Of a stretch of 37,246 bases of DNA, positions 1 to 37,246 are shown in pieces (within the stretch, counting starts at the first letter, position 1; the number at the start of each line of letters is the position of its first letter). Both the position numbers and the translations under genes were made by a program. Source of the DNA: an uncultured Methylococcaceae bacterium (GTDB lineage Bacteria; Pseudomonadota; Gammaproteobacteria; Methylococcales; Methylomonadaceae); NCBI GenBank assembly GCA_903938485.1, contig CAJADF010000078.1:1-37246 (forward strand), read 5' to 3'. The notes beneath the pieces are model-generated. The model saw only the letters and a list, made by a program, of their open reading frames with translations. It was not told where the DNA came from and did no database searches.

Positions 1-1733
1 ATCGCATATAAAACAATTTCTGCGGGAGGTGCGTGAATAATAAAAGCATGGATTATTAAGTAAGCCAATGGCGCAATTAGAAAAATTAATCTTGGAATTC
101 CACCGAAAAAGTGTAGCATTGCATTTGCATAGCAAAGGCGTTGACTTAAATTTAAACCTTCTCCAAATAATGGATTGTCAATTCTGAATATTTGAGCCAT
201 ACCTCTTGACCAACGAATTCTTTGACCTATATGTGCAGATAGACTTTCAGTGGCCTGACCTGAAGCTTGAATTATATTTATGTAAGCAGATGTATAACCT
301 TTACGATGAATTTTTAATGCAGTGTGAGCATCCTCGGTAACAGTTTCATATGCGATGCCTCCAACTTCGAGTAATGGACTGCGTTTAAGTATTGCACATG
401 AACCGCAAAAAAATGCAGCATTCCATAAGTCATTACCATCTTGAACTACACCATAAAACAAATTATTTTCATTTGGCGTTTTTTTAAAAGTATTTAAATT
501 TCTTTCAAAAGGGTCTGGTGAATAAAAATGATGTGGTGTTTGAATAAGTGCTAATTTCTTATCTTTTTCGAACCAGCCCATCGTTGTTTGTAAAAAAGAT
601 CTTACCGGAATATGATCGCAGTCGAATATCGCAACATATTCTCCATTTGATTTTGTCAACGCATTATTGATATTTCCAGCTTTAGCATGGATGTTATCTG
701 TCCTACTTATATAGCCAATGTTCAAATCACTGGCGAATTTATGTAGGGCATTACGATTTCCATCATCAAGTATATATACGTTCAGTTTATCTTTTGGCCA
801 GTCAATATTTAAAGCTGCCATTGCAGTAGTTTTGACAATTTCTATTCCTTCATTATAAGTTGGAATAAAGATATCTACTGAAGGCCATAAGTTAGGTGTT
901 TCTGATATTATATGGGCTTTTCTTTGTAATGGTCCGGCAATTTGAAAATAACCAAGTAATAAGATTATCCAAGTATAAGTTTCAGCACATATTAAAATAA
1001 TACTGAAAAATGTATCTACTGTGCTATCAGTATTTATGGTTGATGTTAATCTCCAAAATAAATATCTTGACGATAATGTTAATGAAAGCACAACTAATAT
1101 AAGCTTAGGCAAATATCCTCTAATTTTTCGTATTGAAATGGCTAAAAACCACATTATAAAAACAAAGATTAATTGCGCTGAGATATTAAATGGTATGGTT
1201 AGACAAATGATTGCTAACAATGAAATAATAAGTAAATAAATATTAGGCTTAAAATCAGCATTAACAGATACATCTGTATCTTCAATATTATTGAGTATTT
1301 TTTTAAATATTGTTGTTGTATAAGAAAATGGAATACTTAATAGTTTTGAAAGGAATATAAATGTATTAGTGATTAAATTTTTCTTGGCTTTATAGTTAAT
1401 ATGAGCAACATCAGTTTTGATTATGATTAACCATAATAATTGTATAGTAATTCGAATAAAATCAGAAAAATACAATTTTTCAAAGTTAACTTGAGGGACT
1501 AATTTTTTAAAGCCTTTTGTAATTTGTTCATTCTTAACTTCATTAAAGTAAAGATGTAGGAAGAAAAAAAATAAAAGTCCAAAAGACTCGCCACTAAAAT
1601 GAGGCTTGTTAATGAAAAAATTTCTTCTAAATTCAAACCATTTATTGATAATTACAGGTTGGAAATACATCATTAGAAATAAATGATGCATATTGATGAT
1701 TTGATTTTTCTTAAAAAAATCAGACCCTTTCAT
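1..1733 (-). CDS. bcsA: Cellulose synthase catalytic subunit BcsA (C-terminus outside window)
   Basis: This is the inner-membrane glycosyltransferase that polymerises UDP-glucose into beta-1,4-glucan and moves the chain across the membrane. About 577 codons are visible on the minus strand and the frame stays open to base 1. The GT2 signatures are clear: FIPTYNE and the DDGN segment, the D-x-D pair at residues 371 and 373 (DCDH), the TED motif at 466-468 and QRIRW at 504-508. Hydrophobic segments precede and follow the catalytic domain. The PilZ domain that binds c-di-GMP would lie beyond the window edge. The chosen ATG overlaps the end of bcsQ by 14 bases, which suggests translational coupling. 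No clear Shine-Dalgarno sequence precedes it, so the exact start is uncertain. BcsB would be expected further left but is not visible. Confidence 0.97.
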   Translation of the reverse strand, partial: MKGSDFFKKNQIINMHHLFLMMYFQPVIINKWFEFRRNFFINKPHFSGESFGLLFFFFLHLYFNEVKNEQITKGFKKLVPQVNFEKLYFSDFIRITIQLLWLIIIKTDVAHINYKAKKNLITNTFIFLSKLLSIPFSYTTTIFKKILNNIEDTDVSVNADFKPNIYLLIISLLAIICLTIPFNISAQLIFVFIMWFLAISIRKIRGYLPKLILVVLSLTLSSRYLFWRLTSTINTDSTVDTFFSIILICAETYTWIILLLGYFQIAGPLQRKAHIISETPNLWPSVDIFIPTYNEGIEIVKTTAMAALNIDWPKDKLNVYILDDGNRNALHKFASDLNIGYISRTDNIHAKAGNINNALTKSNGEYVAIFDCDHIPVRSFLQTTMGWFEKDKKLALIQTPHHFYSPDPFERNLNTFKKTPNENNLFYGVVQDGNDLWNAAFFCGSCAILKRSPLLEVGGIAYETVTEDAHTALKIHRKGYTSAYINIIQASGQATESLSAHIGQRIRWSRGMAQIFRIDNPLFGEGLNLSQRLCYANAMLHFFGGIPRLIFLIAPLAYLIIHAFIIHAPPAEIVLYA

Positions 1734-2496
1734 GGGAGACTAATTTGTCATATTGTAAGATTAACCACGATGTTAATGTTCTGATCTCTTTTGCTGCGGC
1801 TGAATTAGGTGCGTAATATTGAATTGTATTTTTTTGGGCTAAGCATTCTTTAGTGTTTTCATCGAAATGAAGTTTTACTGGTATTAACTTATTTGAAATA
1901 CAAGATTTTAGAACTAAGCTTAATTCACTATCTAGTTCACTAAGGGGCATTATTTTATTTATCAAATAAAAGCTTTTATTATTTAGTTCATCATGATCGT
2001 TAAAATAATTGGATTGTATAGATTCGTATAATTGCGCTAAACAGGTCGTGTTTGGTTCTAGTACACGAATGATTTTATCTGCATAACTCATTGCTTGAAT
2101 GTTAACATTACTTAAGCGACTTTCTACATTCAATAAAATCCATTTCTTATCGGAGGTGTTAAGCAGGTCTAATTTAGATGATAACCAGCCTTTATGTATT
2201 AATGTGCGCTCGATAATCTGTTGTTCATCATAAGTTACACTGCCATAAGGAATAAAATTAACGCCTTTTTCACAGATATAGCCAGCCTCATGCCATATTT
2301 GTTTTTTGAGTTCGGCTCTAGCCCATCCTGAAGGATTACGCCATTCCATATTAAAATGTAACCTAAGTAAATTATTAGGGTTCAAATCAAAAATAACAAC
2401 ATCTTGATTTAAAATTTGTAAGTCACGAGCAACATTAGCAAGAATCGTTGATGTACCAACACCTGATTGAATTCCCTGAAAACATATAATCGGCAT
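1720..2496 (-). CDS. bcsQ: BcsQ, MinD/ParA-like cellulose regulator ATPase
   Basis: A 258-residue MinD/ParA-family protein. In enterobacteria BcsQ is needed for cellulose secretion and forms a cytoplasmic complex with BcsR and BcsE. The N-terminus reads GIQSGVGTST (residues 8-17), where classical deviant Walker A motifs carry two lysines. As I recall it, the E. coli protein is also lysine-poor here (GGVGTTT), so this is a family trait. Other family matches are DLNPNNLLRLHFN, close to E. coli DACPDNLLRLSFN, and GWARAEL. The gene starts 12 bases after bcsR, with AAAGG about 9 bases upstream of the ATG, and its end overlaps bcsA by 14 bases. The R-Q-A order is the same as in E. coli. Confidence 0.93.
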   Translation of the reverse strand: MPIICFQGIQSGVGTSTILANVARDLQILNQDVVIFDLNPNNLLRLHFNMEWRNPSGWARAELKKQIWHEAGYICEKGVNFIPYGSVTYDEQQIIERTLIHKGWLSSKLDLLNTSDKKWILLNVESRLSNVNIQAMSYADKIIRVLEPNTTCLAQLYESIQSNYFNDHDELNNKSFYLINKIMPLSELDSELSLVLKSCISNKLIPVKLHFDENTKECLAQKNTIQYYAPNSAAAKEIRTLTSWLILQYDKLVSHERV

Positions 2497-2508
2497 CTAA
2501 GTATACCT

Positions 2509-2673
2509 TTAAGTATTTGTTACATTGGTGTTGTTTGTAATTATTTCTTTAACCAACGGCCATTTATTTATTATCTCAAGAATCTCTTCATTTTCTTTAA
2601 CTTCAATATATTTAAATTCTTTTAAACCAATGCTTTTATATAGTTGTTCAATATCATTTTGGTCATAATCCAT
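2509..2673 (-). CDS. bcsR: BcsR small cellulose synthesis regulator (54 aa)
   Basis: A short gene in the gap between bcsG and bcsQ. It reads MDYDQNDIEQLYKSIG at the start and ends TNNTNVTNT. The diagnostic part is INKWPLVKEI near residues 34-43, which matches the KRWPLLAEF block of E. coli BcsR (YhjR, 62 aa). The position directly upstream of bcsQ is the same as in E. coli. BcsR forms a complex with BcsQ that supports c-di-GMP-dependent cellulose output; that role is known from the enterobacterial protein and only inferred here. It begins 6 bases after the bcsG stop codon, in a closely packed operon. The protein is mostly charged and has no membrane segment. Confidence 0.85.
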   Translation of the reverse strand: MDYDQNDIEQLYKSIGLKEFKYIEVKENEEILEIINKWPLVKEIITNNTNVTNT

Positions 2674-2679
2674 AATAAA

Positions 2680-4287
2680 CTACTCAATTTTATAGGACAT
2701 CCATTCTTTGTTATCGAATGAATAGTAATAGTTATTATGAAATTCCATAACAATAGAACCTTCATTCTCTGAAACAAATTGTGTAACGGGTATATCCTTA
2801 ATTAACTCATTAGGTGTAAAAGAATTTTCACTGAAAATATTTTTACGTAAAATTTGATTTACTAAATGACTAATTGCCGTATAACTTGTTTGTTGTTTAA
2901 TTACTTCTTGGTCTCCTAAACGTTTAATGTTATTACCGATAACTTTTAAACCTACGGGTACATTTGTAATTTTGGGACTAGGTAATTCACGCATCCCCGC
3001 AATTTGAATTTTGTCACCTTTTATGTTTGCACCATGCTCCGGCACAAAAAGAACGATTGTTGGTTTGTCAGATTTTTTTAAACCCTCTAAAACGTAGTAC
3101 ATATCATCTAATAAAGTGTTTAATCTTTTTTCGTAAGTTGCAGCAGCATTTAATTGTTTTTTATCATTAAAATGAACTCCATCGTGTAGACTAACAGTGT
3201 TGTAGAGAGTAAATGTTTTATTCGATTTATTATCATAATTATTTCTATTTTGTAACCAAACAGAAAACATATCAGCATCTCTATGAATGTGAGAATTATC
3301 GAAATTTAAAAGATAGGGATTAAAATTTATGTGATTGGGTGTAGCAGGAAGATGACCTTTATCAACAACTAGTGATGCAAAATTATCAAACTTACCATCA
3401 TGATTTAGTAAGAATTCGAAACTATAGCCAAGTTCTGCTAAATTGTCAGTTAAATAACAACGTTTATCTGATACCCCTCCCATGATTGCTTCATGTGTTT
3501 TTTGACCGCAATTTGCTTGAAGTAATCTTATGACTGCTGGGCCACTATATGAAGTAGCAGAATTGAAGTTTTCAAATAAAATATCAAATTCTTTAAATAA
3601 TTTATGGCTCTCTAGGTGAAAATATTTAATATCATCCCAGGATAATGAACAGACACTTAAAACTAAAATATCAAAGTTATTTTTATAAAAATTATTAGTT
3701 TCTAGGTTAATTTGTATATTGGTTTGTTTATCTAAAAATTCTTTTTTGTATTTATTCAATTCTGAATACAAAGCACTATTTGTTTTTATATCTTCTAATT
3801 TAACTGAGGGTAGGGGGGGGCTATTTGTATTATGAGGAGAAGAATAACTTATAAGATTTTGTGAACAATGAGATATACCCAAAATGACAATAATCGTTAT
3901 TACCCATGTCGATATTTTAAGAATATTATGGAAGGTAAAATATGCCATGGATGAAATAAAAACAATCAGCAGGATATCAATAGAAACAAATCTGCCCGAT
4001 AATTCCCATAAATAACTAGCATTAAATTGTGATATTTCTCTTAATTGAGAAATTAAATGATTTATTGGGGGTAAATATGATTCATCATACAAAATATAAC
4101 TAGATGAAAAAGTGGCTACAATTTGCTTAATTATATGTTTATAAGTGTTTTTTGTAGGAATTGATAAAAATAAAATAAGTGCAAAATTATATAGAAAGTT
4201 AATCTGAATATTTTGATTCAGAAATAATGCTAACGTAATGATGAAATAGATATTCCACAGACCTAAATTCAATTCAATAGATTTCAA
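2680..4287 (-). CDS. bcsG: BcsG cellulose phosphoethanolamine transferase
   Basis: An inner-membrane protein of 535 aa with several hydrophobic segments before residue 140 and a periplasmic alkaline-phosphatase-fold domain from about 205. In E. coli it transfers phosphoethanolamine from lipid to cellulose. The expected active-site residues are visible: Cys213 in SVCSLSW, the nucleophile Ser248 in SATSYSGPA, His368 in SLHDG, and Glu417-His418 in VPEHG. The Cys-to-Ser distance of 35 residues equals that of E. coli C243 to S278. The start is a TTG with GAGGAT upstream, 2 bases after bcsF. A run of eight Gs on the plus strand (3813-3820) encodes part of the proline-rich linker (SPPLPS, about 156-161) between the membrane and catalytic parts, a site where slippage could occur. 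Confidence 0.95.
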   Translation of the reverse strand: MKSIELNLGLWNIYFIITLALFLNQNIQINFLYNFALILFLSIPTKNTYKHIIKQIVATFSSSYILYDESYLPPINHLISQLREISQFNASYLWELSGRFVSIDILLIVFISSMAYFTFHNILKISTWVITIIVILGISHCSQNLISYSSPHNTNSPPLPSVKLEDIKTNSALYSELNKYKKEFLDKQTNIQINLETNNFYKNNFDILVLSVCSLSWDDIKYFHLESHKLFKEFDILFENFNSATSYSGPAVIRLLQANCGQKTHEAIMGGVSDKRCYLTDNLAELGYSFEFLLNHDGKFDNFASLVVDKGHLPATPNHINFNPYLLNFDNSHIHRDADMFSVWLQNRNNYDNKSNKTFTLYNTVSLHDGVHFNDKKQLNAAATYEKRLNTLLDDMYYVLEGLKKSDKPTIVLFVPEHGANIKGDKIQIAGMRELPSPKITNVPVGLKVIGNNIKRLGDQEVIKQQTSYTAISHLVNQILRKNIFSENSFTPNELIKDIPVTQFVSENEGSIVMEFHNNYYYSFDNKEWMSYKIE

Positions 4288-4289
4288 TA

Positions 4290-4469
4290 TTAATCCTCAT
4301 AAGTTTCAAAATATTTAGAAAACTTAACAGATTTAATCATTTTTGAATTACCCGTGTCTACATTTATGTGCCTAGTTAAAAAAGCCCATAAATCTTTAAT
4401 AACTAGACCTAGACCAATTCCAGCAATAAACGATGCACTAGCTGTAATGATAAAATAGTGATAATTCAT
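4290..4469 (-). CDS. bcsF: BcsF small membrane protein (59 aa)
   Basis: A 59-codon gene lying between bcsE and bcsG, as in E. coli bcsEFG. It starts MNYHYFIITASASFIAGIG, has one hydrophobic segment at about residues 5-25, then a basic and polar cytoplasmic tail ending KYFETYED. E. coli BcsF is a 63-aa single-span protein that helps BcsE and BcsG work with the synthase. Sequence identity outside the membrane segment is weak, so the name rests mainly on size, topology and position. The ATG lies 10 bases after the bcsE stop with CCTCCT nearby rather than a normal ribosome site; translation may be coupled to bcsE. It ends 2 bases before the bcsG start. Confidence 0.75.
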   Translation of the reverse strand: MNYHYFIITASASFIAGIGLGLVIKDLWAFLTRHINVDTGNSKMIKSVKFSKYFETYED

Positions 4470-4479
4470 TAATAGGAGG

Positions 4480-6105
4480 CTATAAAATAATACTAGGTTT
4501 AGCTACAGTTCTTATTGAATTATCAACCTCATCAATAATTTTTTTTGTATTAAGATGCTCATTATTTTTATCTTCAGATTGAGAGAGTAATTCAGCTTCT
4601 AATAGTTTAAGTTCTTGTCTGATCTCATCACTGTATGTAAAGAATTCGTGCTCTAAAAATAGCTGTTCATAAGGAAGCACAATAAGGTGAGAAAGTGCAT
4701 TATTTATAGCGGTGTATTCACATTGATATAGAAATATATAGATATGGTGTCTGCTATGTGTGTACACATCGCCATTTCGTTTAATATTAATAAAATTAAA
4801 TATATCATCTAAAGGAATAGATTCATTAATTTGAAATTTTATTAATGAAGAGTTAATTTCCATTTTTTGAGCATAATCAATAAGCTCTTTAGTTTGACTA
4901 ATAAAATCAACTATAGGTAATGCACCTTTAGCGTAACTATTTAAATTTATCTGATCTATTTCATCAGGATTATTAGGTATGCCTCTAGTGTAATAACTAC
5001 CCTGTAATGCATATACCATTGATATAAATTTTAGAAAATCAACTGATCTAGGAATAACAATGTTAGCGCCTAAATTAACTAGAAATTTTTCATCACTATT
5101 TCTTAGGCATTGTTCCATTTCCCGTAAAATAATTTTTAATTGTCTACCACCTTTTTTTCTTAACTCTAATACCTTATGAGCTACATATGTAAATTGTGTT
5201 TGAGCATCAATGTAAATAATAATTGTGGCAATTGAATCGTGCTCAATTATTTGTTCTATCTCTTCAAAATCATTCACTAATTTCCATTTTCTAGGAAAGA
5301 TTTCATTAACAACATCTGGGGTTCTTAAAACTAATGTGGTTTCTTGGCCTGTTACGGGAGACATTAAAAATTCCTGAGAATAAAAAAAGTTGTACTTATC
5401 AACAGTTAATTGATCGTTTTCATCTAATAATAATTTCAATGCTATATTAGCTTGAACCGTGGTATTCAGGTGCCAAAACAAAATATCGTATCTTATACTT
5501 GCATTCTTATAATCAAGAATGCTTAAACCATTAAATAAATTATTGAATTTAGTGAATTTAGTAGTTAAAACTTCAGATGCATGATCACCGTATATCAACC
5601 ATAAGCAATTTTTTTTCTGGCTTAAGAACCAACTTTGCCAACTAGATAGAAGAAATGCCAACTCCATTTCCGGCATTGATAAAAATATATCTTGATAAAT
5701 ATCTATAATAATAAGGTCATAATCAGTAAATTTCTTACCGGCAACATCATGTTTAATTTTATTGAAAAACTCCTTATATTCTTCAACATAAATAAAATTT
5801 AATGACAAATTACCTTTTCGGTAAATTTTCATTAGATTTATAGTTTTTTCTGTAGAAATTTTGAAAACATTGCTACGGTCTTCAAAAGATAATAAGGCTG
5901 TTTTATTATTTGAATTATTTAAAATAGTTTCAACTATTAATGTTCTTGCCATCAAATGGGTAGGAGCAGAAACTACATACAATCCATTTTTCTCGAGAGA
6001 ACTATACTTGGATTCAAGATTTAAAATGCCAAGCGTAGATGTAGATGACTCTTTAATTATAGATTGATCTTGAGCATCATCTTTTTTGACTAAACGTAAC
6101 TTCAT
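4480..6105 (-). CDS. bcsE: BcsE c-di-GMP-binding cellulose regulator
   Basis: A 541-aa cytoplasmic protein of about the length of E. coli BcsE (523 aa). BcsE binds c-di-GMP through a GIL domain with an RxxD site and recruits BcsF/BcsG and the BcsRQ complex to the synthase. Here RNGD at residues 443-446, followed by VYTHSRHHIYIF, fits that site. The N-terminal part holds a degenerate RecA/NTPase-like domain (YVVSAPTHLMARTLIVETIL, then LIIIDIY) without a full P-loop. The C-terminal tail after residue 490 is charged and acidic. It sits 43 bases after bcsC and 10 before bcsF. Identification comes from the RxxD block, length and neighbours; overall identity to E. coli looks low. Confidence 0.87.
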   Translation of the reverse strand: MKLRLVKKDDAQDQSIIKESSTSTLGILNLESKYSSLEKNGLYVVSAPTHLMARTLIVETILNNSNNKTALLSFEDRSNVFKISTEKTINLMKIYRKGNLSLNFIYVEEYKEFFNKIKHDVAGKKFTDYDLIIIDIYQDIFLSMPEMELAFLLSSWQSWFLSQKKNCLWLIYGDHASEVLTTKFTKFNNLFNGLSILDYKNASIRYDILFWHLNTTVQANIALKLLLDENDQLTVDKYNFFYSQEFLMSPVTGQETTLVLRTPDVVNEIFPRKWKLVNDFEEIEQIIEHDSIATIIIYIDAQTQFTYVAHKVLELRKKGGRQLKIILREMEQCLRNSDEKFLVNLGANIVIPRSVDFLKFISMVYALQGSYYTRGIPNNPDEIDQINLNSYAKGALPIVDFISQTKELIDYAQKMEINSSLIKFQINESIPLDDIFNFINIKRNGDVYTHSRHHIYIFLYQCEYTAINNALSHLIVLPYEQLFLEHEFFTYSDEIRQELKLLEAELLSQSEDKNNEHLNTKKIIDEVDNSIRTVAKPSIIL

Positions 6106-6148
6106 TCTTTAGAGTCTCAAATGCTGTAGTTTAAATTGTGATATTAAC

Positions 6149-9100
6149 TTAGTATTCTGCATAATCCACGATCGTGTTAGGTACTTTGGGTAGTAAATTA
6201 ACGGCATCCCAATGATCGTTAAAATCATATTTTAAATATAATCCGACATTACTTGGGTTGTAAAAAAGTGCTCGTTGTATTTGAGCGCGCCCACCAATTG
6301 ACCAATGATCAGTTATTCTCTTTTCAACGATTGCTGTTATACCATAGGTAAAGGCATTTGTTGTACTACCGGAAAAAATTGTTGATTCGCCGGACATAAA
6401 TGCTTGCTGTTGTAGTTGAGCATCACTAGGATAGTAGTTTGAATCGTTAACTTTTGAATAAGAATATGCACCAAAAACCCTAAAAGAATATGACCAATTA
6501 TCAAATTTACCGTAGGTTGTGATGGGTAAACTAATTGACGCATATGCTTGGGGACTGAAATAACCTCCATTTCCATAACTAAACTCATTCTGATTATTGT
6601 CATAATGCATGAAAATGGTATTTAAGCCCCAGTCTAAATTGGTTAAATTGCTAGGATCTTTCCATATCTCTCCATATAATCCAACTTGTCCTTGAAGTTT
6701 TTCGTTATCTTTTAGGTTTTGTCCATTGATGTATTGGTATTGCCAATTCGACCAGATACCGACAGGACTTCCGTTGTCATATCCTAAACTTAAACCTACA
6801 CCGTTTTGTCTTGCACCTCCCCAAACTTGTTTTGTATATGGGTCAGATAACCCGGCATAAGATAAAACTGTGTTTTTTACAGGACGACGTGATGCATTAA
6901 TTGCCCATGAAAATGAGTTAATATCGCCATCTAGACGAAGTCCACCTATAACATCTGAAACTAAGAAATTTTCTGGTGTCCTGCCTATGTCTGCAACCCA
7001 GTTTTTACCCATCCAACCTAAGTTATACCCAACACCTGTTGTTTGTAAGTTTGAATTATCATGGCCTCTTAAGTGCAGTTGTGAGGTACCGAAATCTGCT
7101 GCATTTAAATTTTGTGAAGTGGTATCCAAACTTAATGGATTGATTCTGAATATAGCATAGCCTATTTTATTGACAGGAATTTTTGCTTCTATACTGGAAC
7201 CAATTGAATTTGTATTTGTGCCGAAACGATATTCAGGGAAAAACGTAATATAACCATCAGATTTATCACGTAAATCTTGAATATTAGCTTTTATATTATT
7301 TGCTAGCCAATCATTATTACTATTTTGATACAGCCATTTTTTATCAACATCAGTTAAGTTTATTAGATTATTTGATATGGCGGGAGAAGTTTCAATAGGT
7401 TTTTTTTCGGATTGAGCTAATAGAGCCGCATAACTTAATTTTTCTGCTAAATCCCATTTTTTTAAAGAAAGTGCCGATTGTGAAGCTGAATATAACTCCC
7501 TTTCTGCGGCTTTAGTATCTTCTAAAAGAACAAGCAAAGCATTTTCAGCTTGTTTATTTTGTTCTAAATCAACAAGTATCTGTATACGTTTGACTCTAGG
7601 ATAATCAGAATATTTTTGAATATTAACTAATTGATCAAAGTGTTGATCTATCCATTTGATCATTAATTTTTCTATTTGATTTTTATCATTCGTTTTATTC
7701 ACTTCGAAAAAATTTGATTCAATGAAAACAGATGAAAATAATGCATCATTTTGTAAAATATTTAGATATAAGTTCTTAGCTTGAGAAAATTTACCTTGTG
7801 CTACTAGTTCATTTGCTTTAAGACATTTGTATTCAAATATTAGTTGATTGTACTTTTCAATTTCTTCAAGAGATGCATGTTTTAAATCTATTGTTTTATC
7901 GACTTTTTCTAATTTATTAAAATCCACTAATTTTATGAGTAGGCGTATATATTCAAGTTGAGAATAAAAAGGCCATTTATTACTATATTTAATTTTATTG
8001 ATAATTTTTCTAGCATGATCTTGAACGTCTAAATCATAAAGAGTACTTGCAATCTTAATTAACAATCCAGATTCGTTATTCGCATTATCTTCAATTATGC
8101 TTAAATAATTAATTGCTTTGACTCTATCTTGTTTTAATAAACTTTCAAAATGATCAAATTGATAATTGATTGATAATCTTTGTTGAGTTTCTATCATATT
8201 GATAGTTCTTGATTCAGGCTTTATTTTATTAATTTCTTCAAGCGCAGCAATTAAACGTCCATTCTTAGAAAGATAGATCGCATAAGCATAATTTATTTCA
8301 TCTGTATTTTGATTTTTAATGAGATATTCAGAGATGTATTTATCGGCCTCAGTATTTTTGTTAATTTGATTTAATAGATTCGCAACATTAAATGTTAGCC
8401 ATGGATCTTGAGATTTAATATTGACAGCAATATTAATTAATTCTGACCCTTTATTAAGGTTATGTTGAGTTATCAATGTTTGAGCATCTGCAATTAGGAA
8501 TTCTAACCTCTTATCCGAAATATAATTAGCGATGATATCTTTTTGGGTTTGTGTTAGTTTGTCAGACAAAAGAAATGCTTCAGCAGGTTTATTATCTTCA
8601 AATAATAACTTTAATTTACCAACCAGTGCCTCATAACTATTTGGGTTTAAGTCTAGTGCTTTGTTATAAAACTCATCGGCTAATATAAAATTCTTAGATT
8701 TAAAGTGAATTTTTGCAATTGCTAAGTAACAATAAATTTCACTTGGGTTTTGACTTAATAATTTATTAAATAACTCAATAGAAAGACTCTGATTACTCTC
8801 ACTTAATTTTTCAATACGCCCAATTTCTATCCAGAAATTAGCTTTATCAATTAGTATATTCCAATCGATTTTATTGTCATTAGATTGGAGTTTTTTACCA
8901 TCAATGAAATAATTTAAAGCCTCTGTATACTTAGCCTGATTAAATTTAATATTTCCTAAGCCTAAATAGACTTTAGGATTTTTGGGATGATAGCGTTTTG
9001 CGATTAGGTATTTATCTTCAGCGGCAGAGTAATCAGACTTATCTATAAGAGCAATTGCTTCCAATAAAGCTTTGTATCCTGGTTCATTTATTTTTTTGTT

Positions 9101-9910
9101 ATAAGAATTGAGATTTTTTCTTAATTCTTTAACTTTATCTTTAATCTTTATTTCAAAAGGATATGCAGATTCAATTTTATAGATTTCGTCTTTTGTTAGA
9201 TATTCAATTGGGGTTTTTGTAATTGCAGTTTCCCAGCTGTTAAGAATTGTAAGTGAATACGGTTCACTTTTAGATAAAATATCAAATTGAACTAGAGACT
9301 CTTTAATCTCTTTTGCATCTCCGTCTGCAAGCAAGTTTGCTAATGCTAATCGATACTCTTTAATAAAAGGATAATCTTTTATCCTATCGTTTAGAATTTG
9401 TTTTGTTTTTGCATAATTAACTGAACTTGAATAACTTAATACGGTTAAATATTCAATATCAATTGCGATTGTTGGCATACCATAAGGAAATAATTCTTGA
9501 TAAAGCTTAATAGCTTCATCCCCTCGTTTATTTCCTGCTAAAAATCTAGCTTGTTGTAGTTTTAATTTCTCGTGTCCAAAAGCTTCATATAAACTCTTGA
9601 GAAGATTTAATTTTGTATAAGTAGAGGCTTTTGATTCAATAAGTTCAATATTTTTTTTGGCATTTTCATTATCGCCCTTTAAAATTAATATCTCTGCTCG
9701 TAAATATAAGACTTCCATATTATTAGCATCGATAGACAACCAATGTTCTATTGCAGATTCAGCGATATCGTATCTATTGTTACTTTCTGCAAATAAAACT
9801 TGTTGTTTAAGATATTCAATTTGTTTTGCTGGATCTGCTTTAGCAGAATGCGGCATATTTGCAAGCAAAATGCTGAAGGTTAAGAGCTTTAATTTTTTTT
9901 TGTAGGCCAT
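6149..9910 (-). CDS. bcsC: BcsC cellulose export protein, TPR plus beta-barrel
   Basis: A 1253-aa periplasmic and outer-membrane protein, slightly longer than E. coli BcsC (about 1157). A signal peptide ends near AKA-D (residues 23-26). From about residue 30 to 890 there are many TPR helices, for example the block NPKVYLGLGNIKFNQAKYTE and ALDLNPNSYEALVGKLKLL. The C-terminal 360 residues, from about YITFFPEYRFG, alternate short polar and aromatic strands and form the outer-membrane barrel that carries cellulose out. AAAGG lies about 9 bases upstream of the ATG. It is the first gene of the visible operon, unlike E. coli, where bcsC comes last in bcsRQABZC. The coding sequence is very AT-rich. 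Confidence 0.95.
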   Translation of the reverse strand: MAYKKKLKLLTFSILLANMPHSAKADPAKQIEYLKQQVLFAESNNRYDIAESAIEHWLSIDANNMEVLYLRAEILILKGDNENAKKNIELIESKASTYTKLNLLKSLYEAFGHEKLKLQQARFLAGNKRGDEAIKLYQELFPYGMPTIAIDIEYLTVLSYSSSVNYAKTKQILNDRIKDYPFIKEYRLALANLLADGDAKEIKESLVQFDILSKSEPYSLTILNSWETAITKTPIEYLTKDEIYKIESAYPFEIKIKDKVKELRKNLNSYNKKINEPGYKALLEAIALIDKSDYSAAEDKYLIAKRYHPKNPKVYLGLGNIKFNQAKYTEALNYFIDGKKLQSNDNKIDWNILIDKANFWIEIGRIEKLSESNQSLSIELFNKLLSQNPSEIYCYLAIAKIHFKSKNFILADEFYNKALDLNPNSYEALVGKLKLLFEDNKPAEAFLLSDKLTQTQKDIIANYISDKRLEFLIADAQTLITQHNLNKGSELINIAVNIKSQDPWLTFNVANLLNQINKNTEADKYISEYLIKNQNTDEINYAYAIYLSKNGRLIAALEEINKIKPESRTINMIETQQRLSINYQFDHFESLLKQDRVKAINYLSIIEDNANNESGLLIKIASTLYDLDVQDHARKIINKIKYSNKWPFYSQLEYIRLLIKLVDFNKLEKVDKTIDLKHASLEEIEKYNQLIFEYKCLKANELVAQGKFSQAKNLYLNILQNDALFSSVFIESNFFEVNKTNDKNQIEKLMIKWIDQHFDQLVNIQKYSDYPRVKRIQILVDLEQNKQAENALLVLLEDTKAAERELYSASQSALSLKKWDLAEKLSYAALLAQSEKKPIETSPAISNNLINLTDVDKKWLYQNSNNDWLANNIKANIQDLRDKSDGYITFFPEYRFGTNTNSIGSSIEAKIPVNKIGYAIFRINPLSLDTTSQNLNAADFGTSQLHLRGHDNSNLQTTGVGYNLGWMGKNWVADIGRTPENFLVSDVIGGLRLDGDINSFSWAINASRRPVKNTVLSYAGLSDPYTKQVWGGARQNGVGLSLGYDNGSPVGIWSNWQYQYINGQNLKDNEKLQGQVGLYGEIWKDPSNLTNLDWGLNTIFMHYDNNQNEFSYGNGGYFSPQAYASISLPITTYGKFDNWSYSFRVFGAYSYSKVNDSNYYPSDAQLQQQAFMSGESTIFSGSTTNAFTYGITAIVEKRITDHWSIGGRAQIQRALFYNPSNVGLYLKYDFNDHWDAVNLLPKVPNTIVDYAEY

Positions 9911-10003
9911 TAAAAAATACCTTTATGTACAAAGCTTAGATTAATTTTCATATTTAAGTGCGCTAATTAAAAGATATTTTCTTATTATAATCAGAAGATT
10001 GGT

Positions 10004-10032
10004 AATCTATAGATTAAGATTATGTTTGTCAA
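10004..10032 (-). promoter_or_regulatory. Candidate sigma70 promoter of the bcs operon
   Basis: Reading the minus strand, TTGACA (10032-10027) is a perfect -35 box, followed 17 bases later by TAGATT (10009-10004), a 4-of-6 match to the -10. A TATAGA at 15-base spacing is the alternative. It lies in the 181-base gap between the asd stop and bcsC and would give a leader of about 85-90 bases. No terminator hairpin was seen in this gap, so read-through from adk-asd is possible. Confidence 0.45.
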
Positions 10033-10091
10033 ATTAATATAATAATACATAGTGAATATCAGGAAAAAGTTAATATTAAATTTAAGGATTA

Positions 10092-11114
10092 TTAAATATA
10101 ACTTTTTATTAATATTTCAGCAATTTGTACGCTGTTAAGTGCAGCTCCTTTTCTCACATTATCTCCGACGACCCACAAATCAATGCCTTTAGGATGTGAA
10201 ATATCTTCTCGGATACGCCCAACAAATACATTATCATTACCTGAAGAATCAGTTACTGCAGTCGGATAACCGCCATCCACCCGTTCATCAATAACAGTTA
10301 CACCTGGAGCATTACACAATAATTCTTTAACTTTTTCAGCGCTTATTTTTTCGTTAGTTTCAATATGAACTGCTTCGGAATGTCCGAAGAAAACAGGTAC
10401 TCGAACAGCCGTTGCGTTAACCATAACACTATCATCACCGAGTATTTTTCGGGTTTCCCACACCATTTTCATTTCTTCTTTGGTATAGCCATTGTCCATA
10501 AATACATCAATTTGAGGTAAGACATTAAATGCAATTTGTTTTGGATAAACCTTAGGTGTAATAGCTTGTAAGTTCAATAAATTAAGAGTTTGTTTACCTA
10601 ATTCCTCAATTGCTTCTTTTCCTGTACCTGAAACTGCTTGATACGTACTTACATTAATCCGGGTGATACCAACAGCATCATATATGGGTTTAAGTGCTAC
10701 TAACATTTGAATAGTTGAGCAATTTGGATTAGCAATAATGCCCCTGTTAATGTAATCTGCTACTTTTTCTGGATTAACTTCTGGTACGATTAAAGGAATA
10801 TCATCATCGTATCTAAATTGAGAAGTGTTATCTATAACGACACAACCTGCAGCCGCAGCAATTGGCGCATATATTTCAGATATCGACGCGCCGGGTGAAA
10901 ACAAGCCTATTTGAGCTTTTGAAAAATCAAATGTGGCTAAATCTTCAACTTTCAAAAAGCCATCTTTAAATGGTATTCGTTTACCAGCTGAATTGCTACT
11001 GGCTAGTGCGTACACTTCACCAACTGGAAAATTACGCTCTTCCAATATAGATAGCATAGCCTCACCTACGGCACCCGTTGCTCCTACGACAGCAACGTTA
11101 TAAACTTTACTCAT
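10092..11114 (-). CDS. asd: Aspartate-semialdehyde dehydrogenase
   Basis: This enzyme reduces aspartyl phosphate to aspartate semialdehyde with NADPH, the branch point to lysine/diaminopimelate, threonine and methionine. The 340-aa length fits the shorter asd class (the asd2 or Usg-like group) rather than the approximately 367-aa E. coli Asd. The dinucleotide-binding motif VVGATGAVGEAM is at residues 9-20. The catalytic cysteine is Cys132 in NPNCSTIQM, and the block YQAVSGTGKEAIEEL follows. The start is supported by AAGGAA a few bases upstream of the ATG. It lies 71 bases after adk on the same strand, so the two may be cotranscribed. Nothing is unusual in the active-site blocks. Confidence 0.96.
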   Translation of the reverse strand: MSKVYNVAVVGATGAVGEAMLSILEERNFPVGEVYALASSNSAGKRIPFKDGFLKVEDLATFDFSKAQIGLFSPGASISEIYAPIAAAAGCVVIDNTSQFRYDDDIPLIVPEVNPEKVADYINRGIIANPNCSTIQMLVALKPIYDAVGITRINVSTYQAVSGTGKEAIEELGKQTLNLLNLQAITPKVYPKQIAFNVLPQIDVFMDNGYTKEEMKMVWETRKILGDDSVMVNATAVRVPVFFGHSEAVHIETNEKISAEKVKELLCNAPGVTVIDERVDGGYPTAVTDSSGNDNVFVGRIREDISHPKGIDLWVVGDNVRKGAALNSVQIAEILIKSYI

Positions 11115-11185
11115 TTTTTTTGTATTCCTTAATAAAATAATATAAAGGCATAATGCCTCAAAATAGTTGATTTCTTGAAAATTTA

Positions 11186-11839
<654 letters not shown>

Positions 11840-11866
11840 TTAACGCTAATGTATTGAAAGCACTTG

Positions 11867-11880
11867 ATAACATTTGTTAT
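11867..11880. repeat. Short inverted repeat in the adk-sucA intergenic region
   Basis: ATAACA-TT-TGTTAT is a perfect 6-bp dyad about 45 bases upstream of adk. On the adk strand it lies just downstream of a TTGACA hexamer. It could be an operator or a chance palindrome in AT-rich DNA. The rest of this 311-base gap holds the candidate sucA promoter and nothing else I recognise. Confidence 0.3.
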
Positions 11881-12062
11881 GTCAATGCAATAAAATAAAA
11901 CAACTTTTATAGCTGTATTTGTGGTTATTTTATAACACAACACGCTTAATCACTTGTAAAAATGCGTATACCTGCTTATTCTATTAAAATTATTTTATTT
12001 ATTTCCAAAATTAAGTCATTTTAGCGAGATTTTTGATAAACCGTATTTCAATAGTAAACTTT

Positions 12063-12090
12063 TTGACCTTTGCATAGGCTTGGGTATGAT
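12063..12090 (+). promoter_or_regulatory. Candidate sigma70 promoter of sucA-sucB-lpd-like operon
   Basis: TTGACC at 12063-12068 and TATGAT at 12085-12090 are separated by 16 bases. Each box matches the sigma70 consensus at five of six positions. A start around 12097 would leave a leader of about 40 bases before the sucA ATG at 12136. Confidence 0.6.
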
Positions 12091-12135
12091 TCACTTTAGT
12101 GATTAATTCGCTTCAGATTAGATTGGATAACAATA

Positions 12136-14964
12136 ATGAGTAACCTGATAAAACTTTTTCAAGAATCATCATCATTGCAAGGTAGTAATGCGGTCTATAT
12201 AGAAAGTCTTTATGAACGCTATCTTGACGATCCTGAATCTGTTGAAATCAGTTGGCAGAAATATTTTAAAGAAATACAGAAAGGTATAGGCTATGAGACC
12301 CCCCATAGTCCGGTGGTTGAAAGGTTTGCAGAGTTAGCAACACAATCGCATCGCCGTTTAGCTCAATTACAGGGTTTTACTGAAGAAAGCGTAAAAAAAC
12401 AAGCCGCGGTTTCAAGACTTATCAATCACTATCGTGTTCGTGGCCATCAAATTGCTAACAGTAATCCATTAGGTAATAGTGCTCAATCCGCCGCAGATAT
12501 GGATCCATCTTATTACGGTTTAACCGAATTAGATATGGATACATTGTTCGATACAGGTGCCATTCAAGGTGGTGTTGATAGATTGCCTTTAAGAGATATT
12601 ATCGAAAAATTAAGAGTTGTTTACTGCTCTAGTATCGGCTCTGAATTTATGCATATTGTTGATACCCAAATACGACGTTGGTTAATAAACCGCCTAGAAA
12701 CATCCAAAGCAACTGTATCCTTAAATCCTTCTGAAAAACTTGAAGTCTTAAAATTATTAACAGCTGCCGAGGGTATTGAAAGTCATTTACATCATCGTTT
12801 TGTAGGACAAAAACGTTTTTCGCTTGAAGGAGGTGAATCATTAATACCCATTTTAGATGAACTTATCCAAAACTCTGGCCAAAAAGGAGTTAAAGAAATA
12901 GTGATTGGCATGGCTCATCGTGGTCGCTTAAATGTTTTAGTAAATATTTTGGGTAAAAGTCCAGCAAGTTTGTTTGACGAATTCGAAGGCACTTCATCGT
13001 TATTACCCGGTGCAAAATCAGGTGATGTTAAATATCACATGGGTTTTTCATCCAATTTACAGACATCAAGTGGCCCAGTCCATGTAACACTCGCTTTTAA
13101 CCCATCACATTTAGAAATAATAAACCCTGTCGTTGAAGGATCAGTAAGAGCCCGACAAGACAGGGCTGGAGAAGAGGGGGTTAGTTCGGTTATTCCGATT
13201 TTAATTCATGGCGATGCAGCATTTTCTGGTCAAGGTATAGTTATGGAGACACTCAATATGTCTCAAACGCGAGCATTTTATACCGGAGGCACCGTTCATA
13301 TTGTTATCAATAATCAAATTGGATTTACTACCAGCAATCCTCTTGATGCGAGATCGACTTTATACTGCACTGATGTCGCTAGTATGATTCAAGCCCCCGT
13401 ATTTCATGTCAATGGGGACGATCCTGAAGCAGTTATTTTTGTGACTAAGTTAGCATTAGATTATAGAATGACCTTCAATAAAGATGTGGTTATTGATCTT
13501 ATCTGCTATAGACGTTTGGGTCATAACGAGGCTGATGAACCAGCTGCAACTCAGCCTTTAATGTATAAAAAAATTCGTAAGCATAAAACCACACGAAAAA
13601 TATATGCTGAAAAATTAATCCATGAAAAATTATTAACTGCAGATGAAGCTCTAACTATGGAGCGAGATTATCAAATGCTTTTAGAAGCAGGTGAAGTTGT
13701 CTCTAGACCTATTTCCAAAAACCCCGAGTACTCTTATACAAACCAATGGTATAAATTCTTAAATACCAATTGGGATACGCCTACTAATACCGCAATATCA
13801 CTGGATTATTTGCGTTATTGTAATGATAGAATGCAAAGATTACCTATCGGCTTTGAATTGCATCCTAGAGTTGCTAAAGTCATGGAAAATCGACGTAAAA
13901 TGGCGGCGGGGGCCTTGCCATTAGATTGGGGTTTTGCAGAAAATTTAGCTTATGCCAGTTTACTTTTAGAAAAGCACCCTATTAGAATTACTGGTCAAGA
14001 TGTAGGTAGAGGCACCTTCGTACATCGTCACGCTGTCTTACATAATCAACTTAATAACAAGACCTATACACCTTTAAAACATTTAGATAAAGATCAAGGC
14101 AGTGCTTTGATTTTTGACTCTTTATTGTCAGAAGCGGGTGTGTTAGGTTTTGAATATGGTTATAGCACAACAACACCTAATTCTCTAGTTATCTGGGAAG
14201 CTCAATTTGGTGATTTTGCTAATGGAGCACAGGTGGTTATCGATCAATTTATCAGTTCAGGTGAAACTAAATGGGGAAGACTTTGTGGCTTAGTTATGTT
14301 GTTACCTCATGGTTACGAAGGGCAGGGGCCAGAACATTCTTCAGCACGATTGGAGCGATATTTGCAACTATGTGCAGATAATAATATTCAGGTTTGTAAT
14401 CCAAGCACACCGGCTCAAATATTCCATTTACTACGAAGACAAATTATACGACCATTTCGTAAACCACTTGTAATAATGAGTCCTAAGAGTTTGTTAAGAC
14501 ATAAATTAGCAGTATCTTCTTTAGAAGATATAACATCAGGTCATTTCCAAACCATAATTGGTGAGCAATCTAAACATAATCCAAAAAAAGTAACTCGATT
14601 TATCTTATGTGCAGGAAAAGTTTACTATGACTTGTTGGAAGCGCGTGACCAAGATAAGTTGGAGCATGTAGTTATAGCTAGGTTAGAGCAACTTTATCCA
14701 TTTCCAGAAAATTTACTGAAAATAGAATTAGCGAAATATCCCAAACTTGAAGAGTTTATTTGGTGCCAAGAAGAACCCAAAAACCAAGGTGCTTGGTATC
14801 AATCCAAACATCACTTTACTGATCATGTACCCGCACATATTTCCGTATCTTATGCGGGTCGTGATGCCTCTGCAGCCCCAGCAGTTGGTAAATTTCACGT
14901 CCATATAGAACAACAAAAAGCTGTCATTCATTCGGCCTTATACGGCAATACCTTAGGAAATTAA
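12136..14964 (+). CDS. sucA: 2-oxoglutarate dehydrogenase E1 component
   Basis: The thiamine-diphosphate subunit of the 2-oxoglutarate dehydrogenase complex; it decarboxylates 2-oxoglutarate and passes the succinyl group to SucB. Its 942-aa length is normal. The N-terminal SucB-binding segment ([19 protein letters not shown]) is present. The ThDP/Mg block begins at GDAAFSGQG near residue 359 and continues to [10 protein letters not shown]. The E1 hallmarks [33 protein letters not shown] and [19 protein letters not shown] are all intact. It is the first gene of a tight operon: sucB starts 1 base after its stop. Nothing suggests loss of activity, which makes the degenerate E3-like third gene more notable. 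Confidence 0.98.
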
Positions 14965-14965
14965 T

Positions 14966-16204
14966 ATGAGCATCGAAGTCGTAGTACCCCATTTACCAGA
15001 ATCTGTCTCTGATGCGACCTTAATCAACTGGCAAAAAAAACCAGGCGATTTTGTTAATAAAAATGAAAATTTAGTGGACTTAGAAACAGACAAAGTTGTT
15101 TTGGAAGTAACTGCACTAGAATCAGGTATTTTGAGCCAAATCCTTAGAGAAAATGGCGCTATTGTTACAGCAGGAGAAGTGTTAGCTATCATACAAATTA
15201 CTTCTGCTGAAGAATCAACGCCTGTGGAACCCGTAGCAAAATCTACTCAAACACCCATTAATAATGAAGATGACATGCCATTAAGTCCTTCAGTGCGACG
15301 CTTAATTCATGAAAATGGCTTAAACCCAAATCAAATTAGGGGCACTGGTAAAAGTGGGCGATTAACTAAATCTGATGTATTAGAGCATATTAATAATACA
15401 AGCTTTGTAACTGTAAAAGTTACTCCAGTAACTTCAGAAACAGTGCAAACTTCAGAGCCTGTCATCATTACACCAATAGAATCTTTAAACCCTTCGTCAA
15501 GTATACGTCCAGAGCAGCGTGTTGCAATGACACGTTTAAGAGCTAAGGTTGCAGAAAGACTACTGCAAGCCCAACAAAATGCCGCCATGTTGACTACATT
15601 TAATGAAGTTAACATGCAAAGTGTAATCGATTTACGAAATCAATATAAAGATCGATTTGAGAAAAAACATGCAGTCAAATTAGGCTTTATGTCTTTCTTT
15701 GTAAAAGCATCTATTGAAGCGTTAAAACATTTCCCAGCGATAAATGCCTCTATTGATGGTAGTGATATTATTTATCACGGCTATTATGATTTAGGAATTG
15801 CAGTTAGTACTCCTCGTGGATTAATAGTTCCTGTTTTACAGGATGCTGATCAATTAGATTTTGCTGGTATAGAAAAAACTATTGCATCTTTTGGTGAAAA
15901 GGCGAGGGCAGGAACTTTAAGTTATGATGATTTGAAAGGCGGCACATTCACAATTACTAATGGTGGGGTATTTGGTTCAATGTTATCAACACCCATTTTG
16001 AATCCACCACAATGTGCAATTTTGGGTATGCACGCTATCAAAGAACGTCCCGTTGTTGAAAACGGTCAAATTGTTATTAGACCCATCATGTATCTTGCTC
16101 TTTCTTATGATCATCGCTTAGTTGATGGTCGTGAAGCTGTACAGTTTTTAGTCACCATTAAAGAATGTTTAGAATCTCCGGCTCATTTATTATTAAATAT
16201 TTAA
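14966..16204 (+). CDS. sucB: Dihydrolipoyl succinyltransferase E2 component
   Basis: The core of the 2-oxoglutarate dehydrogenase complex; its swinging lipoyl arm receives succinyl from SucA and passes it to CoA. The 412-aa protein has one lipoyl domain with the modified lysine at Lys43 (ETDKVVLEV), a linker, a peripheral subunit-binding domain at about residues 108-140 ([19 protein letters not shown]), and the catalytic domain ending [13 protein letters not shown], with the active-site His near 383 and Asp near 387. All parts are intact. AGGAAA precedes the ATG, which lies 1 base after the sucA stop. Its dihydrolipoyl arm must be reoxidised by an E3 enzyme; the neighbouring E3-like gene lacks the residues to do this. 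Confidence 0.98.
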
Positions 16205-16208
16205 TTTT

Positions 16209-17627
16209 ATGCCAACTATAAGCAAAGTTCATTATGATGTTATTGTTGTTGGGACAGGTCCCGCTGGTTTTGCATGCGCTGTTCGTTGTGCAGAGTTAGG
16301 TTTAAATACGGCTTGTATTAACAATCGACAAGATGCAAATAACAAAGACACCCATCTTAATACAGGAAGTATTGGGACGATGGCATTATTAGATTCCGCT
16401 AAAAAATATCATAGCTTAATTCATGAATATGCCCAACACGGCATATTGGCAAATGAAATAATTTTAGACGTATCTGCAATGCAGCAAAGAAAAGACAATA
16501 TTCTTGCTGAAATTGGCAACAAGATGATTGATTTATTTAATAAAAATGATATTGATCATATACATGCAAAAGCAAAACTATTAAATCCTCAGCAAGTAGA
16601 ACTGATTGATGATAATACATCCTTAAAATCAATTATTAATGCTAAATATATTATTTTAGCATCTGGGTCAGAGTCTATTACTCTGCCTAATATTAAAATT
16701 GATAATGAGTATATATTTGACGCTAAAATGGCTTTAAATCTTGATCAAGTCCCTAAAAAATTGGCGATTATTGGTGCAGGGGTAATGGGTTTAGAGCTGG
16801 CTAATATTTGGGGTCGCTTAGGATCAGATATATTAATATTGGAAGCTCAAGAGAATTTCCTATCTTTACTTGATCAAGAGTTATCGTGTGCAGCATTCGG
16901 TATATTTCAAAAACAAGGTCTTGATTTGCGATTAGGTGCCAGAGTTATCTCTGCTAAAAAGGGCAATAAACACATTACTATCCAATATCAAGACCAAGAA
17001 GGTACTCATACAGTAAAAGTTGATAAAGTAATCGTTGCTTGCGGTAGCAGGCCTAACACGGCTAATTTAGCAGCACCTGAAGCTAATTTATTATTAGATC
17101 AAGATGGCTACGTATATGTTGATGATAATTGTCGAACTAATTTACCAGGCGTTTATGCCATTGGGGATTTAACATTACTAGGTCCAATGTTGGCACATAA
17201 AGGTATTGAAGAAGGTATTTTTGTTGCTGATTTTATTGCCGGTATAAATAATCCGATTAATTATGAAGTTGTACCCAGTGTTATTTATACTGAACCAGAG
17301 ATCGCTTGGGTAGGACAGACCGAACAGTCTTTACGCGCCACGGGTGAACCCATTACTATTGGTATTTACCCAATTCATGAAAATATACGAGCCTTAGCTA
17401 TAAGTAAACCTGATGGGTTTGTGAAAATTATTGCGCATTCTTATACAGATAAAATTTTGGGAATTCATATTATTGGTTCAAATGCATCTGAGCTAATTGC
17501 CGAAGCAGTTCTCGCACTTGAGTTTTCTGCTAGCAATGAAGATTTAGCTCGTACGATTCATGCGCGTCCAACCTTATCAGAAGCTGTTCACGACGCATCC
17601 TTAGTATTAAGATCTAAAGCAGTATGA
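16209..17627 (+). CDS. Dihydrolipoamide dehydrogenase-like flavoprotein lacking the redox disulfide
   Basis: This has the fold and length (472 aa) of Lpd, the E3 that reoxidises dihydrolipoamide, and lies 4 bases after sucB. The first FAD motif (VVGTGPAG, residues 13-20), the NAD motif (GAGVMGLE, 189-196), GVYAIGD and the C-terminal dimer domain are recognisable. The catalytic residues are not. Where Lpd has TCLNVGCIPSKALL, this protein reads THLNTGSIGTMALL: His49 and Ser54 replace both disulfide cysteines and Met58 replaces the lysine. The HxHPT base is also gone: HARPTLSE puts Arg453 where the catalytic His belongs, while Glu458 stays. The usual FAD-ribose Glu also appears replaced (ACINN). 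The frame is open throughout, so it is not an obvious pseudogene. It cannot be a standard E3; a structural, regulatory or other redox role is possible. Confidence 0.9.
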   Translation: MPTISKVHYDVIVVGTGPAGFACAVRCAELGLNTACINNRQDANNKDTHLNTGSIGTMALLDSAKKYHSLIHEYAQHGILANEIILDVSAMQQRKDNILAEIGNKMIDLFNKNDIDHIHAKAKLLNPQQVELIDDNTSLKSIINAKYIILASGSESITLPNIKIDNEYIFDAKMALNLDQVPKKLAIIGAGVMGLELANIWGRLGSDILILEAQENFLSLLDQELSCAAFGIFQKQGLDLRLGARVISAKKGNKHITIQYQDQEGTHTVKVDKVIVACGSRPNTANLAAPEANLLLDQDGYVYVDDNCRTNLPGVYAIGDLTLLGPMLAHKGIEEGIFVADFIAGINNPINYEVVPSVIYTEPEIAWVGQTEQSLRATGEPITIGIYPIHENIRALAISKPDGFVKIIAHSYTDKILGIHIIGSNASELIAEAVLALEFSASNEDLARTIHARPTLSEAVHDASLVLRSKAV

Positions 17628-17704
17628 TCATTTAGAACAAATGGCTTATATTTGATAACCGAATTTTTGGGTATGTTAATAATATAATGTCAATTTAACA
17701 TAAT

Positions 17705-17723
17705 ATACATTATACGAAGTTAT
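17705..17723 (+). other. 19-bp exact match to one half of a loxP site
   Basis: ATACATTATACGAAGTTAT equals the last 19 bases of canonical loxP, that is the 13-bp arm plus six spacer bases. The opposite arm (17690-17702) matches at only about 7 of 13 positions, so it is not a working lox site. It lies in the 225-base lpd-like/ilvD gap, which otherwise holds only the candidate ilvD promoter. It could be a leftover linker from library construction or coincidence. Confidence 0.4.
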
Positions 17724-17775
17724 TATAGGCTCATTAATCGTAATTACATGTTTAATTGCAAGATAACTTTCAAGT

Positions 17776-17805
17776 TTCAAGGCTAAGTCTGCAATCGTAT
17801 ATAAT
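17776..17805 (+). promoter_or_regulatory. Candidate ilvD promoter with a perfect -10 box
   Basis: TATAAT at 17800-17805 is a perfect -10. The best -35 at 17-18 base spacing is poor (TTCAAG/TCAAGG around 17776-17782), as is common for activator-dependent promoters. A start near 17812 gives a leader of about 40 bases. No leader peptide or attenuator was seen. Confidence 0.4.
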
Positions 17806-17852
17806 AGAAAGAAATACATGAATTTTGAATACATACATTAAGGAGACATTCA

Positions 17853-19709
17853 ATGCCCGTTTACCGTTCTAAGACTTCTACCGCTGGCCGCAATATGGCC
17901 GGTGCTCGCTCATTATGGCGTGCGACTGGTATGAAGGATGACGACTTTAGCAAACCAATAATCGCTATTGCTAACTCATTTACTCAATTCGTACCTGGCC
18001 ATGTGCATTTAAAAGACTTAGGTCAATTAGTAGCCAGAGAAATTGAAGCCGCAGGCGGTGTAGCTAAAGAATTTAATACGATTGCTGTAGACGATGGTAT
18101 TGCTATGGGTCACGATGGCATGTTGTATTCATTACCGAGCCGCGACATTATCGCTGACTCAGTTGAATACATGGTTAACGCCCATTGTGCAGACGCTATT
18201 GTGTGTATATCAAACTGCGACAAAATCACCCCGGGCATGTTAATGGCCGCTATGCGTATCAACATCCCCGTTATTTTTGTCTCTGGTGGCCCAATGGAAG
18301 CGGGTAAAGTACGTTTAGCTAATCCTGAAACAAATAGCTTTGACATCAAAAAACTGGATTTAATTGACGCAATGGTTATGGCCGCAGACAGCAAAGTTTC
18401 AGATGCTGATCTTGCCGAAGTAGAACGCTCCGCCTGCCCTACTTGTGGCTCATGTTCCGGTATGTTTACTGCCAACTCCATGAACTGCTTAACCGAAGCT
18501 TTTGGGTTATCCTTACCCGGCAACGGCACAGTAGTGGCCACACATGCTGACCGCGAACAACTTTTTAAACAAGCAGGCCGAAGCATTGTTGAAATCACAA
18601 AACGCTATTATGAACAAAATGATGAATCGGTTTTGCCGCGCTCTATCGGCTTTAAAGCTTTTGAAAACGCCATTGCTTTAGATATTGCCATGGGCGGCTC
18701 AACCAATACCATCTTACACATGTTGGCTATCGCTCAAGAAGCTGAAATCAACTTTACCATGGCGGATATTGACCGTATGTCAAAAGTAGTTCCGCAATTA
18801 TGTAAAGTAGCACCTAACACCAACAAATATCATATTGAAGATGTGCATCGTGCCGGTGGCATCATGGCTATTTTGGGTGAACTTGATCGCGCAGGTAAAT
18901 TACATACCGATGTCCCTACCGTTCATGCTAAAACCATGAAAGAAGCGTTAGATATGTGGGATATTGCCCGTAACCCTAGCGATGCAGTAAAAACTTTTTA
19001 TATGGCTGGCCCGGCAGGCGTGCCATCACAAGTTGCCTTTAGCCAAAATACCCGTTGGCCGAGTTTAGATACAGACCGGGCCGAAGGTTGTATTCGCTCT
19101 TTGGATCATGCCTTTAGTACAGAAGGTGGTTTAGCGGTTTTACACGGCAACATTGCAATAGATGGTTGCGTGGTAAAAACGGCGGGTGTTGATGATGACT
19201 TACTGGTATTTGAAGGTCCTGCTCATGTGGTAGAAAGCCAAGATGAAGCAGTAGAAAATATCTTAAATGACAAAGTTAAAGCCGGCGATGTAGTAATCGT
19301 GCGTTACGAAGGCCCTAAAGGGGGACCGGGTATGCAAGAAATGCTCTACCCTACTAGCTATATTAAATCAAAAGGCTTAGGTAAAGCTTGTGCATTGTTA
19401 ACCGATGGTCGATTTTCTGGTGGCACATCAGGTTTATCCATTGGACATTGTTCACCCGAAGCTGCTGCAGGCGGTAATATTGGTTTAGTTCAAAATGGAG
19501 ATCGTATTCGAATTGATATCCCAAACCGCACAATCAATGTATTGCTCAGCGATGATGAATTAGCAACTCGCAGAGCTGAACAAGATAAATTAGGTTGGAA
19601 GCCTGCCAAACTTCGCCCACGCAAAGTATCAGCAGCCCTTAAAGCTTACGCAATGCTAGCAACGAGTGCTGATCGTGGCGCTGTTAGAAACTTAGCTTTA
19701 TTAGATTAA
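17853..19709 (+). CDS. ilvD: Dihydroxy-acid dehydratase
   Basis: The Fe-S dehydratase that makes the 2-keto acid precursors of valine, isoleucine and pantothenate. The 618-aa length matches E. coli IlvD (616). Cluster cysteines are visible in SNCDKITPG (about residue 123) and [11 protein letters not shown] (about 195-205), and the typical start [21 protein letters not shown] supports the ATG. AAGGAG lies 7 bases upstream. Its base composition is richer in G and C than its left neighbours: one 60-base line (18421-18480) has 33 G/C by my count. It is transcribed alone, with its own promoter-like region and a strong inverted repeat after the stop. Confidence 0.98.
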
Positions 19710-19723
19710 AAAAGAGTAATTAC

Positions 19724-19763
19724 TTGTACTAGTCTTAGTTAAACTCAATTGAGACTAGTACAA
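19724..19763. terminator. Inverted repeat between convergent ilvD and the PD-(D/E)XK-like gene
   Basis: TTGTACTAGTCT (19724-19735) and AGACTAGTACAA (19752-19763) form a perfect 12-bp stem with a 16-base loop. There is no T-run directly after it on the plus strand. On the minus strand a T-run follows only after about 10 bases. It lies between two converging genes, so a shared transcript end is the likeliest role, though it is not a textbook intrinsic terminator. Confidence 0.5.
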
Positions 19764-19778
19764 ATATGCAATTAAAAC

Positions 19779-20306
19779 TCACATAATCAATAAGTTTTCA
19801 CCTGACTCGGTGTGCAAAACATCACCTTTACGTTGTAAAACAAAAAAGCCTCGATCAAGGGCTTCTTTTTTGGCCACTTCGTTAACATGAAAAGAAGCTA
19901 AGGCGCCATAAAGTTTATAACTTTTAAACCAAGGAAATAACTCTTTAAAATGAGACATTTTGCGCTCAAGCTTATCGATATCTTTTTGATGCGCTTTATA
20001 CTTGACCTCAACAATACCCACTGACTCTCCATTAGTCAGCACAATATCGTATTCTTCTTGTAAATTAACCGAATGTTTTTTCATATTGCTTAACACTTCA
20101 TCAAAGTGAATGGCACCTAAATGCGCATCTGCAACTAGGCTGTTATAAAAGAACTCTTCAGCAACATCCCCCTGATTCTTCGACATATTACCCAACTGAA
20201 TACCAATGCTTTCTAACTTAGCGTCAGTTTTACGCATTTGTTCACTGGTTTCCTTTTGAGCAACCGCCAAACTAGCCACCAAGTCTTTTAATTCATCATC
20301 AGTCAT
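19779..20306 (-). CDS. Orphan PD-(D/E)XK nuclease-like protein with N-terminal coiled coil
   Basis: A 175-aa cytoplasmic protein of unknown function. The first 45 residues (DLVASLAVAQKETSEQMRKT, then LESIGIQLGNMSKNQGDVAE) form a heptad-like helix. The second part carries YDIVL (Asp87), an intervening strand, then VEVKYKA (Glu100, Lys102), the D-x(n)-E-x-K layout of the PD-(D/E)XK nuclease fold. This resembles DUF3782-type proteins that are scattered and often occur in several copies in bacterial genomes. The start is set at MTDDELK; an upstream ATG at 20372 would add 22 residues with no family resemblance. No Shine-Dalgarno is obvious. It has no operon partner and is convergent with ilvD. Its role is unknown; nuclease activity is inferred only from the motif. 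Confidence 0.65.
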   Translation of the reverse strand: MTDDELKDLVASLAVAQKETSEQMRKTDAKLESIGIQLGNMSKNQGDVAEEFFYNSLVADAHLGAIHFDEVLSNMKKHSVNLQEEYDIVLTNGESVGIVEVKYKAHQKDIDKLERKMSHFKELFPWFKSYKLYGALASFHVNEVAKKEALDRGFFVLQRKGDVLHTESGENLLIM

Positions 20307-20600
20307 GAGAAATATAAAATAATTAATTTTCAGTGATTTATAGTACCAGATAACAATGCTAATAGCCTCCAAATTCTAGATTACAGCATCAACATAACAC
20401 CTCTTTACTGATATAAAATAAATTCATTAGACCAAGAGGATACCAATAAATACAAATGCCTTATTGGCGTAACCTAATGATAATTTTATTTAATTAATCT
20501 AAAAATAAGTATTATGATGCCAAGCAATATTCCCTATATTTTTGGTTTATTTCATAAATGACAATCTATATTATTAAAACCCTATATAGTCTTACCAAAC
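20307..20600. other. Intergenic DNA with no recognised feature
   Basis: AT-rich sequence upstream of the orphan nuclease-like gene and before the 21-bp repeat tract. I see no convincing promoter, RNA gene or conserved ORF in it. Confidence 0.5.
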
Positions 20601-20873
20601 GCGTTAACTTTATATCGATTAGTGCTAGCACCAACGTTAATAGTGCTAACAAGCACCGCATTAGTGTTAACACAAACACAATCTGTGTATCAACTTATAT
20701 AAATAGCATTAGCACTATTAACGTTAGTGTATACCCCCCCCCTTCTGGGGCCAACATCACCGCTATAAAACCCTCCCTACCTAGGACCAATGCAGGGCCA
20801 ACACTACCTATTTGTTACACTGCCCCAGTTAGTGTTAGCACTTTTATTGTTAGTGTTAACACTAACAAGGTCG
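20601..20873. repeat. Degenerate 21-bp tandem repeat with palindromic core GTGYTARCAC
   Basis: Thirteen consecutive 21-base units fit this interval. Units starting at 20601, 20622, 20643, 20664, 20685, 20706, 20832 and 20853 begin with variants of GTGTTAACAC, and several end in TTA. Exact GTGYTARCAC palindromes occur at 20622, 20664, 20832 and 20853, spaced by 42, 168 and 21 bases, all multiples of 21. The last one lies inside the perfect 18-bp palindrome GTTAGTGTTAACACTAAC (20849-20866). The middle units (20734-20818) have been replaced by unrelated C-rich sequence, including nine consecutive Cs at 20734-20742, without breaking the phase. It may be a decaying minisatellite or a cluster of protein-binding sites. 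Confidence 0.7.
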
Positions 20874-20920
20874 GCGCATACTCATTTATTTTTTTTTATT
20901 AACATTAAGGATGCATTATT

Positions 20921-21244
20921 ATGCTTACGCAAAGTTATTTTCCAAATACTGAAGGTGATCGTGTTGTTTGGCTAACAAATTTCGACACTAAGATACAAAT
21001 ACACGCGACTGCATTAGCGCTTAATCCAGTTGAATTAGCTACTACGCTTACTGACATTGATTTTTATGTGTGGGTTTTACAAACCTGGTACCCCAGCATT
21101 CAACAAAGCGCTTTAGAATCGACCGCCTATAAACTTCTCATAGCTTGGTCCTTAAGTTATAATTTTAAGCCAACAACTAAAAGAGTGAGTTTGTATAATG
21201 ACTCACTCTTTATTTTTTTTGATTTGCATATAAATATGCACTAA
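20921..21244 (+). CDS. Short, probably truncated hypothetical protein
   Basis: A 107-codon frame with a good ribosome site (AAGGA, 9 bases before the ATG). The N-terminal 80 residues (start MLTQSYFPNTEGDRVVWLTN, later DIDFYVWVLQTWYPSIQQ) resemble the opening of a family of bacterial hypothetical proteins of around 200 aa, many of which begin with a similar YxPxTD...W..NF pattern; this is from memory and needs a search. The last 20 residues are encoded by a terminator hairpin and its T-run, which argues that the original stop codon and C-terminus were lost. It lies directly after the 21-bp repeat tract. Function is unknown. Confidence 0.5.
   Translation: MLTQSYFPNTEGDRVVWLTNFDTKIQIHATALALNPVELATTLTDIDFYVWVLQTWYPSIQQSALESTAYKLLIAWSLSYNFKPTTKRVSLYNDSLFIFFDLHINMH
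21180..21220 (+). terminator. Intrinsic terminator inside the 3' end of the short hypothetical ORF
   Basis: AAAGAGTGAGT (21180-21190) pairs perfectly with ACTCACTCTTT (21201-21211) across a 10-base loop, followed by A and eight Ts. It is one of the clearest terminators in the window, yet it lies within the coding frame of the ORF that begins at 20921. Confidence 0.85.
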
Positions 21245-21264
21245 CATTCTTGTTGAGTACCCGT

Positions 21265-21555
21265 TTATTTAGCAGTTTTTGCGTTGTGTTTTATTTCTAA
21301 GGCGGCTAATTGTTCCGGTGTTGCTTCTAACTGAAACTTTTCTTTCCATGCTTCATAAGGCATACCATAAATTACTTCTCGTGCTTGCTCGTAATTCATG
21401 TCAATACCCTGCTCTAGCGCACTGTTCATATACCATTTAGCTAAGCAATTTCTGCAAAAATCTGCCGTTATCATCATATCTAAATTTTGAATTTCCGTAT
21501 GTTTCTGCAAGTGCTCTACTAATTGCCTAAATGCAGCGGCTTCTATCTCAACCAT
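21265..21555 (-). CDS. DUF1244 family protein
   Basis: A 96-aa cytoplasmic protein of the small DUF1244 family, whose function is not established. The conserved blocks are EAAAFRQLVEHL near the start, FCRNCLAKWY with its two cysteines, and AREVIYGMPYEAWKEKFQ, followed by ATPEQ. I placed the start at the second ATG because AAAGG lies 10 bases upstream of it, while the ATG at 21573 has no ribosome site. It is divergent from yciB and stands alone. The CxxC pair might bind metal or be redox-active, but that is inference only. Confidence 0.85.
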   Translation of the reverse strand: MVEIEAAAFRQLVEHLQKHTEIQNLDMMITADFCRNCLAKWYMNSALEQGIDMNYEQAREVIYGMPYEAWKEKFQLEATPEQLAALEIKHNAKTAK

Positions 21556-21698
21556 AAGCTTATGACCTTTCATCTATTTGTAATATTACATATTCTAGCA
21601 GAAACCCTAGTATGCCCATGTACATTAACCTTAAAAATAATTACAATGCCAGCACTTTAAATAGAGTCAATACGTCTCTCGCCACTATATTTATATTC

Positions 21699-22235
21699 AT
21701 GAAACAACTGCTTGAGTTTTTCCCCATCCTATTATTTTTTATAGCCTATAAAACTTTCGATATTTATATCGCCACCTATGTAGTAATAGCTGCAACCTTT
21801 GTGCAAGTGCTTTATGCTTGGATAAAACACAAAAAAGTTGAAACGATGCAACTTATTACCTTGGCGCTTGTCATTGTATTCGGGGGGGCTACTATTTATT
21901 TACATGATGAGCAATATCTTAAATGGAAATTCTCAATTATTGAATGGCTCTTTGGTTTAGCTTTTTTAGGCAGTCATTTTGTTGGCGAGCGAACTTTTAT
22001 AGAAAGAATGATGTCCAGCAATTTAACTTTATCTAAACCGATTTGGAAACGCTTAAATTTTAGTTGGGCCAGCTTTTTTATCAGTGTTGGTTTTATTAAT
22101 GTTTATGTCATGTTTAACTTTAATACGGACGACTGGGTCACTTTTAAAACTTTTGTAGCACCGGGTTTAATGGTAGCGTTTATGATTGTTCAAATGGCCT
22201 TTTTATATAAATACATACCAGATGAAAAGGAGTAA
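21699..22235 (+). CDS. yciB: YciB/IspZ-type inner-membrane septation protein A
   Basis: A polytopic inner-membrane protein of 178 aa, as in E. coli YciB (179). It starts MKQLLEFFPILLFFIAYK, the family's typical opening, and has five to six hydrophobic segments, with the conserved FVGERTFIERMM block in the middle and KPIWKRLNFSW later. In E. coli YciB interacts with cell-envelope and division proteins and influences envelope integrity. An in-frame ATG at 21612 would add 29 residues lacking family similarity, so I prefer 21699 although neither start has a clear ribosome site. It is the first of four co-directional genes, with yciI 3 bases downstream. A run of seven Gs lies within it at 21882-21888. 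Confidence 0.93.
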   Translation: MKQLLEFFPILLFFIAYKTFDIYIATYVVIAATFVQVLYAWIKHKKVETMQLITLALVIVFGGATIYLHDEQYLKWKFSIIEWLFGLAFLGSHFVGERTFIERMMSSNLTLSKPIWKRLNFSWASFFISVGFINVYVMFNFNTDDWVTFKTFVAPGLMVAFMIVQMAFLYKYIPDEKE

Positions 22236-22238
22236 TCA

Positions 22239-22541
22239 ATGCTATACACAATAATTAGTGAAGATGTACCCAACAGCTTAGCACTGAGGTTAACAGCTCG
22301 TCCCGCTCATTTTAAACGCTTACAGGATTTACAAGATGCAGGTCATTTGATTTTAGCCGGCCCACATCCGAGAATAGATAATGAAAACCCAGGGGAAGCC
22401 GGTTTTACGGGCAGCTTAATCGTTGCAGAATTTAATAATTTAGCCGAAGCACAAACATGGGCTAACGCTGACCCCTATATAGAACAAGGGGTTTATGCTA
22501 AAGTAACTGTTAAACCATTTAAAAAGGTATTTCCTCAATGA
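22239..22541 (+). CDS. yciI: YciI family protein
   Basis: A 100-aa cytoplasmic protein of the YciI fold (dimeric alpha-beta barrel type). Characteristic parts are RPAHFKRLQDLQDAGHLILAGP at about residues 21-42, including the conserved His, and GVYAKVTVKPFKKVF at the end. The biochemical role of YciI in gammaproteobacteria is not established. AAGGAG lies a few bases before the ATG. The order yciB-yciI-bolA is common in gammaproteobacteria. Its last four bases overlap the start of the next gene (ATGA), a typical sign of translational coupling. Confidence 0.93.
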   Translation: MLYTIISEDVPNSLALRLTARPAHFKRLQDLQDAGHLILAGPHPRIDNENPGEAGFTGSLIVAEFNNLAEAQTWANADPYIEQGVYAKVTVKPFKKVFPQ

Positions 22542-22816
22542 CAACGGAACTTATTAAAAAACTTTTAAACGAATCACTTAACCCTGATTTGTTAGAAATT
22601 CTTGATAATAGCTCAGCCCATGCTGGCCATGCTGGTGCCAGAAGTGGCGGCGGTCATTATCATGTTACAATTATCTCCGAAGCTTTTGAAGGTAAGTCGT
22701 TAGTACAAAGACACCAACTTATCTATAAAGCCCTAGGCGATTTAATGAAACAAGAAATTCATGCCTTAGGCATCAATGCTCTATCACCCTCTGAAGAAAC
22801 TAAAGGAAGTTTATAA
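22538..22816 (+). CDS. BolA family protein
   Basis: A 92-aa BolA-family protein. BolA-type proteins work with monothiol glutaredoxins in iron-sulfur and redox handling, and some act as transcription regulators. The fold is marked by GGGHYHVTIISEAFEGKSLVQR and the C-terminal EIHALGINALSPSE. The His-rich loop HAGHAGA near residues 28-34 fits the region that coordinates an Fe-S cluster in BolA-glutaredoxin pairs. The gene overlaps yciI by 4 bases and its stop codon abuts the start of the parvulin gene. I cannot tell BolA from the IbaG (YrbA) group with confidence, so no symbol is given. Confidence 0.9.
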   Translation: MTTELIKKLLNESLNPDLLEILDNSSAHAGHAGARSGGGHYHVTIISEAFEGKSLVQRHQLIYKALGDLMKQEIHALGINALSPSEETKGSL

Positions 22817-23848
22817 ATGAAAAAAAAGATTATCCCACTACTTGTTGTTGGTACTGCATTAATAACAGGATGTAATCAACAATCAAGCACAAGTTCTGCG
22901 CCGGTTGTTGCAAAAGCTGATGCTATCGCTGAAGTTAACGGTGTTTATATAGCAAAGACAACATTAGCTGATTTAGAAAAAGAAATCGCTGAACGCGCTC
23001 ACGGACAAACTTTTCCAAAGGAAAAATTAGTTGAAGAATTAATACAACGTGAATTATTAGTGCAAGATGCAACTAAAAAACAATTAGATAAATCAGCTGA
23101 AGTTGCGGTTCAATTAGAAAGTGCAAAAAAGTCTCTATTAACTCAAGCAGATGTTCAAAACTTTATCAAATCTAACCCAGTGACAGATGCGGAAGTTAAA
23201 GCTGAATATGATGCTAAAGTAAAAGGTGAAAATGGCACAGAGTATAAAGCTCGTCATATCTTAGTTAAAACTGAAGACGAAGCAAAAAAAATTATTGCTG
23301 AATTAGATAAAGGAGGTGACTTCGCTAAAATTGCTAACAAAAGTTCTTTAGATGCTAAAGAAACCCAAAATGGTGGTGATCTTGGTTGGTTTGTTGCAGC
23401 TCAAATGGTTGCACCTTTCTCTGATGCTGTCGTTAAATTAGAAAAAGGTCAGTATACTAAAACTCCGGTTCAAACTCAGTTTGGATATCACGTGATTCTG
23501 AGAGAAGATTCTCGCGCACAGACTCCTCCTCCATTGGAAGCCGTTAAAGAACAATTATTACCCTATTTACAACGTAAAAAAGTTCAAGATTTTGTAGAGG
23601 GATTACGTAAATCAGCAAAAGTTGAAATTTTAGTTCCTTTAAAAGATGAAACAGATAAAACTCAAGCACCAGCTTCAACAAGTGGTGAGACATTAACTGA
23701 AGAAGTTGCTGTTGGTGAAGTCAAAGATAAAGACGGTAAAGTTGTTGCTGAAGAAGTTGTAGTCGATGAAGTAGTAAAAGACAAAGACGGCAAAGTAGTT
23801 GCAGAAAAAGTTGAAGCTGAAAAAGTAGCGGTTCCTGCTAAAAAATAA
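22817..23848 (+). CDS. Lipoprotein parvulin-type peptidyl-prolyl isomerase
   Basis: A periplasmic foldase of 343 aa anchored as a lipoprotein: the lipobox LITGC puts the lipidated cysteine at residue 19. A SurA/PrsA-like N-terminal helical domain (EVNGVYIAKTTLADLEKEIA) is followed by a parvulin domain at about residues 140-230, with RHILVKTEDEA, NGGDLGWF and FGYHVILRED. The last 65 residues form an unusual charged tail with two imperfect copies of KDKDGKVVAE separated by a short EV-rich stretch. It starts immediately after the bolA stop with AGGAAG upstream, and a strong terminator follows, so it ends the yciB operon. Substrates are not known. Confidence 0.92.
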   Translation: MKKKIIPLLVVGTALITGCNQQSSTSSAPVVAKADAIAEVNGVYIAKTTLADLEKEIAERAHGQTFPKEKLVEELIQRELLVQDATKKQLDKSAEVAVQLESAKKSLLTQADVQNFIKSNPVTDAEVKAEYDAKVKGENGTEYKARHILVKTEDEAKKIIAELDKGGDFAKIANKSSLDAKETQNGGDLGWFVAAQMVAPFSDAVVKLEKGQYTKTPVQTQFGYHVILREDSRAQTPPPLEAVKEQLLPYLQRKKVQDFVEGLRKSAKVEILVPLKDETDKTQAPASTSGETLTEEVAVGEVKDKDGKVVAEEVVVDEVVKDKDGKVVAEKVEAEKVAVPAKK

Positions 23849-23875
23849 GCCATTCAATTTTTAAATTGAGTTGAT

Positions 23876-23914
23876 TACCCCGTTCACAGTTAATGTGTTC
23901 GGGGTATTTTTTTA
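23876..23914 (+). terminator. Intrinsic terminator after the parvulin gene
   Basis: TACCCCG (23876-23882) pairs with CGGGGTA (23900-23906). An inner CACA/TGTG pair closes the stem further, and a run of seven Ts follows. It ends the yciB-yciI-bolA-parvulin operon ahead of the convergent recJ. Confidence 0.85.
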
Positions 23915-23983
23915 TATAAATTCTGGATGAATAATAGTTCTTAGAGATATTTAACTGTAAATTATTAGAGTTCTAGCTATTTA

Positions 23984-25729
23984 TTACGCCATTTTTTCAA
24001 AATAATGCACAATAATCTGTACTGTTCTATTCCCTCTAAATTCATTTATATCTAGTTTATAAGCGGCTCTAATTTGTCTTAACCCTAACCAATGTTCAGG
24101 TTTATCAGCAAAAAACGCGATAGCATCAATCATGGCATGTGCGCCCGGCATTCTTAGCACAAACTTAAGATGGCGTTGCCCGACTATCCTGACTTGTATC
24201 ACATCAAAGACACCATCGAAAACGGGCTCCGGGAAATCTTGCCCCCAAGTTGCGGCATTTTGTAATACCTCAGCCACTTCTATCGTAGTTTCTGCTTCAG
24301 TTAGTTCACCATCGGTTAATATTTTTTGCTCAAGATCAACCCCTGCAAGACGCTTTGTAACCATTTCATCAAAGGTCAATGCAAAGGTAGGGTAATCATG
24401 CATACTGATAGTTAAACCGGCGGCCATCGCATGACCACCAAATTTACTGAGTAATTTAGGGTAAGCAGCGGCAATATCACTTAATACATCGCGCACGTGG
24501 ATACCCAGTATAGAACGCGCAGAGCCCTTTATTAGATCATCACCCGCGGGAGCAAACGCAATAACCGGCCGATGTATTTGTTCTTTAATGCGTGAAGCTA
24601 ATATTCCTATAACACCTTGATGCCATGAAGCATCATAAATACATACGCCCGCTGGCAAATGACTTTTATCTAACATTTTCATGTCATTGATTAACAGCAT
24701 GGCTTCTTGCTTCATGGTTGCTTCAACTTCTTTACGATCGTTGTTAAAGCCATCTAGTTTTGCAGCAATTGTTTTAGCAAGTCGCTCATCGTCGGTTAAC
24801 AGGCATTTAATACCTAAAGCCATGTCATCCATGCGCCCCGCCGCATTTAAGCGCGGACCAATCGAAAAACCTAAATCGGTAGCCACTAGCGTTTGGGCAT
24901 TTTTACCCGCCACTTCAATCAACGCTTTTAAGCCGGCATGACATTGACCATTTCTAATGCGCAAAATACCTTGATGTACTAAAGCGCGGTTGGTTTGCTC
25001 CAATGAAACTACATCGGCCACAGTACCTAACGCTACAAAATCCAGTAATTGCCCTAAGTTTGGCTCAGGGATTTTTTTAAGCTCAAACCAATTAAGTTCT
25101 CTTAATCGACTTCTAAGTGCCATTAACACATAAAACATCACCCCAACACCTGCTAAGGATTTATTAGGAAAATTGTCACCCACTAAATTTGGATTAACTA
25201 TAGCATCTGCCTCAGGCAATTCAGCACCAGGTAGATGGTGATCAGTGACCAACACCTTGATGCCTGCAGCATTAGCGGCCTTAACACCCTCTATGCTTGA
25301 AATGCCGTTATCAACGGTCAAGATGATATGTGGATTTTGTTGCTGAACTAGCACCACAATTTCAGGGGTTAAGCCATAGCCGTATTCGAAACGGTTAGGC
25401 ACAACAAAATCAACAGGACCTGCGCCTAATAATTGCAAGCCTTTAATGGCAACTGCACAACTTGTAGCGCCGTCAGCATCAAAGTCAGCGACTATACTGA
25501 TGCGTTGCTGTTCTTTAACCGCCACAATAAGATGATTAACCATCTCATCCATGCCGGATAACAACCAAGGGGAAGGTAGTTTTGCTAAGGTTCTATCGAG
25601 ATCTATTTCAGAAGTAATACCCCTAGCTAGAAATATGCGTTCTAGCAAAGGGTGTAACTGAGGTGATAAAGCTGAATGTTTTTTAAGGGGCCTACGGACT
25701 ATGGCTTTTTTTTCGCCTTGAAAATACAT
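23984..25729 (-). CDS. recJ: Single-stranded-DNA-specific exonuclease RecJ
   Basis: A 5'-3' single-strand exonuclease used in recombination and mismatch repair. Length 581 aa is normal. The DHH-family motifs are intact: DFDADG with Asp82, Asp84 and Asp86, the block LTVDNGISS, the DHH triad at 163-165 (VTDHHLPGAELP), then RLNAAGRM and GGHAMAAGL toward the DHHA1 domain. The C-terminal OB-like part ends IIVHYFEKMA. It is the last gene of a leftward group after the reductase and DUF934 genes, from which it is separated by about 36 bases, so cotranscription is possible though functionally unrelated. It is convergent with the parvulin gene. Confidence 0.97.
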   Translation of the reverse strand: MYFQGEKKAIVRRPLKKHSALSPQLHPLLERIFLARGITSEIDLDRTLAKLPSPWLLSGMDEMVNHLIVAVKEQQRISIVADFDADGATSCAVAIKGLQLLGAGPVDFVVPNRFEYGYGLTPEIVVLVQQQNPHIILTVDNGISSIEGVKAANAAGIKVLVTDHHLPGAELPEADAIVNPNLVGDNFPNKSLAGVGVMFYVLMALRSRLRELNWFELKKIPEPNLGQLLDFVALGTVADVVSLEQTNRALVHQGILRIRNGQCHAGLKALIEVAGKNAQTLVATDLGFSIGPRLNAAGRMDDMALGIKCLLTDDERLAKTIAAKLDGFNNDRKEVEATMKQEAMLLINDMKMLDKSHLPAGVCIYDASWHQGVIGILASRIKEQIHRPVIAFAPAGDDLIKGSARSILGIHVRDVLSDIAAAYPKLLSKFGGHAMAAGLTISMHDYPTFALTFDEMVTKRLAGVDLEQKILTDGELTEAETTIEVAEVLQNAATWGQDFPEPVFDGVFDVIQVRIVGQRHLKFVLRMPGAHAMIDAIAFFADKPEHWLGLRQIRAAYKLDINEFRGNRTVQIIVHYFEKMA

Positions 25730-25765
25730 TCAGTTCCTTGTGTGAGGATAATTGGGAAATACCGC

Positions 25766-26218
25766 TTAAATTATTGAAGACTGATACTTAACCGTAAAGT
25801 CATTTAAGTTGTTTAATACCGCGTCTAAATCAGTCGTTTTTTCACTCGCATAGGCATTCACACCAACGCGTGATAGATAAAATACTTGCTCTGGAAGGTA
25901 ACGACCGATGGCTCTAATTTCATCTTTATAATCAAAACGACCGCGTAATAACCAAGCTTGTGAGAAAGATCGACCATCTGAAAAATCTGCAAAGTCTAAC
26001 TCCACTAATTTTATGTTTGTTAGATCCTCAGCAAAATCTTCAACACTATCACTGGCTTTTAAACGTAAACCCACTTTTCCATTATGAGCTACTAAATCTG
26101 CACGGTTTTGCTGCCATCTAGCCAAAGAAACGGTGATATCTCCTGCAATCAACGCCGCGTCATCAGCAATAAATTGCCACGTGTTGTCTACACGCTGTTT
26201 GTCTTTAATTATTTGCAT
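25766..26218 (-). CDS. DUF934 protein, partner of sulfite reductase
   Basis: A 150-aa protein of the DUF934 family, which regularly follows siroheme sulfite reductase genes in Pseudomonas-like and related bacteria. Visible family blocks are VELDFADFSDGRSFSQA and RFDYKDEIRAIGRYLPEQ at about residues 72-110, and VGVNAYA. Its exact function is not established; it may support electron delivery or assembly for the reductase. It overlaps the end of the reductase gene by 14 bases, which implies translational coupling. No flavoprotein subunit (CysJ) is present next to it. Confidence 0.88.
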   Translation of the reverse strand: MQIIKDKQRVDNTWQFIADDAALIAGDITVSLARWQQNRADLVAHNGKVGLRLKASDSVEDFAEDLTNIKLVELDFADFSDGRSFSQAWLLRGRFDYKDEIRAIGRYLPEQVFYLSRVGVNAYASEKTTDLDAVLNNLNDFTVKYQSSII

Positions 26219-27857
26219 AAACTTGCTCTTTAAAAGGATTGATACCTAAACGATTAACTGCTTCTAAGAAAGTTTCTTCTTCTAAACGATTTTTAACGTA
26301 CACGTCTAAGATAGTGGTAATAGCTTTAGTAATTTCATCTTTAGCAACGGCAGGTCCTAAACGCTCACCAATGGCCGCATTATTTTCTGAAGATCCACCC
26401 AACGTTATTTGATACCACTCTGCACCTTTTTTATCGACCCCTAGAATTCCGATATGTCCCACACTCTGATGGGCACATCCGTTCATACAACCCGACATAT
26501 TGATTTTTAACTCACCAATGTCATGAATGTAATCTAAATCATCTAAGGCTTCGTTAATTTCTTTCGCAACACCAATAGATCCAGCATTTGCTAAAGAGCA
26601 AAAATCCAAACCTGGGCAACAAATCATATCGGTTGCTTTACCAATATTAGGTGTGGCTAGTTCTAAAGCGGCTAGTTTTTGCCAAACAGTATATAAATCT
26701 GCTTGTTTAACATCCGCTAATATTAAATTTTGTCTATGGGTCGCTCTAATTTCACCAAAGCTATATGCATCTGCAATATCTGCAACCGCATCTAATTGCA
26801 CATCAGTAATATCACCAGGAGGCATATCAGGGGCTTTTAAGGAAATAAATACAGCCGTATAACCTGACACTTTATGTGCTGCAGTGTTATGCGCCAACCA
26901 AGTAGCAAAAGCTTTATTATTTACTTTATGTTCTGCAAAACTAGTATCAGTATCTGCAGTCACATCATAAGCAGGAGAAGCAAAATGAGCTTTTAGCTCA
27001 TCAACACGCTCTGCACTAAGTTCGTTAGCGTCACGCAGATGCGCCCATTCTGCATCAACTAATTTAGTAAACTCTTCTAAACCCGTTTCTTTAACAAGAA
27101 TTTTAATACGCGCTTTGTATTTATTATCCCGACGCCCAAATAGGTTATAAATTCGTAGGATAGCTTCTAGATAAGACAATAAATGTTTTTGCTCTAAGTA
27201 AGGCTTAATCACTTGGCCAATGATGGGGGTACGACCTAATCCACCGCCTACAAAGACTTTAAAACCTACCTCACCCGCATCATTTTTAACCAAATGCAAA
27301 CCAATATCATGAAATTGAGTTGCCGCTCTGTCGTTAAGCGCACCACTCACCGCAATTTTAAATTTACGCGGTAAATAATCAAATTCAGGATGCAATGTTG
27401 TCCACTGTCTAATAATTTCACAATAAGGCCGTGGATCAGCAATTTCATCAACGGCAACACCGGCTAAATGATCAGACGTAGTATTACGCATACAGTTACC
27501 ACTGGTTTGAATGGCATGCATTTGCACAGTGGCCAACTCAGCTAATATCTCGGGTACTAACTCTAATTTGGGCCAGTTAAACTGAATATTTTGACGGGTG
27601 GTAAAGTGACAATAATTTTTGTCATACGTCCGTGCGATATGCGCTAATTTACGCACTTGCTTTGAACTAATTAATCCATAAGGCCCTGCAACGCGTAATA
27701 ACGGTGCATGGGTTTGAATATAAACCCCGTTTCTTAAGCGTAAAGCACGATATTCATCTTCTGACAACTCGCCTTTAAAGTAATTTTCGGTCTGACGTTT
27801 AAATTGAGCGACACGCTCATCAATGAGGATTTGATCGTTTTCGGTATACTGATACAT
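26205..27857 (-). CDS. Siroheme nitrite/sulfite reductase hemoprotein (CysI-like)
   Basis: A 550-aa cytoplasmic siroheme enzyme that reduces sulfite (or nitrite) with six electrons. The coupled Fe-S/siroheme cysteines are present: CPGLDFC around residues 411-418 (C-x5-C) and SGCMNGC around 455-460 (C-x3-C). The two ferredoxin-like half-domains appear as YIQTHAPLLRVAGPYGLIS with TRQNIQFNW, and IRATHRQNLILADV. The pairing with DUF934 and the lack of cysJ fit the assimilatory, ferredoxin-using or otherwise cysJ-independent sulfite reductases of many proteobacteria. Sulfite is the likelier substrate from context, but sequence alone does not exclude nitrite. It has its own strong promoter just upstream. 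Confidence 0.92.
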   Translation of the reverse strand: MYQYTENDQILIDERVAQFKRQTENYFKGELSEDEYRALRLRNGVYIQTHAPLLRVAGPYGLISSKQVRKLAHIARTYDKNYCHFTTRQNIQFNWPKLELVPEILAELATVQMHAIQTSGNCMRNTTSDHLAGVAVDEIADPRPYCEIIRQWTTLHPEFDYLPRKFKIAVSGALNDRAATQFHDIGLHLVKNDAGEVGFKVFVGGGLGRTPIIGQVIKPYLEQKHLLSYLEAILRIYNLFGRRDNKYKARIKILVKETGLEEFTKLVDAEWAHLRDANELSAERVDELKAHFASPAYDVTADTDTSFAEHKVNNKAFATWLAHNTAAHKVSGYTAVFISLKAPDMPPGDITDVQLDAVADIADAYSFGEIRATHRQNLILADVKQADLYTVWQKLAALELATPNIGKATDMICCPGLDFCSLANAGSIGVAKEINEALDDLDYIHDIGELKINMSGCMNGCAHQSVGHIGILGVDKKGAEWYQITLGGSSENNAAIGERLGPAVAKDEITKAITTILDVYVKNRLEEETFLEAVNRLGINPFKEQVYANN

Positions 27858-27900
27858 GAAATGTAAGGGCTAATTTGAGGTCTAATAAATATTTTTGTTA

Positions 27901-27929
27901 ATCATATACTGTGCGTCATAAAATGACAA
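27901..27929 (-). promoter_or_regulatory. Promoter with overlapping dyad upstream of the sulfite reductase
   Basis: On the minus strand TTGTCA (27929-27924) and TATGAT (27906-27901) are separated by exactly 17 bases, a near-consensus sigma70 promoter. The inverted repeat GTCAT-AAA-ATGAC (27915-27927) overlaps the -35 box and could be an operator. The predicted start is near 27895, about 38 bases before the ATG. Confidence 0.65.
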
Positions 27930-28006
27930 AATTTATTGGTTGATGATATTATTAACGACAGAATTTATTACATCTTATAACCATCTATAGTAGGGGGATT
28001 TTTTTC

Positions 28007-29365
28007 GTGCGATTTTTATTAATTTTGTTATCAGCATTACTGGTGCCGCAAATGGCCATGGCAAGTGGCTTTGAAAGTCTTGGTTTAACTGGAACCGAGC
28101 GTGGTATTTATACTGTACTTATTTTTATTGTTGCTTACGGATTTGTAATGACAGAAGAGTTTACGCATATGCGTAAATCAAAACCGGTTATTCTAGCTGC
28201 TGGAATTATATGGGCTCATGCTGCTATTTTAGCTGCTCAAAAAGGTGTATCAGTTGAAGCAGTGCATGAAGCGTTTGAATATAATTTAAAAGAATACGCT
28301 GAATTACTTTTATTTTTGTTAGTCGCAATGACTTACATTAATTCGATGTCTGAACGCAACGTATTTGAAGCCTTACGTTCTTGGATGGTTAGAAAACAGT
28401 TTGGTTATCGTAAATTATTTTTAATTACGGGTATCATCACTTTCTTCTTATCGGCAGTTGCTGACAACTTAACAGCGGCTTTATTAGTTGGTGCTGTAGT
28501 TTTAGCCGTAGGTTCTGATAACGAAAAATTTATCAGTATCGGTTTCGTAAACTTAGTAATCGCAGCTAACGCAGGTGGTGCATTCTGTCCATTTGGTGAT
28601 ATTACTACTTTGATGGTTTGGCAAGCAGGTTATGCTGAATTCTTTGATTTTTTCAAATTATTTGTCCCCTCTTTAGTTAATTACGGTGTTCCTGCTGCAA
28701 TCATGTATTTTGCTGTTCCAGATGAACAACCTAAATCTACTGATGAAGAAGCAGTACAATTAAAACACGGTGGTTTGGTGATATGTGGTTTGTTTTTATT
28801 AACAATTGTTACTGCCGTAAGCTTTAAACAAATGTTACACCTGCCACCTTTCATGGGTATGATGGTAGGTTTATCAGTATTAATGTTTTACGGTTATTAC
28901 TTGAAAAAATATCAACGTGTTGAAGGTGAAGCAGGCTTTGATATTTTTAACAAAGTTAAAGAAGCAGAATGGGATACTTTATTATTTTTCTTCGGTGTTG
29001 TATTTGCAGTAGGTGGTTTAGGTTATGTAGGTTACTTAGAACTATTATCAGGTGCAATGTATGATGGTTTAGGGGCTACAACAGCAAATATTTTAGTGGG
29101 TGTGATTTCTGCAATCGTTGATAACATTCCTGTTATGTTTGCGGTATTAAATATGAACCTTGATATGGACCTATATCAATGGTTATTAGTCACATTAACT
29201 GCGGGTGTTGGTGGCTCATTACTATCGGTAGGTTCTGCAGCGGGTGTTGCTTTAATGGGTCAATCTAACCACAAATATACTTTCTTTAGCCATTTAAAAT
29301 GGACACCAGCTATTGCTGCGGGTTATGCAGCTAGTATCTTTGTACATTATCTAATTAACCATTAA
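28007..29365 (+). CDS. nhaD: NhaD-type sodium:proton antiporter
   Basis: A 452-aa inner-membrane ion transporter of the NhaD/ArsB (IT) superfamily that exchanges Na+ for H+. It has an N-terminal hydrophobic segment that looks like a signal peptide (LILLSALLVPQMAMA), then about a dozen hydrophobic segments. Family blocks include FVMTEEFTHMRKSKPVILAA, SAVADNLTAALLVGAVVLA, NAGGAFCPFGDITTLMVW, and in the second half ISAIVDNIPVMFAVLNM with its Asp-Asn pair. The start is GTG with AGGGGGA about 9 bases upstream, which decides it. It is divergent from the sulfite reductase and followed by a strong terminator, so it is a single-gene unit. It suggests life in salty or alkaline conditions, though this is only inference. 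Confidence 0.95.
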   Translation: MRFLLILLSALLVPQMAMASGFESLGLTGTERGIYTVLIFIVAYGFVMTEEFTHMRKSKPVILAAGIIWAHAAILAAQKGVSVEAVHEAFEYNLKEYAELLLFLLVAMTYINSMSERNVFEALRSWMVRKQFGYRKLFLITGIITFFLSAVADNLTAALLVGAVVLAVGSDNEKFISIGFVNLVIAANAGGAFCPFGDITTLMVWQAGYAEFFDFFKLFVPSLVNYGVPAAIMYFAVPDEQPKSTDEEAVQLKHGGLVICGLFLLTIVTAVSFKQMLHLPPFMGMMVGLSVLMFYGYYLKKYQRVEGEAGFDIFNKVKEAEWDTLLFFFGVVFAVGGLGYVGYLELLSGAMYDGLGATTANILVGVISAIVDNIPVMFAVLNMNLDMDLYQWLLVTLTAGVGGSLLSVGSAAGVALMGQSNHKYTFFSHLKWTPAIAAGYAASIFVHYLINH

Positions 29366-29373
29366 TTAGTCTT

Positions 29374-29405
29374 AAAAGCGCCGCATTCCTTGCGGCGCTT
29401 TTTTT
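29374..29405 (+). terminator. Intrinsic terminator after nhaD
   Basis: AAAAGCGCCGCA (29374-29385) pairs with TGCGGCGCTTTT (29391-29402) across a 5-base loop and runs into Ts to 29405. The 12-bp GC-rich stem is a textbook terminator. Confidence 0.93.
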
Positions 29406-29478
29406 GGGCTTTGTAAGCCAGCATCTCTTTATAATTCCCAGTTTTACCTATAAAACTACCGTGCAAGAAAAGACAAGT

Positions 29479-30702
29479 ATGTGGCAAAAGCTATTCAATA
29501 AACGGATGTTAATCTGTGTACTTACCGGCTTTAGCTCTGGTTTACCGCTATATATTCTTATTTCTTTAGTGCCCGCTTGGTTACGCTCTGCCGAGGTAGA
29601 TTTAAAATCGATTGGCTTATTTGCTTTAATACAAATGCCATTCACTTGGAAGTTTCTCTGGTCACCGCTATTTGATCGCTTCAGCCCACCGTTGGGCAGA
29701 AGACGCGGATGGTTATTTATCTCGCAATTAGCCCTAATCATTACTTTACCGGCATTGGGTTTGTTACAACCTAAACTAGAATTAAGTTCTATTGCTGCCC
29801 TTGCATTTTTAATTTCATTTTTAAGTGCTTCTCAAGACATCGTGCTGGACGCTTTAAGACGCGAAATTTTAACTGACGAAGAACTGGGTATCGGCAATAC
29901 GATTCATGTGAATGCTTATAAGGTTTCTGGCTTAATTCCCGGCTCATTGTCATTGATTCTTGCAGATCATTTAGCCTGGCCTACGGTATTTGCCATCACA
30001 GGTTTATTTATGCTGCCAGGCATACTAATGACGCTTTTGGTTAAAGAACCGACCCTATTATCGGGTGCGCCCAAAACGCTTAAAGCAGCGGTATTAGAAC
30101 CGTTTAACGAATTTATTGATCGCAACGGCTTAAAGTCTGCATTATGGATTTTGACTTTTATATTTTTCTATAAACTCGGTGATAGTATGGCAACAGCTCT
30201 TGCCACACCGTTTTATCTAGATATGGGTTTTACAAAAACAGAAATTGGCTTAATTGCTAAAAATGCAGGACTATGGCCGAGTGTGTTTGGCGGCCTATTA
30301 GGTGGAATTTGGATGATTAAACTAGGCATTAACCGCGCCTTATGGTTATTTGGATTTTTCCAAATGATTGCAATATTGGGTTTTGCATGGTTAACTACGG
30401 TAGAACATAGCTTAATGGGCTTAGCTATTGTCATTAGTGTAGAAGCTCTTGGCGTAGGCTTAGGTACGGCTGCTTTTGTAGCCTATATCGCTCACACCAC
30501 CAATCCATTATATACAGCAACTCAATTTGCCTTATTTACCAGTCTTGCCTCGGTACCTCGTACCTTCGCAAATGCAACGACTGGTTATTTAGTCGAGGCC
30601 TTTGGTTGGCAAGTTTTTTTCATTTTTTGCTTTGCTATTACCATACCTGGCATGTTGTTATTATTTAAAGTAGCACCCTGGCCAACTAAAAATACCGTTT
30701 AA
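29479..30702 (+). CDS. ampG: AmpG-like MFS permease
   Basis: An inner-membrane major-facilitator transporter of 407 aa with about 12 hydrophobic segments. AmpG imports anhydromuropeptides released from the cell wall. Family blocks are TGFSSGLPLYILISLVPAWL near the N-terminus, MPFTWKFLWSPLFDRF, RRRGWLFISQ, and LSASQDIVLDALRREILT. E. coli AmpG is longer (491 aa) with two extra spans; shorter AmpG homologues of about this length are common. I chose ATG 29479 (MWQKLFNKR). GTG 29461 is possible, while the upstream TTG at 29404 lies inside the nhaD terminator and is unlikely. Its stop codon overlaps that of xthA on the other strand by 4 bases. Confidence 0.85.
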   Translation: MWQKLFNKRMLICVLTGFSSGLPLYILISLVPAWLRSAEVDLKSIGLFALIQMPFTWKFLWSPLFDRFSPPLGRRRGWLFISQLALIITLPALGLLQPKLELSSIAALAFLISFLSASQDIVLDALRREILTDEELGIGNTIHVNAYKVSGLIPGSLSLILADHLAWPTVFAITGLFMLPGILMTLLVKEPTLLSGAPKTLKAAVLEPFNEFIDRNGLKSALWILTFIFFYKLGDSMATALATPFYLDMGFTKTEIGLIAKNAGLWPSVFGGLLGGIWMIKLGINRALWLFGFFQMIAILGFAWLTTVEHSLMGLAIVISVEALGVGLGTAAFVAYIAHTTNPLYTATQFALFTSLASVPRTFANATTGYLVEAFGWQVFFIFCFAITIPGMLLLFKVAPWPTKNTV

Positions 30703-31466
30703 ATAGCGTAATCCACCAATAAAGGCGCATGATCAGAAAAGCGTTCATCTTTATAAATAGCAGTCGCTAACACTTTATCCATTAAGGCTGAGCTGACAAT
30801 TTGATAATCTATTCGCCACCCCACATTATTAGCCCAAGCTTGGCCTCTATTTGACCACCAAGTGTATTGATCAACTTCTTGATTAACGACTCTAAAGGCA
30901 TCATGCCACTGACCATCAGCAAACAATTCATCTAACCAAGCACGTTCTTCAGGTAAGAACCCTGAGTTCTTTTTATTGCCCCGCCAATTTTTTAAATCAA
31001 TTTCTTTATGGGCAATATTCCAATCACCGCAAATAATATAATGGCGGTTAGACGCTTCTAAGGTTTTTAAATAAACTCTAAAGCGCTCTAAAAAACTAAA
31101 CTTGTAATTTTGACGCTCATCGCCAGAAGATCCAGAAGGTAAATATAAGGAGATTACACTTAAATCGCCAAATTGGGCTTCGAGATATCGACCTTCACTA
31201 TCTATATCCTCTATACCCAAGCCATGAACCACCTTATCAGGTTGTTTTTTGGCATAAATAGCCACGCCGCTATAGCCTTTTTTTTCTGCATCGTGATAAA
31301 AACAATGATAACCTTCAGGACAGAAAGTAGAGTCATCTAATTGGTGGAATTGCGCTTTAGTCTCTTGAATACAGACCACGTCTGCGTTTTGTTGTTGCAT
31401 CCAAGTATAGAAACCTTTTTTTTCTGCGGAACGTATTCCGTTTGCATTTAAAGTAATTACGCGCAT
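30699..31466 (-). CDS. xthA: Exodeoxyribonuclease III family AP endonuclease
   Basis: A 255-aa DNA repair enzyme of the exonuclease III/AP endonuclease family, which cuts at abasic sites and trims 3' ends. Conserved catalytic segments are ITLNANGIRSAEKKG (Asn in the first strand), CIQETKAQ (Glu metal ligand), CGDWNIAH (Asp and Asn), WWSNRGQAW, WRIDYQIVS and ERFSDHAPLLVDY (Asp-His pair). I start it at ATG 31466 (MRVITLN), which matches the family opening; a TTG 21 bases upstream would add seven unsupported residues. It is convergent with ampG, sharing four bases at the stop codons, and divergent from rpmE. Confidence 0.93.
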   Translation of the reverse strand: MRVITLNANGIRSAEKKGFYTWMQQQNADVVCIQETKAQFHQLDDSTFCPEGYHCFYHDAEKKGYSGVAIYAKKQPDKVVHGLGIEDIDSEGRYLEAQFGDLSVISLYLPSGSSGDERQNYKFSFLERFRVYLKTLEASNRHYIICGDWNIAHKEIDLKNWRGNKKNSGFLPEERAWLDELFADGQWHDAFRVVNQEVDQYTWWSNRGQAWANNVGWRIDYQIVSSALMDKVLATAIYKDERFSDHAPLLVDYAI

Positions 31467-31561
31467 AGGATCAAGAAGTGTTGCCAAATAGTCATAAAAT
31501 TAGTATTATATTGGAATCTTTAATACAGTTGTAATCTCTTTGTGGGTAATGTGTAAGTACT

Positions 31562-31762
31562 ATGAAACCAGAAATTCATCCAGAATATAAACAAATTACT
31601 GTTACCTGTGGTTGCGGTAATTCATTCATCACCGGTTCTGTTTTAACAAAAGATTTGCAAGTGGAAGTTTGTTCTTCTTGCCATCCTTTTTTTACTGGTA
31701 AACAACGTGTAGTTGATACTGCCGGTCGTGTTGATAAATTTATGAAGAAATACGCTAAATAA
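31562..31762 (+). CDS. rpmE: Ribosomal protein L31, zinc-binding form
   Basis: A 66-aa large-subunit ribosomal protein. The sequence starts [20 protein letters not shown] and includes the zinc ligands Cys16, Cys18, Cys37 and Cys40, so it is the C+ (zinc) type of L31 rather than the zinc-independent paralogue. The C-terminal [12 protein letters not shown] is standard. It is a single gene with a strong terminator downstream and is divergent from xthA. Confidence 0.97.
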
Positions 31763-31777
31763 AAACTTATTTAGCAG

Positions 31778-31813
31778 AAAAAACCCCATAGCTGTTGCAT
31801 GGGGTTTTTTTTT
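31778..31813 (+). terminator. Intrinsic terminator after rpmE
   Basis: CCCCAT (31784-31789) pairs with ATGGGG (31799-31804), extended by an A-run before and a T-run after it. The symmetry would also work for transcripts on the opposite strand, though no gene converges here. Confidence 0.9.
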
Positions 31814-31928
31814 GCAAAAAATCAATAAACATAATTATGTAGTGTATTTACAAATATAGTTTATACTCAATCATAAGTCAGCAGATTTTATCCTCTAGCG
31901 CCTGCCCGCCCTGTAATAAACGATCTCA

Positions 31929-31951
31929 TATAAGTGTTTTTCTCACTTATA
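31929..31951. repeat. Inverted repeat upstream of pilM
   Basis: TATAAGTG (31929-31936) and CACTTATA (31944-31951) form an 8-bp stem with a 7-base loop, 45 bases before pilM. It could be an operator or a leader hairpin of the pil operon. The surrounding 233-base gap shows no other feature I trust. Confidence 0.4.
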
Positions 31952-31995
31952 ACTAATGCACTAATCAAGTTCTACATATTAGGTTCATTTTGTTG

Positions 31996-33081
31996 ATGCC
32001 CATTTTAAATACAATTAAACAATGGTTTTACAATACTAATCAATCAGTGTTATGTATTTATATTGGTGAAATTGCAGTGAAAGCAATACAAATAAGTAAG
32101 ATTAAGACTAAATATCAAGTCGATGGATTTGCAGTAGTTGCTTTTAATAGTGACTCAAATATTGATAGACCCATAACTCTAAATCGAGAAACTATTATAA
32201 CTGCAATAAAACTTGCTATAAAACAGGTAAATACAAATCTAAAAGTAGTAACAACTTGCCTAAATGGTGCAAGTGTAATTTCTAAAAATATTTCAATTAA
32301 AACAGATGTAATCAATGAAAACATAGAAGAAACCGTGCTAATAAATGTACATCAATTTGTACCTTATTTACTTGATGAAATTAATTACGATTATGTGTTA
32401 GGTGATATTAAGAGTAGTGACTCTAATTATAGAGATGTTTTATTTATCGCTTCAAGAAAAGAAGATGTTGTATCAATAATCGAGTTATTTAAAATTGCTG
32501 GCCTTATTACAGAGCGTATTGATGTTGAAACTTATGCAATTAAAAATGCCTGTGCGTTAATACCAGAATACATCAAACGATCATTATTAGACGAAATTAT
32601 TGCAGTAGTTGATTTAGGTTTTAAACAATCTATATTTACAGTTATTTATCAAAATAAAATTATATATTCGCACGAACTTAATATTGGTGGGATTCAGTTG
32701 CTTTTTGCTATAGAACAAGAGTATCAATGTACTTATAAAGAAGCCGATCAGAAACTATTTAATATCTTATTACTTGATACTGTTTCCGATCTACTTTTAG
32801 AAAACTTTTATACAGAATTATATAATCGAATTTTAAGGGCAATAGAATTATTTAAGAGCCATACTGACAATCCCTCTGTTTCATCACTTTTTTTAATGGG
32901 TGATTATGCTTTCTTACCAAATATTAACTCTGTATTAGAATCCTCACTAAATATACCCGTGTATATTACAAATCCTCTATTAAATATGGGGATAGCTTCT
33001 CACCTAAATACTATTGAGCTAAATAAAATCGCCCCTGCATTTATGGTGTTATGCGGTTTAGCATTAGGAAGTATTACATGA
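31996..33081 (+). CDS. pilM: Type IV pilus assembly ATPase-fold protein PilM
   Basis: A 361-aa cytoplasmic actin-like protein that binds the N-terminus of PilN and links the inner-membrane PilNO platform to the pilus motor. The actin-fold phosphate loops are visible as SVLCIYIGEIAVKAIQIS at the N-terminus and EIIAVVDLGFKQSIFTVIY around residue 200, then LFLMGDYAFLPNINSVLE. The identification agrees with the following pilN, pilO-P and pilQ genes. The ATG at 31996 is preferred over TTG codons just before it; the ribosome site is weak. The divergence from well-known PilM sequences appears high, and the gene is strongly AT-rich. Its stop overlaps the pilN start (ATGA). Confidence 0.9.
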   Translation: MPILNTIKQWFYNTNQSVLCIYIGEIAVKAIQISKIKTKYQVDGFAVVAFNSDSNIDRPITLNRETIITAIKLAIKQVNTNLKVVTTCLNGASVISKNISIKTDVINENIEETVLINVHQFVPYLLDEINYDYVLGDIKSSDSNYRDVLFIASRKEDVVSIIELFKIAGLITERIDVETYAIKNACALIPEYIKRSLLDEIIAVVDLGFKQSIFTVIYQNKIIYSHELNIGGIQLLFAIEQEYQCTYKEADQKLFNILLLDTVSDLLLENFYTELYNRILRAIELFKSHTDNPSVSSLFLMGDYAFLPNINSVLESSLNIPVYITNPLLNMGIASHLNTIELNKIAPAFMVLCGLALGSIT

Positions 33082-33656
33082 TAACAAGGATCAATTTATT
33101 GCCTTGGAGGTCCGAGAAACTTAAGGTCCAAAAATCTTTATTTAGAAATCAGTTAATCGTATCGAGTTTATCGGGAGTAATTATCTGTTTGCTAGTTCAT
33201 AGTATCCTACAGACAATGCAAGATGATGAAATAAAAACTAATAAAATACTCGTACAAAAATCAAATGTAATTGATCTTAAAATCAAAGAAATTAATCAAA
33301 TCAAATTAAATCAGCAACAATTAAAAACTAATATTGAATTGATTCGGCAAACTTTAAATAGACGTATTGAATTAATACAATTGCTTAATGAAATACCAAC
33401 TTTAATACCTGCCGGAATTTATTTAACTGAATTTGTTGAAAAGGATAGTGAAGTAACTTTCATAGGTAAAGCTCAATCTAACAAAGCAGTATCTTTATTC
33501 ATGAAAAATATTGAGGAGTCATTAAGTTTTACAACACCTCACCTAAGAGAAATTAAAAGCTCTGATAAAACCGATACACCTATATTTCCAAATGATTTCA
33601 CGGTAAGTACATCTCATATCATAGATTATAATGAGCAATTAAATGCACACAAGTAA
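33078..33656 (+). CDS. pilN: Type IV pilus assembly protein PilN
   Basis: A 192-aa bitopic inner-membrane protein. The first residues MITRINLLPWR are the conserved PilM-binding tail; one membrane helix follows (LIVSSLSGVIICLLVHSIL, about 25-43), then a periplasmic coiled coil and a ferredoxin-like domain (IPAGIYLTEFVEKDSEVTFI). It pairs with PilO to form the inner-membrane platform. The start is set at ATG 33078, which overlaps the pilM stop, because the INLLPWR tail must be near the N-terminus. Its end overlaps the next gene by 14 bases. Confidence 0.92.
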   Translation: MITRINLLPWRSEKLKVQKSLFRNQLIVSSLSGVIICLLVHSILQTMQDDEIKTNKILVQKSNVIDLKIKEINQIKLNQQQLKTNIELIRQTLNRRIELIQLLNEIPTLIPAGIYLTEFVEKDSEVTFIGKAQSNKAVSLFMKNIEESLSFTTPHLREIKSSDKTDTPIFPNDFTVSTSHIIDYNEQLNAHK

Positions 33657-34626
33657 GTTACATATAAATCTATCTAATTTATTTAGTGCATCAAATTATG
33701 TTAGATATACAGTGTTAAGCTTAGTTATGTTAATTGTTTGTGGCTTAGGATTTGTATTTGATAGCTATGGTTTATTAATTGAAGTAAAAAAACTTAAAGG
33801 TGAAAATTCACTATTATTATCCAGCTTAGAAACTAAGACTATCTATACCGTTGAATTTGATGAAGAAATTATTAAAAATAATAAATTTTCTGAACAACTA
33901 AATAATTTGATGTTATCAATACCATCTCATGAATACATAGCGGATCATCTAAATAATATAACTAGTATAGGCTTGGCAAATGGTTTGGTATTCACGTTAT
34001 ATAAACCTGAAGTAATCCTTATTAACGATTTATTTTCCGTAATTCCAATTAATGTAAAATTATTTGGTACCTATAATGAAATTTGTCTATTTATCAGTGG
34101 CCTAAGTGCATTGCAAAAACTGGTAACAATTCACGAAATAAAATTAACTCCATTTGATACAAATGGAAAATTAATTATGTCTGCAATAATAAAAACTTAT
34201 TTTGATAAAAATAATTCAAAAAAATCTGATACATTGATGCTTGGTGCAGATAAATACGATACATATAATCCAGAAGGTAAAAATAATCCTTTTTTACCTG
34301 ATCCAACTGAAGATATTAAAAAAATCAGCACACCCCAATTTAATCACTCAATAAATGTCAATATAAACCATCCTAAAGAAGCATTGGAATCATTTCCGAT
34401 GAATACTCTCAAATTACAGGGTACTGTTTTTTATCAAAATGATTATTGGGCACTTATTAAATCAGTTGATTCAGAAGTATATCGTGTCAAAGTCGGTAAC
34501 TATATTGGAACTCACTATGGAAAAATTATATCGATAACTTCTCATAATATTTATATACAAGAAACGTATGAAGATAAGCCTAATGTTTGGCATGAACAAA
34601 TAACAACGATGTCTTTGGTTCAATGA
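33643..34626 (+). CDS. PilO-PilP fusion protein
   Basis: One open frame of 327 aa joins two normally separate pilus proteins. Residues 1-190 are PilO-like: a membrane helix at about 20-41, a short coiled coil, then the periplasmic domain with IPSHEYIADHLNNI and LTIHEIKL-like strands (LVTIHEIKLTPFDTNGKL). From about 205 the sequence is PilP: NPEGKNNPF (compare the RDPF block of PilP), then MNTLKLQGTVFYQNDYWALI, VYRVKVGNYIGTHYGKI and VWHEQITTMSL. Free PilP is a lipoprotein, but no lipobox is possible here, so the PilP part is tethered through PilO's helix. It overlaps pilN by 14 bases and pilQ by 4. PilP normally bridges PilNO to the PilQ secretin. Confidence 0.88.
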   Translation: MHTSKLHINLSNLFSASNYVRYTVLSLVMLIVCGLGFVFDSYGLLIEVKKLKGENSLLLSSLETKTIYTVEFDEEIIKNNKFSEQLNNLMLSIPSHEYIADHLNNITSIGLANGLVFTLYKPEVILINDLFSVIPINVKLFGTYNEICLFISGLSALQKLVTIHEIKLTPFDTNGKLIMSAIIKTYFDKNNSKKSDTLMLGADKYDTYNPEGKNNPFLPDPTEDIKKISTPQFNHSINVNINHPKEALESFPMNTLKLQGTVFYQNDYWALIKSVDSEVYRVKVGNYIGTHYGKIISITSHNIYIQETYEDKPNVWHEQITTMSLVQ

Positions 34627-36260
34627 ATAATAAAAAAAACATAATTATTCTCATTAACCAACGCTTATCTTTATACGTTTTGTTTTTAATAAACGTTGCA
34701 ATAATTCCAATTACTGATGTATTCGCTAACACAATTCATAAAGAATCAAGTTACCCATCAATTAATACTCTATCCACAGATGATAATAATGCGTTAAATA
34801 CTTCAGTTGATAACAAAAATAAATACCGAGGTGAAAAGCTTTCATTAAATTTTCAAGATATTGAAGTTAGAAGCGTCATAGCTGTTATTGCAGAATTCAC
34901 CAAACAAAATATAGTAGCTGGTGATGATATAACTGGAAATATAACACTTAAGCTAAATAATGTACCCTGGGATGAGGCACTTGATTTTATTCTAATGACC
35001 AAAGATTTAGAAAAATTTGAATCTGGTACAGTTATTTTAATCGCTCCAGCAGGAAAAATTAAAGAATTTAAAGCACATCAACAAGAAACTGAGAGTGCTA
35101 TTGAACAATTAGATCCTTTAGTAACAGAATATATAAAGATCAATTATGCTAAAGCAGAAAATTTTAGAAATTTACTTAATGGTCTCGATACTGGTCAATT
35201 TGGTGGGTGTGGAGTAGAAAAAACTTCCTCATTAACTATTGCACCAATACATTCAAATTTAATTTCCTCATCAACTTTATCTCAAGAAACTACTAATTCA
35301 AGTCTTAATTCCAATAACATTGAACATCTCACAAATAAGTTAAGTAAAAAAGATACCTTTAAAATATTATCGACTAGAGGAACTGCTGTTGTTGATGCTA
35401 GAACTAACACTCTAATTATTCGAGAAACAGCAATACGCCTTGATGATGCAAAAAAGCTTATTGCAAAATTAGATGTACCTGTACGACAAGTAATGATTGA
35501 ATCTAGAATTGTTATTGCTAGCAATACATTTGCCAAACAATTAGGGGTTAGATTTGGTGTTGCGGGCAATAATTTTAAATATGGCAATAATTCAGGTGGT
35601 GTGGGTTCAGTTAATAATCAAGGAGGGACAATTGGATCAATTAATGGAACTGGCGTAGTGAATGATGCGCTTGTTGATCTTGCAGCTTCCAATCCCTATG
35701 GTCAATTAGGAATGACTTTAGCAAAAGGTGCGGACTATGTTTTAAATTTAGAGCTTTCAGCACTACAAGATCAAGGTAAAGGGGAATTAGTATCAAATCC
35801 AAGAGTCATGACAACAGATAGATGTAGTGCAAAAATAAAGCAAGGTACCCAAGAACCTTATCAATCAGGTTCCACAGCCACAACTCCTGCTAATATACAA
35901 TTTATTGATGCTCTATTAGAATTAGATGTAATTCCACAAATTACACCCAGTGGAAGCATATCAATGTCTTTAAGTATTTCGAAAAATGAACCTAATTATC
36001 TATTACAAAAATTAAATCAACCTCCCCCATTAACTAAACGTGAAGTTGAAACAACCGTTCAGGTGATGGATGGTGAAACTGTTGTACTCGGTGGCGTATT
36101 AGAAAGTACAAAACTAAATACAATAAATTCTGTTCCTTATTTGTCAGAACTTCCTTTTATAGGCTCTTTATTTAAACGGACTATAAATACAGATGATAAG
36201 AAAGAGCTATTAATATTTATCACTCCTAAAATAATAAAAGATAATGCTGCAAGCAATTAA
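34623..36260 (+). CDS. pilQ: Type IV pilus secretin PilQ, short form
   Basis: The outer-membrane pore through which the pilus passes. A signal-peptide-like segment spans about residues 17-35 (LYVLFLINVAIIPITDVFA). A secretin/TonB short N-terminal domain follows at 73-143 (LSLNFQDIEVRSVIAVIAEF), then an N1 domain from about 165 (VTEYIKINYAKAENF) and the secretin core from about 290 to the end (RQVMIESRIVIAS, then KGELVSNPRVMTTD, and ETVVLGGVLES). At 545 aa it is well short of the 700-aa class and I see no AMIN domains, which in other PilQ proteins bind peptidoglycan. It overlaps the pilO-P gene by 4 bases. The gap to aroK has no clear terminator. Confidence 0.93.
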   Translation: MNNKKNIIILINQRLSLYVLFLINVAIIPITDVFANTIHKESSYPSINTLSTDDNNALNTSVDNKNKYRGEKLSLNFQDIEVRSVIAVIAEFTKQNIVAGDDITGNITLKLNNVPWDEALDFILMTKDLEKFESGTVILIAPAGKIKEFKAHQQETESAIEQLDPLVTEYIKINYAKAENFRNLLNGLDTGQFGGCGVEKTSSLTIAPIHSNLISSSTLSQETTNSSLNSNNIEHLTNKLSKKDTFKILSTRGTAVVDARTNTLIIRETAIRLDDAKKLIAKLDVPVRQVMIESRIVIASNTFAKQLGVRFGVAGNNFKYGNNSGGVGSVNNQGGTIGSINGTGVVNDALVDLAASNPYGQLGMTLAKGADYVLNLELSALQDQGKGELVSNPRVMTTDRCSAKIKQGTQEPYQSGSTATTPANIQFIDALLELDVIPQITPSGSISMSLSISKNEPNYLLQKLNQPPPLTKREVETTVQVMDGETVVLGGVLESTKLNTINSVPYLSELPFIGSLFKRTINTDDKKELLIFITPKIIKDNAASN

Positions 36261-36524
36261 GTCACAGATACGATTATGTTCCCAACTGCGTTGATTTAAT
36301 CTTATAATATGCGAACGTGAAATATTTGTTATTTTTGAGATTCCCACAATTTCATATTACCAATATATTCACTGTTATTTCAGACAAATACAATAAAAAA
36401 GATTCATATGTGTCTATGTATTGTAATTTTCATTTAAATATACGTATCTCGCAAAGATAAATATAAATCATAATTTATGGTTTTTTTATCCACAAAGGAC
36501 GCTTTAAAACATCACGGTAAATTG

Positions 36525-37049
36525 ATGACAAGATCAGAAAATATATATTTAGTTGGACTAATGGGTGCGGGTAAAACTACTATCGGGCGACAATTAGCTA
36601 AGAATTTAGGCCTCCCATTTTATGATAGTGATAAAGCTATAGAAGAAAGCACAGGGGTTGATATTCCAACTATCTTTGAATTTGAAGGTGAAAATGGTTT
36701 CAGAGATAGAGAGCAAAAAATGATACAACAATTAACTGAGCTTAAAGGTATTGTTTTAGCAACGGGTGGAGGTGCTGTTTTAAGAGATGAAAACCGTCAA
36801 ATATTAAAAGAAAATGGTTTTATTGTTTATTTACAATGTTCTGTAGATCGTATTTTAGAAAGAACTCGACGCGATACTCAAAGACCACTATTGAAAACTG
36901 ATAATCCTAAAGAAAGGATTGAAACTTTATTTAAAGAACGTGAACCCTTATATCTTTCTTGTGCTGATTTCATCGTAGATACGGGTGTTATGCAAAGTAA
37001 AGCGGTTGTTAATCATATTCTTGAAGAATATAAATCTGCCAAATATTAG
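36525..37049 (+). CDS. aroK: Shikimate kinase
   Basis: Phosphorylates shikimate in aromatic amino-acid synthesis. The 174-aa protein has the P-loop GLMGAGKTT near residue 11, the shikimate-binding DSD (FYDSDKAIEE), FRDREQKMI and ATGGGAVL, and the LID region RTRRDTQRPLL. I chose the ATG at 36525 (MTRSENIYLVG) since it matches E. coli AroK; an in-frame ATG at 36477 would add 16 residues that lack support. The pilQ-aroK-aroB order is common in gammaproteobacteria and supports the identity of the pilus genes upstream. aroB begins 4 bases downstream. Confidence 0.97.
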   Translation: MTRSENIYLVGLMGAGKTTIGRQLAKNLGLPFYDSDKAIEESTGVDIPTIFEFEGENGFRDREQKMIQQLTELKGIVLATGGGAVLRDENRQILKENGFIVYLQCSVDRILERTRRDTQRPLLKTDNPKERIETLFKEREPLYLSCADFIVDTGVMQSKAVVNHILEEYKSAKY

Positions 37050-37053
37050 TGTC

Positions 37054-37246
37054 ATGCATAAAATAATTGTTGAATTGGATAATCGTAGTTACCCAATATA
37101 TATAGGCTCAAATTTAATTAGTAATACGGAACTTTATGCTAAACACATTAAATCAAAACAAGTTATTGTCATTAGCAATGAAACTATAGCCCCTTTGTAT
37201 TTAGATAAAGTTTTAAAACAACTTACTAACTTTCAGGTAAATACTC
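37054..37246 (+). CDS. aroB: 3-dehydroquinate synthase (C-terminus outside window)
   Basis: The first 64 codons of AroB, the second enzyme of the shikimate pathway. The visible protein starts MHKIIVELDNRSYPIYIGSN and continues with VIVISNETIAPLYLDKVL, close to the E. coli opening RSYPITIASGL and TNETLAPLYLDKV. The NAD-binding core lies beyond the right edge. It begins 4 bases after the aroK stop and is very probably cotranscribed with it. Confidence 0.93.
   Translation, partial: MHKIIVELDNRSYPIYIGSNLISNTELYAKHIKSKQVIVISNETIAPLYLDKVLKQLTNFQVNT

Follow-up and report, generated by a model that had tools for sequence, protein, structure and literature searches.

Does the third gene of a sucA-sucB-lpd operon encode an E3 simply because it scores as one? 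The question is raised by the window analysed here, the whole of a 37,246-nucleotide stretch of DNA (contig CAJADF010000078.1) from an uncultured Methylococcaceae bacterium. A methanotroph is the natural reading of this host, whose genome has a pMMO/AMO-type gene. An earlier note, made from the letters of the DNA alone, had held that the E3-like gene lacks the residues on which the chemistry of dihydrolipoyl dehydrogenase (Lpd, E3) depends, and had suggested that the true E3 comes from elsewhere, the protein itself perhaps serving as a structural E2-binding subunit, a regulator, or a flavoprotein with a different electron acceptor.

The operon and the active site

The features on which the argument rests are these:

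12136..14964, + strand: sucA, 2-oxoglutarate dehydrogenase E1 (NF006914, 1344.9 bits, cut-off 764)
14966..16204, + strand: sucB, dihydrolipoyllysine succinyltransferase E2 (NF004309, 582.8 bits, cut-off 449)
15281..15382, + strand: SucB residues 106-139, matching the E3-binding domain PF02817 and supposed to be where docking occurs (47.1 bits, cut-off 23.7)
16209..17627, + strand: pseudo-E3, 472 aa, a dihydrolipoyl dehydrogenase orthologue that lacks the catalytic His as well as the redox disulfide
16251..16268, + strand: FAD-binding GxGxxG, residues 15-20 (retained by 110/112 family orthologues)
16353..16355, + strand: His49 codon, at the place of the first (interchange) Cys (Tyr, His, Phe or Asn in 112/112)
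16368..16370, + strand: Ser54 codon, at the place of the second (flavin-side) Cys (Cys still in 71/112)
16380..16382, + strand: Met58 codon, at the place of the active-site Lys (Met, Ile, Leu or Val in 112/112)
16773..16790, + strand: NAD-binding GxGxxG, residues 189-194 (retained by 112/112)
17565..17567, + strand: Arg453 codon, at the place of the catalytic His (His still in 75/112)
17580..17582, + strand: Glu458 codon, the dyad Glu (retained by 99/112)

As the earlier note had remarked, the gene is kept beside intact partners: sucA and then sucB lie directly 5' of it, and both score at equivalog level. The frame of 472 codons at 16209-17627 (+) is uninterrupted, again as had been stated, and its stop-free translation rules out a pseudogene by broken frame. 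The active-site stretch, THLNTGSIGTMALL, contains His49, Ser54 and Met58, so that the CxxxxC redox disulfide of E3 is unmet (His49, Ser54). In the C-terminal HARPTLSE, Arg453 stands at the place of the catalytic His of the His-Glu dyad, and Glu458 is retained. The same five columns (49, 54, 58, 453 and 458) read Cys-Cys-Lys-His-Glu in 17/17 canonical Lpd loci, among which one gene (that of the window's own genome) was entered twice, and in 7/7 intact orthologues; the four substitutions first read from the letters stand up to the comparison with canonical Lpds. Both GxGxxG motifs and the dimerisation domain (PF02852, 113.5 bits) are as recognisable as had been claimed.

It is important to remember that E3 works by dithiol-disulfide exchange, and that this mechanism of the disulfide reductase family requires the cysteine pair. 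With both cysteines and the His gone, the window protein cannot follow the dithiol-disulfide route. It nevertheless passes the TIGR01350 dihydrolipoyl dehydrogenase equivalog (424.6 bits, cut-off 408.8), and automatic annotation would therefore label it “Lpd” or “E3.” It falls far short of the cut-offs for Si-specific NAD(P)+ transhydrogenase (NF003585; 274.1 bits, cut-off 465) and LpdA-like NAD(P)H-quinone dehydrogenase (NF005883; 219 bits, cut-off 479). Sequencing error, chance, or artefact is excluded in practice, since independent genomes carry the same lost states; every orthologue in the window's genus that covers these sites shows them.

The window holds several other gene groups. A cellulose synthesis cluster at 1720-9910 (BcsQ, BcsG, BcsE, and a BcsC-like protein at 445 of 858 bits) has a G+C mostly lower (26-36%) than that of the sucAB region, and type IV pilus genes (PilM, a 327-aa frame with PilO and PilP domains, and a secretin) occupy 31990-36260. 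A sulfite/nitrite reductase-like hemoprotein (26205-27857) reaches the cut-off of none of the NCBIfam models listed, and the product of the gene adjoining it (25766-26218), 150 aa long, matches nothing in NCBIfam at 1e-10.

Where is the working E3?

A search for a second lpd with CxxxxC, which the earlier note had offered as a check, finds one in the same genome. This Lpd (C89) reads Cys-Cys-Lys-His-Glu and lies behind aceE and an aceF-like gene (547.4 of 552.1 bits). Canonical-type Lpd occurs in 287/311 genomes of the order, Methylotuvimicrobium alcaliphilum 20Z (G228) included; please note that the active site was read in 17 loci only. In genus g27 the 1.5 kb fetched 3' of sucA and sucB contains no E3 gene in 8/8 genomes; that search also covered 12 further sucB loci, 11 without an E3 gene and one (G040) with a degenerate copy. 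As the window's genome has a canonical Lpd in its pyruvate dehydrogenase operon, and sucAB of relatives can stand without an adjoining E3 gene, E3 can probably be supplied in trans. Together with the losses common to relatives, the second Lpd supports the suggestion, where it could be tested, that standard E3 chemistry is absent here and the true E3 comes from elsewhere. G019, G031, and G034 each have two canonical-type Lpd matches besides the pseudo-E3, all of which were read as Cys-Cys-Lys-His-Glu; several g22 genomes likewise have two such matches.

Distribution of the losses

We searched 311 genomes of the order, taking as an orthologue any match at E up to 1e-95, and 190 had one. By hand count 166 of these belong to family f1, which we take to be GTDB Methylomonadaceae. 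The full-length set consists of 112 sequences from 111 of the 166 (one genome contributed two) in 25 genera. The mapped set began with 132 loci whose orthologue match was at least 40%; removing six duplicates and four short fragments left 122, namely the 112 of f1, seven intact copies of f7/f8, and one each of f2, f5, and f6. Duplicates L033-L035, L058, and L059 and fragments L054-L056 and L060 lie outside the mapped set and are uncounted; all eight fragments (the four short ones and these four) have lost states wherever the sites are covered.

The first Cys and the Lys are absent from 112/112 f1 orthologues, the second Cys is present in 71 and the His in 75, and both cysteines and the His are all gone in 32. 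Position 49 is Tyr in 50, His in 43, Phe in 18, and Asn in one; position 58 is Met in 60, Ile in 28, Leu in 14, and Val in 10. Asp320 is conserved in all 112, and a one-residue insertion at 322 (Thr in 101/112) is found in none of 34 intact orthologues. Outside f1, all seven f7/f8 orthologues fetched lie in the same operon and read Cys-Cys-Lys-His-Glu. When 369 genomes were drawn from across the class, 185 had a match, and of the best-scoring 30 loci fetched from these the 27 outside the order all read Cys-Cys-Lys-His-Glu (27/27), with a sucB match on the same strand at 26. The window's gene is orthologous to the E3 gene found at the end of sucA-sucB-lpd operons in relatives. Aligning orthologues at 49, 54, 58, and 453, another check named at the outset, finds the losses common to relatives; the loss is family-wide and, on the tree described below, stepwise, which is more than a single sequence could reveal.

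In f2, f5, and f6 one order genome each has a degenerate copy of different make-up. That of f6 (L052, in G052) is a Ser-Cys-Lys-Tyr-Asp orthologue, away from sucB and behind a cupredoxin-like gene; it may have degenerated independently. A second genome of that genus, G309, has an orthologue match as well.

The pseudo-E3 gene adjoins sucB in 108/112, and sucB is present in 165/166 f1 genomes with an orthologue. Order-wide the figure is 188/190, the exceptions (G001 and G070) both being incomplete. Of the four genes not beside sucB, one (L110) is at a contig end, and L085 (G106), L120 (G167), and L121 (G168) lie elsewhere, their frames still open. The last two, of one genus (g25), share an AIM24-family gene as divergent neighbour, with a transposase and EttA as other neighbours at the g25 loci, and L085 is accompanied by cytochrome c assembly, glycosyltransferase, and MltB genes. 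We draw no functional clue from these surroundings; a common AIM24 neighbour is to be expected of close kin. Three f1 genera (g27, g32, and g36) have sucB matches without an orthologue.

Two further oddities should be recorded. G132 (g22) has two differing pseudo-E3 copies (L109 and L110) on two contigs, by either duplication or contamination, and the G019 orthologue (L019) has a TAA inside the matched stretch close to its C-terminal end.

The pMMO/AMO family PF02461 was found in 29/36 genomes searched, including 5/7 of f7 and 2/2 of f8, and the E3s that were read, from five of those seven f7 genomes and from both f8 genomes, are all intact. With intact E3s in f7/f8 genomes searched for PF02461, there is no clean link that would tie the loss simply to methane oxidation.

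History and selection

A tree was computed without the active-site columns; many of its inner branches are weakly supported. The 112 f1 sequences form one group (support 0.83) that adjoins the f2 and f5 copies, all 114 together having support 1.0, and because of this grouping the first losses may predate the family. A Fitch down-pass over the five sites gives Y-C-I-H-E at the f1 ancestor, with nested later states of H-C-M-R-E (one g17 genome) and then H-(G/S/D)-M-R-E (most of the window's genus); in g1, position 453 is Arg in 26/28, Ser in one, and Asn in one. On this reconstruction the first Cys and the Lys were lost in or before the family ancestor, and the second Cys and the His were additionally lost in the window's genus. 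A special residue set at 49 and 58 might be offered as proof of a new function. This is unsupported: the tree has 13 changes at position 49 and 17 at 58, the median column having 14, and among columns with similar change numbers 55% (for site 49) and 39% (for site 58) also hold four residues or fewer.

Selection was estimated by the Nei-Gojobori method on 115 pairs, 104 of them in two reported groups and none among intact orthologues; pairs have branches in common and are hence non-independent. In g1/g17 the median dN/dS was 0.078 (44 pairs, range 0.038-0.121) and that of sucB 0.077 on 38 scorable pairs; in other genera it was 0.096 (60 within-genus pairs, range 0.027-0.137), with 0.080 for sucB on 50 scorable pairs. 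The window gene enters no pair within the dS limits, because its nearest relative is already at 84% identity. Where measurable, then, the pseudo-E3 is estimated to be under purifying selection close to that on sucB. The earlier note would have yielded to orthologues with stop codons and a dN/dS near 1, the marks of a decaying pseudogene, and the value of about 0.08 in relatives is nothing of the kind.

The E3-like protein can still diverge quickly. Between G000 and G035 its identity is 61% against 79% for sucB and 80% for canonical Lpd; between G035 and G036 the three values are 68, 70, and 71%, and the faster divergence appears to sit mostly in the window's lineage. By domain, mean identity among family pseudo-E3s is 52% (FAD), 64% (NAD), 68% (interface), and 79% (central), and canonical Lpds follow a similar, flatter order (68, 74, 79, and 81%). 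The weak FAD domain should not be read as the mark of a changed role, for canonical Lpds and intact orthologues are also least conserved there, if less markedly.

Predicted structure and docking

An AlphaFold2 model of the window protein, built with 51 orthologues, has a pLDDT of 87.6 and a pTM of 0.85, and among PDB structures it is most like the Lpds of Pseudomonas, with a TM of 0.95 (as for 6awa) and 41-43% identity. The E3 fold is thus predicted to be retained, and dimerisation, FAD carriage, and NAD(H) binding are inferred. Residues 43-45 and 51-53 have a pLDDT under 50, and the active-site-loop blocks have values of 51 and 73; in an intact orthologue, modelled from the same set of sequences, these blocks reach 83 and 85, and no stretch is under 50. 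This comparison rests on one model per protein, and the window protein is shorter right before the loop.

SucB of the window has its lipoyl, E3-binding (47.1 bits), and catalytic domains, and the consensus of the E3-binding domain is closely similar across the five groups compared. On the side of the pseudo-E3, Glu438 is retained in 110/112 family orthologues; we presume that it corresponds to the Bacillus E3 Glu that contacts the binding domain. Docking on SucB is an inference only: the intactness of the domain was checked, and there are no binding data.

Comparison with known systems

The closest likeness is to the Lpd of Pseudomonas and Azotobacter, with which the window protein shares the orthologous sucA-sucB-lpd place, 41-43% identity, a TM of 0.94-0.95, the FAD and NAD motifs, and the dimerisation domain; unlike them, it is without redox disulfide, active-site Lys, and catalytic His. 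Disulfide-poor relatives of Lpd are already known, and three are described in the accessible text of PMC6296175: Irc15p of Saccharomyces cerevisiae, which is without the Cys pair and exists alongside a canonical Lpd; the soluble transhydrogenase STH/SthA, without at least one redox cysteine and a histidine; and the quinone reductase LpdA (Rv3303c) of M. tuberculosis, without one Cys, the catalytic His, and the Glu. Irc15p is eukaryotic, microtubule-associated, and no OGDH-operon E3; in a PDB sequence search the window protein is much nearer to Lpd (E 3.1e-125) than to STH (2.6e-41); and its match to LpdA is remote (E 5e-33, residues 144-465 only), the window protein retaining the Glu. The M. 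tuberculosis LpdA gene is not known to lie in a sucAB operon.

Physiology in the literature

2-Oxoglutarate dehydrogenase (OGDH) activity was held to be absent in type I methanotrophs, according to the available portions of PMC517821, PMC6373157, and PMC10602362. For M. alcaliphilum 20Z(R), Table 3 of PMC5802761 gives pyruvate dehydrogenase (PDH) activities of 120 and 290 nmol/min/mg and marks OGDH as “N.D.”; its methods describe a single assay mix for both enzymes, and “N.D.” could stand for not determined. The orthologue of strain 20Z (L131, G228) reads Y-C-M-H-E. Other excerpts complicate matters: according to 13C work cited in PMC10602362 and PMC6373157, the cycle of M. buryatense is complete on methane but incomplete on methanol, and the second of these papers mentions a Methylomonas sp. 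DH-1 sdh mutant that built up succinate. Methylococcus capsulatus is also said to be without the activity, and its genome paper, in the text available, names only two OGDH genes, MCA1952/MCA1953 (PMC517821). This species likely belongs to family f4, an inference of ours, and no orthologue was found in f4 genomes in the 311-genome search. If so, a pseudo-E3 is unnecessary for missing activity.

We found no mention of a methanotroph operon E3 in the accessible parts of PMC6456754, PMC7154130, and PMC6860931, and no published report of E3 loss in methanotrophs among the matches listed, which were partial texts with thin coverage of subscription journals. As far as these searches show, an OGDH-operon E3 orthologue turned pseudoenzyme across 25 genera is unreported.

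What might the pseudo-E3 do?

Our preferred reading, put forward tentatively, is that the gene encodes a conserved pseudo-E3, possibly one that occupies SucB and thereby throttles OGDH; neither binding nor throttling has been shown. The protein would dimerise, hold FAD, bind NAD(H), and dock on the E3-binding domain of SucB. Unable to reoxidise the dihydrolipoyl groups there, it would compete with canonical Lpd, and the competition would keep OGDH low or conditional. PDH, with its own E2 and its own Lpd, would be unaffected. What favours such a throttle is the constancy of the operon, the tie to sucB, and the published contrast between PDH and OGDH. Several points tell against it. The NAD motif is kept as well as the FAD motif, which suits a redox enzyme at least equally; the estimated dN/dS outside g1/g17 is slightly above that of sucB, and the protein can outpace SucB and Lpd in divergence between genera; the gene is off sucB in three genomes, and g27, g32, and g36 do without it; and the 13C work on M. 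buryatense, as cited in the excerpts available, supports a complete cycle on methane. The main rival, which we find somewhat doubtful but must take seriously, is that the protein is an active flavoprotein which oxidises NADH, hands the electrons to another acceptor (quinone, NADP, or oxygen), and merely retains its operon place. The untouched NAD motif (112/112, with the FAD motif in 110/112) and what is known of Irc15p, STH, and LpdA, which pass NADH or NADPH electrons to non-disulfide acceptors as far as PMC6296175 is available, speak for it, as does persistence of the gene off sucB in three genomes, two of them (g25) with the AIM24-family neighbour. It sits less well with a gene found beside sucB in 108/112 and accompanied by sucB in 165/166 f1 genomes, or with scores so far below the transhydrogenase and NAD(P)H-quinone dehydrogenase cut-offs. 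A throttling dummy E3 and an NADH flavoprotein are not mutually exclusive.

Two other explanations carry little weight with us. Slow decay of a redundant gene, after E3 supply passed to the Lpd of aceEF, is highly unlikely: three f1 genera do keep sucB without the gene, the protein can outpace sucB and Lpd (61% vs 79% and 80%, above), and the G019 orthologue has a stop close to its end, but dN/dS values of 0.08-0.10, equal to or near those of sucB, long open frames across 25 genera, retained nucleotide-binding motifs, and a loss that must be older than those genera all tell against it. That the protein still works as an E3, relying on Cys54 alone together with the His-Glu dyad in a variant mechanism, is scarcely to be credited. 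Cys54 in 71/112 and His453 in 75/112 would allow it in part of the family, but the window protein has neither cysteine nor the His, all three are gone in 32/112, and the exchange needs a pair. Moreover, Irc15p, without the pair, is unreactive with lipoamide in the accessible account (PMC6296175).

Implications

Finding sucA, sucB, and an Lpd-scoring gene in a row invites the reading of a complete OGDH in methanotrophs. By its sequence, the third operon gene in f1 encodes no working E3, and we caution against metabolic models that count it as one. Its part in the puzzle of the missing activity can now be tested by a single knockout. The boldest form of the throttle, which we consider unlikely as yet, is a built-in, family-wide brake on OGDH in these type I methanotrophs that fills the E3 sites of SucB and reads NADH. 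If true, this brake would decide whether the citric acid cycle's oxidative branch is held open or shut, and would be a molecular cause of the missing activity in the family and a contributor to obligate methanotrophy.
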